64,000 bases of DNA from Achromobacter dolens (GTDB lineage Bacteria; Pseudomonadota; Gammaproteobacteria; Burkholderiales; Burkholderiaceae_B). The translations under genes were made by a program, and so were the position numbers. Where the stretch lies: the NCBI RefSeq assembly GCF_902859745.1, contig NZ_CADIJW010000006.1, positions 124,001 through 188,000 on the forward strand, written 5' to 3'. This document shows, one piece after another, positions 1-64,000 of this stretch (the stretch's first letter is position 1; each line of letters starts with the position of its first letter). Below the pieces are notes generated by a model. The model had not been told where the DNA came from, did not search any database, and worked only from the letters and a program-made list of their open reading frames with translations.

Positions 1-2031
1 TGATCTTCATCGGCACCATGGCCAACCGCTTCTCGGACGCCAACAGCGAGATCGACAACCTGGCGCTGCTGACGGCGCTCAAGGACAGGCACGGCGACGC
101 CGAGGCCATGCGCATCTTCAACCAACTGCGCTGGCTGACCGACAGCCGCGCGCCGACCACGGTGCCGCCCGAAGCGGGCAGCTACCAGCCGGCCGTGTTC
201 CAGCCGGACGGCGCGGACAGGCTGGCCTACGCGCTGCCGCGCTACGACGGCACGCCGCCGATGCTCGAACGCGTGGTGCGCGATCCGGCCACGCGCGGCG
301 TGGTCGATGGCGCGCCGGCGACACTGCGGGCGCAACTGGCCGAGCAGTACGCGCAATCGGGCCAGCCGGGCATCGCCGGCTTTCCCACCACCAGCAACAT
401 GTGGATCGTGGGCCGCGACCATGCCAAGGACGCCCGTTCGATCCTGCTGAACGGCCCGCAGTTCGGCTGGTGGAACCCGGCCTACACCTACGGCATCGGC
501 CTGCACGGCGCCGGCTTCGACGTGGTCGGCAACACGCCGTTCGCCTATCCCGGCATTCTGTTCGGCCACAACGCGCATGTGGCCTGGGGCTCGACCGCCG
601 GTTTCGGCGATGACGTCGACATCTTCGCGGAAAAGCTCGATCCGGCCGACCGCACCCGTTATTTCCACGACGGGCAATGGAAGACGCTGGAAAAACGCAC
701 CGACCTGATCCTGGTGAAGGACGCGGCGCCGGTGACGCTGGACGTGTACCGCAGCGTGCACGGCCTGATCGTCAAGTTCGACGACGCGCAGCACGTGGCC
801 TACGCCAAGGCGCGCGCCTGGGAAGGCTTCGAATTGCAGTCGCTGATGGCCTGGACCCGCAAGACGCAGTCGGCCAACTGGGAACAATGGAAGGCGCAGG
901 CGGCGCGCCACGCGTTGACCATCAACTGGTACTACGCCGACGACCGCGGCAACATCGGCTACGCCCATACCGGCTTCTATCCAAGGCGCCGCCCGGGCCA
1001 TGACCCGCGCCTGCCGGTGCCGGGCACGGGCGAGATGGACTGGCAGGGCCTGCTGCCGTTCTCGACCAATCCGCAGGTCTACAACCCGCGCCAGGGCTTC
1101 ATCGCCAACTGGAACAACCAGCCGATGCGCGGTTACCCGTCCACCGACCTGTTCGCCATCGTCTGGGGCCAGGCCGACCGCTACGCCGAGATCGAGACGC
1201 GCCTGAAGGCCATGACCACCAACGGCGGCAAGGTCAGCGCGCAGCAGATGTGGGACCTGATCCGCACCACCAGCTACGCCGACGTCAACCGCCGCCACTT
1301 CCTGCCGTTCCTGCAGCGCGCGGTGCAAGGGCTGCCGGCCGACGATCCGCGCGCGCGGCTGGTGGCGGGGCTGGCGGCGTGGGACGGCATGGCGACCAGC
1401 GAGCGCCAGCCGGGCTACTTCGACAACGCCGGTCCGGCGGTGATGGACGCCTGGCTGCGCGCCATGCTCAAGCGCACGCTGGCCGACGAGATGCCGGCCG
1501 ACTTCTTCAAGTGGTACAGCGCCACCGGCTACCCGACGCCGCAGGCGCCGGCCACCGGTTCGCTCAACCTGACCGCCGGCGTCAAGGTGCTGTTCAACGC
1601 CCTGGCCGGCCCCGAGGCCGGGGTGCCGCAGCGCTATGACTTCTTCAACGGCGCGCGCGCCGACGACGTCATCCTGGCGGCGCTGGACGATGCGCTGGCG
1701 GCGTTGCGCCAGGCCTATGGGCAGGATCCGGCCGCGTGGAAGATCCCGGCGCCGCCGATGGTGTTCGCGCCCAAGAACTTCCTGGGCGTGCCGCAGGCCG
1801 ACGCCAAGGCGGTGCTGAGCTACCCGGCCACGCAGAACCGCGGCACCGAGAACAACATGACGGTGTTCGACGGCAAATCGGTGCGGGCGGTGGACGTGGT
1901 GGCGCCGGGGCAGAGCGGCTTCGTCGCGCCGGACGGCACCCCGTCGCCGCACACCCGCGACCAGTTCGACCTGTACAACACCTTCGGCAGCAAGCGGGTG
2001 TGGTTCACGGCGGACGAGGTGCGGCGCAACG

Positions 2032-5643
<3,612 letters not shown>

Positions 5644-5717
5644 ATCAATGCTCCCTCCAGAGCCTGCATGGTCACGCATCCGGCGCGCTGGCGATAGCGA
5701 TAGTTATTCAATCATGG

Positions 5718-5734
5718 GTTGAGATAAACTCAAC
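5718..5734. promoter_or_regulatory. GTTGAG-N5-CTCAAC inverted repeat, probable LysR site
   Basis: Six-base arms around ATAAA lie between the divergent ABC exporter and LysR genes and end two bases before the LysR start codon. LysR proteins usually bind interrupted dyads of about this size and repress their own gene. The position would block transcription or translation of the regulator. Confidence 0.5.
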
Positions 5735-5736
5735 TC

Positions 5737-6708
5737 ATGTCGACCCTGCCCACCCATATGCCGCCGCTGGCGGCGCTGCGCGCCTTCGAGGCCGTCGCCC
5801 GCCTGGGCAGCCTCAGCCGCGCCGCGGCCGAGCTCAATGTCACCAAGAGCGCCGTCAGCCACCAGTTGCGCGCGCTGGAGGCCGACCTGGGCGTGAGCCT
5901 GTTGCGCCGGGGCGGCACGGTGCGCCGCGCGGAAACCACCGAGGCCGGCGCCGCGTTGCTGGCTTCGGTACAACAGGCCTTGACCCTGCTGGAGACCGCC
6001 TGCCGCAATGCCCGGGCCAGCGCCCGCGGCAAACGGCGTTACAACCTGAACGTGTCGGCCAATCCGTCGCTGGCGGCGCTGTGGCTGGCGCCGCGTATCG
6101 GCCGCTTCATCGAATTGCACCCCGACATCGACATCCAGGTGTTCCTGCACGCCAGCCAGGACCCGGCCTGGAAGGCCCAGGACATCGACCTGGCGTTCCT
6201 GCACGTGCGCGCCCTGGGGCCGCACCTGGCCGCGCCCGGCGACATTCCGCTGATGACGGAAACCGTGGTGCCGGTGTGCAGCCCGGCGCTGGTCGCGCCT
6301 GACGAGCGCGACGATCCCGCCGTCTTCACGCGTCATCGCTGGCTCGAGGAAAAGCACATCGACAGCCCGGAGACCGACTGGCGCACCTGGCGCCCACGCC
6401 TGGGCCTGGCGGAAAGCGCCGGCCAGGATCCGCTGGTGCTGAGCGGCCTGAGCACGGTGGTGGCGGCGGCCGCGGCCGGCGTCGGGATCGCGCTGGGACG
6501 CGCGCCGCTGATCGACGAGGAACTGGCCAGCGGCCGGCTGGTGGCGCTGACGCCGGGCCTGCGCATGCCGGGCTCGTGGGGCTACGTGATGCGCATCCAT
6601 GCCAATCGGCCGATGGACGCGTCGCTGCCGGCGCTGGTGGAATTCCTGGCAGAGGAAGGGCGCGGGGCCACGGTGGCGTGGCGTGACCCGGTCATCGCCG
6701 CGCGCTAG
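5737..6708 (+). CDS. LysR-family transcriptional regulator, GcvA-like
   Basis: The 323-residue protein has an N-terminal winged helix (LAALRAFEAVARLGSLSRAA, then VTKSAVSHQLRALE) and a C-terminal LysR effector-binding domain. The PPLAALRAFE opening is typical of the GcvA/AmpR branch. No clear Shine-Dalgarno precedes the ATG and an inverted repeat ends two bases before it, so the message may be leaderless; an ATG at 5758 is the alternative. It is divergent from the ABC exporter, its likeliest target by position. The effector cannot be read from sequence. Confidence 0.93.
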   Translation: MSTLPTHMPPLAALRAFEAVARLGSLSRAAAELNVTKSAVSHQLRALEADLGVSLLRRGGTVRRAETTEAGAALLASVQQALTLLETACRNARASARGKRRYNLNVSANPSLAALWLAPRIGRFIELHPDIDIQVFLHASQDPAWKAQDIDLAFLHVRALGPHLAAPGDIPLMTETVVPVCSPALVAPDERDDPAVFTRHRWLEEKHIDSPETDWRTWRPRLGLAESAGQDPLVLSGLSTVVAAAAAGVGIALGRAPLIDEELASGRLVALTPGLRMPGSWGYVMRIHANRPMDASLPALVEFLAEEGRGATVAWRDPVIAAR

Positions 6709-6794
6709 CGCGGCCGCGCCGACGCGCCGCAGCGGCGGAACCGCAAGGCATCCGAGCGCGGCTGGCTGCTGCGGTCACGCCGGGAGCGGCGCCG

Positions 6795-7214
6795 TCAGGC
6801 TGGCGCGGTCGGCCGGTTGTCGGCGCGCCATTGCTCGCTTTGCGGCGTGCCGGGCACGGGCGGACGCATGTCCTGGATGGTCCACAGGCCGAACGGCGTT
6901 TCATCGATATGGATTTCCCAGCGCAGCCCGCGGTCCGCGACATACGGGGCCAGCAGCCGGCCGACCGCAGCCAGGAACCGGCGCCGGGTCTCGTCCTCGT
7001 GGATCTGGCGGGCGATATGGTCGACCGAGATGCGCACGAAGTCGTCGGCGCGTTCGCCGCCGATGAAGAACGAGGACCTGGGCACGGGATGGAACACCAG
7101 CCCGACGTAGAACTTCGGCAGGTCGGTGTAGAGCGCAGTGATGCGCTCGGCGATGGCCTGCTTGTCTTCGTCGGAGAAGGCGTCCTGCGGGTGATAGATG
7201 TTCCAGAGCGGCAT
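6795..7214 (-). CDS. Tautomerase family protein (cis-CaaD / putative 4-oxalocrotonate tautomerase type)
   Basis: The 139-residue protein starts Met-Pro, giving the N-terminal catalytic proline after Met removal. The MPLWNIYHP opening, the FYVGLVFHPVP core and a length about twice that of 4-oxalocrotonate tautomerase fit the cis-3-chloroacrylic acid dehalogenase-like group (Tautomerase_3). Such enzymes catalyse keto-enol tautomerisation, hydration or dehalogenation of small unsaturated acids; the native substrate is unknown. The gene is divergent from the HxlR regulator at 7417. Its predicted promoter spacer is filled by a perfect palindrome, so HxlR repression is likely. Confidence 0.85.
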   Translation of the reverse strand: MPLWNIYHPQDAFSDEDKQAIAERITALYTDLPKFYVGLVFHPVPRSSFFIGGERADDFVRISVDHIARQIHEDETRRRFLAAVGRLLAPYVADRGLRWEIHIDETPFGLWTIQDMRPPVPGTPQSEQWRADNRPTAPA

Positions 7215-7297
7215 GGCGGGGGTTCCTTTCGGGGAAGGGGCAAAGGCCGTCCGGCAAGGGCGGCAGGGGAAAAGGGCAGTGTCGAGCAGTTGGTATA

Positions 7298-7327
7298 ATT
7301 ATTGACTTCAATTATTGAAGTTGTAAA
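7298..7327 (-). promoter_or_regulatory. Promoter of the tautomerase gene with a 17-bp perfect operator in its spacer
   Basis: Read on the minus strand, TTTACA (-35) and AATAAT (-10) are 18 bp apart. Positions 7305-7321 form a perfect palindrome with 8-base arms (ACTTCAAT and ATTGAAGT) around one base, filling 17 of the 18 spacer bases. A repressor bound there would exclude RNA polymerase. The divergent HxlR protein is the obvious candidate. Confidence 0.72.
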
Positions 7328-7416
7328 GCAAAGGCCGTGGCAGGGACGCTTGAGCGTTGTCCGCGCGGCTGCGATACTGCGATGGCCGCGCTCCGGCGGC
7401 ACGGCAAAGGGAATCC

Positions 7417-7908
7417 ATGCGCTCCAAGAGTTTTGAAGGAATGGTCTGCTCCATCGCCACGGTGCTCGATGCCGTCGGCGACCGCTGGGCCATGCTGATC
7501 CTGCGCGATCTGGTGCTCGGCCTGCGGCGCTACGACGACCTGCGCCGCTCGACCGGCATCGCCAACGCGACGCTGGCCGACCGGCTCAGGCAGTTGGAAC
7601 AGAACGGGCTGATCGAGCGCCGCCTGTACCAGAGCGGCCCCGACCGCCATGAATACCTGCCCACCGCCAAGGGCCGCGACATCGCGCTGGTGCTGCAGGC
7701 GCTGGCCCAGGTCGGCGACCAATGGCGGTCTGACGGCGGATCGCCGCTGCGCTTCATGAACGCGCAGACCGGCCGCCGCGTCGAACTGGGGCTGGTCGAG
7801 GAAGGCTCCGGCGCGCGCGTGCGCCACCAGGACCTGCGGGTGGAAGCCGGCCCCGGCGCGGACGACCTGATGCGCTGGCGGCTGTCGCGGAAGACGGAGC
7901 GCGCATGA
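7417..7908 (+). CDS. HxlR-family transcriptional regulator
   Basis: The 163-residue protein has the HxlR winged-helix pattern: CSIATVLDAVGDRWAMLILRD, then YDDLRRSTGIANATLADRL, a wing (YQSGPDRHEYLPTAKG) and a C-terminal tail. The conserved N-terminal Cys, often the redox or electrophile sensor in this family, is present (CSIA). The start chosen is the ATG at 7417, preceded by AAAGGGA; a frame open to 7357 has no such signal. It is divergent from the tautomerase gene, so it probably senses the small electrophilic substrate of that enzyme or an oxidant. Confidence 0.92.
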   Translation: MRSKSFEGMVCSIATVLDAVGDRWAMLILRDLVLGLRRYDDLRRSTGIANATLADRLRQLEQNGLIERRLYQSGPDRHEYLPTAKGRDIALVLQALAQVGDQWRSDGGSPLRFMNAQTGRRVELGLVEEGSGARVRHQDLRVEAGPGADDLMRWRLSRKTERA

Positions 7909-8004
7909 AGCCGCGCTTTTATTCAATATTTGTCGCGCTGATGTAGAGGCCGCCGGCCCCCGCCGGCGTCACACTGCCGCCATTCTTCCCTGGGGAGCGT
8001 GGGC

Positions 8005-9192
8005 ATGAAGCGTTATGACGTGATTGTGATCGGCGCGGGCGTGGTCGGCAGTTCGGTCGCCTTCCACCTGGCGGCCCTGGGCGCGAACAGCGTGTTGGTG
8101 CTGGACCGCGCCACCGTCGGCGCCGGCACCACGGCGCAGTCATCGGGCATCCTGCGCACCCATTATTCGGTGCGCGAAAACGTCGAGCTGGCGCGGCGCT
8201 CGTGGGGCGCCTTCACCGATTTCGCCGCCTATGTCGGCGACGAAGACGCGGCCAGCGGCCTGGTGCGCTGCGGCTACCTGATCGCGGCGGCCGACGACGA
8301 CAAGCGCGCGCCGCTGGCCGAGGCGCTGGCGCAGCAGCAGGCGCAGGGCATTCCGGTGCAGCGGCTGGACGCGGCGCAGGCGCGCGATCTGCTTCCGATC
8401 GCCGATTTCCGCGACGCCGCGTTGATCGGCTTCGAGCCCGACGCCGGCTTCGCCGACGCCTATCTGGTCGCCACCAGCTTTGCCCGGGCGGCGCGCCGGC
8501 GTGGCGTCACGATCCGCGAGAACGTCGCCGTGCATGGCCTGTCGTGGCAAGGCGGGCGCGTGACCGGCGTGGCCACATCCGAGGGCGACTACGCCTGCGG
8601 CGTGGTCGTCAGCACCCAGAACATCTGGAGCGCCGAACTGGCGGCGTGGACCGGCCTGGCGCTGCCGCTGGCGCCCGAGCGCCACGCGGTGCTGGCGCTG
8701 GAATGCGCGGCGGCGCCCTATGCCTATTCCATGCCGGTCTACAAGGACCTGGCTTCGCCCGGCATGCTGTACTGCCGCAGCTATGGCGGCAGCCAGATGC
8801 TGGTCAGCGAGGGCACGGCCGGTGAAACGCTGGCGTCCGGCCAGACCGAGCAGGGCGACATCCCGCTGGATTACGTGGCGGCGGTTGGCGAGCAGGTGGC
8901 GGCGCGCTTTCCGGCGTATGCCGAGGCCGGCCTGGCATCGTCCTGGACCGGCGTGTACGACGTGACGCCGGACTGGAACCCGGTGCTGGGCCGCATCGAC
9001 GGCGTGGAGGGGCTGGTGGCGGGATTCGGGTTTTCCGGCCACGGCTTCAAGCTGTCGCCCGCGGTCGGCCGGGTGCTGGCGCAGGAAGCCCTGGGACTGG
9101 CGACGGATGTGCCGCTGGCGCCCTACGCGCTGGCGCGGTTCGCGCGCGGGGCGTTGCTGACCGGCAGGTACGGCCGGGGCGCGGTGTCGTGA
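8005..9192 (+). CDS. FAD-dependent oxidoreductase, DAO family (sarcosine oxidase-beta/DadA-like)
   Basis: The 395-residue protein opens with the Rossmann motif VIGAGVVGSSVAFHL, followed by VLDRATVGAGTTAQSSGI, as in D-amino-acid/sarcosine/glycine oxidase-type flavoproteins. The C-terminal GFGFSGHGFKLSPAVGRVLA block closes the FAD domain. The reaction expected is oxidation of a secondary or primary amine of an amino acid to an imine. The ATG at 8005 has GGGGAG seven bases upstream; the in-frame GTG at 7999 is too close to that site. It stands alone between the HxlR gene and a convergent LysR gene. Confidence 0.9.
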   Translation: MKRYDVIVIGAGVVGSSVAFHLAALGANSVLVLDRATVGAGTTAQSSGILRTHYSVRENVELARRSWGAFTDFAAYVGDEDAASGLVRCGYLIAAADDDKRAPLAEALAQQQAQGIPVQRLDAAQARDLLPIADFRDAALIGFEPDAGFADAYLVATSFARAARRRGVTIRENVAVHGLSWQGGRVTGVATSEGDYACGVVVSTQNIWSAELAAWTGLALPLAPERHAVLALECAAAPYAYSMPVYKDLASPGMLYCRSYGGSQMLVSEGTAGETLASGQTEQGDIPLDYVAAVGEQVAARFPAYAEAGLASSWTGVYDVTPDWNPVLGRIDGVEGLVAGFGFSGHGFKLSPAVGRVLAQEALGLATDVPLAPYALARFARGALLTGRYGRGAVS

Positions 9193-9214
9193 GCGGCGTG
9201 GCGGTCCGGACAGG

Positions 9215-10228
9215 TCAGCGCCGCAGGCTGCGCCACAGCGAGGCCGGCGGCAGGCCGAGCGCCGGCGCGATGTCGTGCTGCATCAGGCGCTCGACCGCCA
9301 CCAGGATCACGTTGCGGGCCTCTGCCGGCAGCTTGCCTGCCTCTTGCGGCCGCGCCGCCAGATAGAAGGCGCGCGCCAGGTCGGGGTCGTCGGCGCGGGC
9401 CTTGTCCAGCCAGGGCGCCAGCGGCAGCACCCGTAGCTGGTCGATGAAATGGCGTGATTGCCAGATGCACAGCGGCGTGCTGATGGCAAAGCCCAGGCCG
9501 GCGGTGACCAGGCTGAGCAGGGGATCGGTATTGTCGAATTCGAACGTGCGTTCAATGACGATGCCGCGCGCTTCCAGCAGGCGGTCGATGGCCGCGCCGA
9601 TGTGCGAGCGCGCGCTGTAGCGGATGAACTGGCTGCGGCGTCCCAGTTGCGCCAGCGACGGCGCGCCCTCCCACGGCAGGGCGCGAGGCAGCACCAGCAG
9701 ATAGGGCTCGCTGAACAGCCCGAGCTTGCGGATGGCGGTTGGCTCGGCGGCGGCGCTGGTGCTGATGACCAGGTCCAGCAGGCGTTCTTCCAGTTGCTTG
9801 TCCAGTACCGGTGTGATGCCCGACCAGAGCCGGATCTGGCGCGACGTGCCGGACAGCCCGTGGATCAGGGTGGGGCCGAGCGTGCCCGCGAACGAGTCGA
9901 CGCAGCCGACGCGCACGATGTTGCGGCGCGCGCGGCTCAGGTTGCGCACGCTTTCAGTCATGTCGCCGGCCTGTGCCAGCAGTCGCGACGCGTGGTCGAA
10001 CAGCAGGTCGCCCGCCGGCGTGGGGCGGGCCGGGCGCGTGCTGCGGTCGAGCAGGTCGGTGGACAGCGCGGCCTCAAGCTGCTTGATGCGCTGCGATACC
10101 GCGGCCTGCGACAGGCCCAGCAACTGCGCCGCGCCCGATACCGACGCCGCCTGCACCACCGCCACCCAGGTCAGCAGCAGGCTCCACTCCGGGTAGGGGT
10201 CGGCGTCGCGGTACGGCAGGCGCTGCAT
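9215..10228 (-). CDS. LysR-family transcriptional regulator downstream of hutG
   Basis: The 337-residue protein has a LysR helix-turn-helix (WVAVVQAASVSGAAQLLGLS, AAVSQRIKQLEAAL) and a substrate-binding-like domain. It begins 20 bp after the hutG stop on the same strand, so the two are probably one transcript. That pairing suggests it senses a formylated amino acid, histidine or glutamate-related metabolite, which is inference. A 10-bp inverted repeat around the upstream promoter is a plausible site for it. Confidence 0.92.
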   Translation of the reverse strand: MQRLPYRDADPYPEWSLLLTWVAVVQAASVSGAAQLLGLSQAAVSQRIKQLEAALSTDLLDRSTRPARPTPAGDLLFDHASRLLAQAGDMTESVRNLSRARRNIVRVGCVDSFAGTLGPTLIHGLSGTSRQIRLWSGITPVLDKQLEERLLDLVISTSAAAEPTAIRKLGLFSEPYLLVLPRALPWEGAPSLAQLGRRSQFIRYSARSHIGAAIDRLLEARGIVIERTFEFDNTDPLLSLVTAGLGFAISTPLCIWQSRHFIDQLRVLPLAPWLDKARADDPDLARAFYLAARPQEAGKLPAEARNVILVAVERLMQHDIAPALGLPPASLWRSLRR

Positions 10229-10248
10229 CGGCGCGGTCCGGTGGCGGG

Positions 10249-11049
10249 TCAGCGCTTGCGCGCCAGCGTCTGCGCCAGCGCGGCGCGCACCATGCCTTCC
10301 ACGACCGGGATGACCTTGGCGGCGGCGTTGGCCCGGTAGCCATAGGGGTAGGACTCGTCCATGTAGGTCGACTGGCACATTTCCAGTTGCACCGCGTGGA
10401 TGTCCTCGGCCGGCGAGCCGTAGTGGCGGGTGATGTAGCCGCCCTTGAAACGGCCGTTGACGGCCGAGGTGTAGCCGCAGTCCGGCAGGCGCTCGGCGAT
10501 GGCCTCGAGGATGTCGGGGGCGCAACTGGCGCCGTCCGCGGTGCCGAGGTTCAGGTCGGGCAGCTTGCCCTCGAACAGGCGCGGCAGCACGCTGGCGATG
10601 GAATGGGCTTCCCACAGCAGCACCGTGCCGTGTTCGGCGCGGATACGGTCGAGCTCTTCGCGCAGCTTGGCGTGATAGGGCTGCCAGTAGGTCTGCAGGC
10701 GGTGCGAGCGCTCGTCGTCGGTCAGGCTGGCGTCGTTCAGGTACAGCGGCTCGCCGCGGAAGGTATGGGTCGGGCACAGGCCGGTCTTGGTCTGGCCGGG
10801 GTACAGGCTTTCGTCGTCGGGCGAGCGATTCAGGTCGATCACGTACCGCGAATAGCGGGCGCCGAGCACGGACGCGCCCAGCGCGTCGGCGAACTGGTAC
10901 AGCGTGTCCAGATGCCAGTCGGTGTCGCCGGACTGTTGGCCGGCGGCGGTCATGCGGGCGCGCTGGGCGTCGGGAAGCTGGCTGCCCAGGTGGGGAATGG
11001 AGATCAGCAGCGGGGCGGTGCCGCGGCTGAAGTGGTAGATGTCGCTCAA
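10249..11049 (-). CDS. hutG: N-formylglutamate deformylase (N-formylglutamate amidohydrolase)
   Basis: The 266-residue protein carries the family blocks SIPHLG, a DTDWH motif, YVIDLNRSPDDESLYPGQ and LLWEAHSI of N-formylglutamate amidohydrolase, which hydrolyses N-formyl-L-glutamate to formate and glutamate in one route of histidine breakdown. The likely start is a TTG at 11049 (protein begins SDIYHFSRG) with GGAG six bases upstream. An in-frame GTG at 11079 would add ten residues unlike family members and lacks a ribosome site. No other hut genes are nearby, so the real substrate may be another formyl amino acid. Confidence 0.85.
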   Translation of the reverse strand: MSDIYHFSRGTAPLLISIPHLGSQLPDAQRARMTAAGQQSGDTDWHLDTLYQFADALGASVLGARYSRYVIDLNRSPDDESLYPGQTKTGLCPTHTFRGEPLYLNDASLTDDERSHRLQTYWQPYHAKLREELDRIRAEHGTVLLWEAHSIASVLPRLFEGKLPDLNLGTADGASCAPDILEAIAERLPDCGYTSAVNGRFKGGYITRHYGSPAEDIHAVQLEMCQSTYMDESYPYGYRANAAAKVIPVVEGMVRAALAQTLARKR

Positions 11050-11173
11050 GAAAAACTCCGGGTGGCAAGGGCAAGGCACCGCGGGCTGGGCCGCGGATGG
11101 CGGGCGCCCTTGCGCCGGAGCGCTGTCCCGCGGAGACCGGACAGCACTCTAGACAGGACCACCCGCCAGAGGT

Positions 11174-11220
11174 TTTGCATCAGTTTAGTGGATATAGATG
11201 ATCGGTATCGCTGATGCAAA
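11174..11220 (-). promoter_or_regulatory. hutG promoter flanked by 10-bp inverted repeats
   Basis: On the minus strand TTGCAT (11219-11214) and TATATC (11196-11191) are 17 bp apart, a good sigma-70 promoter. The perfect 10-base inverted repeat TTTGCATCAG / CTGATGCAAA occupies 11174-11183 and 11211-11220. One arm covers the -35 box and the other covers the expected start of transcription. This layout suits a regulator bound on both sides of the promoter, most simply the LysR encoded after hutG. Confidence 0.62.
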
Positions 11221-11290
11221 TGCGGGCGGCGCCGTGCGCATCCGGACGTTTGTTCCCGAAGCCCAATTGCCATGCCGGCACGCGCGGCGC

Positions 11291-12220
11291 TCACGCCGGC
11301 CAGGGCGCGCCGTGTTGCCAGCGCGCCACGATGCCGTCGATCAGCAACCGCACCTTGGGCGCCAGGTGGCGCCGGTGCGGATACACGGCGCAGACGGGCG
11401 CGCCCGGTGGCGCGTGGGCCTCCAGCACGGCCACCAGGCGGCCTTGCCGCAGGTCGTCGCCCACCAGGAAGGCGCCAAGCTGGACGATGCCCGCGCCTGC
11501 CAATGCGGCATCGCGCAATGCCTCGGTGTTGCCCAGCCGCAGGCGGCCGGCGACTGCGACAGCGCGTTCCTGGCCAGAGCCGGCGTAGCGCCACGGGACT
11601 GGCGCGCCCATGTGGGTGAAGGCCAGGGTCTGGTGGCGCGCCAGGTCGTCGGGCGAGGCCGGCGCGCCGTGGCGCGCCAGGTAGTCCGGGGCGGCGCAGG
11701 TGATGAGCCGGTGCGGCGCCAGCACGCGACGCACCAGCCGGCTGTCGACCTCGCCGCCGATGCGGATGGCGACGTCGATGCCGTCGCGCACCAGGTCGGT
11801 GTAGTCGTCGGTGAAGCTGATGTCGGCCTCGACCTCGGGCCATTGCCGCAAGTAGTCGGCCACCAGCGGCAGGATGTGCAACCGGCCCAGGGCCACCGGC
11901 AGGTCGATGCGCAAGCGGCCGCGCGGCGTTTCCTGGCGGCTGGCCATGGCGCCGGTGGCGTTGTCGACCTCGGCCACGATGCGCTGCGCGTGTTCGTAGA
12001 ACAGCCGGCCTTCGTCGCTGAGGCTGACGCTGCGGGTACTGCGATGCAGCAGTCGTGCGCCCAGGCCCTGTTCGAGCCGCGCGATGCATTTGCCGATGGC
12101 CGAGCGCGACAGCCCCAGGCGTTCCGAGGCCAGCGTGAAGCTCTGCGCGTCGGCGACGCGGATGAAGGCGATCACATCGCCGAGGTGGTCGATGCCGGTG
12201 GGAGGGGCGGATGGCGTCAT
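11291..12220 (-). CDS. LysR-family transcriptional regulator (CrgA/AaeR-like)
   Basis: The 309-residue protein has the LysR helix-turn-helix (DVIAFIRVADAQSFTLASER, RSAIGKCIARLEQGLGARLL) and an effector domain with the SFTDDYTDLVRDGIDVAIRIG block of the large CrgA-type branch. The ATG at 12220 has GGAG about nine bases upstream. It is divergent from an MFS exporter gene at 12410, its probable target. A short TTTC-N3-GAAA dyad lies at 12282-12292 in the 189-bp gap, which may be part of its site. Confidence 0.92.
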   Translation of the reverse strand: MTPSAPPTGIDHLGDVIAFIRVADAQSFTLASERLGLSRSAIGKCIARLEQGLGARLLHRSTRSVSLSDEGRLFYEHAQRIVAEVDNATGAMASRQETPRGRLRIDLPVALGRLHILPLVADYLRQWPEVEADISFTDDYTDLVRDGIDVAIRIGGEVDSRLVRRVLAPHRLITCAAPDYLARHGAPASPDDLARHQTLAFTHMGAPVPWRYAGSGQERAVAVAGRLRLGNTEALRDAALAGAGIVQLGAFLVGDDLRQGRLVAVLEAHAPPGAPVCAVYPHRRHLAPKVRLLIDGIVARWQHGAPWPA

Positions 12221-12409
12221 GGAACGGCTCCAGGGCGGGGCGGCGATGTCGCGGCGTATTGGCGACAATTCGTCCCTTTTGTTTCTTTGAAAGCCTACTT
12301 TATCAGCGAAATGGAAACAGTAGACTGGCCGGGCCAGCGCCGTCGGACGGCCTGGCGCGAGCGCCCGCCCGGCGTTCTTTTCCTGTTCCTGTTTGGCGAG
12401 AGGCTTTCC

Positions 12410-13597
12410 ATGACCCGCGGTATTTCCCTGAACCCGGCCGCCGCGCGCGGCGAATCGTCCCGCGGCGCCTGGGCAGGCGTGCTGGCGGCCGGCATCGCGA
12501 CGTTCTGCGTCGTCACCACGGAGATGCTGCCGGTGGGGCTGCTGGTGCCGATCGCCGCCAGCCTGGACGTGTCGGTGGGCCGCGTGGGCTGGCTGATGGT
12601 GGCGCCCGGCCTGCTGGCCGCGCTGTGCGCGCCGCTGGTGGTGGTCGGCGCGCGCGGTATCGACCGGCGCCGGATCCTGTGCGGCCTGCTGCTGTTGCTG
12701 GCCCTTGCCAACCTGGGCAGCGCGCTGGCGCCGGGCCTGGCAGGGTTCCTGGCCGCGCGCGTCCTGGTCGGCCTCTGCATTGGCGGCATCTGGGCGGTGG
12801 CCGGCGGCCTGGCGGGCCGGCTGGTTCCCGCCGGGTCCGTCGGCATGGCCACCGCGGTCATCTTCGGTGGCGTGGCGGTGGCGTCGGTGCTGGGCGTGCC
12901 GCTGGGCGCGTTGATCGGCAATCTGGCGGGCTGGCGCAGCGCCTTCGGCGCGATGGCGGCGCTGAGCGCGGCGGCGCTGCTGTTCGCCGCGCTGGCGTTG
13001 CCGCCGCTGCCGGTGGCGCAGTCGGTCACGGCGCGCCAATTGGTGGATCAACTGCGCAATCCAGGCCTGCGGCGCGGGCTGTTCATCACCCTGTTCCTGG
13101 TGGCGGGACATTTCATGGCCTACACCTTCGTGCGTCCCGTGCTGCAGACGATGGCGGGGTTCGCGGCGGACTGGATCGGCCCGCTGCTGTTCGCCTACGG
13201 CGTGGCCGGCATCGCCGGCAACTTCGTGGCGGGCGGCGCGGCGGCGCGGCATCCGCGCGCGACGCTGCTGGCGATCACGCTAGGCCTGCTGGCGACCCTG
13301 GCGCTGCTGCCCTGGCTGGGCGACCTGCGCGGCGCCGCCGCGGCCTTACTGCTGCTGTGGGGGCTGTCGTACGGCGGCGTCTCGGTCGCCTTGCAGACCT
13401 GGGTGATGCAGGCCGCGCGCGGCGCGGTCGAAGCGGCGACGTCGCTGTTCGTCGGCGTGTTCAACCTGGCCATCGCGCTGGGCGCGCTGGCGGGCGGGGC
13501 CAGCGTCGATCACTGGGGTTTGCCCGCCACGCTGCTCGCGGCCGCCGCCTGCATGCTGGCGGCGTTGGCGGCGGTGGCCGGACGCTACCGCCGGTGA
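12410..13597 (+). CDS. MFS transporter, DHA1 (drug/sugar efflux) type
   Basis: The 395-residue inner-membrane protein has about twelve hydrophobic segments and the TTEMLPVGLLVPIAASL opening shared by AraJ/YdeA/PbuE-type DHA1 exporters. A conserved Arg-rich loop (GARGIDRRRI) follows TM2. GGCGAGAGG six bases before the ATG fixes the start. It is divergent from a LysR regulator and overlaps the end of a second, distantly similar MFS gene by 13 bp in convergent orientation. The exported compound is unknown. Confidence 0.9.
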   Translation: MTRGISLNPAAARGESSRGAWAGVLAAGIATFCVVTTEMLPVGLLVPIAASLDVSVGRVGWLMVAPGLLAALCAPLVVVGARGIDRRRILCGLLLLLALANLGSALAPGLAGFLAARVLVGLCIGGIWAVAGGLAGRLVPAGSVGMATAVIFGGVAVASVLGVPLGALIGNLAGWRSAFGAMAALSAAALLFAALALPPLPVAQSVTARQLVDQLRNPGLRRGLFITLFLVAGHFMAYTFVRPVLQTMAGFAADWIGPLLFAYGVAGIAGNFVAGGAAARHPRATLLAITLGLLATLALLPWLGDLRGAAAALLLLWGLSYGGVSVALQTWVMQAARGAVEAATSLFVGVFNLAIALGALAGGASVDHWGLPATLLAAAACMLAALAAVAGRYRR

Positions 13598-14793
13598 CCG
13601 GGACGGAAGCCGTGATCGCGCGCGCGCCATGCGGCCAGCAGCGCGATCGCGGCCAGCGCGGCGACGGTCCAGGCGAAGGAGCCGGCGCCGGCCGTGTCCA
13701 GCAGGGCGCCGCCGAGCATGCCGCCGCAGGCGATGCCGAGGTTGAAGATCGTGACCAGCATCGACTGGGCCACGTCGGAATGCTCGCCGGCGGCATCGGC
13801 GAGGGCGGTCTGCAACAGCGTCGGCGCGCCGCCGAAACTCAAGCCCCACAACGCCACGCCGGTCAACAGCACCGCCGGGTTGCCGCCGGCCAGGCCCAGC
13901 GCGCAGGCGGTCAGCGCGAACAGCGCCAGCGAAAGCAGCGTCAGCAGGCGCAGGCGCCGGTCCACCAGTATGCCGGTCAGCCACAGGCCGGCGACCGCGC
14001 TGGCGCCGAACACCAGCAGCGCCAGGTCGACCGAGGCTGGTTTGCCCAGGTGGATCAGGTACGGCGCGATGTAGGTATAGAGCACGTTGTGCGCCAGGAT
14101 CCAGGTGAACAGCACAAACAGGATCGGGCGGATGCCCGGCAGCAGGAAGGTGCGCGCGATCGGTTGACGCTGGCGCGTGGCCTGGCCGGCGAAGTCGGGC
14201 ACGGCCGCGCGCACCCAGAGCAGCAGCGTCAGCGACACGGCGGCCATCAGCCAGAACACGCCGCGCCAGTCCATCAGGCCGCCGAGCCAGGCGCCGGCGG
14301 GCACGCCGATGCACAGGGCCAGCGGCTGCCCCGCGCCCACCACCGCCAGGGCGCGGCCCTGTTGGCGCGAGGCCACCATGCGGCGCGCATAGCCGGCTAA
14401 CAGGCCCCACAGCAGCCCGGCCGCCATGCCGCCGGTAAAGCGCGCCGCCAACGTCAGCGCGTAATGGGTCGACAGCGCCGTGACCACGTTGAACGCGGAC
14501 AGGCCGGCAATCGCCAGCAACAGCAACGGTCGGCGGTTCCAGCCGCGGGTGGCGGCGATGATGGGGATCGCCGCCAGCACCGAGCCGGCCGCGAACAGGG
14601 TGACCAATTGCCCGGCCAGCGCCTCGGAGACGCCCAGGCCCTGGCCGATCTGCGGCAGCAGGCCGGCGGGCACGGTCTCGGTCATGATGGTGATGAAACC
14701 CGCCAGCGCCAGGGCCAGCAGCTTACCCAGCGGCAAACCGTCGGCGTCATCCTGGGGGCAGGCGCCGGCGGGCAGGGGTGGGGTGAAACTCAT
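13585..14793 (-). CDS. MFS transporter, DHA1 type, under TetR control
   Basis: The 402-residue protein has twelve predicted membrane segments, TETVPAGLLPQI in TM1 and a DRRLRL loop, again the DHA1 efflux family. GGAG lies about eight bases before the ATG at 14793. It is transcribed after the TetR gene on the same strand, 86 bp downstream. A perfect 16-bp palindrome 26 bp before its start closely matches one in front of the TetR gene. It is most likely an efflux pump induced when its substrate releases the repressor. Confidence 0.9.
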   Translation of the reverse strand: MSFTPPLPAGACPQDDADGLPLGKLLALALAGFITIMTETVPAGLLPQIGQGLGVSEALAGQLVTLFAAGSVLAAIPIIAATRGWNRRPLLLLAIAGLSAFNVVTALSTHYALTLAARFTGGMAAGLLWGLLAGYARRMVASRQQGRALAVVGAGQPLALCIGVPAGAWLGGLMDWRGVFWLMAAVSLTLLLWVRAAVPDFAGQATRQRQPIARTFLLPGIRPILFVLFTWILAHNVLYTYIAPYLIHLGKPASVDLALLVFGASAVAGLWLTGILVDRRLRLLTLLSLALFALTACALGLAGGNPAVLLTGVALWGLSFGGAPTLLQTALADAAGEHSDVAQSMLVTIFNLGIACGGMLGGALLDTAGAGSFAWTVAALAAIALLAAWRARDHGFRPGHRR

Positions 14794-14818
14794 TCGGAAA
14801 CTCCGGTTGCGGTTGAAA

Positions 14819-14834
14819 TGGAACGATCGTTCCA
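14819..14834. promoter_or_regulatory. TetR operator in front of the MFS gene
   Basis: TGGAACGATCGTTCCA is a perfect 16-bp palindrome, 26 bp upstream of the MFS start codon. Its near copy stands in front of the TetR gene at 15473-15488, which ties both sites to that regulator. Confidence 0.8.
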
Positions 14835-14879
14835 GAAAAGACCAAAAAAAACCGGCGGCACGGAAATGCCGCGGTATGC

Positions 14880-15461
14880 CTAGAGCGCGCCCAGCGCCAC
14901 CGAGACCACGTCGCCCAGCCATTGGCGGCGTTCGCGCGCATTGCTGCCCTTGGCCACCACGCGCAGGCCCTGGATGGTGGTGACGATGAAGCGGGCCAGC
15001 GCGCGCGGCGATTTGCCGCTGTCGATCTCGCCGTTGGCCTGGCCTTCGGCCAGGATCTTCTCCAGCGCCTTTTCCAGGCGCTGGAAGTTACGCCGCACCA
15101 GTTCGGCCACCACGTCATCCTGACCCGCCATTTCCAGCGAGGCGTTGGCCACCAGGCAGCCGCGCCGGCTGGCCTCGCGCAGTTCGTCGTCGGCGATGAA
15201 GTCGAGCAGCCGGCCGATGCGCTCGCGCGCATTGCCGGGGCGGGCGAGCAGGTCGAGGTTGGCGGCCGTCAGTTCGTGATAGCGCCGCAGCGCGGCTTCG
15301 TACAGGCCCTGCTTGCTGCCGAAGGCGTTGTAGAGACTGCCGCGTCCCAGCCCGGTGCCGTCCACCAGGTCCTGCACGGAGGTCGCGGCGTAGCCGCGCC
15401 GCCAGAACACCTGCATGGCGGCGTCGGCGACGTCGTCGGGTTCGAAATCCTTGGTACGCAT
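14880..15461 (-). CDS. TetR-family transcriptional repressor
   Basis: The 193-residue protein has a TetR helix-turn-helix (ATSVQDLVDGTGLGRGSLYN, then FGSKQGLYEAAL) and a helical ligand domain with the RRGCLVANASLEMA block seen in AcuR/YxaF-like members. The ATG at 15461 is chosen because the operator lies at 15473-15488; a frame open to 15521 would start upstream of that site. It probably represses itself and the MFS gene behind it. The inducer is unknown. Confidence 0.92.
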   Translation of the reverse strand: MRTKDFEPDDVADAAMQVFWRRGYAATSVQDLVDGTGLGRGSLYNAFGSKQGLYEAALRRYHELTAANLDLLARPGNARERIGRLLDFIADDELREASRRGCLVANASLEMAGQDDVVAELVRRNFQRLEKALEKILAEGQANGEIDSGKSPRALARFIVTTIQGLRVVAKGSNARERRQWLGDVVSVALGAL

Positions 15462-15472
15462 GGCGTTGTTTT

Positions 15473-15488
15473 TGGAATGATCGTTCAA
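15473..15488. promoter_or_regulatory. TetR operator in front of the tetR-like gene
   Basis: TGGAATGATCGTTCAA differs at two of 16 positions from the perfect palindrome in front of the MFS gene. It lies 12 bp upstream of the regulator's ATG, where bound protein would block its own transcription. Confidence 0.75.
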
Positions 15489-15645
15489 ATAACGATACGG
15501 TCCGCAGCGGTGCTGCGTCAAGCAAGACCGTTCGCGCCGAAGGGGCTTTGCGCATTGGGCCGGGCTTGGCGCTTTCCCTGACCTTCCGTTTTTTCCATGC
15601 GGGTAATAACCATTGGCCGCGCCAGACAGCCGGCCTATGACCCGC

Positions 15646-16026
15646 TCAGCCCTGGCTTGCCGTCAGCCGCGCCGTCAGCGCCGCCATGTCATCCAGCATC
15701 CAGAACACGCGGCCGCGGTTGGTCTCGTAGGCGAAATCGCGCAGCGACTTGCTGTCCGCCAGATAGGCCGAGATATCGCCCACCACCGCGCAATGCAGGC
15801 GGTAGTTGACGAACTTCTGGATCAGCTCGCCGGCGATGCCCGTTTCCAGGCGGAAGAAATCGGGATGCACGCGCGCGGCGGGCAGCGCCAGCCATTCGGC
15901 CTCGTGTTCCCAGGCGGCGCTGATCAGGTCGTTGGTGTCCTGGCCGGTGGCCAGGGCGGGGCCGGTCGCGTCGAATTGCAGGACGCGCTTGCCGCCGATA
16001 TCGACGAGCGTGGAAGAATTGATCAT
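15646..16026 (-). CDS. DUF4180 domain protein
   Basis: This 126-residue protein matches the DUF4180 family in length and pattern: LISAAWEHEAEWLALPAARVH, FFRLETGIAGELIQKFVNY, and the ending NRGRVFWMLDD. Family function is unknown; it sometimes occurs beside stress or regulator genes. The ATG at 16026 gives the family length, although no strong ribosome site is visible. It is a lone gene between the TetR and LacI genes, with 132 bp to the LacI stop. Confidence 0.82.
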   Translation of the reverse strand: MINSSTLVDIGGKRVLQFDATGPALATGQDTNDLISAAWEHEAEWLALPAARVHPDFFRLETGIAGELIQKFVNYRLHCAVVGDISAYLADSKSLRDFAYETNRGRVFWMLDDMAALTARLTASQG

Positions 16027-16158
16027 GGCGTGGATGGCAGTATCGGCATGTGTTGTCTTGGGGCGAACATGATATCCCTGGTGCCCACGAAGACCACCAG
16101 CCACGGTCGCCCGGGCCGAACCGCGGCCACGGTCGGGGCCTCTGCCTGCAGGCGCGGT

Positions 16159-17199
16159 TCAGCCCGGTATCGGCCGATCGCTGCTGCCGCGCACCACCAG
16201 CGACGGCGCCAGCCGCACGCTGCGCGGGGCGCCGCCGTCGATCTTCTGCAGCAGCAGTTCCAGCCCCAGCCGCCCCATCTCGTGCATGGGTGAATGGATG
16301 GTGGTCAGGCCGATGGGCAGGGCGCCCGCCAGCGGCGTGTCGTTGTAGCCCACCACGGCCACGTCGCGGCCGGCCTCCAGGCCATGCTCGCGCGCCGCGC
16401 CCATCACCCCCACCGCCAGGAAATCGTTGACCGCGAAGATGGCGGTGGGGCGGTCGGGACCGGCCAGCAGGCGGGCGCCGACCAGGCGGCCGGCGTCGGT
16501 ATCGAACGGGCTTTCGATGCGCCATTGGGCGGGCACCTGAACCCCGTGCCGCGCGCAGGCCGCGAAAAAGCCCGCCGAGCGGTCGCGGCCCGTGCTGGTG
16601 AAGGGTTCGCCCACCATCACCGCGATGCGCCGATGGCCCATCGCCAACAGATGCTCCGCCGCCAGCCGTCCGCCTTCGAGATCATCGCAGGTCACGGCGC
16701 AATGGTCATCGGCGTGGCGGCTGACCAGCACGAACGGCACGTCGCGTTGCGCCAGGTCGGCCAGCAGCGGATTGGGCGCCGCGCCCTCGTGGCTGTGGGC
16801 GTCGCCCAGGATCAGGCCGTCCACGCGCCGCGCCAGCGCCATGTCGATCAGCTTGCGCTGCTTGTCGGGCGCGTCCTGGGTGTTGGAAACGAAGGTCAGG
16901 TAGCCGTGTTCGGCGGCGGCTTCGTCGATGCCTTCGTAGATGGTGGCCAGCACCATGTCCGACAGTCTCGGCACCAGCACGCCGATGGTGCGGCTGCGGC
17001 GCGTCTTGAGGCTGGCCGCGTGCGGATTAGTCCGATATTGCAACTCGGCGGCGAGCGCCCGGACCCGTTTGACCGTGTCGGGCGCGGCGGCGGCGCGCGC
17101 ATCATCCTCGGAACCGTTGAGGACGCGGGAGACGGTCGACACGTTCAGACCGAGCTGCCGCGCCAGGCTTTGCAGCGTGACAGGGCGGGATTTGTTCAT
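16159..17199 (-). CDS. LacI-family transcriptional regulator
   Basis: The 346-residue protein has the LacI N-terminal helix-turn-helix with hinge (VTLQSLARQLGLNVSTVSRV, LQYRTNPHAASLKTRRS) and a periplasmic-binding-protein-like core (IGVLVPRLSDMVLATIYEGI to TTIHSPMHEMGRLG). It is divergent from the MFS-amidase operon. A perfect LacI-type palindrome at 17303-17318 in front of that operon is its probable site. A small ligand linked to the amide transported and cleaved there is the likely inducer. Confidence 0.92.
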   Translation of the reverse strand: MNKSRPVTLQSLARQLGLNVSTVSRVLNGSEDDARAAAAPDTVKRVRALAAELQYRTNPHAASLKTRRSRTIGVLVPRLSDMVLATIYEGIDEAAAEHGYLTFVSNTQDAPDKQRKLIDMALARRVDGLILGDAHSHEGAAPNPLLADLAQRDVPFVLVSRHADDHCAVTCDDLEGGRLAAEHLLAMGHRRIAVMVGEPFTSTGRDRSAGFFAACARHGVQVPAQWRIESPFDTDAGRLVGARLLAGPDRPTAIFAVNDFLAVGVMGAAREHGLEAGRDVAVVGYNDTPLAGALPIGLTTIHSPMHEMGRLGLELLLQKIDGGAPRSVRLAPSLVVRGSSDRPIPG

Positions 17200-17302
17200 G
17201 GGGCTGGAGGATACACGCACGAATACCGTCTCAGGGTCTTTGGCGGCAACCTAGGGTTTACACGGTGTCGATTTTTGTTTTCCGACCCCTTAGCATTGCG
17301 CA

Positions 17303-17318
17303 ACCCAAACGTTTGGGT
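17303..17318. promoter_or_regulatory. LacI-type operator (ACCCAAACGTTTGGGT)
   Basis: A perfect 16-bp palindrome with the central CG typical of LacI/PurR/GalR-family sites. It ends 21 bp before the MFS start codon and lies 104 bp from the LacI-family start. The regulator encoded next to it is the obvious ligand. Confidence 0.82.
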
Positions 17319-17339
17319 AAATCGACTGGATGGATCGCA

Positions 17340-18680
17340 ATGACGCTTGAATCCCGGAACTCGCGGTTCCGTTACCGAATTTTCACCATGGTCGTGCTGC
17401 TGGCACTGATCAACTACATCGACCGCGGCGCCATGTCCTATGCCGCCGCCCATATCACCGGCGAATATGGCCTGGATCGTGGCGACTGGGGCGCCGTGCT
17501 GGGCTACTTCGGTTACGGCTACATGGTCGGCGCGCTGTTTGGCGGCATGCTGGCCGACCGTTTCGGCCCGCGCAAGGTCTGGATCGTGGCCGGGGTGACC
17601 TGGTCGATCTTCGAGATCGCCACCGCCTGGGCCGGTGACTTCGGCCTGGCCTTCCTGGGCGGCTCGGCGCTGGCGGGTTTCGCCACCATCCGCATCCTGT
17701 TCGGCGCGGCCGAAGGCCCGGCGTACTCCATCATCAACAAGACCATCGCCAACTGGGCCACCCCGCGCGAACGCGGCTTCGTGGTCGGCTTCGGCCTGCT
17801 CAGCACGCCGCTGGGCGCGCTGCTGACGGCGCCGGTGGCGGTGGGCCTGCTGAGCCTGACCGGTAGCTGGCGCGCCATGTTCTACATCCTGGGCGCGGCC
17901 GGCCTGATCGTGCTGATGCTGTTCATGCGCATCTTCACCGACCGCCCCGACACCAACCCGCGCGTGTCCCCGGCCGAACTGCGCGAGATCCAGGCGGCGC
18001 GCGCCGAGCAGGCGGCGGCCGGGCAGGGCGGCGACGCGCCGGCGCTGCCGTGGTGGAGCTTCTTTCGCAGCAAGACCCTGCTGCTGAACACGCTGGGCTA
18101 TTTTTCGTTCAACTACGTCAACTTCCTCTTGCTGACCTGGACCCCCAAGTACCTGCAGGACACCTTCGGCTACAGCCTGTCCTCGCTCTGGTACATGGGC
18201 ATGATTCCCTGGACCGGCGCCTGCGTCACCGTGCTGCTGGGCGGCCGCATTTCGGACATGCTGGCCAGGCGCACCGGCAACCTGAAGATCGCCCGTAGCT
18301 GGTTCGCCGCCGGCTGCCTGCTGGCCACCACGCTGTGCTTCCTGATGGTGTCGCAGGCGCAGTCGGTGTTCGCCGTGATCGCGCTGATGACGCTGGCCAA
18401 TGCCCTGAACGCCATGCCGAATTCGGTCTATTGGGCCGTGGTGATCGACACCGCCCCGGCCAGCCGCGTCGGCACCTTCAGCGGCCTGATGCACTTCTTC
18501 GCCAATATCGCTTCGATCCTGGCGCCGACGCTCACCGGCTATCTGGCGGCGCGCCATGGTTATTCCGTGATGTTCGTGGCCGCCTCCGTCGCCACCGCCG
18601 TCGGCATGATTGCCATGCTGCAGGTGCGTCCGGGCGTCGGCCCGCGCCTGCCCGCCAATTACCAGGGAGCCACCCGATGA
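17340..18680 (+). CDS. MFS transporter, ACS (anion:cation symporter) type
   Basis: The 446-residue inner-membrane protein has twelve segments and the ACS signature in TM1 (LALINYIDRGAMSYAA), a GGMLADRFGPRKVW loop, and RILFGAAEGPAYSIINKTIA. The ACS group takes up organic anions such as hexuronates, phthalate and allantoate-like compounds. The ATG at 17340 is used (GGAT just upstream). The stop overlaps the amidase start in ATGA, so the two are coupled. Import of an amide-containing acid followed by hydrolysis is the simplest reading. Confidence 0.92.
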   Translation: MTLESRNSRFRYRIFTMVVLLALINYIDRGAMSYAAAHITGEYGLDRGDWGAVLGYFGYGYMVGALFGGMLADRFGPRKVWIVAGVTWSIFEIATAWAGDFGLAFLGGSALAGFATIRILFGAAEGPAYSIINKTIANWATPRERGFVVGFGLLSTPLGALLTAPVAVGLLSLTGSWRAMFYILGAAGLIVLMLFMRIFTDRPDTNPRVSPAELREIQAARAEQAAAGQGGDAPALPWWSFFRSKTLLLNTLGYFSFNYVNFLLLTWTPKYLQDTFGYSLSSLWYMGMIPWTGACVTVLLGGRISDMLARRTGNLKIARSWFAAGCLLATTLCFLMVSQAQSVFAVIALMTLANALNAMPNSVYWAVVIDTAPASRVGTFSGLMHFFANIASILAPTLTGYLAARHGYSVMFVAASVATAVGMIAMLQVRPGVGPRLPANYQGATR

Positions 18681-20059
18681 ATCCGCAATCGAACCCCATT
18701 CCGGCGCTGGCCGTCGAACCCGGCTTTTTCGCGGGCCGCACCGTCGCCGAGCTGCAGGACGCCATGCGCCAGGGCGCGCTTGACGCCGAAGCGCTGGTGC
18801 GCCACGCGGCGGCCGCCATCGAGCGCCTGAACCCGCAACTGAACGCCTTCGTGCATGTGGACGTCGATGCCGCCCTGGCCGCCGCCCGCGCGCTGGACGC
18901 CGAGCGGGCCCGTGGCCAGGTGCGCGGGCCGCTGCATGGCATCCCGGTCGCCATCAAGGACAATGTCGACACCGGCGACATGCCCACCACCATGGGCGCG
19001 GCGCATTTCCTAGGGCACCGGCCGGCCGCCGATGCCGAGTGCGTGGCCTTGCTGCGCGCGGCCGGCGCCATCGTCATCGGCAAGACGCTCACGCACGAAT
19101 TCGCCTACGGGCCCACTGGCGACCGCAGCGTCCAGGGCGCGGCGCGCAATCCGTGGCGCACCACCCAGATCACCGGCGGTTCCAGCGCGGGCAGCGGCGC
19201 CGCGGTGGCCGCCGGCATGGTGCCGCTGGCGCTGGGCACCGACACCGGCGGCTCGGTGCGGGTGCCCGCCGCGCTGTGCGGCGTGGTCGGTTTCAAGCCG
19301 ACCCACGGCCGCGTGTCGGCGCGCGGCGTGTTCCCCCTGGCGCCCGGCATCGAGGATGTCGGTGTGCTGGCCAACAGCGTCGAAGACGCGCAGGCGTTCA
19401 TGCAGGCGGTGTCCGGCGGCGCCATCGGCGCTTATGCCGACGCGGCCGATCCCGGCCTGGCCGCGCCGCGCATGATGTGGGTGCCGAACGCGCCGTTCGC
19501 GATCGACGAGGCGGCCGTCACGGCGTGCGTCCGCGCCGCCGCCGAAGGCTTTGGCGGCGAGCTGGTGGATGGCGCCGAGGTCACGCGCCACGCCCGCGCG
19601 CTGCAGGCGGCGCTGGGCGCCATCCAGCGTTCGGAAGCCTACGCGGTGCATGCGGAGCGCGTGGAGGACGAGCCCGGCAAGTTCGACCCCGAAGTGCTGG
19701 AGCGCCTGCGCGCCTCGCGTCCGGTGCAAGGCTGGGAATACGTCCGTGCGCGCAATACGCGCGAGCAGTTGCGGGGCGTGTTCGCGGACCTGTTCGAGCG
19801 GGTCGACGTGCTGGCGTTGCCGGCGGTGGCGATCACCGCGCCGGCGCTGCAACAGCGCAGCGTGGCCGGCCCGGGCAGCGCCGCCGTGCGCGAGACGCTG
19901 CTGGGCTTGACCAATCCTTGGAACCTGCTGGGTCTGCCGGCCATCGCCTTGCCGGCCGGCTTCGTCGACGGCCTGCCGGTGGCGCTGCAACTGGTGGCCG
20001 CCGAAGGCGCCGACGCGCGCCTGCTGGCGCTGGCGGCGCGGCACTGGCGCCGGCCCTAG
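18677..20059 (+). CDS. Amidase signature family hydrolase
   Basis: The 460-residue protein has the full amidase-signature triad: Lys94 in VAIKDN, cis-Ser169 in GGSSAGSG and nucleophile Ser193 in DTGGSVR. The 24-residue Ser-Ser spacing is the same as in fatty acid amide hydrolase. It cleaves a carboxamide in the cytoplasm; GatA is unlikely because no gatB/gatC is near and the gene is coupled to a transporter. It overlaps the MFS gene by four bases. Its stop codon shares CTAG with the convergent LprI-like gene. Confidence 0.92.
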   Translation: MNPQSNPIPALAVEPGFFAGRTVAELQDAMRQGALDAEALVRHAAAAIERLNPQLNAFVHVDVDAALAAARALDAERARGQVRGPLHGIPVAIKDNVDTGDMPTTMGAAHFLGHRPAADAECVALLRAAGAIVIGKTLTHEFAYGPTGDRSVQGAARNPWRTTQITGGSSAGSGAAVAAGMVPLALGTDTGGSVRVPAALCGVVGFKPTHGRVSARGVFPLAPGIEDVGVLANSVEDAQAFMQAVSGGAIGAYADAADPGLAAPRMMWVPNAPFAIDEAAVTACVRAAAEGFGGELVDGAEVTRHARALQAALGAIQRSEAYAVHAERVEDEPGKFDPEVLERLRASRPVQGWEYVRARNTREQLRGVFADLFERVDVLALPAVAITAPALQQRSVAGPGSAAVRETLLGLTNPWNLLGLPAIALPAGFVDGLPVALQLVAAEGADARLLALAARHWRRP

Positions 20060-21450
20060 ACGCCGTTGTCGCCCTGCACCGGGCCGATCGACGTCTCGAT
20101 ATCGACCGCGCGGCGTTTGCCGCGCAGGTCGAACGCGTCCTGCTTGCCGGCGGGATCCGGATCACGAATCCAGAGCTGCGCGGACAGGCCGCCTTTGGCG
20201 CTGTAGTCGCCGAACCAGTCCACCACCCGGCCTATATAGCAGCGCGGGCCGACCTGCACCGTCAGGTCGCCGACCGTCTCGTAGCTGTAATGCCCGGGTC
20301 CGTAGCCGTTGTAGGCCTCGCGCTCGTCCCGGCGCGTGCCGGCCGGCACCGGGCACAGCGGCTGGCTGCCGGGCGCGTCGCCCTTGGCCGGCCCCGGCGG
20401 CAGGCCGGCCAGCGCCCGGGTCAATGCCGCGTGCAGCGCTTCGTCCAGCGTCCTGGCCGCGCCCGTGTCCTGCCGCGTCTGCTGCCGTGGCACCGACAGG
20501 TCGTAGCGGTAGCGGACGGTCAGCGTCGGCACATCGCCCACGAGGTGCAGCGGCCGCAATAGATACAAGCGGTCTTCTCCGTAGCTGCCGACCCGGTAGG
20601 TGGCATAGACCCGGCCGCGCAGCCGGATCCAGTCGCCCGACTGATTGGCGCCGCGGCCGTTGATCGTGTAAAGCGAGCCGCCGGCGTCCGGCGCGCGGTT
20701 GGCATCGGCGGGAACGAAGCGCGCGCCGTCGCGACGCAACGCGCCGATGGCGGAGAACAGGCCGGTGCCGCCGATGTAGGTATCGACCACGAGGTCGCGC
20801 TGGCCGTCGCCGTCCAGGTCCAGCAGGGTATAGGAGACGTTGCCGCCTTCGGCGTCGCTATCGGTGTCCAGGCCCGACGCCAGCACGGCGCGCCATTCGT
20901 CCTCTGTCACGCCCGGCGGCCGCTGGTCGGGCAGGCGGGCCTGGCCGTCGCCATCCGCGGCGCGCACATTGGCGAACGTGGTCGATTCGGCCCGCGTCGA
21001 CAACGCCGCCAGCACGGATTCCAGCGGCATCTCCGGGTCCTTCCGGGCGGCAGCGGCCACCGCCTGGCGCAGGTCCTCCAACGCCAGTTTGTCGGTGGCG
21101 TCGGGTTGGTAGCCCTGGGCGCGCCGCAGTTGGCCCTGCAATTCGGCCAGCCGGGTCTCGTAGCGCTGGCGCAGGCAGTCGCCATCGGCGCCGCACAGGT
21201 CGCGCTGCTTCAGCCAGCCGCGCTGGGTCTGGCGCAAGGCATCGGCCTGTTGCGGCCGGGCCGCGCGCAGCTTGCCGTAGACCGCGCCCAGCTCGGCGTC
21301 GAGCCGGTGCAGTGCGGCGTCGGCGCACAGCGCTTTTTCGGTGGGCGTGCGCGCCTGGCCGCAATCCATGCCGGCTGCCGCGGACGCAGCGAAGGGAGTG
21401 AGCGCGAGCAGCAGGGCGACGGGCAGCGCGCGCAAACGGAGGAGGGGCAC
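20056..21450 (-). CDS. Exported protein with LprI-like N-terminal domain
   Basis: The 464-residue protein starts with a signal peptide (PVALLLALTPFAASAAA). About residues 30-110 carry the four-Cys LprI/DUF1311 domain (MDCGQARTPTEKALCADAAL, then QRDLCGADGDCLRQRY). In other bacteria this domain is linked to lysozyme inhibition. The remaining 350 residues are less familiar. They include VSYTLLDLDGDGQRDLVVD, an Asp-rich repeat-like stretch also seen in calcium-binding or FG-GAP proteins. The start is a GTG with AGGAG six bases upstream. Function is not established. Confidence 0.8.
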   Translation of the reverse strand: MPLLRLRALPVALLLALTPFAASAAAGMDCGQARTPTEKALCADAALHRLDAELGAVYGKLRAARPQQADALRQTQRGWLKQRDLCGADGDCLRQRYETRLAELQGQLRRAQGYQPDATDKLALEDLRQAVAAAARKDPEMPLESVLAALSTRAESTTFANVRAADGDGQARLPDQRPPGVTEDEWRAVLASGLDTDSDAEGGNVSYTLLDLDGDGQRDLVVDTYIGGTGLFSAIGALRRDGARFVPADANRAPDAGGSLYTINGRGANQSGDWIRLRGRVYATYRVGSYGEDRLYLLRPLHLVGDVPTLTVRYRYDLSVPRQQTRQDTGAARTLDEALHAALTRALAGLPPGPAKGDAPGSQPLCPVPAGTRRDEREAYNGYGPGHYSYETVGDLTVQVGPRCYIGRVVDWFGDYSAKGGLSAQLWIRDPDPAGKQDAFDLRGKRRAVDIETSIGPVQGDNGV

Positions 21451-21632
21451 GGAAAACTCCTGTCAGTGACGGGCCGGAGGCGGCCAAGGGCGCATCGTAC
21501 CGGAGCGCGGGCCCGGGTAATTACGGGAGATTTCCTTTGCTTACATTACACTGTGCGGTGTAGCGTGGTTGATGCCCCTTGCGGCACGGCGCCGCGCAGC
21601 CGTTCCGACCCGCCGTTTTTTCCTCCGCCGCG

Positions 21633-22331
21633 ATGATTGATGATCTGGTTCAACTGGGCAAGCTGGTCAGCCTGGGCCTGGCGCTGATGCTGCCGCTGGC
21701 CAACCCCTTGACCTCCATGACCATGCTGCTGTCTCTCGGGCAGCACATTCCCTACAAAGAACGCGAACGCCAGATCCGGCAGGCCGCCTGTTATGTCGTG
21801 GGCATCATGCTGGTGACGTACTACGCCGGCGCCTGGATCATGGCCACGTTCGGCATCTCGATCCCGGGTCTGCGCATCGCCGGCGGGCTGATCGTGGTCA
21901 GCATTGGCTTCACCATGCTGTTTCCGGCGGCGGCCAGCGCCGCCAGCGACGAGCGCGAGGCTGACGTGGCCGCCGATGTCGCGATCCATCGCCAGGTGCC
22001 CAACATTGCTTTCGTGCCCTTGGCGCTGCCGGGCACGGCGGGCCCGGGCACCATCGCCATGATCATCAGCGCCGCCTCGACGGTCGGCAGCCAGGCCGCC
22101 AGCGAGTATCCCGCCTGGACCATCGCCGTCACGCCGATCATCGTCTTTTCGCTGCTGGGCGTGTTGTTCTGGATCTGCCTGCGTTCGGCCGGCCGCATTG
22201 TCGCCCTGATCGGCAACGGCGGGGTCGAAGCCATCTCGCGCATCATGGGGTTCCTGCTGGTGTGCATGGGCGTGCAGTTCGTCATCAATGGCGTGCTGGA
22301 AATCGTGAGTCAACATGGCGCCGGTGCCTGA
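21633..22331 (+). CDS. MarC-family integral membrane protein
   Basis: The 232-residue protein has about six membrane segments and the MarC/UPF0056 blocks LPLANPLTSMTMLLSL, GLRIAGGLIVVSIGFTML and FVPLALPGTAGPGTIAMII. The role of MarC proteins is not settled; early links to multiple antibiotic resistance were not confirmed. The ATG at 21633 matches the usual N-terminus; no strong ribosome site is seen. It overlaps the DUF4105 gene by 17 bp and heads a three-gene operon. Confidence 0.9.
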   Translation: MIDDLVQLGKLVSLGLALMLPLANPLTSMTMLLSLGQHIPYKERERQIRQAACYVVGIMLVTYYAGAWIMATFGISIPGLRIAGGLIVVSIGFTMLFPAAASAASDEREADVAADVAIHRQVPNIAFVPLALPGTAGPGTIAMIISAASTVGSQAASEYPAWTIAVTPIIVFSLLGVLFWICLRSAGRIVALIGNGGVEAISRIMGFLLVCMGVQFVINGVLEIVSQHGAGA

Positions 22332-23379
22332 CCGCGAACGCGCCGGCCGGGCCTGGCGCTGCCTGCGCTTGCTGGGGCGCCTGGCGCTCAGCCTGCTGAT
22401 GCTGTTCTCGATGGCATGGGCCTGCCTGGCGTTCTGGTATCAGGGGCCGGGGGCCGTCTGGGCCAGGGCGGTGCTGATGCTGGCCTGGGTCGCCCTGGGG
22501 CTGTATGCCTTGCTGCGGCTGTGGCATGGCGTCGGTCGCTTGCGCCGCCGCCCCGCGCTGTGGGCCTATCTGTTGGCAGTGATCGCGCTGGCGGCCTGGT
22601 GGCAGGGCATCGCGCCCTCCAATGACCGGGTCTGGGCCGACGACGTGGCCCGCACCCTGCGCGGCAGTGTCGCGGGCAGCATCGTCACGCTGGACAATGT
22701 GCGCGACTTCAAGTGGCGTTCGGACAGCGACTACACGCAGCGCTGGGAAACCCGGGTCTACGACCTGAACGACCTGCGCTCGGTGGACATGGTGCTGTCG
22801 TACTGGGACGGTCCGGCCATCGCCCACACCCTGGTCTCGTTCGGTTTCGCCGATGGCCGCCATGTGGTGTTCTCGGTCGAGATCCGCAAGGAACGCGGCG
22901 AACAGTTCTCCGAACTGGGCGGCTTCTTCAAGAAATTCGAACTGAGCGTGGTGGCCGCCGACGAGCGTGACGTGCTCTATGTGCGCGCCGGCCCGCGCGC
23001 GGAGAATGTCTACATCTACCCGGTGCAGATGCCGGTCGATGCCATGCGCGAACTGTTCCTGTCGTACGTGCGCACCGCCAACGAGCTGGCCGACACGCCG
23101 CGCTTCTACCATACGGTCACCGCCAACTGCACCACGCTGGTCTATCGCATGGTGCGGGCCATCGTGCCCGGGCTGCCGCTGGACTACCGCATCCTGTTGT
23201 CGGGCTACCTGCCCGAATATCTCTATGAGCAGGGCGGACTCGATACCCGACAGCCCCTGCAGACGCTGCGTGAACGCGGCTTTGTCGGCATTCCGCCGAT
23301 CCTGGGCGAAGACTCGATCGGTTTCTCGCGGTCGATCCGGCGCCACCTGCGCGCCGAACCGGCGGGAGGCACGCCATGA
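22315..23379 (+). CDS. DUF4105 membrane protein
   Basis: The 354-residue protein has three N-terminal hydrophobic segments (about 20-45, 50-70, 82-98) and then a soluble domain matching DUF4105, with RFYHTVTANCTTLVYRMV and a preceding DFKWRSDSDYTQRWETR block. The conserved Asn-Cys and His-Thr pattern recalls papain-like folds, so a Cys-dependent activity at the membrane surface is possible but unproven. It overlaps MarC upstream and the next small gene downstream in ATGA, showing translational coupling. Confidence 0.87.
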   Translation: MAPVPDRERAGRAWRCLRLLGRLALSLLMLFSMAWACLAFWYQGPGAVWARAVLMLAWVALGLYALLRLWHGVGRLRRRPALWAYLLAVIALAAWWQGIAPSNDRVWADDVARTLRGSVAGSIVTLDNVRDFKWRSDSDYTQRWETRVYDLNDLRSVDMVLSYWDGPAIAHTLVSFGFADGRHVVFSVEIRKERGEQFSELGGFFKKFELSVVAADERDVLYVRAGPRAENVYIYPVQMPVDAMRELFLSYVRTANELADTPRFYHTVTANCTTLVYRMVRAIVPGLPLDYRILLSGYLPEYLYEQGGLDTRQPLQTLRERGFVGIPPILGEDSIGFSRSIRRHLRAEPAGGTP

Positions 23380-23579
23380 TCTCGCTGCGCGCCGTATTGT
23401 GGCTCCTGTCGGCGGGCGTGCTGGTGTTCCTGCTGATGCGCACGCCCGGCGTGCGGCTCTATGACGCCATTGCCCGCCGCCTGCGCGGCCGGCGGGCCGG
23501 CCAGGCGCCGCGCGATCCGCGCCCGCAGGGCAAGGGCGCCCAGGCCCGGCGCGCCAGCCAGGCGCGTCAGCCGGGGTAG
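23376..23579 (+). CDS. Small membrane protein, hypothetical
   Basis: The 67-residue product has one N-terminal transmembrane helix (about 5-22: AVLWLLSAGVLVFLLM) and a strongly basic tail rich in Arg, Gln and Ala. I recognise no family. Its ATG overlaps the DUF4105 stop (ATGA), so it is likely translated by coupling. It overlaps the convergent YoaK-family gene by 13 bp. The basic cytoplasmic tail may stabilise or recruit the DUF4105 protein, which is a guess from position. Confidence 0.6.
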   Translation: MISLRAVLWLLSAGVLVFLLMRTPGVRLYDAIARRLRGRRAGQAPRDPRPQGKGAQARRASQARQPG

Positions 23580-24268
23580 GGCCGCGCCAGCGCCTGTCCC
23601 GCCAGCGACACCAGCGGCGGCAGCACGAACGCCCACAATCCGATCGACACGTGCAATAGCGCCGCCGCGCCGCAACCGATCGCGAACGCCAGCACAGCCC
23701 GTCCCATGCGCCCCATGCGGCGCTTGACCGCTTCGTCGGCCTGGCCGCGCGCGGCGTCCGCCAGGTCCAGCATGATCTGCGTGGTGGTGCCAGTCATCAG
23801 CGTCGAGGGCGGCGCCGCGCCCAGGTGGACGCGGTGCACCGCGTTCTGGATCGACATCGCCAGCACCAGCGTCATGCCGGTGGCGAACAGCCCCCAGCTA
23901 TCACCCATCGGAAACGGCCCCAGCGCCAGGGCCAGCGCGGCCGCCACGCACAGCAGCAGCGTCTTGGCCGTGAGCAACCGCATGAACGCCGGCTTGCCCG
24001 CGTCGCGTCGCGCCTGGCCATACAGGCGCGCCAGGAACACGCCCAGGCAAAACATCGGCAGGGCCGCCAGCTTGGTCCAGGCGCCCGAGGCGCCGTTGCC
24101 GAGCGCGTAGCCGATGGTGACGAAGTTGCCCGTCACGTGCGCGGAAAACAGGCCGTGCAGCGCGATGAACCCCAGGGTGTCGACGTAGCCCGCGTTCAGG
24201 CTCAGCAGCAGCGGCAGGCGTTCGCCAGCGGGGGCGGCAGGGGGAGCGGCGGTGGCGGGCGCGGGCAT
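23567..24268 (-). CDS. YoaK/DUF1275 family membrane protein
   Basis: The 233-residue protein has about six hydrophobic segments and the DUF1275 blocks NAGYVDTLGFIALHGLFSAH, VTGNFVTIG and STLMTGTTTQIMLDL. Family function is unknown, probably small-molecule transport. The ATG at 24268 has a GGAA sequence upstream. It is convergent with the MarC-DUF4105 operon. Confidence 0.9.
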   Translation of the reverse strand: MPAPATAAPPAAPAGERLPLLLSLNAGYVDTLGFIALHGLFSAHVTGNFVTIGYALGNGASGAWTKLAALPMFCLGVFLARLYGQARRDAGKPAFMRLLTAKTLLLCVAAALALALGPFPMGDSWGLFATGMTLVLAMSIQNAVHRVHLGAAPPSTLMTGTTTQIMLDLADAARGQADEAVKRRMGRMGRAVLAFAIGCGAAALLHVSIGLWAFVLPPLVSLAGQALARPYPG

Positions 24269-24391
24269 CGGTGTTCCATCCGGGTGACGGCAGAGTGCCT
24301 ACCGTTGTATCGCAGTTGCGGCGTTCACGCACGCAGGACGATGTTCCGATGACGCCGGTGATGCGCTCGGTCCGGCGATGGCGCGGGGCGT

Positions 24392-25156
24392 TCAGAACCA
24401 GTACTTCGCCGCATAGATCACGGTCATGGCGGCGCCCGTGACGATCACGAACGCCCGGATGGCCGAAGCCGGCAGGACGCGTATCAAGTGGCCGCCCAGG
24501 TAGCCGCCCGCCAGCGCGCCGGCCAGCATGCATAGCGTGGCCGGCCAATGCACCGAACCCTGCACGATGAAGATGACGATTGCCGCGGCGGTGACAAATG
24601 TGGCCAGCAGGTTTTTCAGCGATTTGATGGCGCGCAGGTTTCCGGGATCCGTGATGGAAATCACCGCGGTCAGGATCACGCCCAGCCCGGCGCCGAAAAA
24701 ACCGCCATACACGGAGGCCAGCGCGATCGGCAGCACGCCGCGCGCGGGGCCGTCCTGCGCCTGGCCGCCGCGTCGGCGCGCGCTCCAGGCCTGCACCTGG
24801 GGCGCAAAGGCGAACAGCAGGGTGGCGAACGCGATCAGGGCCGGCACGGGCAGGATGAAATAGGCGGGGGGAATGGCAAGCAGGATGAATGCGCCCAGCG
24901 CGCCGCCCGCGGTGGTGGCGATGGATAACAGCCAGAAGCGCCGATCGGGAGCGGGCAGATTTTCACGATCCGCCAGCGCCGCGAGGATATGGCCGGGTGA
25001 GATGGCGACCGCGCTGGAGGCATTGGCGATGACGGGCGGCAGGCCCGCCGCCACCATCGCGGGAAAGGTAATCAATGTGGCGCCGCCCGCCAGCGCATTG
25101 ATGACGCCGCCCAGCGTGCCCGCGCCGGCCAGCAGTGCCGCGATGGTCCACTCCAT
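24392..25156 (-). CDS. TauE/SafE-family permease
   Basis: The 254-residue protein has about eight hydrophobic segments and the TauE/SafE repeats (GGVINALAGGATLITFPAMV in the first half, FFGAGLGVILTAVI in the second). The family exports sulfite, sulfoacetate and other small organic or inorganic anions. The ATG at 25156 has AGAGG seven bases upstream; a GTG at 25162 is the alternative. It is divergent from the biosynthetic operon at 25497. A TGGTCCA palindrome overlaps its likely -10 box, so it may export that operon's product. Confidence 0.88.
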   Translation of the reverse strand: MEWTIAALLAGAGTLGGVINALAGGATLITFPAMVAAGLPPVIANASSAVAISPGHILAALADRENLPAPDRRFWLLSIATTAGGALGAFILLAIPPAYFILPVPALIAFATLLFAFAPQVQAWSARRRGGQAQDGPARGVLPIALASVYGGFFGAGLGVILTAVISITDPGNLRAIKSLKNLLATFVTAAAIVIFIVQGSVHWPATLCMLAGALAGGYLGGHLIRVLPASAIRAFVIVTGAAMTVIYAAKYWF

Positions 25157-25185
25157 GCCCACACCTCTTCGTTAAACAATGTTTA

Positions 25186-25204
25186 TGGTCCATATAATGG
25201 ACCA
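25186..25204. promoter_or_regulatory. Operator 1: TGGTCCAT-N3-ATGGACCA
   Basis: Perfect 8-base arms around ATA. On the minus strand TTTCAC (25219-25214) and TATATG (25196-25191) form a 17-bp-spaced promoter for the TauE-type gene, and this palindrome covers its -10 box. It shares the TGGTCCA half-site with operator 2. Confidence 0.72.
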
Positions 25205-25226
25205 AAATATCGGGTGAAATTTATTA

Positions 25227-25254
25227 TTGCCTATTTTCTGCGTGGGTATAGAAT
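25227..25254 (+). promoter_or_regulatory. Promoter of the biosynthetic operon
   Basis: TTGCCT (25227-25232) and TAGAAT (25249-25254) are separated by 16 bp and point toward the methyltransferase gene. Operator 2 begins about 24 bp downstream of the -10 box, where a bound repressor would block elongation or initiation. Confidence 0.5.
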
Positions 25255-25277
25255 GCTCGAAAATTAAACAATAAATA

Positions 25278-25298
25278 ATGGTCCAATATATGGACCAT
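25278..25298. promoter_or_regulatory. Operator 2: ATGGTCCA-N5-TGGACCAT
   Basis: Perfect 8-base arms around ATATA, with the same TGGTCCA half-site as operator 1, about 90 bp away. It lies just downstream of the predicted operon promoter. No regulator gene is adjacent, so the binding protein must be encoded elsewhere. Confidence 0.72.
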
Positions 25299-25496
25299 AT
25301 TGAAACTCCGGCGACGCCTTTTAGCCGCCCCCGCAAGATCGCTGTCACTCCCCAGGATGGCGCATGCGGCCGGATCTGCATCGGCTTTGCGTGTATCCCG
25401 TCCTGATCGCTGGTTTCCAACTCCGTCCCCGGAGTTGTTGCGTGTTCACCTGTCTGGCCCTGCGGGCCATCACCGTTGAATCAGGAGGGAATCTCG

Positions 25497-26486
25497 ATGG
25501 ATGTGAGCTTCATGGCGTTTTCCCGGTTGGCATTCGGGCATTGGGAGGGGCAACCCTTGTATGCCCTGGCCGATCTGGGGATTGCCCAGCGTTTGACCGA
25601 ACCCCGTACCTGCGCCGAGCTGGCTCGGGAAATCGGTTGCGAATCCGAGCCGCTGGAACGCTTGCTGGACTGCGCGGTCGCGCAAAAGCTGCTGGCATGC
25701 GACGGCGAGCGCTACGCCAATACCGATCTCAGTGCGCGTTTCCTCACCGAGGACAGCCCCGAATCCCTGTTGTGCTGGCTGCGCGTCATGGCGCGCTGGA
25801 AACAGCCCTGGACGCAACTGGCCGAGGCGGTGCGGCGAGGCGAGGCGGTGGACAACCAATCCAAGTGGCTGGGCGAGGACCCCCAGTTCATGCGCGATTT
25901 CATCCTCGGCATGCACCAGTTCGCGTCCCGTTCCGGCCCCGCGTTCGCGCAGGCCCTGCAAGACGTGCCCATTCGCCATCTGGTGGATGTGGGCGGGGGC
26001 GCGGGCACGTATTCGATTGCCTTGTGCGCGGCGCGGCCCGATGTAACCGCGCAGGTTCTGGATCTGGCGCCGGTTGTCGAGATCACGCGCGAAACCGTGC
26101 GCGCAGCCGGCCTGGCGGACCGCGTGAGCGCCAAGGTGGCCGATTATCGGCAGGACGGCTTTGGCGAGGCGGCCGACGCGCTGCTTTTTTCGAACGTGCT
26201 GCATCAGGAGAGCGCGCAGGTGTGCCGATCGATGCTGGACCGCGCAAGGCAGGCATTGCGCCCGGGCGGAACCTTGCTGGTGCAAGGCTACTTCCTTGCC
26301 GAGGGCCGGCGCGCGCCGTTGTTCACCACCTTGCACAACCTGTCCGCGCTGGCGCTGTGGGACGGCGGGCGCAGTTGGACGGTGGGCGACATGCAGGCGC
26401 GGATCGCGGGTGCGGGGTTTGAGCGCCAGGCCGTGCTGCGCCAGGAGAGCAGCGGGTTCTGCCTGCTGTCGGCCGTCAAGGTCTGA
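25497..26486 (+). CDS. SAM-dependent O-methyltransferase, first gene of the biosynthetic operon
   Basis: The 329-residue protein follows the Methyltransf_2 layout: an N-terminal winged-helix dimerisation domain (about 10-100) and a Rossmann SAM domain with motif I VDVGGGAG at 163-170. A His in SNVLHQE sits where the catalytic base of small-molecule O-methyltransferases is usually found, although the common HDWxD motif is not kept. A strong AGGAGGG precedes the ATG at 25497. It leads a run of seven close or overlapping genes and may methylate a hydroxyl, N-hydroxyl or aci-nitro oxygen of the product. Confidence 0.88.
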   Translation: MDVSFMAFSRLAFGHWEGQPLYALADLGIAQRLTEPRTCAELAREIGCESEPLERLLDCAVAQKLLACDGERYANTDLSARFLTEDSPESLLCWLRVMARWKQPWTQLAEAVRRGEAVDNQSKWLGEDPQFMRDFILGMHQFASRSGPAFAQALQDVPIRHLVDVGGGAGTYSIALCAARPDVTAQVLDLAPVVEITRETVRAAGLADRVSAKVADYRQDGFGEAADALLFSNVLHQESAQVCRSMLDRARQALRPGGTLLVQGYFLAEGRRAPLFTTLHNLSALALWDGGRSWTVGDMQARIAGAGFERQAVLRQESSGFCLLSAVKV

Positions 26487-26517
26487 CGCGTTATCCACCT
26501 ATTGAACCGGAGTCCCT

Positions 26518-26766
26518 ATGTCCACACAGACCGTCACCGATACCGAAGCCGAAGTGATCGCCTGGCTGAAGGAAAACCGCAATGCGCAGGTCGAAGGCAT
26601 CAAGGAGAAGAACCTGATCGAAGAGCGCATCCTGGACAGCATGCAGTTCCTGGATTTCATCATGTTCCTGGGCGAACTGGTCGGGCGTGATGTCTCGACC
26701 GCCATCACCGTCGACGACCTGCGCACGGTGGATGCCATCGTCAACTTCGTCCAGGCACAGCGCTAG
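26518..26766 (+). CDS. Stand-alone acyl/aminoacyl carrier protein
   Basis: The 82-residue acidic protein has the carrier-protein pattern with the phosphopantetheine Ser41 in ILDSMQFLDFIMFLGE, followed by helix III (TVDDLRTVDAIVNFV). It is not the housekeeping AcpP: the attachment motif is DSM rather than DSLD and no fab genes adjoin it. Size and setting match carrier proteins charged by amino acid:[carrier protein] ligases, one of which is encoded three genes on. It sits 31 bp after the methyltransferase gene. A PPTase ends the operon. Confidence 0.9.
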   Translation: MSTQTVTDTEAEVIAWLKENRNAQVEGIKEKNLIEERILDSMQFLDFIMFLGELVGRDVSTAITVDDLRTVDAIVNFVQAQR

Positions 26767-26785
26767 GCCGAGCGAGGAGCGCACC

Positions 26786-27679
26786 ATGACATTCGACTAC
26801 TCAAGAATCGAACGCCTGAAGACGCTATCCAAGGGGCGTTCGCATGATCCCTACGAGCGTTTCGAGTGGCCCGCCCGTATCCCGGATGACCAGCCCTGGT
26901 GCAGCAATGACTTGCTCACCACCTATGGAACGCCCTTGCAGGAGCAATTGGACGCCGCGCAGCAGATACGGCTCAGCAAGTGGGAGGCGGTCAATTTCTT
27001 CAGCCTGAACGTGCATGGCATCAAAGGGGTGCTGGGCTTTGTCAGCCGCTGCATCTATGAAGAGCGCTATGCCGATGTCTCCGAATACCTGCATGTCTTC
27101 ATGGGCGAAGAGAACTTCCATATGTGGTATTTCGCCAAGGCCTGCCTGGATTATGCGGGAAAGATATATCCATCCATTCAGTTGCAGGGCGATGCGCAGG
27201 CCGCCACGCCAGAGTTGGACGACTTGTACATGTTCGCCAGCACGCTGATCTTCGAGGAGTTTGTCGACTACTACAACCATAAGGTCGGCACCACGGACGG
27301 CATCACCGAGATCCTCAAGCAGATCAACTACCAGCACCATGTCGATGAGTCCCGCCACGTGTCCTTCGGCCGGGAAATGGTGCCGCGCCTGTATCGGCTG
27401 GCCTTGGAGCGCAGCGGCGATCCCGACGCGACGCGGGCGGAGGTGGCGCGCACGGTAACGAATATGTTCCGGTACTTCATCAGCCTGATGTACAACCCCG
27501 CCGTCTATGACGATGCCAAGGTCTACGAGCCGCTGGGGTTTCGCAACGGCAACGCCATGCGCAACGCGCTGCGGTCGCATCCGGCGCGCAAGGCCATCCA
27601 CGAGCAATGGTTCAAGCGTAGCGCCGCCTACTTCACCAAACAGGGGCTGGTGACGGACTTGAATCTGGCTGCGCTATAG
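26786..27679 (+). CDS. AurF-like non-haem diiron oxygenase
   Basis: The 297-residue helical protein has the ligand pattern of AurF/CmlI N-oxygenases: Glu67, then E109-x-x-H112 (GEENFHMW), a Glu at 157 or 158 (LIFEEFVDYY), and H184-x3-E188-x2-H191 (HHVDESRH). The extra His in the last motif is the hallmark of the AurF family. AurF and CmlI oxidise an amine to hydroxylamine, nitroso and nitro; CmlI does so on a carrier- or precursor-linked amine. GAGGAG lies six bases before the ATG at 26786. Beside an aminoacyl-carrier system, the tethered amino group is the likely substrate (inference). Confidence 0.85.
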   Translation: MTFDYSRIERLKTLSKGRSHDPYERFEWPARIPDDQPWCSNDLLTTYGTPLQEQLDAAQQIRLSKWEAVNFFSLNVHGIKGVLGFVSRCIYEERYADVSEYLHVFMGEENFHMWYFAKACLDYAGKIYPSIQLQGDAQAATPELDDLYMFASTLIFEEFVDYYNHKVGTTDGITEILKQINYQHHVDESRHVSFGREMVPRLYRLALERSGDPDATRAEVARTVTNMFRYFISLMYNPAVYDDAKVYEPLGFRNGNAMRNALRSHPARKAIHEQWFKRSAAYFTKQGLVTDLNLAAL

Positions 27680-27692
27680 GCGGAGGTTCACC

Positions 27693-28649
27693 ATGGCGCG
27701 GATTGCCAGCAGTCCCGAGGTGGAGGCGTTTTTTGGCGCGTGCTTGCCTGTCCTGCAGGCCGGCATGGGCGGCGTGGCGCAGCCGGAACTGGCGGCCGCC
27801 GTGTGCGAGGCGGGCGCGTTCGGCATGATAGGCCTGTATCGCCACACGCTCGACGAGATCGGCGCGTTGCTTGCGCGCACGGCCCAACTGACCCGCGCGC
27901 GCTTCGGCGTGAATCTGGTGCCCTTCGTACTGGACGCGGACGCGTTGCTGGAGCGGCTCGCCTTTCTGGCGGACCGTCCGGAGCGGCCGGTCGTGACCTT
28001 CTTCGGCCTGCCGGATGCCCCCGTGCTGCGGGCCTTGCCGGCCGGCATGGAATATGGCGTGCAAGGCGGGACCTGGGACGAGCTGGAAGCGGGGTTCGAT
28101 GCCGGCGCGCGCTTTGGCGTGTTGCAGACGACGGAGGCGGGCGGCCATCACCTGGGCTCGACCGCGCGCGGACAGGCGCTGGACCAGGCCGGCCGTCATG
28201 GCGTCGACAGGCGCATGGTGTTTCTAAGCGGCGGCATCAGCAACGCGGCGGAGTTGCGCCAGGTGGTGCAGGCCGGATTTTCCGGCGCGCTGTGCGGCAC
28301 CGTATTCGCGGCCACCCGGGAGTCCGCCGCGCACGAGCGCTACAAGCAGGCGATCGTGAACGCCACGCCCGGCGATACCGTGGTCACCGACCGCTTCAGC
28401 ATCGGCTGGCACACCCATCGCCACCGGGTTATCCGCAATGCCAGTTGCGAGCAATCGCTGCCGGCCAGTGTCATCGGTTCCGCGCATTACTTTGGCAAGC
28501 GTTATCCCATCCTGCGTTACAGCGTTGCGGTACCCACCGTGCACACCGAGGGTTTGATCGAGGAAATGGCGTTGTATTGCGGCACGTCCTGCAAGGACAC
28601 GCATTCCATCCGAACCGTCCGCCAGGTGCTGGCTGACCTGACGGCGTAA
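27693..28649 (+). CDS. Nitronate monooxygenase/FabK-family FMN enzyme
   Basis: The 318-residue TIM-barrel protein has the family blocks PVLQAGMGGVAQPELAAAV, RFGVNLVPF, a TTEAGGHH loop (about 146-153, holding the catalytic His of nitronate monooxygenases) and the FMN-phosphate region FLSGGISNAAEL...LCGTVFAATRES. Members oxidise alkyl nitronates or reduce enoyl thioesters. With an AurF-like N-oxygenase in the same operon, a nitro/nitronate intermediate is a natural substrate, or the enzyme may detoxify it. GGAGG lies six bases before the ATG. It starts 13 bp after the diiron gene. Confidence 0.88.
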   Translation: MARIASSPEVEAFFGACLPVLQAGMGGVAQPELAAAVCEAGAFGMIGLYRHTLDEIGALLARTAQLTRARFGVNLVPFVLDADALLERLAFLADRPERPVVTFFGLPDAPVLRALPAGMEYGVQGGTWDELEAGFDAGARFGVLQTTEAGGHHLGSTARGQALDQAGRHGVDRRMVFLSGGISNAAELRQVVQAGFSGALCGTVFAATRESAAHERYKQAIVNATPGDTVVTDRFSIGWHTHRHRVIRNASCEQSLPASVIGSAHYFGKRYPILRYSVAVPTVHTEGLIEEMALYCGTSCKDTHSIRTVRQVLADLTA

Positions 28650-28707
28650 GGCCGGGTCGTGCATGCATTCACTCAAGTGCTTTCAGGGATTTTCAGGAGA
28701 TTGAATC

Positions 28708-29493
28708 GTGATTATCGAAAAGCAATGGCACCAGGTAAAGAACGTGCTGCAGGCCAAACTGGACGACATATTCTCGATTGCGCCCGACGCCACCACCGAG
28801 TTCGACAGCTTGCTGGCCCATGAAGAGATCAATGCGCTGGGTTACGTGCGCAATTTCCCGCACCTGACCTGCGTCATGTGCTCGATAGAAAAGGGCGAGT
28901 TGCTGGGGTTCGCGCGCGGCCAGCGCAAGCTGGACCAGGATTTCAAGGCGCTTTGCGCCGACGTGGCGCTGTTGCCGGCCACCTGCTACAAGGTCTACCT
29001 GGGGCTGCAAGGGCAGCACCTCGAAGACGCGCGGGTGGAGTCCTGCATCGCGCGCTGCTTCCGGCACGAGGACAAGGCGCTGGATCGTTACCGCGCTTTC
29101 AACTTCACCATGAAGGAATACGTGTACCTGGGCACCGCGCAGGGCGCGCAGGCGCACCTGGAAGCGGGGTACGACCGCCTGTTCTCCCTGTTCGCGCAAC
29201 TTGGGATCAGCGCGGGTTGTGAAGAAGCCAACGATCCCTTCTTTGATTCCGGCAGCGCCGTGGCGCGCCTGTCGGCGCTGACGCCCACCAAGCGTGAGCT
29301 GGTGTTCGACGGCCACGCCGTGTCGTCGCTGAACTATCACCGCAACTACTTCGGAGAAAAGTTCGATATCCGCCTGGCCGACAGCTTCGTGCATACCAGT
29401 TGTGTCGCGTTTGGGCTGGAGCGATGGATCTCCATGTTCAAGGATCGTTTCGGCAATGCGGCGGATGCGCTCGCCGCGCTGGAGCGCGCCTAG
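28708..29493 (+). CDS. Amino acid:[carrier protein] ligase (truncated class II seryl-tRNA-synthetase homologue)
   Basis: The 261-residue protein is a class II synthetase catalytic domain without a tRNA-binding arm. A motif 2-like segment is CIARCFRHED (113-122) followed by RAFNFTMKEYVYLGT (129-143), and motif 3 is FGLER (235-239). Cys93, Glu137 and Cys232 fit the Zn ligands of archaeal-type SerRS and the Bradyrhizobium aa:CP ligases, which adenylate glycine or alanine and load it onto a carrier protein. It is shorter than those ligases (about 320). The start is a GTG with CAGGAGA seven bases upstream. The ACP at 26518 is its expected partner. Confidence 0.8.
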   Translation: MIIEKQWHQVKNVLQAKLDDIFSIAPDATTEFDSLLAHEEINALGYVRNFPHLTCVMCSIEKGELLGFARGQRKLDQDFKALCADVALLPATCYKVYLGLQGQHLEDARVESCIARCFRHEDKALDRYRAFNFTMKEYVYLGTAQGAQAHLEAGYDRLFSLFAQLGISAGCEEANDPFFDSGSAVARLSALTPTKRELVFDGHAVSSLNYHRNYFGEKFDIRLADSFVHTSCVAFGLERWISMFKDRFGNAADALAALERA

Positions 29494-29877
29494 ATGGATG
29501 GCCCGACGCTACAGGCGCAGGCGCTGTTCGAGACGGGACAGCAGTTCACGAAAACCTGCATGGTCGATGCCGCCGCAAGCGCATTGAACTATGGAGGAGA
29601 TCGGGATGTGCTGGCCACCCCGGTGATTGTCTATTGGATCGAGTCTTACGCGACCGAGTGCATCCGGCTGGCGGGCGACGGGCGCTGCGGGTCGGTCGGG
29701 CATGCGGTCAGCGTGCGCCACGTTGCGCCCGCGCACCCAGGCAGCGCGGTGCGGCTGACGATCACGGTGGAGGCGATGTTCGGCCATTCCCTGCGGTTCA
29801 GCGCCCGCGCCGTGGCGGGCGAGGCCGACACCCTGATCGCGACCGGCACGCATGACCGCACCCTCGTCGAACTTTGA
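29494..29877 (+). CDS. FlK-type hot-dog thioesterase
   Basis: The 127-residue protein aligns along its whole length with fluoroacetyl-CoA thioesterase FlK. The catalytic residues fall at the same numbers: Thr42 (LATPVIV), Glu50 (YWIESYA) and His76 (VRHVAPAHPG), with a closing GTHDR block. FlK hydrolyses thioesters of acyl groups that carry a strongly electron-withdrawing alpha substituent. The ATG directly follows the ligase TAG with no gap. It is expected to release or edit the acyl group on the operon's carrier protein. No fluorine gene is nearby. Confidence 0.83.
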   Translation: MDGPTLQAQALFETGQQFTKTCMVDAAASALNYGGDRDVLATPVIVYWIESYATECIRLAGDGRCGSVGHAVSVRHVAPAHPGSAVRLTITVEAMFGHSLRFSARAVAGEADTLIATGTHDRTLVEL

Positions 29878-30511
29878 TGTCACGGTAGTGCTGGGCCGTC
29901 CCGATCCGGTGCTGGTCGGGCGGGCCGCGCGCGCCCCGATCCTGCGCACCCGGTTAGGCAAGCCGTACCTTCCCGGCCTTGCCGGTTTCGGCGTGAGCCA
30001 CAGTGCCGGCGTGCAGGCGCGGCTATATGCCAATCGCAAGTATGTGGGCATTGATATCGAGCATCTGGACCGGCCCGATCTGGCCGCCCGCCAACGCCGC
30101 CTGGCGGCTTGGCTGGCGCGGCGGGACCTCGTCGTGGTGGACTTCCTGGTCGGCTGGGTCGCCCGCGAGGCTTGCGCAAAAAGCGTGGGGCTGGGGCTGC
30201 TGCACGCGCTGCCGCGCTTGTCCATCGCCTGGGCCCGGCCTTGCGGCCAGGACGGGGCGCAAGAAATCGGCCTGGTATTGAGCCGCTGGCGATTCGTCGC
30301 GCGGTGCGAGCGTGTCGGCAGGGTGCTGCTATGCGTGGGTTACCGGGAGGAATATGGCAAGCCCGCCATATCCTTGCTGCAGCCCGGCCTTGGCGCAGCC
30401 GGCGCCGTGGCCGGTAGTCCCGTGGTCGGTAGTCCCGTGGCCGGCAGCCCAACGGCCGCCAGCCTTTCAGTCGTGGGTACTGGCCGGATCCTGGGCGCTG
30501 GCCGGAAATAG
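29852..30511 (+). CDS. 4'-phosphopantetheinyl transferase, Sfp-like
   Basis: The 219-residue protein has the PPTase blocks GKPYLP, FGVSHSAG, VGIDIE (65-70) and W102-x2-REACAK (105-110), where an Arg replaces the first Lys of the usual KEA-K motif. It transfers the phosphopantetheine arm from CoA to a carrier-protein Ser, presumably Ser41 of the ACP in this operon. It overlaps the FlK gene by 26 bp; no clear ribosome site is visible, so coupling is likely. The last 45 residues are unusual for the family and include three copies of a five-residue repeat (V-A/V-G-S-P). Confidence 0.85.
   Translation: MTAPSSNFDVTVVLGRPDPVLVGRAARAPILRTRLGKPYLPGLAGFGVSHSAGVQARLYANRKYVGIDIEHLDRPDLAARQRRLAAWLARRDLVVVDFLVGWVAREACAKSVGLGLLHALPRLSIAWARPCGQDGAQEIGLVLSRWRFVARCERVGRVLLCVGYREEYGKPAISLLQPGLGAAGAVAGSPVVGSPVAGSPTAASLSVVGTGRILGAGRK
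30407..30451 (+). repeat. Three tandem 15-bp repeats in the PPTase tail
   Basis: Three in-frame units (30407-30421, 30422-30436, 30437-30451) related to GTGGCCGGTAGTCCC encode VAGSP, VVGSP and VAGSP. The first two differ at one base, the third at three. Such a repeat can change copy number by slippage without breaking the frame. Confidence 0.8.
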
Positions 30512-30523
30512 TCAGGCCAAGCG

Positions 30524-30555
30524 ACCAAACAAAAACAGCGCCTTAAGGCGCTGTT
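30524..30555 (-). terminator. Terminator downstream of tRNA-Ala
   Basis: A 22-bp perfect palindrome at 30534-30555 (AACAGCGCC and GGCGCTGTT around TTAA) is followed on the minus strand by a T-rich run. It lies 34 bp beyond the tRNA 3' end and also faces the end of the biosynthetic operon. Confidence 0.85.
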
Positions 30556-30588
30556 CCGGACTTGCCCAGATCACTCTGGAGATTGAAT

Positions 30589-30664
<76 letters not shown>

Positions 30665-30682
30665 AAATCAAGCAAGAGCGCA

Positions 30683-30712
30683 ACTATACAGGAATTTCCG
30701 CGCGCCGTGCAA
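30683..30712 (-). promoter_or_regulatory. Promoter of tRNA-Ala
   Basis: On the minus strand TTGCAC (30712-30707) and TATAGT (30688-30683) are 18 bp apart, about 19 bp before the tRNA 5' end. The -35 box overlaps the hairpin after xth. Confidence 0.65.
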
Positions 30713-30722
30713 GCCGGCGCGC
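30700..30722 (-). terminator. Possible terminator hairpin after xth
   Basis: GCGCGCCG and CGGCGCGC arms around a seven-base loop lie 12 bp beyond the xth stop codon. No T run follows on the minus strand, so it may work with Rho or not at all. Confidence 0.35.
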
Positions 30723-30734
30723 AAGATTTTTGGC

Positions 30735-31517
30735 TCAATCGAACGTCAGCGTGGCCACCACCGGCGCGTGGTCGGACGGCTGTTCGTTGCGGCGCGGCTC
30801 CTTGTCGATCACGCAGGCGGTGCAGCGCTTGACCAGCGGCGCCGACAGCAGGATGTGGTCGATGCGCAGGCCGGCATTGCGGCGGAACGCGAATTGGCGG
30901 TAATCCCACCACGAAAACGATTTCTCGGGCTGCTCGAACAGGCGGAAGGAGTCGGCCAGACCCAGGTCGATCAGCTCGCGCAGCGCCTGGCGCTCGGGTT
31001 CGGAGACCAGCACCTGGCCTTCCCATTTCTCGGGGTTGTGCACGTCCTCGTCGGCCGGCGCGACGTTGTAGTCGCCGAGCACCGCCAGGCGCGGGTACTG
31101 CTTGATCTCGTCGGCCAGCCAGGCGCGCATGGCGGCGAACCATTCGAGCTTGTAGGCATACTTGTCGGAACCGACCGATTGGCCATTGGGGCAATAGGCG
31201 CAGACCACGCGCACCTCGCCGTCGGCGCTGGGGAAGGTCAGGGCCAGCACGCGCTGCTGCGGGTCTTCGTAGGTGGGCAGGTTGCGCACCATGGACGTGC
31301 CCGGCACGCGCGACACGATGGCGACGCCGTTGTAGGTCTTCTGGCCGGCCCAGACGGCGTGGTAACCGGCTTCCTTGAAGGCATCCTCGGGAAACTTGTC
31401 GTCGGTCAGCTTCAGTTCCTGGATGCACAGCACGTCGACGGGATTGGCGCCCAGCCAGTCCAGCACTTGCGGCAGGCGCACGTTCAGGGAGTTGACGTTC
31501 CAGGTGGCTAATTTCAT
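30735..31517 (-). CDS. xth: Exodeoxyribonuclease III
   Basis: The 260-residue protein has the ExoIII/AP-endonuclease blocks MKLATWNVNSLNVRL, LCIQELKL (catalytic Glu), YCPNGQ, LGDYNVAP and SDHAPV (catalytic Asp-His). It cuts abasic sites and removes 3' blocks in base-excision repair. Length and motifs are normal for the bacterial enzyme. The ATG at 31517 is chosen from the conserved N-terminus. It lies between tRNA-Ala and the toxin-antitoxin pair on the same strand. Confidence 0.95.
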   Translation of the reverse strand: MKLATWNVNSLNVRLPQVLDWLGANPVDVLCIQELKLTDDKFPEDAFKEAGYHAVWAGQKTYNGVAIVSRVPGTSMVRNLPTYEDPQQRVLALTFPSADGEVRVVCAYCPNGQSVGSDKYAYKLEWFAAMRAWLADEIKQYPRLAVLGDYNVAPADEDVHNPEKWEGQVLVSEPERQALRELIDLGLADSFRLFEQPEKSFSWWDYRQFAFRRNAGLRIDHILLSAPLVKRCTACVIDKEPRRNEQPSDHAPVVATLTFD

Positions 31518-31612
31518 GGGGGGAATGCAGTTTATCGTTGCGGAAGGTGGGAGGGATTCTCTAGGAAATCTTGGTTTCCGGCTACTGGCCCGGCCACGCT
31601 CGTCATGCGTGC

Positions 31613-31924
31613 CTAGGCCGGATGCTTGGCCTGGACGACGAGACGCACGCCCAATGCCTTGCATACCTTGGCGATGGTGTCAAAGCGCGGGCTCGCGCCG
31701 GCGCGCAGGGCCTTGTATAGCGATTCTCGGCCAATGCCAGTCGTCTCGGCAATTTGCGTCATGCCACGAGCGCGCGCGGCAACTCCCAGCGCCTGGGCAA
31801 GCTCACTGAAGTCTCCGTCCTCGATCACCTGCGTCAAGTAGGCGGCGATGTCCTTGTCGTCGCGCAGGTAACGCGCGGGGTCGAAGGTGGGCAGTTCGGA
31901 AACCTTGATCGTTTTCTTGCTCAT
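31613..31924 (-). CDS. Antitoxin, XRE-type (HigA-like addiction module antidote)
   Basis: The 103-residue protein has an N-terminal extension (PTFDPARYLRDDKDIAAYL) and an XRE helix-turn-helix (ARGMTQIAETTGIGRESLYKALRA, then GASPRFDTIAKVCKALG). This is the DNA-binding antidote type that pairs with RelE-fold killers. It begins inside the toxin stop (ATGA overlap), so toxin is translated first, the HigBA order. It should neutralise the toxin and repress the shared promoter. Confidence 0.9.
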   Translation of the reverse strand: MSKKTIKVSELPTFDPARYLRDDKDIAAYLTQVIEDGDFSELAQALGVAARARGMTQIAETTGIGRESLYKALRAGASPRFDTIAKVCKALGVRLVVQAKHPA

Positions 31925-32235
31925 GATTGGTCTTCTTCGTCGTTTCTCAGGGCCCGCGCCAATTCCTTGGCCTGTTTGACGTCACGGCTTTGTGTGCCCT
32001 TGGTGCCGCCACCCAGCATGACGATCAGCACATTGCCCCGTTCGACGTAATACATGCGCCAGCCGGGGCCAAAGAACTCGCGCATCTCGCTCACGCCCTC
32101 TCCGACCGGTTTCACATCGCCCAGCAAACCCCGTGCGGCCTTTTCAAGCCTGCGGATCAGGCGGGCCCGCGTAGTCGGGTCTGTCAGGGTGTCGAACCAA
32201 GCGTCGAACTCTGGCAGCGGCTTTATGTGGTACAT
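31921..32235 (-). CDS. RelE/HigB-superfamily toxin (phage-derived Gp49-like killer)
   Basis: The 104-residue basic protein opens with MYHIKPLPEFDAWFDTL and has the GVSEMREFFGPGWRMYYVERGNVLIVMLGGGTKGTQSRDV pattern typical of addiction-module killer proteins, likely mRNA interferases acting at the ribosome. The ATG at 32235 is preceded by a promoter with a palindrome in its spacer. It is the first gene of a two-gene unit with the XRE antitoxin. Confidence 0.9.
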   Translation of the reverse strand: MYHIKPLPEFDAWFDTLTDPTTRARLIRRLEKAARGLLGDVKPVGEGVSEMREFFGPGWRMYYVERGNVLIVMLGGGTKGTQSRDVKQAKELARALRNDEEDQS

Positions 32236-32239
32236 GGGT

Positions 32240-32269
32240 AGTGTATTCGATCGGATACTTTTTTGACAA
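32240..32269 (-). promoter_or_regulatory. Toxin-antitoxin promoter with operator
   Basis: On the minus strand TTGTCA (32269-32264) and TACACT (32245-32240) are 18 bp apart. The near-perfect palindrome GTATTCGATCGGATAC (one mismatched pair) at 32243-32258 overlaps the -10 box and spacer and is a likely antitoxin site. Confidence 0.65.
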
Positions 32270-32417
32270 GCGGATCGGCGAAGTGATGCCGGTGCCTGAC
32301 CTGCACGAGATGCCTGCGGGTAGCGCTCGAATGAGTCGCGTACCACTGGAAGGTGTGGCCAATGCGCGAGCCAAGGCATTGAACCTGCGGGTGACTAATG
32401 CCCTGTCGGCAGTCTAG
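32241..32417 (+). pseudogene. Possible gene remnant, 58 codons
   Basis: An open frame from GTG 32241 to TAG 32417 reads like a protein (FFDKRIGEVMPVPDLHEM; ANARAKALNLRVTNALS) but has no ribosome site and matches nothing I know. It begins inside the toxin promoter on the other strand. It could be the broken end of a gene lost when the neighbouring island inserted. Low confidence. Confidence 0.25.
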
Positions 32418-32661
32418 CAACGGAAGCAGTGAGTTTTGGCGAGTCGTCCCTTCTGGGCGTCCGAAACCGTGGGAAGCGTTGACGGGCAGCGCTTCACGCA
32501 TGGTTCACTCCTTTCTGTAATTTGCGCGAACAGAAGGCGGGTTCCGTTCAAACCGGAAAGCCACCGCATCCGTATAAATTATTATCAATTTGTATAATTT
32601 AAAGAACGCCAATATCCGACTTTTATCGGAAGTTCCGCAGTCCTCAAAAGAGAACAAAACA
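32260..32661. other. 402-bp gap before the helicase gene
   Basis: Apart from the toxin-antitoxin promoter and the possible remnant at the left, this holds an AT-rich stretch at about 32570-32650 that probably contains the helicase promoter. A TATAAT-like TATAAATTATTATC run starts at about 32573. No hairpin or repeat was seen. Confidence 0.5.
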
Positions 32662-35600
32662 ATGGCAGAACAACAGCAGGGCCGGCAGCCTGCGATATCT
32701 CAAGCCCCGCGAATATTAGGGTTCTGGCGCGCCGTCGAGGCGTGCGTCCCGCAAAAGGCCGAGAAAGCCAATCCCTCCCACCTCACCGAGCCTGTCTACC
32801 GGTTGCGCGCGGACGAGTCCTTGCCCTGGTTCGATCCAAAACACCGGGCCAAACGCATTGCGCCGCGCCTTGCCTGGCGCTACACGCTGCAGGCGGGGCT
32901 CTACGAGATCGAGCGGTTTGCGGCATTGCTGGAAGTCAAGGTTGGTTCGCACGAGGATGTATTCGACGAGCGCCGCCCCAGTGGCCAAGGCCGCCTCTTT
33001 GACCTGGCTTTCGACGAAGACGGCTATCCTCTGCCACAGAGTTTTGTGCTGTCCCTGGCATGTTGGGCTGCAGGGCAGATCCTGCATTACCCTGACGGCA
33101 TCGCGGTGCTGGAAGAGGGCGGCAGGATCGTCGCCGCCGGCTTGCCAGAGGCCAATCCCGAGATCCCGAGCCCGAACAGCGGCTATGCGGGCTTCGACAT
33201 GCTGGTCCGCCGGCTTATGCAGTGGCTCGTCGGCGCCACGGCCGCGGCGCGAGAGAAAAAAGCGCCGCCCACCCGTGCCTGGCTCGATGCGTTGAGCGGG
33301 CGCATTGCCGCCCTTTGTCTACTGCCCGAGGGGATGATCTCCTCGACCCACGCCGCCAAATGCGTCCAGGTCAAGAGAGCCGACGCGACGGGAGATCAGG
33401 GCACGTCCGATCCCCAGCCGGGCGATGATCTGCTGAATAGTTTCTTTGTGGGCGATCTCAACGCGCTGCGCCGAGCCTGGGTCGATGGCAATGTCGGGAA
33501 AGGGCTGGCCGAATATATCCAGGCGGCGGCAAAGGTGGATCCTGCGCGCGTGGATATGCGCGAGGCTCATGGAGTGGCGACTGCCTTCGCGGCGTTGAAT
33601 CCTCCGGCTTTTCCTGCGGGAAGTTGGCCTTCGGATCATCCGCTTGCGTTCAGCCAGCAACTGGCCGTCAACGAACTGTGGCGCCAGCTCGAAGCCAAGC
33701 CTGGAATTTTTGCGATCAATGGACCGCCGGGCACGGGCAAGACCACCTTGCTACGCGATGTGGTGGCGGCGGTTGTCACTGCGCGCGCGGCGCACCTTGC
33801 CCGGTTGGGAGGGCAGGCCTTTGCCGGGCGGACGACAAAGAAACTGGGTGAATTCTGGTGCAACTATCGACCGTTGCACGCTGACCTGAGCGGGTTCGCC
33901 ATCGTTGTGGCCTCGGCCAACAACGGCGCGGTGGAGAACATTTCGCTGGAACTGCCTGGCGTCAAGGCCGTACCCGCCGATGCGGCCGGGCGCAGTGCGC
34001 ATCCGGATGGTTATTACCAGTGCCTGGCCGGCAACGTCCTGGGCAATGCCGCCTGGGGCCTCCTGGCCGCGCGCATGGGATCGAAGGCCAACCGTGGCGC
34101 GTTCATGAACAGCTTCTGGTGGAAGAATCCCCCTGGCGTCCATTCCAGGAAAAATCAGCCGGACGCGCAAGACGATCCCACGCAAGCGGCGCTTCTGGCT
34201 CGATGGGACGCCAATCCCTTTGTCGAGGGCGGGGAAGGGCTGCGCTATCACCTGAGCCGGATCATCGACGGCGGACGCAAGCCGGTGATCGGTTGGGCAC
34301 AGGCCGTGGCCCGGTTCGAACAGGCGCAGGAGGCCGAACGTCAATGCCGAAGCGTCTTGGAGGCGAACGCGAAACTTCCGGAGGCCGTCGCCAAGGCGCG
34401 CGCCCAGGCCGAGGAACTAGAGCGTGGCGCGCGAGCTATCGAGGTCGAACTCGCGGCGCGACAGGCCGCGCTGCCGACGCTACGGGAGCGCGTCGACGAC
34501 CTGCAAGCGCGGATGGCCGGCGCGCTTAAGCAGTGTGCGGCGGCACAAGCTGAATTGGCCAGCCACGATCGGGCCAGGCCTGGATTGCTGATCTGGCTTT
34601 CGACCTGGGGACGCTCGCACCGGGATTGGTGGAACAGACGCAGCCAGATCGATGCTCAAGTCAGGCAATCCAGGGCCGATCACGATGCCCTGGCCGCGGA
34701 GTGCAAGAAGGCCAAGGCGGCTCATCAGGATGCGGCCGGTGGGGACGAGAAGCTTAGGACAGCCTTGCGGCAAAAGCAGGTCGCTCATCAGGAGGCATTG
34801 GACCGGCTTGACGCTGCCAGGCATGCATGTCTGCAGGCAATGCAACGCTTGGGGGCGTACTGGCCGCAATCCAGCGCCGATGACGCCGCCCGCGAATTGT
34901 CTTCGCCCTGGTCAACGCCGGCTTGGCGCCGCGCGCGGCAAGATCTGTTTCTGGCCGGATTGGATGTGCATCGCGCTTTCATCGAGTCACATCCCCAGGA
35001 GATCATCGACAACCTTGGCTTGGCCTCGAACTGGCTCCAAGGTAAGGGCATGCCTGAAGACATGGCGCGGGTGGCGCTCGGTAGCCTCGCGCTCGTGGTG
35101 CCGGTGATTTCCACGACCTTTGCCTCGATTCCTCGCATGTTCCATTCGCTTGGCCGGGAGTCGATCGGCTGGCTTTTGATCGACGAAGCCGGCCAGGCGC
35201 TGCCACAACAGGCCGCCGGCGCCATTTGGCGCTCGGCGCGCACCGTCGTGGTGGGCGATCCCAACCAGCTTGAACCCGTGCTGGGCATGCCGGCGGCGGT
35301 CGAGGGCGCACTGGCTCGGCACTATGAAGTACCTCGGGATTGGTGGCCCAGCTTCACATCGGCGCAGTGCCTGTCGGATCAGAGCATGTCGATGGGGACC
35401 TGGCTGCCTGGCAAGGAGAACGGGAAAGTCTGGGTCGGTTCGCCTCTGCGTGTGCACCGCCGTTGCGATGATCCGATGTTCTCCATCAGCAACGACATTG
35501 CTTATGACGGGCTGATGGTTCAAGGGAAATCGCCGTCCGCCCATTCGTGGCCGCATTGCCATTGGATCGACGTACGCGCGCAAACCAGTGTGGGCAATTG

Positions 35601-36003
35601 GGTACCCGAGGAGGGGGAGGCTGCCAGGAAGTTATTGCGGTCGTTGCAAGCTGAGCACCAGGTCGCGCCCAAGGACATTTTCCTGATCTCGCCGTTCAAG
35701 GATGCGGCGACGCAACTGCGCGCGATGGCCCGGATGCTGGGACTCGATCCTGCCAAGACCGGGACGGTGCACACGACCCAGGGCAAGGAGGCCGAAATCG
35801 TTATCCTGGTGCTGGGCGGCAACCCGCAGCGCCCGGGGGCCAAGGATTGGGCTGCGCAAAGCCCCAACCTGCTCAATGTGGCGGTCAGCCGGGCCAAGGC
35901 CCGGCTGTATGTGATCGGCGATCGTGCCGCTTGGGGCCAACGCCCCTATTTCCGCGTTCTTGACCAGCGCCTTGGTATCGGCAGCGAGCCGCCCTCGCAT
36001 TAA
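32662..36003 (+). CDS. Large SF1 (Upf1-like) helicase / AAA ATPase with coiled-coil insert
   Basis: The 1,113-residue protein has a unique N-terminal region (1-330), Walker A GPPGTGKTT at about 354, Walker B DEAGQ at about 841, a GDPNQLEPV motif, TTQGKEAEIVIL at about 1037 and NVAVSRAKARLYVIGD near 1075. These are SF1 AAA_11/AAA_12 helicase motifs. Between the Walker motifs lies a roughly 480-residue insert with a long Ala/Glu/Arg coiled coil (about 555-640). Start is the ATG at 32662; a TTG at 32590 is open but less likely. Codon use is less GC-biased than neighbours and it follows a toxin-antitoxin pair. It is probably acquired, and a defence role is possible. Confidence 0.85.
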   Translation: MAEQQQGRQPAISQAPRILGFWRAVEACVPQKAEKANPSHLTEPVYRLRADESLPWFDPKHRAKRIAPRLAWRYTLQAGLYEIERFAALLEVKVGSHEDVFDERRPSGQGRLFDLAFDEDGYPLPQSFVLSLACWAAGQILHYPDGIAVLEEGGRIVAAGLPEANPEIPSPNSGYAGFDMLVRRLMQWLVGATAAAREKKAPPTRAWLDALSGRIAALCLLPEGMISSTHAAKCVQVKRADATGDQGTSDPQPGDDLLNSFFVGDLNALRRAWVDGNVGKGLAEYIQAAAKVDPARVDMREAHGVATAFAALNPPAFPAGSWPSDHPLAFSQQLAVNELWRQLEAKPGIFAINGPPGTGKTTLLRDVVAAVVTARAAHLARLGGQAFAGRTTKKLGEFWCNYRPLHADLSGFAIVVASANNGAVENISLELPGVKAVPADAAGRSAHPDGYYQCLAGNVLGNAAWGLLAARMGSKANRGAFMNSFWWKNPPGVHSRKNQPDAQDDPTQAALLARWDANPFVEGGEGLRYHLSRIIDGGRKPVIGWAQAVARFEQAQEAERQCRSVLEANAKLPEAVAKARAQAEELERGARAIEVELAARQAALPTLRERVDDLQARMAGALKQCAAAQAELASHDRARPGLLIWLSTWGRSHRDWWNRRSQIDAQVRQSRADHDALAAECKKAKAAHQDAAGGDEKLRTALRQKQVAHQEALDRLDAARHACLQAMQRLGAYWPQSSADDAARELSSPWSTPAWRRARQDLFLAGLDVHRAFIESHPQEIIDNLGLASNWLQGKGMPEDMARVALGSLALVVPVISTTFASIPRMFHSLGRESIGWLLIDEAGQALPQQAAGAIWRSARTVVVGDPNQLEPVLGMPAAVEGALARHYEVPRDWWPSFTSAQCLSDQSMSMGTWLPGKENGKVWVGSPLRVHRRCDDPMFSISNDIAYDGLMVQGKSPSAHSWPHCHWIDVRAQTSVGNWVPEEGEAARKLLRSLQAEHQVAPKDIFLISPFKDAATQLRAMARMLGLDPAKTGTVHTTQGKEAEIVILVLGGNPQRPGAKDWAAQSPNLLNVAVSRAKARLYVIGDRAAWGQRPYFRVLDQRLGIGSEPPSH

Positions 36004-36031
36004 CCACATTCGTCGACGCGACGCGGCCGCA

Positions 36032-36808
36032 TCACCCCTTGACCAGCCCCCCATCCACAATCAAATTCTGCCCCGTCACCGCGCGCGACCACGGGCTGGC
36101 GAAAAACAGCACCGCGTCGGCGAACTGTTCCGGCGTGGTCACTTCGCGTAGCGGCGTGCTGGCGGCGATCAGGTCGAACACCGCCGCCGGCGTGGCGGCC
36201 GAGGCGTCGGTGGTGCGCAGCAGCCCGCCGGACACCATGTTGACGGTGATGCCGTCCGCGCCCAACTCGTGCGACAGCGTGCGCGTGAACGCCAGCAGCG
36301 CGGCCTTGGCCGCGGTGTAGTCGTGGTACGGCACCACCGGGTTCTGGACCAGGTTGGTGCCGACGTTGATGATTCGGCCGCCGCCGGCGGCGCGCATCGA
36401 CGGCAGCACGGCCTGGGTGGTGTTCAGGGCGGCGCGCACGCTGCCTTCCAGTTGCGCGTTCATGCGCGCCCAGTCGAGCGTGTCGGCGTGGGGGCGGGCG
36501 TCGCCGTCGAACTGGAAGGCGGGCAGGGCGTTGTTGACCACGGTGCCGACCGGCCGGCCGAAATGTTCGCTGGCGCGCGCCACCATGGCGGCGACGGCCT
36601 CGCCATCGCGCACATCGGCCTGCACGGCCAGCGCGCGGTCCGGGGCGGTGGCGGCCAGTTCGCGCGCCGCGGCGTCGCTGTTCAGATAATTGATGACCAC
36701 CCGCGCGCCTTCTCGCAGAAAGGCGCGGGCAATGGCCGCGCCCAGGCCGCGGCTGGCGCCGGTGACGATGACGAGTTGCTGGTCCAGGGGGAGGGGAAGG
36801 CTGGGCAT
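36032..36808 (-). CDS. SDR-family oxidoreductase (3-oxoacyl-ACP reductase-like)
   Basis: The 258-residue protein has the classical SDR pattern: VIVTGASRGLGAAIAR for NAD(P), VVNNA, and catalytic Tyr/Lys in HDYTAAKAAL, closing with TGQNLIVDGG. The usual catalytic Ser region reads VGTNLVQNP, so the Ser may be replaced by Thr or Asn. Such enzymes interconvert ketones and alcohols in the cytoplasm. It is downstream of the GntR gene (107 bp) on the same strand and may belong to the same catabolic unit as the aldehyde dehydrogenase across the divergent promoter. Confidence 0.9.
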   Translation of the reverse strand: MPSLPLPLDQQLVIVTGASRGLGAAIARAFLREGARVVINYLNSDAAARELAATAPDRALAVQADVRDGEAVAAMVARASEHFGRPVGTVVNNALPAFQFDGDARPHADTLDWARMNAQLEGSVRAALNTTQAVLPSMRAAGGGRIINVGTNLVQNPVVPYHDYTAAKAALLAFTRTLSHELGADGITVNMVSGGLLRTTDASAATPAAVFDLIAASTPLREVTTPEQFADAVLFFASPWSRAVTGQNLIVDGGLVKG

Positions 36809-36915
36809 GGTGGGAATCAGGCGGAAATCAGGCAGTGAATCGGGTCAGGAAAAATGCGGTGGCGCCGGACGGACCGCATGAGCCGCCGCGCGGACGGGGC
36901 AGCGCCGGCGCCGCC

Positions 36916-37719
36916 TCAATGTTCCGAGCCGCTGTTGAGCATGCGGCTGCGGGCTTTTTCGATATGCGCGCGCATGATGTTGCGGGCGCCCTCGGCGTCC
37001 TGTTCGCGGATCAGGCGGTAAATCTGGCGGTGTTCGTCGATGGCGGCGCGGGTGCGCTTCCAGGGTTCGCTGTGGACCAGGTGGCGCATCATGTTGACGG
37101 CGTGGCTGACGTCGTACTCCAGTGATTTGAGCACCTGGACGAAGCGCTGGTTGCCGGTGGCCGCCGCGATCGCGCGGTGAAAGCCATAGTCGTGATGGTG
37201 GGCGATGGCGCCGGCGGCGTCGGCGGCTTCGTAGCCGGCCAGCATGCGGTCCATTTCCAGCAGGTCGTCGTCGGTGCGGCGCAACGCGGCCAGGTAGGCG
37301 CATTCCGGTTCGATCACCATGCGCAATTCCAGCCCTTCCAGGATGTGGCCGACGCGGCGCGCCGGGTCGACGGCGGGCATGCCGCCCATCAGGTCGGGCT
37401 TGGCGCGCACGTAGCTGCCCGAGCCGCGCACCGACTCGACCAACTGGTCTTCCCGCAGGCGGTCCAGCGCCTGGCGCACCACCGGCCGCGATACCTCGAA
37501 CAGCGCGGCCAGTTCCAGTTCGGTCGGCAGCTTGGCGCCCGGCGCGATCTTGCCCGTGGCGATGGCGTAGAACAGGCTTTCGTAGACCCGTTCGGCGAAG
37601 CGTTCGGCGCGCACGTAGCCCAGGCCCGAGGCCACTTCGGCCAGGACCTCAAGTTCCGGCCGCGGCCGGCTGGCCGCGGTGAGCAGCTTGTCCAGCTGCG
37701 GATCGCGCACTTTGCTCAT
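36916..37719 (-). CDS. GntR-family regulator, FadR/FCD subfamily
   Basis: The 267-residue protein has a GntR winged helix (AERVYESLFYAIATGKIAPG, LPTELELAALFEVSRPVVRQ) and a helical FCD domain with the metal-binding Asp/His set (HHHDYGFHRAIAAATGN and EHRQIYRLIREQD). FCD members sense small carboxylates. GGAG lies nine bases before the ATG. A perfect FCD-type palindrome at 37871-37887 covers the -35 box of the divergent aldehyde dehydrogenase promoter, its likely target. Confidence 0.93.
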   Translation of the reverse strand: MSKVRDPQLDKLLTAASRPRPELEVLAEVASGLGYVRAERFAERVYESLFYAIATGKIAPGAKLPTELELAALFEVSRPVVRQALDRLREDQLVESVRGSGSYVRAKPDLMGGMPAVDPARRVGHILEGLELRMVIEPECAYLAALRRTDDDLLEMDRMLAGYEAADAAGAIAHHHDYGFHRAIAAATGNQRFVQVLKSLEYDVSHAVNMMRHLVHSEPWKRTRAAIDEHRQIYRLIREQDAEGARNIMRAHIEKARSRMLNSGSEH

Positions 37720-38055
37720 TGACTTGCTCCCATGGCGCGGGCGCCGGGTTTGTTCGGTGTCATGACAAATCTGACCAGGCGTCCCGCCGTGGGACGAACG
37801 CCTTATGGTTTTGAAATCCTAGGGATAACCCGAGTTGGACGAAAAATATCCTGAAGCGTGGGACGAAAGCTGTCAATTCAATTGACAAATTGTGGGGCGC
37901 TCCCTTACCTTGGATGGATCCGCAGCACCCCCATAACCACACCGCGCGCCACCGACGCCCGGGTGGCGCGATCCGGCTTCGCCGGCCGCGCCAGGAGACC
38001 CCCGCATCCGCGCGTTCCGCAATCGGCCAACGGCCGCTACTTTACTCCGCACACC
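37720..38055. other. 336-bp divergent gap between gntR and the aldehyde dehydrogenase gene
   Basis: It holds the operator and promoter listed next. It also holds a GTCCC-N5-GGGAC dyad near 37780-37795 and two copies of CGTGGGACGAA (about 37789 and 37857). The last 140 bp form a GC-rich leader open in the dehydrogenase frame but without a good start codon. Confidence 0.5.
37871..37911 (+). promoter_or_regulatory. Aldehyde dehydrogenase promoter with FCD-type operator
   Basis: TGTCAATT-C-AATTGACA (37871-37887) is a perfect 17-bp palindrome. Its right arm includes the -35 box TTGACA (37882-37887); TACCTT (37906-37911) follows after 18 bp. A bound GntR protein would cover the -35 region. Confidence 0.75.
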
Positions 38056-39489
38056 GTGACTCAGAAGAACTTTATCGCCAACCAATGGGTGCCCGCCGCC
38101 AGCGGCGAAACCATCCCCGTGCTGAACCCTTCCGATGGCAAGGCGTTCGATGCCATCGCCCGCTCGGGCGAGGCGGATGTGGACCGCGCCGTGGTCGCCG
38201 CGCGCGCGGCCTTCGAGGGCGAGTGGGGCCAGATGGCTCCGGCCGCCCGCAGCCGCCTGCTGATGCGCATCGCCTTCGCCTTGCTCGATCGCCAGGAAGA
38301 ACTGGCACAACTGGAATCGGCCGACGCCGGCAAGCCGATCAAGCAGGCCCGCGCCGACGCGGCCGCCGTGGCGCGCTATTTCGAGTTCTATGCCGGCGCG
38401 GTCGACAAGCTGCACGGCGAGACCATTCCCTATACCCCGGGCTTCACCGTGCTGACCGTGCGCGAAGCGCATGGCGTGACCGGCCACATCGTGCCGTGGA
38501 ACTATCCGCTGCAGATCTTCGGCCGCAGCGTCGGCGCGGCGCTGGCCGCGGGCAACGCCTGCGTGGTCAAGCCGGCCGAGGACGCCTGCCTGTCGCTGCT
38601 CAAGGTGGCCGAGATCGCCGCCGAGGTGGGCCTGCCAGCCGGCGCGCTGAACATCTGCACCGGCTACGGCCACGAGGCCGGCGCCGCCTTGTCGGCGCAC
38701 CCGGGCATCGACCACATCTCGTTCACCGGCTCGCCGCAGACCGGCAAGATGGTGGCGCACGCCGCCGCCGAGAACCACGTGCCGGTGACGCTGGAACTGG
38801 GCGGCAAGTCGCCGCAGATCGTGTTCGATGACGCCGACCTGGACGCCGCCATGCCGGTGCTGCTGGCCGCCATCATCCAGAACGCCGGCCAGACCTGCTC
38901 GGCCGGCAGCCGCGTGCTGATCCAGCGCGGCGTCTACGAGAAAGTGCTGGCGCGCCTGGGCGAGGCGTTCTCGGCCACCGTCACCGGCCCGGCCGCGCAG
39001 GACCTGGACGTCGGCCCGCTGATCAGCGCCCGCCAGCACGACCGCGTGCGCGGCTTCCTGGCCGAGGCCGAAGCCGAGGGCCTGAAGGTCGCCGCGCGCG
39101 GCAAGCTCAAGGACGGCGCGCCCGACAGCGGCTTCTACCAGCCGCCGGTGCTGTTCCGCGACGTGCCGCCCAAGAGCCGGCTGGCGCAGGAAGAAGTGTT
39201 CGGCCCGGTGCTGGCCGCCATGGTGTTCGACACCGAGGAGGAAGCGCTGGAAATCGCCAACGGCACGCTCTACGGCCTGGTGGCCGGCGTCTGGACCCGC
39301 GACGGCGGCCGCCAGTTGCGCCTGGCGCGCAAGCTGCGCGCCGGCCAGGTGTTCGTCAACAACTACGGCGCCGGCGGCGGCGTCGAGCTGCCGTTCGGCG
39401 GTTCGCGCCAGTCGGGCTACGGCCGTGAAAAGGGCTTCGAGGCGCTGTACGGCTTCACCACCCTGAAGACCATCGCCATCCGCCACTGA
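38056..39489 (+). CDS. NAD(P)-dependent aldehyde dehydrogenase (betaine/aminobutyraldehyde type)
   Basis: The 477-residue protein has the ALDH catalytic set: Asn149 in VPWNYP, Glu247 in LELGGKSPQ and nucleophile Cys281 in NAGQTCSAGSR, plus the FTGSPQTG cofactor turn. It oxidises an aldehyde to its acid. The start is a GTG at 38056 giving the usual MTQKNFIANQW N-terminus; no clear ribosome site was seen, and the frame stays open upstream without an ATG. It is divergent from an FCD regulator and followed by a strong hairpin. Betaine-aldehyde or omega-aminoaldehyde oxidation is possible but not provable here. Confidence 0.92.
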   Translation: MTQKNFIANQWVPAASGETIPVLNPSDGKAFDAIARSGEADVDRAVVAARAAFEGEWGQMAPAARSRLLMRIAFALLDRQEELAQLESADAGKPIKQARADAAAVARYFEFYAGAVDKLHGETIPYTPGFTVLTVREAHGVTGHIVPWNYPLQIFGRSVGAALAAGNACVVKPAEDACLSLLKVAEIAAEVGLPAGALNICTGYGHEAGAALSAHPGIDHISFTGSPQTGKMVAHAAAENHVPVTLELGGKSPQIVFDDADLDAAMPVLLAAIIQNAGQTCSAGSRVLIQRGVYEKVLARLGEAFSATVTGPAAQDLDVGPLISARQHDRVRGFLAEAEAEGLKVAARGKLKDGAPDSGFYQPPVLFRDVPPKSRLAQEEVFGPVLAAMVFDTEEEALEIANGTLYGLVAGVWTRDGGRQLRLARKLRAGQVFVNNYGAGGGVELPFGGSRQSGYGREKGFEALYGFTTLKTIAIRH

Positions 39490-39500
39490 TCCGGCGGCGG

Positions 39501-39535
39501 CCGGGCGTGCCGCCCCGACAGGGGCGGGCGCCCGG
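39501..39535 (+). terminator. Strong hairpin after the aldehyde dehydrogenase gene
   Basis: CCGGGCG and CGCCCGG outer arms and CCGCCCC and GGGGCGG inner arms stack around a GACA loop, starting 12 bp after the stop. Only a short A/T-rich stretch follows, not a T run, so termination may be partial. Confidence 0.6.
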
Positions 39536-39599
39536 TGGCAAAATATCGGTTACCTTTGATGTTTTGCCAGGGGCGCCACGCCCCATATCCAGGATCAGC

Positions 39600-40304
39600 A
39601 TGTTCACCGGTATTGTCCAAGGCACCGCGAAGATCGCGAAAATCGCGGACCGCGAAGGCCTGCGCACGTTTACGCTGGCGTTTCCCGACGGCTTCTGCAA
39701 GGACCTGACGGTCGGCGCCAGCGTCTCCACCGACGGCGTCTGCCTGACGGTCACCGAAATCCTCGACGCCAACCAGGCCACCTTCGATGTCATGCTGCAA
39801 AGCCTGGCCATCACCACGCTGGGCAGCTACCAGGAAGGCGACCGCGCCAACGTCGAGCGCGCCGCCAAGGATGGCGCCGAGATCGGCGGGCATCCGCTCT
39901 CCGGCCACGTCGATTTCACCTCGGAAGTGGTGATGGTGAAGTCCTCGGACACCAATCGCCTGATGCGCTTCAGTATCCCCGAGGCCTTTCGCAAGTACGT
40001 GTTCCCCAAGGGCTACATCGCCATCAACGGCGCCAGCCTGACCGTGTCCGAGGTCAACCGCGCCGAAGGCTGGTTCGAAGTCTGGCTGATCCCCGAGACC
40101 CGCCGCATGACGGTGTTCGAGGACAAGCAGGTGGGCGACCACGTCAACATCGAGATCGAGCGCAGCACCCAGGTGGTGGTGGACACCGTGCGCGAGACGG
40201 TCCAGGAAAGCCTGGGCAAGCTGCAGCCGCTGCTGGAAGCCATTCTCAAGGAAAAAGGGCTGACGCTGGAAGATTTCGTCAGCCCGCAGGGCAAGCTCAA
40301 GTAG
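39600..40304 (+). CDS. ribE: Riboflavin synthase, alpha chain
   Basis: The 234-residue protein starts MFTGIV and has the two lumazine-binding repeats (STDGVCLTVTEI with GGHPLSGHVD; then INGASLTVSEV). It dismutates two 6,7-dimethyl-8-ribityllumazine into riboflavin and a pyrimidine in flavin synthesis. The C-terminus is slightly extended. AGGA lies five bases before the ATG. The leader has a short hairpin (39570-39584, GGGGCG/CGCCCC) just before the ribosome site but no recognisable FMN riboswitch. No other rib gene is in the window. Confidence 0.95.
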   Translation: MFTGIVQGTAKIAKIADREGLRTFTLAFPDGFCKDLTVGASVSTDGVCLTVTEILDANQATFDVMLQSLAITTLGSYQEGDRANVERAAKDGAEIGGHPLSGHVDFTSEVVMVKSSDTNRLMRFSIPEAFRKYVFPKGYIAINGASLTVSEVNRAEGWFEVWLIPETRRMTVFEDKQVGDHVNIEIERSTQVVVDTVRETVQESLGKLQPLLEAILKEKGLTLEDFVSPQGKLK

Positions 40305-40356
40305 GACGCGGCCGTCCGCGTTCCATCCGCGTTCCGTTCAAGACCAGGCCGCGAAT

Positions 40357-41850
40357 TCAAGCCGCGAATGCCGGCCCCATCGGCTTGATGCGGATGCCCG
40401 GTTGCAGCCGGGTCCAGGGCAGGTCGGCGGGATCGGCCTGCATCGGGCCCGGGGCCTTGGCCACCAGCACCTCATGCGCGATGGGCTGGAAGTCGGCGCG
40501 GAAGTGCACCGAGCTTTTCACCACCAGGATCGCCATCTCCTCGGGCTGCACGCCGCCGACGCGGAACAGGTTGCGGTCCAGCATCTGCGACTTGGTGGCG
40601 CTGACCACCACGCGCACGCCGCCCAGGCGCAGCCCGGCCACGGCCTCCAGGTCCACGTCCATGCCGTTCATCATCGGGCCATCGAAGCGCAGCTTGCCCG
40701 GCGACAGCGTCTCGACCACGAATTCGCCCTCGAACGGCGCGTCGCCGGCCACGCCGGACTGGCCGCCCAGGCGCAGCTTCACCTTGCTGCCGATGCCGGC
40801 GGCGGTCGCCTGGCGCACGGCCTCGGGATCGTAGAACAGGCCCAGCGCGGCGTTCTGCGCGTCGGCCTCGACCAGCGCGCGCAGCATGCCGGTGGTGTTG
40901 GCGTCGCCACCCGCGCCCGGATTGTCCTGGGTGTCGGCGATGACCACGGGGCGCGACGCGCCCGCCGCCAGCGCCTGGGCCCGCTTGACGGCGTCGGCCG
41001 GCGCCAGGAAGTCGGGCGACCATTGCGGTTCCAGTTCCAGCACGCGCTGGTACAGCGCCTCGGTCACGCGTTCGACCGCGTCGGCGTCGGTGCCGTAGGC
41101 CCACACCACCGGGCCGCATTCGGGAAAGTCGGCCGCGGGAAAGCCCGGCGCGAACGAGATCGAGGCCACGCCCGGCGTCCGCTCCAGGCGTTCCAGTTCT
41201 TCGTACACGCCCTGTGACGGCTGCAGCATCGTGCACATGCCGTTGATGGGGATCAGGAACGGCAGCCGGCGTTCGGCGCGCACCCACTTGTCGCCGGCAG
41301 CGACGCGCGCGGCCAGCAGGCGCGCGGCGTGCTCGCCGGTCACCGCCATGTCCACGTGCGGGTAGGTGCGGAAGGCGGCCAGGCCGTCGGCCTCGCGCAG
41401 CATCCGCGCGGTGACGTTGGCGTGCAGGTCCAGGCTGCCGACCACCGGCACGCCGGGACCGACCAGGGCGCGCACCCGCGCCAGCAGTTCGCCTTCGCCG
41501 TCGTCCAGATGCTCGGCCACCATGGCGCCGTGCAGGTCCAGGTAGATGGCGTCGAAGCCGCCGGCGCGCGCCGCCTCGACGATCTCGCCGGCGATGCGTT
41601 CGTAGGCGTCGCGGGTGACGTGGGCCGACGGGCTGGCGCCGGCCCAGATCACCGTGCGCACGGTGTGGCCCTGCGCCAGCGCGGCGTTGATGAAGCCGCC
41701 GGCGGGGATGTTGACCTCGCGCAGCGCCAGCATGTCCTCGCCGCGCACCATGGCGGGAAAGCCCTCGCCGCGCACGAAGTTCTCATAGGCCGCCTTGGAC
41801 GGCGCGAAGGTATTGGTCTCGTGCTGGAAGCCAGCCACCAGAATGTGCAT
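40357..41850 (-). CDS. M81 family metallopeptidase (MlrC/microcystinase C-like)
   Basis: The 497-residue protein has the MlrC N-terminal domain (HILVAGFQHETNTFAP, DLHGAMV, GSLDLHANVT) with a His/Asp-rich metal site, and the C-terminal MlrC domain (DTQDNPGAGGDANTTGMLRAL). Microcystinase C cleaves linear microcystin peptides, but most members sit with transporters and probably hydrolyse small amide or peptide nutrients. It starts 18 bp after the MFS stop on the same strand. Import by that MFS protein then hydrolysis is likely. Confidence 0.9.
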   Translation of the reverse strand: MHILVAGFQHETNTFAPSKAAYENFVRGEGFPAMVRGEDMLALREVNIPAGGFINAALAQGHTVRTVIWAGASPSAHVTRDAYERIAGEIVEAARAGGFDAIYLDLHGAMVAEHLDDGEGELLARVRALVGPGVPVVGSLDLHANVTARMLREADGLAAFRTYPHVDMAVTGEHAARLLAARVAAGDKWVRAERRLPFLIPINGMCTMLQPSQGVYEELERLERTPGVASISFAPGFPAADFPECGPVVWAYGTDADAVERVTEALYQRVLELEPQWSPDFLAPADAVKRAQALAAGASRPVVIADTQDNPGAGGDANTTGMLRALVEADAQNAALGLFYDPEAVRQATAAGIGSKVKLRLGGQSGVAGDAPFEGEFVVETLSPGKLRFDGPMMNGMDVDLEAVAGLRLGGVRVVVSATKSQMLDRNLFRVGGVQPEEMAILVVKSSVHFRADFQPIAHEVLVAKAPGPMQADPADLPWTRLQPGIRIKPMGPAFAA

Positions 41851-41868
41851 GATCGATTCCTTTGAGCG

Positions 41869-43170
41869 TCAGGCGCGCGCGGGCGCGGATTGGGGAGGAC
41901 GGTTCACCAGCAGCAGCAGGGCGCCGGCCACCAGCAGGGCGGAGATCGCGTACAGGCCGCCAGCCAGGCTGCCGGTGGATTCCTTGACCCAGCCGATGAT
42001 GGACGGGCTGAGAAAGCCGCCCAGCAGGCCGATGCTGTTGATCAGCGCGATGCCGCCCGCCGCGGCTTCCCCTTGCAGGTACTGCGACGGAATCGCCCAG
42101 AATACCGTGTAGGCGGCCCACATGAAGCCGGTGGCCAGCGTGATGGCCGTCAGGGATAGCGCGAATTGCGTCGGCGCCGCGGTGGCGATGCACAGCGCCA
42201 CGCCGGCCAGCAGCGCCGGCACCAGCGTGTGCCAGCGGCGTTCGCGCAGGCGGTCGGAACTGCGCGCGAACCCCAGCATGAAGACCGCCGCGGCCACGTA
42301 CAGGATCGCCGAGTACAGGCCGATCTGCATGGTGTCCTGCACCCCGGCCAGCTTGAGCAGCGTCGGCAGCCAGAAGCTGACGGCGTAGATGCCGCAGATC
42401 AGACAGAAGTAGGTCAGCGCCATGCCGTAGATGGCCGGGTCGCGCAGTACCTGGGCGAAGGCGTGCTTCTTGTGCGCGCCGCGGCTGTCCAGGTCGGCGG
42501 CCAGCAGCGCCTTCTCCTCGACGCTGAGCCAGCGCGCCTCGGCCGGCTTGTCGTCCAGGTAGCGGAAGGCGATGACGCCCAGCAGCACACAGGGCAGGCC
42601 TTCCAGGAGGAACATCCATTGCCAGCCATCCAGCCCATGCGCGCCGGAGAAGGCCGTCATGATCCAGGCGGAGACCGGGCCGCCGACGATGCCGCCGATC
42701 GGGCCGGCCAGCATCACCACCGCCATGACGCCGGCCATGCGTGACTGCGAGTACCAGTAGGTCAGGTAGAAGATCATGCCGGGGGCGAAGCCGGCCTCGA
42801 ACACGCCCAGCATGAAGCGCAGGACGTAGAAGCTCCATTCGCCCTGCACGAACAGCATGGAGGCCGAGGTCAGGCCCCACAGCACCATGATGCGGCTGAT
42901 GGTGCGGCGCGCGCCGATGCGCGTCAGCAGCAGGTTGCTGGGCACCTCGAACATCACGTAGCCGAGAAAGAAGATGCCGGCGCCCAGGCCGTAGACGGCA
43001 TCCGAGATGCCGATGTCCTGCTGCATCTGCAGCTTGGCGAAGCCGATGTTGATGCGGTCCAGGTAGGCGAACACATAACAGAGCAGCAGGAACGGCAGCA
43101 GCCGCCAGGTGATCTTGCGGTATAGCGGACCCAGGCGCGGATCGGCGCCTGGCGTGGCCTGATGGGGCAT
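41869..43170 (-). CDS. MFS transporter, ACS type, upstream of the M81 peptidase
   Basis: The 433-residue protein has twelve segments, the ACS TM1 motif LLCYVFAYLDRINIGFAK, and FMLGVFEAGFAPGMIFYLTYW. The family imports organic anions, including small peptides and carboxylates. GGAG lies seven bases before the ATG. It forms an operon with the M81 gene and is divergent from a LysR regulator whose dyad sits in the 169-bp gap. Confidence 0.92.
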   Translation of the reverse strand: MPHQATPGADPRLGPLYRKITWRLLPFLLLCYVFAYLDRINIGFAKLQMQQDIGISDAVYGLGAGIFFLGYVMFEVPSNLLLTRIGARRTISRIMVLWGLTSASMLFVQGEWSFYVLRFMLGVFEAGFAPGMIFYLTYWYSQSRMAGVMAVVMLAGPIGGIVGGPVSAWIMTAFSGAHGLDGWQWMFLLEGLPCVLLGVIAFRYLDDKPAEARWLSVEEKALLAADLDSRGAHKKHAFAQVLRDPAIYGMALTYFCLICGIYAVSFWLPTLLKLAGVQDTMQIGLYSAILYVAAAVFMLGFARSSDRLRERRWHTLVPALLAGVALCIATAAPTQFALSLTAITLATGFMWAAYTVFWAIPSQYLQGEAAAGGIALINSIGLLGGFLSPSIIGWVKESTGSLAGGLYAISALLVAGALLLLVNRPPQSAPARA

Positions 43171-43254
43171 TGCGTGTCTCCTCGCGGGCGGGTCTGCGCC
43201 CGCCGCGGTGGGTGGGATGGCGGCGGGGCCCGGGCGGGTCCGCGCGGCGTCCAT

Positions 43255-43282
43255 ATTGCGAGCACACTGTGTTCGAAACAAT
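43255..43282. promoter_or_regulatory. LysR-type dyad between MFS and lysR
   Basis: An interrupted dyad begins ATTG and ends CAAT, with an ACAC-T-GTGT core and a TTCGAA next to it. It is imperfect but placed centrally in a divergent LysR/target gap, where such sites are found. Confidence 0.45.
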
Positions 43283-43339
43283 GACCTGGGTGATAAATTG
43301 TCGTTGCCTTCAGAGCAACGGAAAACAAAAGGGGAAACC

Positions 43340-44254
43340 ATGGCGGAAATCAGCCAGACGCGGCTGAAGTACTTCAACGAGGTCGTGGCCTGTGGCTCGA
43401 TCCGCGGCGCGGCCGACAAGCTCGGCACCGCGCCCTCGGTCATCAGTCGCCAGATCCAGTTGCTGGAAAAGGAACTGGGTGTGGCGCTGTTCGAGCGCCG
43501 CGCGCGCGGACTGACGCCGACCGAGGCCGCCGACATGCTGCTGGAATACCACCGCGCCTGTCGCGCCCAGCAGGAACACCTGAACACGCGCCTGCAGGAA
43601 CTGCGCGGCATGCGGCGCGGCAACGTCCATCTGATGATCAGCGAGGGCTTCATCGACAGTCTGATGGAGCACGTGGTGGGGCCGTTCTGCATCGAACACC
43701 CGCGCATCAACGTCAGCGTCAACGTCGGCTCGGTCAACGAGGTGGTCGAGGCGGTGGCCACGGATGCCGCGCACATCGGCCTGGCCTACAACCCGCCGGT
43801 CGATCCGCGGCTGCGCTGCCGCGCCAGCCGCAAGCATCCGGTCTGCCTGCTGGCGGTGCCCGGCCATGCGCTGGCGCGGCGCCGCGCGCCGCTCGCCATC
43901 GCCGACATCCTGCCGTATCCATTCGCGCTGATGTCCGCGCCGTATGGCTTGCGCCAGGCGGTCGACCTGCTGGAATTCACGGAACGCATCCACCTGACGC
44001 CGAGCCTGACCACCAATTCGCTGCGCGTGCTCAAGCAGTACGCGATCAGCGGCGCCGGGGTGACGCTGATGCCGAACCTGGGCGTGCACCACGAATTGGC
44101 CAGCGGCGAACTGGTGGCGCTGCCGATCGCGCATCCGATCCTGAGCGCGCCCGAGTGCCAGATGCTGCTGCGTCTGGGGCGGCCGCTGTCATCGGCCGCC
44201 AACGAGGTGGTGCGGCGCATCGAACAGCGCCTGCCGGCATTCGCGGCGCCGTAA
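43340..44254 (+). CDS. LysR-family transcriptional regulator of the MFS-M81 operon
   Basis: The 304-residue protein has a LysR helix-turn-helix (RLKYFNEVVACGSIRGAADK, APSVISRQIQLLEKELG) and an effector domain with ISEGFIDSLMEHVV. GGGGAAA lies just before the ATG at 43340. It is divergent from the ACS transporter-peptidase operon and probably activates it in response to the imported compound. Confidence 0.92.
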   Translation: MAEISQTRLKYFNEVVACGSIRGAADKLGTAPSVISRQIQLLEKELGVALFERRARGLTPTEAADMLLEYHRACRAQQEHLNTRLQELRGMRRGNVHLMISEGFIDSLMEHVVGPFCIEHPRINVSVNVGSVNEVVEAVATDAAHIGLAYNPPVDPRLRCRASRKHPVCLLAVPGHALARRRAPLAIADILPYPFALMSAPYGLRQAVDLLEFTERIHLTPSLTTNSLRVLKQYAISGAGVTLMPNLGVHHELASGELVALPIAHPILSAPECQMLLRLGRPLSSAANEVVRRIEQRLPAFAAP

Positions 44255-44479
44255 TGGCGGCATGTGTGCCAAGGGCAGGGGGCAATGCCCGGCCCGGGCT
44301 GCGGGTGGATTTCGTTACGGATGGTGGCGCGTGAATATTGAAAGTTCCAGTATTCATGCGCTTTTTCAGCCATTTTTCTGCTGTAGGTCAATAAGCAAGC
44401 CATTCTTCTAGTGAAATCGCCATGTAATGGGCTTTTCGGGGTGGTGTCAGCTACAATGGCAGCACTTTCGGAGGTTTCT

Positions 44480-45064
44480 ATGTCGGTAATATCCGATATC
44501 AAAATACGCCCCCTGGAGCGCGGCGACCTGCACTTCGTGCACAAGATCAACAATAACGACGTCATCATGCGTTATTGGTTCGAAGAGCCCTACGAGGCCT
44601 ACGACGAACTGGTCGCCCTCTATGACCGCCACTTGCATGACCAGAACGAGCGGCGCTTCATCATCGAGCACGACACCGGTCAGCCGGCCGGCCTGGTGGA
44701 ACTGGTGGAAATCGACTACATCCACCGCCGCGCCGAATTCCAGATCATCATCGCGCCCAGCTACCAGGGGCGCGGCTACGCCAAGGCCGCCACCCGCATC
44801 GCGGTGGGCTACGCCTTCCGCGTGCTGAACCTGCACAAGGTCTACCTGGTGGTGGACAAGGACAACCGCGCCGCCGTGCACATCTACGAGCGCTGCGGCT
44901 TCCAGATCGAAGGGCTGCTCAAGGAAGAGTTCTTTTCCAACGGCGCCTACCGCGACGCCTACCGCATGGCGCTGCTGCAGCACGATCACCTGCGCGAAGT
45001 CGGCCCGGGAGCGCCGGACGCGCCGGTGCTGCGCGACTGGCCGCAGGAAGAGCAGACCGGCTGA
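44480..45064 (+). CDS. speG: Spermidine N1-acetyltransferase
   Basis: The 194-residue GNAT protein is close to E. coli SpeG over nearly its full length: [56 protein letters not shown], the acetyl-CoA loop YQGRGYA, and [17 protein letters not shown]. It acetylates spermidine and spermine to prevent polyamine toxicity. CGGAGG lies five bases before the ATG. It is a single gene ending at a bidirectional terminator. A TGAATA-N13-TATTCA inverted repeat at 44332-44356 upstream may be regulatory. Confidence 0.94.
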
Positions 45065-45181
45065 CGCGCGGCGCGATCGGCGTTGCATCCCCGCATGATC
45101 GAGGCGGCCGAGGCCGCCTTCCCGCGCAGTGCGCCTAGAACGATCGAACGGCGCGAAAGCGCGACGCCGCGCCGATGTGGA

Positions 45182-45218
45182 AAAACGCCCCGGCAGGAGA
45201 TTCCTGCCGGGGCGTTTT
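45182..45218. terminator. Bidirectional terminator between speG and the P-type ATPase gene
   Basis: Perfect 17-base arms (AAAACGCCCCGGCAGGA and its complement) around a three-base loop, with T runs on both strands. It serves the two convergent genes. Confidence 0.93.
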
Positions 45219-45234
45219 GCATCAGGGCGGCGCT

Positions 45235-47703
45235 TCAGTTCGCCGCCGGGGCGGCCCGCAGCAGCCGCAAGCCGTTGGCCACCACCAGCAGGCTGGCGCC
45301 GACGTCGGCGAACACCGCCATCCACAGCGTGGCGTTGCCGGTCATCGCCAGCGCCAGGAACACCACCTTGATGCCGAGCGCCAGCGCGATGTTCTGCACC
45401 AGCACGCGGTGGGTGGCGCGCGACAGGCGCAGGAAGGTGCCGATCTTGCGCAGGTCGTCGTCCATCAGCGCCACGTCGGCCGTTTCGATGGCGGTGCCGG
45501 TGCCGGCCGCGCCCATGGCGAAGCCGATATCGGCGCGGGCCAGGGCCGGGGCGTCGTTGATGCCGTCGCCGACCATGCCGACCTTGCCGGCGGGCGCCAG
45601 CTTGCTTTCGATGGCGGCCAGCTTGTCTTCCGGCAGTTGATCGCCGCGCGCTTCGTCGATGCCGACCTGGCGCGCGATGGCTTGCGCCGTGGGCGTGTTG
45701 TCGCCCGTCAGCATCAGGGTGCGCACGCCCAGCGCGTGCAGGTCGGCGATGGCGGCCGCGCTGGTGGGCTTGACCGTGTCGGCCACCGCCGCCAGCGCCA
45801 GCACGCGCTGGCCATCGCTGAGCGCGATGGCGCTCTTGCCCTGCTGTTCCAGTTCGTCGAAACGGGCTTCCAGTTTTTCGTCCGACACGCCCAGCTCGCG
45901 CATCAGGCGGCGGTTGCCCAACTGGAACAGCACGCCGTCCACCTTGCCGCTGACGCCACGGCCGGGCAGGGCGGTGAAGTCGTCCACGTCCAGCAGGGCC
46001 TGGCCGGCGTCGCGCGCGGCGTTGGCCACGGCCAGCGACACCGGGTGGTCCGAGCGCGCCGCCAGGCTGGCGGCAATCCGCGCCGCGGGTTGGCGCGTCA
46101 GGTCGGAGACGTCCCAGTCCTGCAGGTCGGTCTGCACCGGCTTGCCATGGGTCAGCGTGCCGGTCTTGTCCAGCGCCAGCCACTTCAGGTTGCGGCCTTC
46201 CTCCAGGTACACGCCGCCCTTGACCAGGATGCCGCGGCGCGAGGCCGCCGTCAGGCCGCTGACGATGCTGACCGGCGTGGAGATCACCAGGGCGCAGGGG
46301 CAGGCGATGATCAGCAGCGCCAGGGCGCGATAGATCGCGTCGAACCAGGGCTGCGCCCACAGCAGCGGCGGCAGCACCGCCACCAGCACCGCCACGCCCA
46401 CCACGGCAGGCGTGTAGATGCGCGAGAAACGGTCGATGAAGCGCTGGGTCGGCGCGCGCGCGCCCTGGGCCTGTTCGACCGCATGGATGATGCGCGCCAG
46501 CGTGGTGTTGCCCGCCGCCGCGGTGACGCGGTAGTCGAACGAGCCGGCCGCGTTGACGGTGGCCGCATACACCTGATCGCCCTCGGCCTTTTCCACCGGC
46601 AGGCTTTCGCCCGTGATGGGGGACTGGTCCACCGCCGAGCGGCCGCTGACGATGAGGCCGTCGGCGGCGATGCGTTCGCCCGGTCGCACCCGCACCACGT
46701 CGTCGATCTGCAGTTGCGCCGCCGGCACCGATTGCCAGCCGCCGTCGGCCTGGCGCACGGTGGCGGTTTCGGGCGCCAGGTCCAGCAGGCCGCGGATGGC
46801 GTTGCGGGCGCGGTCGAGCGAACGGGCCTCGATCAGTTCAGCCACATTGAACAGGAACATCACCATGGCCGCTTCCGGCCACTGGCCGATCAGCACCGCG
46901 CCGGTGACGGCGATGCTCATGAGCGCGTTGATGTTGAGGTTGCCATTGCGCACGGCGATCCAGCCCTTGCGGTAGGTGCTGATGCCGCAGGCCAGGATGG
47001 CGGCGACCGCCAGCGCGGCGGTGACGCCCCAGTGCATGCCGGCGAAGTGCGAGGCTTCGGACAGCGCGGCAAGCACGCCGGCGCCGCCGATGGCCCACCA
47101 GTTCACGCGCGCGGCGGCCGGGGCCGGCGTGCGCGGCGCGTCGTCGGCCAGCGGTTCGGGCGTCATCCCCAGCGACTTGATGGCCGCGGTGATGCGGTCC
47201 AGCGCGCCCTCGGCGTGCACCACCGTCAGGATGCGCTGCATCAGGTTGAAGTCCAGCGCGTGCACGCCGTCGACGCTGTCGAGCTTCTTGCGGATCAGCG
47301 TTTCCTCGGTCGGGCAGTCCATCTGGCCGATGCGCAGGCGCGCCAGCAACTGGCCCGGGCCGGCCTGCAGCACGGCCGCGCCGCCGGCGGACATCTGGAT
47401 GTTGCCGGCATCGTGGCCGCAGCAGGCCGAGGCGCCGTGGTCATGCGTCCGCGCATGGGCATGGCCGTGATCGCGGTCGTGGTCGTGGCTGTGATTGTGA
47501 TCGTGATCGTGGCCGTGATCGTGATCATGGCCGGCGCCTTCGTGGCGATGGCCGGCGGCCGAGGCGGCCTTGCCTTGCGCGGGGCCGCAGCATGCGCCGG
47601 CGTGGTCATGCCCGCCGGACGCAGCCGGGGTCTTGGCGCCGCAGCAGGCGTCCGGTCGTCCGGAAGCGGTGGGATCGGTATGTTTGTTCGTTGCGCAAGA
47701 CAT
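45235..47703 (-). CDS. cadA: Heavy-metal P1B-type ATPase (Cd/Zn/Pb exporter) with His-rich N-terminus
   Basis: The 822-residue inner-membrane pump has the P-type phosphorylation site DKTGT, the TGES motif, [10 protein letters not shown], and the metal gate CPC in [11 protein letters not shown], as in ZntA/CadA/PbrA. One HMA-like domain contains MDCPTEE (128-134). Residues 53-98 are dominated by His-Asp repeats flanked by ACCG clusters, a probable metal-binding tail. The ATG at 47703 is chosen because the MerR-type promoter puts the RNA start near the alternative ATG at 47727. It is divergent from the MerR regulator and exports Cd, Zn or Pb. Confidence 0.92.
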
Positions 47704-47734
47704 TCGCGTTGCCTTTTCGTAAGCCATTGACCGT

Positions 47735-47765
47735 ATTCCACACCTTGGAGTTACTATAGGGTCAA
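47735..47765 (-). promoter_or_regulatory. MerR-type promoter of the metal ATPase gene
   Basis: On the minus strand TTGACC (47765-47760) and TGGAAT (47740-47735) are 19 bp apart, the overlong spacer typical of MerR-activated promoters. The spacer holds the interrupted dyad at 47742-47762 (arms like ACCTTGGAGT and ACTATAGGGT), close to CadR/PbrR sites. Confidence 0.85.
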
Positions 47766-47801
47766 CCCCCTTTAATCCATCGGATGCGTCCGGGAGGCAT
47801 G

Positions 47802-48236
47802 ATGCGTATCGGCGAATTGGCCACGGCGGCCGGCACCACGGTCGAAACCGTCAGGTATTACGAAAAGGAAGGGCTGCTGCCCGCCCCGGAACGGGGACTG
47901 AACAACTACCGCAGCTACGGCCAGCCCCACCTGGAGCGCCTGCGGCTGATCCGCAACTGCCGCGCGCTGGACATGACGCAGGACGAGATCCGCGCCATCC
48001 TGTCGCTGGCCGACAATCACCAGGCAGGATGTGGCCCCATTAATGAACTGTTCGATGAGCACATCTCCCACGTGGACGAGCGCATCGCCGAGCTGACCCA
48101 GTTGAAGACGCAATTGACCGATCTCCGCCAGCGCTGCCTGTCGGCGCGGCCCGACGCGGAAGACTGCGGCATCCTGCACGGCCTGTCGGAAATGCAGGTC
48201 GAGGAACGCCAGGAACGCCATACCCACCTCGGTTGA
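47802..48236 (+). CDS. cadR: MerR-family Cd(II)/Pb(II)-responsive regulator
   Basis: The 144-residue protein starts [21 protein letters not shown], the MerR helix-turn-helix, followed by a dimer helix. Cys77, Cys112 and Cys122 match the metal-binding set of CadR/PbrR proteins; a short His pair lies near the end (ERHTHLG). GGGAGG lies upstream; ATG at 47802 is favoured over the adjacent ATG at 47799. It is divergent from the P-type ATPase and should bind the 19-bp-spaced promoter and untwist it when metal is bound. Confidence 0.92.
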
Positions 48237-48361
48237 ATCCGCCAGTCGCCATGCGCCGGGCAGGGGGATAGCCGTCCCCCGCGCGGCCATGGCGTAATAT
48301 GAGAACCCTTCTCTTTCCCATTTGGGAAACCGCCAGAATCCTGTTACCTGTGCCTGACTCC

Positions 48362-48955
48362 ATGACCCAGACCGCCACCGCCACGCCCCTGCATGCCATC
48401 ACCTCGCGCCGTTCCGTGAAGTTCCTGCGGGGTCCGGCGCCCAAACCCGCCGAGCTCGAACAGATCCTGCAGGCCGCCATGTCGGCCCCCGACCACGGCG
48501 CGCTGCGCCCGTGGCGTTTCGTGGTGATCCAGGGCGAGGCCATCGGCAAGCTGGCCGACGTGGCGCTGGAAGCCGTCAAGCGCAGCGGAGATCCGCGCAT
48601 GACGCCGGAAAAGGAAAAGTCGGTGCGCGAGTGGATGGCGGGCGTGCCGCTGTTCGTCGCCGTGGCGCAGAAGATCGCCCACGACAACACCAAGATCCCC
48701 GAGGCCGAGCAACTGCTGGCCACCGGCTGCGCCACCATGAACATCCTGAACGCCGCCCACATGCTGGGCTATGGCGCGTTCTGGAGCACCGGCATCGGCA
48801 CCTACGTCGAAGACGTGCAGGCGGCGCTGGGCCTGGATTCGCTCGACTACCGCTTCCTCGGCTTCCTCGCGATCGGCACGCCGGCGTGCGCGGTGCCGCC
48901 GGCCAACCGTCCGGACTACCGCGAGTTCGTCACCGAGTGGACCGGTCCGGTCTGA
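48362..48955 (+). CDS. Nitroreductase family protein (YdjA-like)
   Basis: The 197-residue flavoprotein has the short YdjA-type nitroreductase pattern: ITSRRSVKFLRG (FMN phosphate), AAMSAPDHGALRPWRFVVI, GCATMNILNAAHMLGYGAFW and GFLAIGTPA. It probably uses FMN and NAD(P)H to reduce nitro compounds or quinones; its natural substrate is unknown. The ATG at 48362 gives the family length, although no ribosome site is clear; 48299 is an alternative. A bidirectional terminator follows directly. Confidence 0.9.
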   Translation: MTQTATATPLHAITSRRSVKFLRGPAPKPAELEQILQAAMSAPDHGALRPWRFVVIQGEAIGKLADVALEAVKRSGDPRMTPEKEKSVREWMAGVPLFVAVAQKIAHDNTKIPEAEQLLATGCATMNILNAAHMLGYGAFWSTGIGTYVEDVQAALGLDSLDYRFLGFLAIGTPACAVPPANRPDYREFVTEWTGPV

Positions 48956-48967
48956 GGCGCGTCGTGG

Positions 48968-49002
48968 CGCAAAAAAACCGGCTGCTGGCCGGTTTTTTTG
49001 CG
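48968..49002. terminator. Bidirectional terminator after the nitroreductase gene
   Basis: Perfect 15-base arms (CGCAAAAAAACCGGC and its complement) around TGCTG, with seven Ts on either strand. It separates convergent genes. Confidence 0.94.
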
Positions 49003-49010
49003 TGCGTCGC

Positions 49011-49337
49011 TTACCGTTGCGACGCGATGGGCCGGAAGGCCGCGCGCACGAGTTTCTCCAGGCCCCAGCCCACGGCATAGAAGAGGGCCAGCGTCGGCAG
49101 CCCGATCAGCAGGTAGCCGCCGACCCAGGACAGCTCACCGAGCAGCCGGTCCAGGTTCAGTTCGTGCAGCAGCGCAAGCTGCAAGGCCAATGGCAATTGC
49201 AGCAGCACGAAGCGGCCCTTGTCGTCGCCGTCGGCGGACAGTGCGCCGGCGATGCAGAGGATGACGATGGCGAGGTAAAGCGCGGCAAACACGATGCCGG
49301 TCCAGCTGAACCCTTTCGAGGCAGTCAATCGAGGCAC
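49011..49337 (-). CDS. Small membrane protein, hypothetical
   Basis: The 108-residue product has three hydrophobic stretches (about 12-33, 44-58, 70-92) and a basic C-terminus. No family is recognised. The start is a GTG at 49337 with GGAA a few bases upstream. It is a single gene ending at a strong bidirectional terminator, which supports its being transcribed. Confidence 0.6.
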   Translation of the reverse strand: MPRLTASKGFSWTGIVFAALYLAIVILCIAGALSADGDDKGRFVLLQLPLALQLALLHELNLDRLLGELSWVGGYLLIGLPTLALFYAVGWGLEKLVRAAFRPIASQR

Positions 49338-51063
<1,726 letters not shown>

Positions 51064-51066
51064 GTC

Positions 51067-52110
51067 ATGGCTATCGATAACAATGTTGGTCCGGCGTCCG
51101 CGCCGATGACCATGATCCAGGCTTTGCGCTCGGCCATGGATGTGATGCTGGAGCGTGACGGCAACGTGGTGGTGTTCGGCCAGGACGTGGGCTATTTCGG
51201 CGGCGTGTTCCGCTGCACCGAGGGCCTGCAGGCCAAATACGGCAGCTCGCGCGTGTTCGACACGCCGATCTCCGAAGGCGGCATCGTCGGCGTGGCGGTG
51301 GGCATGGGCGCCTACGGCCTGCGGCCGGTGTGCGAGATCCAGTTCGCCGACTATTTCTATCCTGCTTCCGACCAGATCGTGTCGGAAGCGGCGCGCCTGC
51401 GCTACCGCTCGGTGGGCGAATTCATCGCGCCCATGACCATCCGCATGCCCTGCGGCGGCGGCATCTACGGCGGCCAGACGCACAGCCAGAGCCCCGAGGC
51501 CATGTTCACCCAGGTCTGCGGGCTGCGCACGGTGATGCCGTCCAACCCCTACGACGCCAAGGGCCTGCTGATCGCGTCCATCGAAAACGACGATCCGGTC
51601 ATCTTCCTGGAACCCAAGCGCCTGTACAACGGCCCGTTCGACGGCCACCACGACCGTCCCGTGACGCCGTGGACCGGACGCCCGGGCAGCGTGGTGCCGA
51701 CCGGCTACTACACCGTGCCGCTGGACACCGCCGCGATCGTGCGGCCGGGCAACGCGCTGACGGTGCTGACCTACGGCACCACGGTGCACGTGTCGCTGAC
51801 CGCGGCCGAGGAAACCGGCATCGACGCCGAGGTCATCGACCTGCGCAGCCTGTGGCCGCTGGACCTGGAGACCATCGTCAACTCGGTCAGGAAGACCGGT
51901 CGCTGCGTCGTGGTGCACGAAGCCACGCGCACCTGCGGCTTCGGCGCCGAACTGATCGCGCTGGTGCAAGAACACTGCTTCCATCACCTCGAAGCGCCCG
52001 TCGAGCGCGTGACCGGTTGGGACACTCCCTATCCGCACGCGCAGGAATGGGCGTATTTCCCCGGCCCGCGCCGGGTCGGCGAAGCGTTCAAGCGCGCGAT
52101 GGAGGTGTGA
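51067..52110 (+). CDS. bkdA2: Branched-chain 2-oxoacid dehydrogenase E1 beta subunit
   Basis: The 347-residue protein has the E1-beta blocks NVVVFGQDVGYFGGVFRCTE, RVFDTPISEGGIVGVAVGM, and VIDLRSLWPLDLETI in the C-terminal transketolase domain. It completes the ThDP site with BkdA1. It starts three bases after bkdA1 and is followed one base later by the E2 gene, so all are translated together. Confidence 0.96.
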   Translation: MAIDNNVGPASAPMTMIQALRSAMDVMLERDGNVVVFGQDVGYFGGVFRCTEGLQAKYGSSRVFDTPISEGGIVGVAVGMGAYGLRPVCEIQFADYFYPASDQIVSEAARLRYRSVGEFIAPMTIRMPCGGGIYGGQTHSQSPEAMFTQVCGLRTVMPSNPYDAKGLLIASIENDDPVIFLEPKRLYNGPFDGHHDRPVTPWTGRPGSVVPTGYYTVPLDTAAIVRPGNALTVLTYGTTVHVSLTAAEETGIDAEVIDLRSLWPLDLETIVNSVRKTGRCVVVHEATRTCGFGAELIALVQEHCFHHLEAPVERVTGWDTPYPHAQEWAYFPGPRRVGEAFKRAMEV

Positions 52111-52111
52111 G

Positions 52112-53473
52112 ATGGGGATTCATGTCATCAAGATGCCCGACATCGGCGAAGGCATTGCCGAGGTCGAACTGGTGGGCTGGCACGTCAAGGTGGGCGACAC
52201 GGTCGCCGAGGACCAGCCGCTGGCCGACGTCATGACCGACAAGGCCACGGTCGAGATCCCGTCGCCCGTGGTCGGCCGCGTGGTCGCGCTGGGCGGCGAA
52301 GTCGGCCAGGTCATGGCCGTGGGCGGCGAACTGATCCGCCTGGAAGTGGAAGGCGAGGGTAACGTCAAGGGCGAGGCGGCGGCGCAGAAACCGCAGGCGG
52401 CTGCCGCGCCGGCTCCGGCGGCAAGCGCGGCGGCCGCCGCACCGGCGCCGGCCAAGGCCGACAAGGCCCCGGCCGGCGGCGTTGCCGGCCAGATCGCCGC
52501 GTCGCTGCAATCGTCCGCCGCCGCGCCGCAAGCGCCCTCCGCGCCGTCCAGCCGTCCGGCCGCCGCGCGCCAGGCGCCCGCCGCGGCCCGCCAACCCGGC
52601 GAAAAGCCGCTGGCCTCGCCGGCGGTGCGCAAGCGCGCCTGGGACCTGGGCATCGAGCTGCGCTACGTGCACGGCAGCGGCCCGGCCGGCCGCGTCATGC
52701 ACGAGGACCTGGACGCCTACCTGCAAGGGCAGGGCGCGGCCACGACCGCGCGCGGCCCGGCCTACGCCGAGCGCAACGACGAAGAGCAGGTGCCGGTGAT
52801 CGGCCTGCGTCGCAAGATCGCGCAGAAGATGGCCGAGTCCAAGCGCCGCATTCCGCATTTCAGCTACGTGGAGGAAATCGACGTCACCGAGCTCGAGGAC
52901 CTGCGCGTCAGCCTGAACGCGAAGTTCGGCGAGTCGCGCGGCAAGCTGACGCTGCTGCCGCTGCTGGCGCGCGCCATGGTGATCGCGCTGCGCGACTTCC
53001 CGCAGATCAACGCCCGCTATGACGACGAGGCCGGCCAGGTGACGCGCTATGGCGCCGTGCACATCGGCATCGCCACGCAGAGCGACGGCGGCCTGATGGT
53101 GCCGGTGATGCGCCACGCCGAAACCCGCGACCTGTGGTCGATGGCGGCCGAGATCGGCCGGCTGGCGCAGGCGGTGCGCGCCGGCAGCGCCGGACGCGAC
53201 GAGCTGTCCGGCTCGACCATCACCATCACCAGCCTGGGGCCGCTGGGCGGCATCGTCACCACGCCGGTCATCAACCATCCCGAGGTCGGCATCGTGGGCG
53301 TGAACCGCATCGTCGAGCGGCCCGCCTTCCGCAATGGCGCCGTGGTGGCGCGCAAGCTGATGAACCTGTCGTCCTCGTTCGACCACCGCGTGGTCGACGG
53401 CATGGACGCGGCCCGCTTCATCCAGGCCGTGCGCGCGCTGCTGGAACAACCCGCGCTGCTTTTCGTGGAGTAA
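52112..53473 (+). CDS. bkdB: Branched-chain 2-oxoacid dehydrogenase E2 (lipoamide acyltransferase)
   Basis: The 453-residue protein has one N-terminal lipoyl domain with lipoyl Lys44 in [10 protein letters not shown], an Ala/Pro-rich linker (about 90-165), a subunit-binding domain ([20 protein letters not shown]) and the acyltransferase domain ending in the catalytic DHRVVDG. It moves the acyl group from E1 to CoA and forms the complex core. The start is one base after bkdA2. It ends two bases before the E3 start. Confidence 0.95.
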
Positions 53474-53475
53474 GC

Positions 53476-54879
<1,404 letters not shown>

Positions 54880-54900
54880 AAGCTGTCGCGGCGTATCCGG

Positions 54901-54941
54901 AGCCGTGGTGGTGGGCATCCTGCCCGCCGCCGCGGCTTTTT
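54901..54941 (+). terminator. Terminator of the bkd operon
   Basis: A long stem starting AGCCGTGG and ending CCGCGGCT, with an inner GGGCA/TGCCC pairing, is followed by five Ts. It lies 21 bp after the lpdV stop. Confidence 0.82.
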
Positions 54942-55050
54942 CCTGTGCGGGCCCGTTTGCCGGACGGCATGGGTTGCCCGTGATGCGCGCAGGACACGCG
55001 GCGCGGACGCGTTCAAGGCAACAGGCCTGGAACGCCCGCGTTCGTGCTCG

Positions 55051-57126
55051 CTAGCGGCGCGCGTCGATGTAGGGCCGCGCCTGCAGGATGATGATCCTGT
55101 CGCCGACCACCGCCCATTCGATGTCCTGGTCGACCTGGCCCAGGCGCTGCTTGACCTGCCGGCCCACGGCGGCCAGCCGCGCCACCAGCGCGTCGTTCAG
55201 CACCTGGCGCGCGTCCGCCGCGATCGGCACTTCGCGCACGCCGCCGCCGGCGTCGGCCACCAACTGCGTGTCCTCGGCCGAGCGGCTCAGCACCTGCACC
55301 GCCTTGGACCAGCTCGAATACATCACCTGCTCGGCCTGGCGCTTGCCTTCCACCACCTTGATGCCCAGGCCGCGCTTGGCCGAGATGTAGGTCACGTAGC
55401 GGCGGCTGGCGTCGAACGGGTCGCGCGTGATCATGACGCCGGAGCTGTCGGACGGCGCCGCCAATTGCACCAGCACGGCCATCACCACCGCGTCCTGGGG
55501 GATGCCCGCCGCGCGCCGCGCCTCGTAGGCGTCGAAGTTGTAGACCGAGGCCCACACGGTCTGCACCGCCTTGGCCAGCGCGTCAAGCTGGGTGACGTTG
55601 GGCACGGTGGTGTACAGACCGGCGCCGCTGAAGCCGGGCAGGTCCTCGGAATTGGACGAGCTGCGCACGAACACGCCCGCGCCCTTCAGGCGCGATTGCC
55701 ACAGCGCCTGCCAGGATTCGGCCTGCGCCGGGTCGACGGCGGCCTGCATGATGTCCTGGCGCAGGGCCGCCAGTTCCTTGCGCCGGACTTCGGCGTCGGC
55801 CACGAAGTCGGCGCGCTGTTCCAGCGCCGCCACCCGTTGCGCCACGTTCAGCCGCTGCATGAAGGCGGCGTATTGCGCGAACGGGATGCAGAAGCCGTCC
55901 GGCACGCTGGCGGCCGGCGGCAATGCGGAGCGGAGCGCGCCCAGGTTGGCGGCCTTGACGCCGCAATGGCGGCTGTCGCGCACCGCCAGGGCATCGAGCG
56001 GCTTGAGCGCCTGCACCGTCAGGTCCGGCTTGGGCAGTTGCGCGCGCGGCTTGGGCGGCGTGGCCGGCGGTTGGTTGGCGGGCTTGTCGCTGGGCCGCAC
56101 CTGGTAGTCGTTGCCGCTGACAGTCAGCGTGACCCACTGGCCGTCGTACTGGCGCAGTGCGGTGGTGGCGTCGCGCACGTAGGCGTTGGGAATGCCCCAG
56201 CCCTTGGCCAGCAGGTTGACGTGCGACAGCAGCGTGGACGGGCGCTGCGTGATCAGGCCGGCCACGGGCGGGATGGCGATCGGCACTTCGTCCAGCACCA
56301 CGATGTCGTCGCGCTTGAGGTCGGGCGTGGCCTCGACCGAGGCGACGATGCGCAGTCGGCCCTGCGCGCTGCCGGGGTTCAGCGGCAGAAACGCCTGTTC
56401 GCGCAGCAGCGCTTCCTGGGTCACAAAGGTCAGGCCGGCGGTAGCGGCGGCCTGTTCGTGCAGCGTCGAGTTGGTCTTGAAGCGGACCGGGGCATAGAAG
56501 CTTTTGGCGACCACCTCGTCGGCCAGCTTCAGCAGTTCGGGGGTGAGGCGGTCGCCTTCCCAGAATTCATAGGTGTAGCCGGGCAGGTCGCGCTGCCAAC
56601 TGAGGGTGCCGAACAGCAGGCGGCGGTTGGGATCCTTGTATTGCGCGGTCAGCGCGGCCTTGTCCTTGCCGGGCAGCAGGCGGCGCTCGCGCGCGAAGGT
56701 CTCGTGCAGGCCGTAGCGCGGCGTGTCCAGGTAATGGATGCGGTTGCCGCGCTGGCGGTCGATCACGAACAGCACGTGCGGGATTTCCAGCGGCGTGCCG
56801 GCGTTGTAGACGCGCGCCAACTGGCGGAACGCGGCTTCGTCGTCGATCCGGGCCATGAAGGCGGGACCGCCGCGGCGCGCGTCCTCGGCCTTGCGCGCCG
56901 CGATCTCCTCGGGGGTCAGCGGCCGGGGGGCCCTGAAGGGCTCGATGACGTTGTTTTCGTACGGCGACGGCTTGCGCGCCGTCTGCGCCTTGGCGGCGGG
57001 GAGGAGGGCGGCAAGCGCCAGCAGGCAGGCGGTCGTCAGGATGGCCGGACGGGACAGGGGCGACGGAAACCAGGACGCGCGCAGGGCTGGCATGGGGGAG
57101 GGGCTGAGTGGAAAAGCGCCCATCAT
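55051..57126 (-). CDS. Exported PEP synthase/PPDK-like protein with swapped domain order
   Basis: The 691-residue protein has a signal-like N-terminus (hydrophobic AILTTACLLALAALLPAAKA, with AKA before QT). A middle segment with TQRPSTLLSHVNLLAKGWGIP resembles the phosphohistidine swivel domain of PEP-utilising enzymes. The C-terminal 270 residues match the PPDK N-terminal ATP-binding domain (GVKAANLGAL, VRSSSNSEDLPGFSGAGLY, ending IEWAVVGDRIIILQARP). In PpsA the ATP domain comes first; here the order is reversed and no PEP-binding barrel is present. The start at 57126 has GGGAGGGG six bases upstream. Function unknown. Confidence 0.78.
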   Translation of the reverse strand: MMGAFPLSPSPMPALRASWFPSPLSRPAILTTACLLALAALLPAAKAQTARKPSPYENNVIEPFRAPRPLTPEEIAARKAEDARRGGPAFMARIDDEAAFRQLARVYNAGTPLEIPHVLFVIDRQRGNRIHYLDTPRYGLHETFARERRLLPGKDKAALTAQYKDPNRRLLFGTLSWQRDLPGYTYEFWEGDRLTPELLKLADEVVAKSFYAPVRFKTNSTLHEQAAATAGLTFVTQEALLREQAFLPLNPGSAQGRLRIVASVEATPDLKRDDIVVLDEVPIAIPPVAGLITQRPSTLLSHVNLLAKGWGIPNAYVRDATTALRQYDGQWVTLTVSGNDYQVRPSDKPANQPPATPPKPRAQLPKPDLTVQALKPLDALAVRDSRHCGVKAANLGALRSALPPAASVPDGFCIPFAQYAAFMQRLNVAQRVAALEQRADFVADAEVRRKELAALRQDIMQAAVDPAQAESWQALWQSRLKGAGVFVRSSSNSEDLPGFSGAGLYTTVPNVTQLDALAKAVQTVWASVYNFDAYEARRAAGIPQDAVVMAVLVQLAAPSDSSGVMITRDPFDASRRYVTYISAKRGLGIKVVEGKRQAEQVMYSSWSKAVQVLSRSAEDTQLVADAGGGVREVPIAADARQVLNDALVARLAAVGRQVKQRLGQVDQDIEWAVVGDRIIILQARPYIDARR

Positions 57127-57209
57127 AGCGAACCCCTCCCCGCCGCTCGTGCGAGATCGGAAACGAGGAATGACACGCCGTGACAGGTAATTTGCGTAGC
57201 GTGGCCACA

Positions 57210-57246
57210 AAAGAAAACGGCCCCGGAAATCCGAGGCCGCTTGTTT
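57210..57246 (-). terminator. Terminator of argH
   Basis: CGGCC and GGCCG outer arms with an inner CCGG/CCG stem precede a TTTTCTTTT run on the minus strand, about 30 bp past the argH stop. It separates argH from the exported PEP-synthase-like gene. Confidence 0.8.
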
Positions 57247-57270
57247 TCCCGCCAGGGAATCGCCGGCGTG

Positions 57271-58689
57271 TTACGCCGCCGTTTCCTGCAGCACGCGGCG
57301 GGCTTCCTCGGCCACGCGTTCGGGGGCGGTGCCGCCCACGTGCTTGCGCGCGGCGACCGAGCCTTCCAGCGTCAGCACCTGGTGCACGTCGTCGCCGATG
57401 GTCGGGTGATAGGCCTTGAGTTCGTCCAGCGACAGGTCGGCCAGGTCGCAGCCGCGCTGTTCGCAGTCGCGCACGGCGTGGGCCACCACTTCGTGGGCAT
57501 CGCGGAACGGCACGCCGCGCTTGACCAGGTAGTCGGCCAGGTCGGTCGCGGTGGCGAAGCCCTGCAGCGCGGCGGCGCGCATGTTGTCGGCCTTGACCTT
57601 GATGCCGGCGGCCATGTCGGCGAAGATCGTCAGCGTGTCGCGCACGGTGTCGACGGTGTCGAACAGGCCTTCCTTGTCTTCCTGGTTGTCCTTGTTGTAG
57701 GCCAGGGGCTGGCCTTTCATCAGGGTCAGCAGGGCGACCAGGTTGCCGTTGACGCGGCCGGTCTTGCCCCGCGCCAGTTCGGGCACGTCGGGGTTTTTCT
57801 TCTGCGGCATGATCGAGCTGCCGGTGCAGAAGCGGTCGGCCAGGTCGATGAAGCCGACGCGCGGGCTCATCCACAGCACCAGTTCTTCGGACAGGCGCGA
57901 GACGTGCGTCATGATCAGCGCGCCGGCGGCGCAGAACTCGATGGCGAAGTCGCGGTCGGAGACGGCGTCGAGCGAATTGCGGCAGACGCCGTCAAAGCCC
58001 AGGGTCTTGGCGACGCGTTCGCGGTCGATCGGGAACGAGGTGCCGGCCAGGGCGGCGGCGCCCAGCGGCAGGCGGTTGACGCGGCGGCGGCAGTCGGCCA
58101 GGCGCTCGGCGTCGCGGCCGAACATCTCGGCGTAGGCCAGCAGGTGGTGACCGAACGTGACGGGCTGGGCCACCTGCAGGTGGGTGAAGCCCGGCATGAT
58201 GGTGGCGGCGTTGTCCAGCGCCACCGTGGCCAGCGCGTGGCGCAACTGGCGCAGCAGGTCGATCAGGGTGTCGATTTCGCCGCGCAGCCACAGGCGGATG
58301 TCGGTGGCCACCTGGTCGTTGCGCGAACGGCCGGTGTGCAGGCGCTTGCCGGCATCGCCGACCAGCTCGACCAGGCGCTTCTCGATGTTCAGGTGCACGT
58401 CTTCGAGGTCGAGCAGCCACTGGAAGCTGCCGGCGTCGATTTCCGACAGGATCTGGGTCATGCCGCGCTGGATGTCGGCCAGGTCCTGGGCGCCGATGAT
58501 GCCCTGGGCCGCCAGCATGTCGGCGTGCGCCAGCGAACCCTGGATGTCGACGCGCGCCAGGCGCTTGTCGAAGTCCACGGACGCCGTGTAGCGTTTGACG
58601 AGTTCGGAAACCGGTTCCGAGAACCGGGCGGACCAGGCCTGCGCCTTGTTGGCGAACTGGTTTTGATCGGGGGAGGGAGTGTTTGCCAT
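57271..58689 (-). CDS. argH: Argininosuccinate lyase
   Basis: The 472-residue protein has the fumarase/aspartase signature [20 protein letters not shown] and the argininosuccinate lyase blocks [16 protein letters not shown] and [20 protein letters not shown]. It splits argininosuccinate into arginine and fumarate, the last step of arginine synthesis. Length is normal. The ATG at 58689 is in the usual place. It is monocistronic, with a terminator and a 255-bp gap to the divergent channel gene. Confidence 0.97.
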
Positions 58690-58944
58690 GATGGCGGGGA
58701 TTATAGGGCCTGCCTCGGGCGCCTGACGAATCCGGCGCGACGCTGTTGCGGCTGGAAACGCGCGGCGGCGCGAGTTGTCGGATAATTCAGGGTCATATCC
58801 GGCGGTCCACGGCGTTTTTCCATCGCCGAGCCGCCTCAGGATGAAACACGCCCCTCCGGGGGCGGCACGCCCAAGGCGGCGGGGCTTTCCCCGGCGGCTG
58901 TCGGCGCCTTCCCACTTAGTCACCTGAAAGAGAGCACACGACCT

Positions 58945-60282
58945 ATGCCCATGGAATGGGAACAGCTGGCCACCGAACTGGATACCTATATGCCGCACCA
59001 GCCGTGGGCGCAGACGCTGGTCGGCATCGGCGTGCTGATCCTGACGGCGTTGTTCGTCCAGTGGGTGGTCGCGCGGGTGGTGCTGCTGCTGGCGCACCGG
59101 CTGCTGGTGGTCAGCGGCCACGAGGACTGGGACAAGGCGCTGCAGCGCCGTCGCGCCTACCAGAACCTGTGGTACGCGGTGCCGTTCGCGGTGGTGTCGG
59201 TGGGCATCGAACTGGTCCCGCACGTCGAGAAGGCGGCCACGCTGGTCGGGCGGCTGGCCCACGCCGGCGCCTGGATCTGCGTGTTCGTGGCGTTTTCCGG
59301 GGTGCTGAGCGCCTGGCAGGACACCTATTCGGCCACCACCCGGGCGCAGACCCGCTCGATCAAGGGCTATATCCAGATCAGCAAGCTGATCCTGATGGCG
59401 GTGTGCACCGTGTTGGTGCTGTCGATCCTGATCGACCGCTCGCCGCTGTGGATGATCTCCGGCCTGGGTGCGCTGTCGGCGGTGCTGCTGCTGGTGTTCA
59501 AGGACACGCTGCTGTCGCTGGTGGCCAGCACCCAGCTCACCAGCAACGACATGCTGCGCATCGGCGACTGGATCGAGATGCCGCAGTCCAACGCCGACGG
59601 CTTCGTCAAGGACATCGCCCTGCACACCGTCAAGGTGCAGAACTGGGACAACACCGTCACCACGGTGCCGACCTATAAGCTGTTCTCGGAAAGCTACCGC
59701 AACTACCGCCACATGTTCGAGTCGGGCGGCCGGCGCATCAAGCGCACCCTGCGCATCGACGCCAGCAGCGTGCGCTTTCTGACCGATGAGGAAGCCCAGC
59801 AGTTGATGCGCTTCCGGCTGCTGCACGACTACCTGCGGGTCAAGACCCAGGACATCGCCCAGGCCAACCAGACCATGGGCGAGCTGGCCAGCGTGCCGGC
59901 CAACCGCCGCCGCCTGACCAATATCGGCACCTTCCGCGCCTACGGCCTGGCCTACCTGAAGCAGAACCCCGAGGTGCGCCAGGACATGGCGATGATGGTG
60001 CGCATGATGGAACCCACCGCCGATGGCATTCCGGTCGAGGTCTATTGCTTCACCGCCGTCACCGCCTGGGTCGAGTACGAACGCATCCAGGGCGACATCT
60101 TCGACCATCTGCTGGCGATCCTGCCGGAACTGGGCCTGCGGCTGTACCAGCAGCCGTCTGGCGCGGACATCGGCGCCATGGGCAGCTACCTGCGCGAGGG
60201 CGCCGTCCAGGCGGCGCTGGCGGCCGAAGGCGCGCATCACCGGGCCGATCCGGAGCGCCTGGCGCCGCCGTCCGGCGCATGA
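58945..60282 (+). CDS. MscS-family mechanosensitive channel (YbdG-like)
   Basis: The 445-residue membrane protein has about five N-terminal helices and the MscS pore and beta domain: [25 protein letters not shown], then [33 protein letters not shown], and a C-terminal domain. The layout and NADGFVKDI loop resemble E. coli YbdG, the osmotic-stress channel. It releases solutes on hypo-osmotic shock. GAGAG lies before the ATG at 58945. It is followed by nadE. Confidence 0.9.
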
Positions 60283-60375
60283 CGCCGTGAGATAATCGCC
60301 AGGTAGGATTCCCGGGGCCTGCAGCAGGCCCGTTTCGTGCAGTTCCGTATCAAGGCGCCCCAGGCGATGGATCCG

Positions 60376-62919
<2,544 letters not shown>

Positions 62920-63009
62920 ATTTGCGCTGGGTTTGCTCGGGTTGACTGTCGGGGGGATCGTTATGGTCTCCCCGAAGTTTTTTGGGGCGGGTGGTTGCGT
63001 TCTTGAGGC

Positions 63010-63172
63010 GCCCGGCGCGCAGGCGCAGCGGGTGCGGGCGCCAACGATTGCGGTCCGGAGCGTTCGCTCCGGACTGCCCCTTCGTCATCTTCGTTGTCGC
63101 CTTCGGCGACTGCCTTCAGATTCCCTCGGTCGCATCGACGGCGCCCGCACCCGCTGCGCCTGCGCGCCGGGC
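63010..63172. repeat. 163-bp element with perfect 33-bp inverted ends
   Basis: Positions 63010-63042 and 63140-63172 are exact reverse complements. The 97-bp centre holds two more hairpins: 63053-63074 (GTCCGGAGCG and CGCTCCGGAC around TT) and 63096-63110 (GTCGCC and GGCGAC around TTC). The whole could fold as one branched RNA or DNA cruciform. It resembles a REP/BIME-type or MITE-like intergenic repeat; no other copy is in the window. Confidence 0.85.
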
Positions 63173-63236
63173 TCCCACCTTTGAGAAATGAAGCGCTGCT
63201 GCGGCGGCTGCCTGCGTGGGGGGGGGGCGGGGCCCG

Positions 63237-63268
63237 CCCGGGACGGCCGCGCGGGCGGCCGTCCCGGG
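63237..63268. repeat. Perfect 14-bp-arm hairpin after the 163-bp element
   Basis: CCCGGGACGGCCGC and its complement surround GCGG. No T run follows, so it is not a standard terminator. It lies ten bases after the ten-G tract. Confidence 0.8.
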
Positions 63269-63453
63269 CATACGCGGTGGCGGGGCGTGGGGAGGGGGGC
63301 GCTTCGCGCAGGGGGCAAGAGAGAGGGGATGGGAGGACGGCGGCTTTTGGGGCGCTGCTATTTCTTTGGTGCACGGGCCTTTCTGCTTGTTTGCGCGCGG
63401 CTGCTTCGTTCGCTGCGTTGATGTGCCTGCTGGCGTTCGTGTTTGATCTGTGA

Positions 63454-63485
63454 GGCCCGCGGGTGGACGCGGGCCTTTTCCTTTT
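63454..63485 (+). terminator. Plus-strand terminator before the gspF end
   Basis: GGCCCGCG and CGCGGGCC around a six-base loop are followed by TTTTCCTTTT on the plus strand. It may end readthrough from glnB or an unrecognised transcript in the gap, and protects convergent gspF. Confidence 0.75.
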
Positions 63486-63491
63486 GTGCGT

Positions 63492-64000
63492 CTAGCGGAT
63501 CAGTTGATTCATTTCGAGGATCGGCATCATCACGGCCAGCACGATCAGCAGGACGAAGCCGCCCATCAGCAGGATGAGGGCGGGTTCGAGCAGGGCGGTC
63601 ATGGCCATGGCGCGGCGTTCGAGGTCGCGTGAGAGGTTCTGCGCGCCGCGGTCCAGCAGTTCGGGGAGCTGGCCGGTCTTTTCGCCGCTGGCGATCAGGT
63701 GGATGAGGAGCGAGGGGAAGGCTTTCTGCGCGGCCAGCGAGGCTGACAGGGAGGCGCCTTCGCGCACGCGCGCGGCGGCTTCGTCGACGGCGCCGCGCAG
63801 GACGTCGTTGCCGAGGGTGCGGCGGGCGGCGTCGAGGGCGGTGAGCAGGGCGACGCCGCTGCCGCAGAGGATGGCCAGGGTGGAGGCGAAGCGGGCGGCG
63901 TTGACGCCGAGCACGAAGCGGCCGGCCAGGGGCAGGCGCAGGACGCGGGCGTGCCAGGCGCGGCGGGCGGCGGGCGCGCGCAGGGAGTAACGCCACAGCA
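63492..64000 (-). CDS. gspF: Type II secretion inner-membrane protein GspF, 5'-truncated
   Basis: The frame is open to the right edge, so only the C-terminal 168 residues are seen. They match the second GspF/PilC domain: ARFASTLAILCGSGVALLTALD, then FPSLLIHLIASGEKTGQLPELLDR, and a last membrane helix (ALILLMGGFVLLIVLAVMMPI) ending MNQLIR. GspF is the platform protein of type II secretion that contacts the GspE ATPase. The rest of a gsp operon is expected to the right. The MNQLI end favours GspF over pilus PilC. Confidence 0.92.
   Translation of the reverse strand, partial: LWRYSLRAPAARRAWHARVLRLPLAGRFVLGVNAARFASTLAILCGSGVALLTALDAARRTLGNDVLRGAVDEAAARVREGASLSASLAAQKAFPSLLIHLIASGEKTGQLPELLDRGAQNLSRDLERRAMAMTALLEPALILLMGGFVLLIVLAVMMPILEMNQLIR

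Follow-up and report, generated by a model that had tools for sequence, protein, structure and literature searches.

The closest described system is the enteromycin class of metabolites (enteromycin carboxamide, akazaoxime/A-76356), whose assembly, as set out in the excerpted text of PMC9967187, uses glycine, a carrier protein, a diiron oxygenase and a nitronate O-methyltransferase. The work itself is cited there as He & Ryan 2021 (Nat Chem 13:599), and its title also names denitrification. Another relative of AurF, Alb2, is proposed in the available part of PMC3445576 to act on a carrier-bound intermediate.

Here we analyze a locus in a 64,000-nucleotide stretch of Achromobacter dolens DNA (the window; all coordinates refer to it). 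On balance we lean toward reading it as a self-contained mobile operon whose product is a small N-oxygenated acid destined for export, made through a carrier-bound glycine nitronate that is O-methylated and then released.

Results

Layout, control region and extent of the unit

The core of the locus consists of seven forward-strand open reading frames at 25497-30511, encoding an O-methyltransferase (OMT), a carrier protein (ACP), an AurF-type enzyme, a nitronate monooxygenase (NMO)-family enzyme, a ligase, an FlK-type thioesterase and a phosphopantetheinyl transferase (PPTase) (Table 1). This one-strand composition had been predicted from the letters, and every frame and family was recovered in the ORF list, the translations and the profile matches. 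The gaps between successive genes are 31, 19, 13, 58, 0 and -26 bp, in agreement with the predicted spacing of at most 58 bp and two junctions that are gapless or overlapping.

Table 1. Features of the unit in window coordinates, with the profile or residue evidence for each.
Feature	Coordinates	Strand	Evidence and remarks
TauE/SafE family membrane exporter	24392..25162	-	PF01925 2.7e-34; divergent; belongs to the unit
Intergenic control region	25163..25496	.	GC 0.49; two 19-bp inverted repeats
SAM O-methyltransferase, Methyltransf_2 type, 329 aa	25497..26486	+	PF00891 4.8e-24
Free-standing acyl/aminoacyl carrier protein, 82 aa	26518..26766	+	Ser41 in LDSM; NF003757 1.9e-4, below cut-off
AurF-type ferritin-like diiron oxygenase, 297 aa, putative N-oxygenase	26786..27679	+	PF11583 9e-27
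NMO/FabK-superfamily FMN enzyme, 318 aa, probable nitronate monooxygenase	27693..28649	+	PF03060 4.9e-25
Class II aaRS-like amino acid:carrier-protein ligase, 261 aa, GTG start	28708..29493	+	NF005479 2.1e-34
FlK-type hotdog thioesterase, 127 aa	29494..29877	+	PF22636 3.8e-19; T42/E50/H76
4'-phosphopantetheinyl transferase	29852..30511	+	PF01648 2.1e-4, below Pfam cut-off (21.7 of 25 bits)

The unit is larger than these seven genes, since by sequence comparison it takes in the divergent TauE/SafE gene as well, which lies within the stretch common to the window, A. pulmonis and a further Achromobacter. Its product is 65% identical to that of the gene immediately upstream of the Variovorax operon (BLAST) and 34-36% identical to that of the gene immediately downstream of the A. 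vitis operon. The DUF1275 gene at 23567-24268 was dropped as a candidate member; it lies outside the stretch common to A. pulmonis and the Achromobacter locus L026. Between the exporter and the operon, the inverted repeats (TGGTCCA-N5-TGGACCA, with perfect 7-bp arms) start at 25186 and 25279, 93 bp apart. Both are intact in the window and in A. ruhlandii, whereas A. insuavis has only two half-sites and L026 only one, and they are absent from the compared control region of A. pulmonis.

Distribution and mobility

Two Achromobacter species match the window over just the stretch of the unit (19-21 kb compared), and in another Achromobacter without the unit the flanks lie 88 bp apart. On this comparative evidence the unit is mobile and moves horizontally; the original prediction had the seven genes right but overlooked both this mobility and the exporter. 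The complete gene order is retained in Variovorax sp. N23 at 39-68% identity, so the arrangement is not due to chance, and partial, reordered versions of the set occur in Variovorax, Agrobacterium vitis, Tistrella and Streptomyces. The genes are thus co-conserved in other genomes, which was the synteny check proposed for the prediction.

Across 13 loci that carry both an AurF-type gene and a ligase gene, a sample biased by having been found through AurF or ligase similarity, the OMT is present in 7/13, the NMO in 9/13, FlK in 8/13 and TauE in 7/13. Each of these parts is missing from some loci, so not every part is essential. These counts leave out L023 (a duplicate entry for the A. vitis F2/5 plasmid), L022 (A. 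vitis VAR06-30) and L017 (S. clavuligerus), and also a TauE-like match that lies about 7 kb off on the opposite strand, at the margin of L027. Two loci fit less well and count against our main reading: A. vitis VAR06-30 has cassette genes, but the 11 kb retrieved around them gave no AurF match, and Salinarimonas has AurF and ligase genes with no ACP found at the locus. The phylum-wide AurF search returned 2 of 398 genomes, both already known; a smaller repeat returned 1 of 11 and added none, and the actinomycete search covered plasmids only. Our locus HMMs were seeded with members of the same loci, and their E-values are circular for those members; the Achromobacter nucleotide comparison, the Burkholderiales ligase scoring, the plasmid NMO and OMT rankings, the pairwise BLAST and the scan of the eight ordinary ligase loci described below (none of which served as a seed) are independent of that seeding.

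Carrier protein, PPTase and ligase

The ACP serine is invariant in 8/8 aligned proteins, although the match to the ACP family is itself weak. The conserved part of the PPTase stops near 30384, where the nucleotide match of the window with A. insuavis and A. pulmonis also ends, and the repetitive tail beyond is variable: the protein has 173 aa in A. insuavis and A. pulmonis and 214 aa in A. ruhlandii.

Characterized amino acid:carrier-protein (aa:CP) ligases are reported to be specific for glycine and also for alanine, and to our knowledge their cellular job is still open. The window ligase scores 117.9-118.9 bits against NF005479 (amino acid--[ACP] ligase), below the model cut-off of 357, and matches PDB 3mey/4h2w at about 4e-20. 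Its zinc ligands C93, E137 and C232 and the motif 2/3 ATP residues R119, E121 and R239 are invariant in 19/19 alignment rows, so the loss of the metal site that would have spoken against the original prediction is not seen; we take the zinc residues to correspond to C131/E176/C279 of Bll0957, from the PDB match. In the tree, ten AurF-linked ligases are separated from eight ordinary aa:CP ligases by a branch with 100/100 support, where the ordinary group consists of Burkholderiales ligases and Bll0957 itself was left out. The same division appears in gene neighborhoods among the 398 Burkholderiales genomes: none of the eight ordinary loci has an AurF, NMO, OMT or similar ACP gene in the fetched flanks, while both of the divergent, below-cut-off ligases have adjacent AurF and ACP genes. 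One S. clavuligerus ligase sits on the AurF-linked side of the tree with no AurF found in a 17-kb stretch around it, and this counts against the main reading.

AurF-type oxygenase

Seven residues (E67, E109, H112, E157, H184, E188 and H191, numbered from the M at 26786) are invariant in 14/14 rows of the alignment. They comprise six metal ligands and a seventh His; the metal site, whose absence would have weakened the prediction, is thus intact in the alignment. The excerpt of PMC12154687 gives a seven-residue diiron list that includes the seventh His marking N-oxygenases, and the spacing agrees with that list except in the first interval (E67-E109, 42 vs 36). Compared with PDB structures at E up to 1, the AurF-group profile listed neither AurF nor CmlI (its best match has E 0.027), and the case for kinship to AurF therefore rests on Pfam and the metal motif. 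The window protein groups at 95/100 with an NRPS-linked AurF from Azospirillum, which suggests the same oxygenase working with two kinds of loader. PvfB is another AurF relative that acts on a carrier.

NMO-family enzyme, OMT and FlK-type thioesterase

The best Pfam family of the NMO-family protein is NMO, a family that may include FabK, and its GGH152 motif is invariant in 5/5 aligned cassette proteins. Structures are matched with equal strength by profile P0004 (NMO 8.7e-16, FabK 1e-15), and the score against TIGR03151 FabK is 66.1 of 453.1 bits, below cut-off. Among 31 plasmid records the best four relatives, on three distinct plasmids, are all in AurF-ligase cassettes (43-48% identity), and the others among the best 12 matches listed reach at most 38%. 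For the OMT, the Tistrella cassette supplies the best of 19 plasmid records (figures from the best 12), a methyltransferase at 51.5%, and the next by rank is at 32.3%.

The methyltransferase beside the related Azospirillum AurF is of LCM type (PF04072), a family unrelated to the window OMT, and for that reason the window OMT is only a putative nitronate O-methyltransferase. That locus, which from its gene list we liken to the enteromycin class, was the sole proxy for the enteromycin methyltransferase, and it lends no support to close homology between that enzyme and the window OMT. The FlK-type protein scores 69.2 bits against PF22636 (cut-off 27) and matches PDB FlK 3p3f at 5.7e-4, with its Thr/Glu/His in register with what we take to be the catalytic triad.

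Discussion

In the pathway we favor, the PPTase would arm the ACP, and the ligase would activate a small amino acid, most likely glycine, as its adenylate and load it onto the ACP. The AurF-type enzyme would oxidize the carrier-bound amine to a nitro group, presumably a six-electron oxidation, and the acidic alpha-H would yield the nitronate, which the OMT would cap at the presumed methylation site as the O-methyl ester. The FlK-type thioesterase, whose family suits small acyl thioesters bearing an electron-withdrawing group at the alpha position, would release the acid for export by TauE/SafE, and the NMO may remove or divert uncapped nitronate to glyoxylyl/glyoxylate and nitrite. The earlier outline, in which an amino acid held on the ACP is N-oxygenated, perhaps O-methylated, and then released, fits our findings, which support it in part.

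The NMO could instead be the main step after AurF, which would make this an oxidative denitrification operon that produces glyoxylyl-ACP and nitrite, with FlK freeing glyoxylate and the OMT serving some other target. We regard this as unlikely. It would account for the higher count of NMO than of OMT among the 13 loci and for A. vitis F2/5 and Streptomyces NBC_01431, which have an NMO and no window-type OMT, and denitrification is the second branch named in the title of He & Ryan 2021; the likeness of the OMT to the Tistrella cassette gene, however, implies that it has been retained with the NMO across bacterial classes, and keeping an exporter and a thioesterase just for glyoxylate and nitrite seems expensive. 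Still more improbable, in our estimate, is an FMN reductase role for the NMO-family protein, in which it returns the nitro/nitronate carrier to the oxime, from which the OMT gives a methoxyimino-acetyl product. The enteromycin class does contain an aldoxime besides O-methyl nitronic acid (PMC9967187, excerpt), but the aldoxime route proposed in that excerpt names no such reductase. Similarly, the equal structural matches and the sub-threshold FabK hit would suit a reductase, while the best Pfam family speaks for NMO.

Two further readings concern other parts of the unit. FlK and TauE may provide self-protection, by hydrolysis of a toxic CoA ester and by efflux, and not be pathway steps. FlK is indeed known for fluoroacetate resistance through hydrolysis of fluoroacetyl-CoA, but here the gene follows the ligase gene without a gap and runs into the PPTase gene, and a second release enzyme was not found among the unit genes; we give this reading a low probability. 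Alternatively, the pathway may start from alanine or a different small amino acid, or oxidation by the diiron enzyme may fall on carbon and not on nitrogen, either of which we consider distinctly unlikely. Alanine specificity has precedent in the ligase family, as noted above, while nitronates are the substrates of the NMO family found alongside. Ferritin-like diiron enzymes also perform C-H chemistry (PMC12154687, excerpt), but the invariant seventh His and the grouping with NRPS-linked AurF argue against both variants.

Returning to the glycine nitronate pathway, the combination looks new: loading without an NRPS, a single operon with both putative branch enzymes, release by FlK, and an exporter. 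The abstract of the enteromycin work reportedly speaks of 'cryptic cassettes', which may already include ligase-loaded ones. The ligase-AurF set was not found described in the literature searched (including excerpts of PMC9967187, PMC11205464, PMC3445576, PMC12154687 and PMC13274452, with most subscription journals outside the scope); to this extent the original statement that no described pathway has the set holds, although it missed the published carrier-protein glycine nitronate chemistry of enteromycin. Gene order and phylogeny both link one branch of aa:CP ligases with an N-oxygenase, a carrier and a release enzyme, and the question of that branch's role can therefore be reduced to a five-protein in vitro test. 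More speculatively, and with clear doubt on our part, this may be the first route to a natural product whose N-oxygenase is fed by a ligase of tRNA-synthetase descent and not by an NRPS: a minimal, mobile eight-gene kit that would convert glycine to free O-methyl nitronate (or methoxyimino) acetic acid, export it, and give the ligase branch a physiological role. Nitronates and O-methyl esters of nitronates are rare, reactive groups, and a compact NRPS-free kit would be handy for making them; it could also account for a metabolite made by certain strains of Achromobacter, Variovorax and Agrobacterium.

Comparison with described systems

With the enteromycin class the window shares a carrier protein, an AurF-type diiron oxygenase with its metal site intact, an O-methyltransferase and, presumably, glycine. 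The class differs in that an NRPS loads glycine and the product is a larger NRPS/PKS one (PMC9967187, excerpt), whereas the window pairs a free ACP with an aaRS-like ligase. No NRPS adenylation domain was found among the genes of 24392-30511, where the ligase stands in its place, and the unit genes include no NRPS or PKS, as had been predicted. Also unlike the enteromycin class, a possible denitrifying NMO accompanies the OMT. The aa:CP ligases (Bll0957/PDB 3mey, 4h2w) are class II and SerRS-like, with zinc ligands and ATP motifs common to the window ligase, which is nevertheless shorter, below the family cut-off and well apart in the tree from the ordinary Burkholderiales ligases. AurF/CmlI and Alb2 (althiomycin) resemble the window oxygenase in PF11583 and the metal motif, but the substrates of AurF/CmlI are aryl amines, in contrast to the putative carrier-bound amino acid here. 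Finally, profile matches among the unit genes gave no sign of fluorine metabolism, and the window thioesterase shares PF22636 and its three catalytic residues with the fluoroacetyl-CoA thioesterase FlK but probably acts on an ACP-bound substrate.

Operon and catalytic residues

We find that the cassette, made up of a divergent TauE/SafE gene and a seven-gene operon, is real, conserved and mobile. All seven plus-strand open reading frames of the original prediction lie where it placed them and belong to the families it named, and the gaps, said to be 58 bp or less with two gapless or overlapping junctions, compute as 31, 19, 13, 58, 0 and -26 bp. The ligase (118.9 of 357 bits) and the PPTase (21.7 of 25 bits) score under their curated-model cut-offs and the family match of the ACP is weak; we uphold these calls despite the scores because conserved residues or synteny back each. 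No regulator gene is found among the unit's eight genes.

Features in and around the cassette and its relatives
Sequence	Positions	Strand	Feature
Window	24392-25162	-	TauE/SafE gene
Window	25186-25204, 25279-25297		Two 19-bp inverted repeats, perfect 7-bp arms, spaced 93 bp, between TauE and operon
Window	25497-30511	+	OMT, ACP, AurF-type oxygenase, NMO, ligase, FlK-type thioesterase, PPTase
Window	30370-30511	+	Repetitive GSPVVGSPVAGSP stretch, C-terminal tail of PPTase; A. insuavis and A. pulmonis proteins stop short of it
Window	30589-30664		tRNA-Ala (cgc), adjoining the unit
Window	31613-31924		HI1420-type antidote gene, beside the helicase-like gene
Window	32590-36003		Large SF1 helicase-like protein (AAA_11/AAA_12); PADLOC match to MkoC of Mokosh (2.2e-64)
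Variovorax sp. N23 (L005)	13600-18472	as operon	3' of operon; ORFs resembling, by eye, fatty acyl-AMP ligase, fatty acid desaturase, MFS transporter
A. vitis VAR06-30 (L022)	8554-9794		Ligase homology over two frames; partial NMO match
S. clavuligerus pSCL4 (L017)	3424-11020		Ligase, ACP-like protein, PPTase near condensation-domain protein and phytanoyl-CoA dioxygenase

Ligase residues C93, E137 and C232, together with R119, E121 and R239, are kept in 19 of 19 aligned rows, ACP Ser41 in eight of eight aligned proteins and GGH152 of the NMO in five of five. The FlK-type thioesterase of the window has T42, E50 and H76, corresponding to the FlK catalytic triad. AurF residues E67, E109, H112, E157, H184, E188 and H191 are kept in all 14 aligned rows. 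They include the extra His that PMC12154687 gives as a feature of N-oxygenases, and the metal-motif spacing equals that listed there, save for a first interval of 42 here and 36 there.

Co-conservation of the cassette genes

Co-conservation had been set as one test of the prediction, and the genes do recur together, partly reordered, in Variovorax, Agrobacterium vitis, Tistrella and Streptomyces loci. Variovorax sp. N23 has TauE (65% identity to the window) and then all seven operon genes in window order (39-68%). A plasmid of A. vitis F2/5 holds ACP, AurF, NMO, ligase, FlK, PPTase and TauE in a single row; Tistrella pTM2 holds AurF, ACP, ligase, NMO and OMT, with an FlK-family protein (PF22636, 1.2e-20) 2.2 kb upstream on the opposite strand; and Streptomyces NBC_01431 holds AurF, ACP, ligase, NMO, an alpha/beta hydrolase and PPTase. 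An AurF-ACP-ligase triad without NMO adjoins KS/CLF genes in Streptomyces NBC_00335 and KASIII-type and AMP-binding genes in another Burkholderiales genome, and stands at a second site in one Achromobacter; a Salinarimonas locus has AurF and ligase alone among the cassette families. Of 13 AurF-plus-ligase loci, chosen by AurF or ligase similarity, 12 show an ACP, 10 a PPTase, nine an NMO, eight an FlK, seven an OMT and seven a TauE, omitting the duplicate A. vitis F2/5 record, A. vitis VAR06-30 (no AurF match), S. clavuligerus pSCL4 (no AurF) and, for TauE, a TauE-like match on the other strand at the edge of the second Achromobacter site, about 7 kb off. With its ligase split, its NMO matched in part and nothing like AurF detected in the 11 kb fetched, the cassette in the VAR06-30 record looks damaged.

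Searches of whole genomes and plasmids are less biased than these similarity-picked loci. The NCBIfam ligase model matches in 10 of 398 Burkholderiales genomes, eight over the cut-off and two under it; AurF and ACP adjoin both under-cut-off ligases (the window's genome and G015, another of the set), and no other cassette family was found around the eight in the 13.9-18 kb fetched per locus. The AurF group has matches in three of 399 genomes of the order; two have the ligase, and none is seen on the 10.8-kb contig of the third. Among 72,556 plasmid records, nine with AurF were found: five have the ligase (four distinct plasmids, since A. vitis F2/5 appears twice), two have NRPS genes (Azospirillum, Nostoc), and around two distant AurFs (24-25% identity; Photobacterium, Rhodococcus) the 8.8 kb fetched held no cassette genes. 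The four top-ranked of 31 records in the NMO plasmid search are cassette genes (E 8e-74 to 4e-39); the next by rank has 6e-31, and the lowest E of the others among the 12 matches listed is 4e-32. For OMT the top record of 19 is a cassette gene (2e-100), the best other among the matches listed having 1e-33.

In the ligase tree, a 100/100 branch parts 10 AurF-linked ligases from eight ordinary ones. The S. clavuligerus ligase sits on the AurF-linked side with no AurF nearby on the pSCL4 locus; an AurF neighbour is therefore not a fixed feature of this group. Ligase-loaded and NRPS-linked enzymes are intermixed in the AurF tree, where deep branches are long and tentative and the NRPS-linked Azospirillum enzyme falls inside the window group (95/100).

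Boundaries and mobility

The loci closest to the window, those of A. ruhlandii, A. insuavis and A. pulmonis, place it in an Achromobacter genome. When 19-21 kb were compared, counting matches above 150 bp, similarity to the window was confined to 24377-30384 in A. pulmonis and to 24394-30308 in a further Achromobacter (L026), and the moving unit is therefore the TauE/SafE gene plus the seven operon genes; A. ruhlandii and A. insuavis have both flanks in common with the window. All eight genes are present in these four. Five of 43 Achromobacter genomes in the search, among them that of the window, carry the ligase, and 42 carry the right-flank gene xth. At six other Achromobacter sites (four from genomes lacking the unit, two from genomes with it elsewhere) the unit is absent between the flanks every time, and in genome G409 the flanks lie only 88 bp apart, adjoining tRNA-Ala, without it. 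GC content is 0.61-0.65 across 24-36 kb of the window and 0.66-0.73 in the rest. The helicase/antidote stretch is missing from A. ruhlandii at the same site and present in A. insuavis. At five of the six other sites the tRNA is separated from the last match to the left flank by 0.9 to 3.7 kb of window-unlike DNA, which is either other cargo or diverged DNA.

Proposed chemistry

The window operon holds putative enzymes of both branches of the enteromycin-type pathway together, OMT for O-methylation and NMO for denitrification, and the top-ranked plasmid relatives of each lie in AurF-ligase cassettes. Their standing side by side in one operon is an arrangement that calls for explanation. Related cryptic cassettes studied by He and Ryan reportedly perform denitrification. 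We favour a reading in which O-methylation would be the productive branch and the NMO would serve as a safety valve. The putative chemistry of the cassette is of a known kind; its loader, release and export are unusual.
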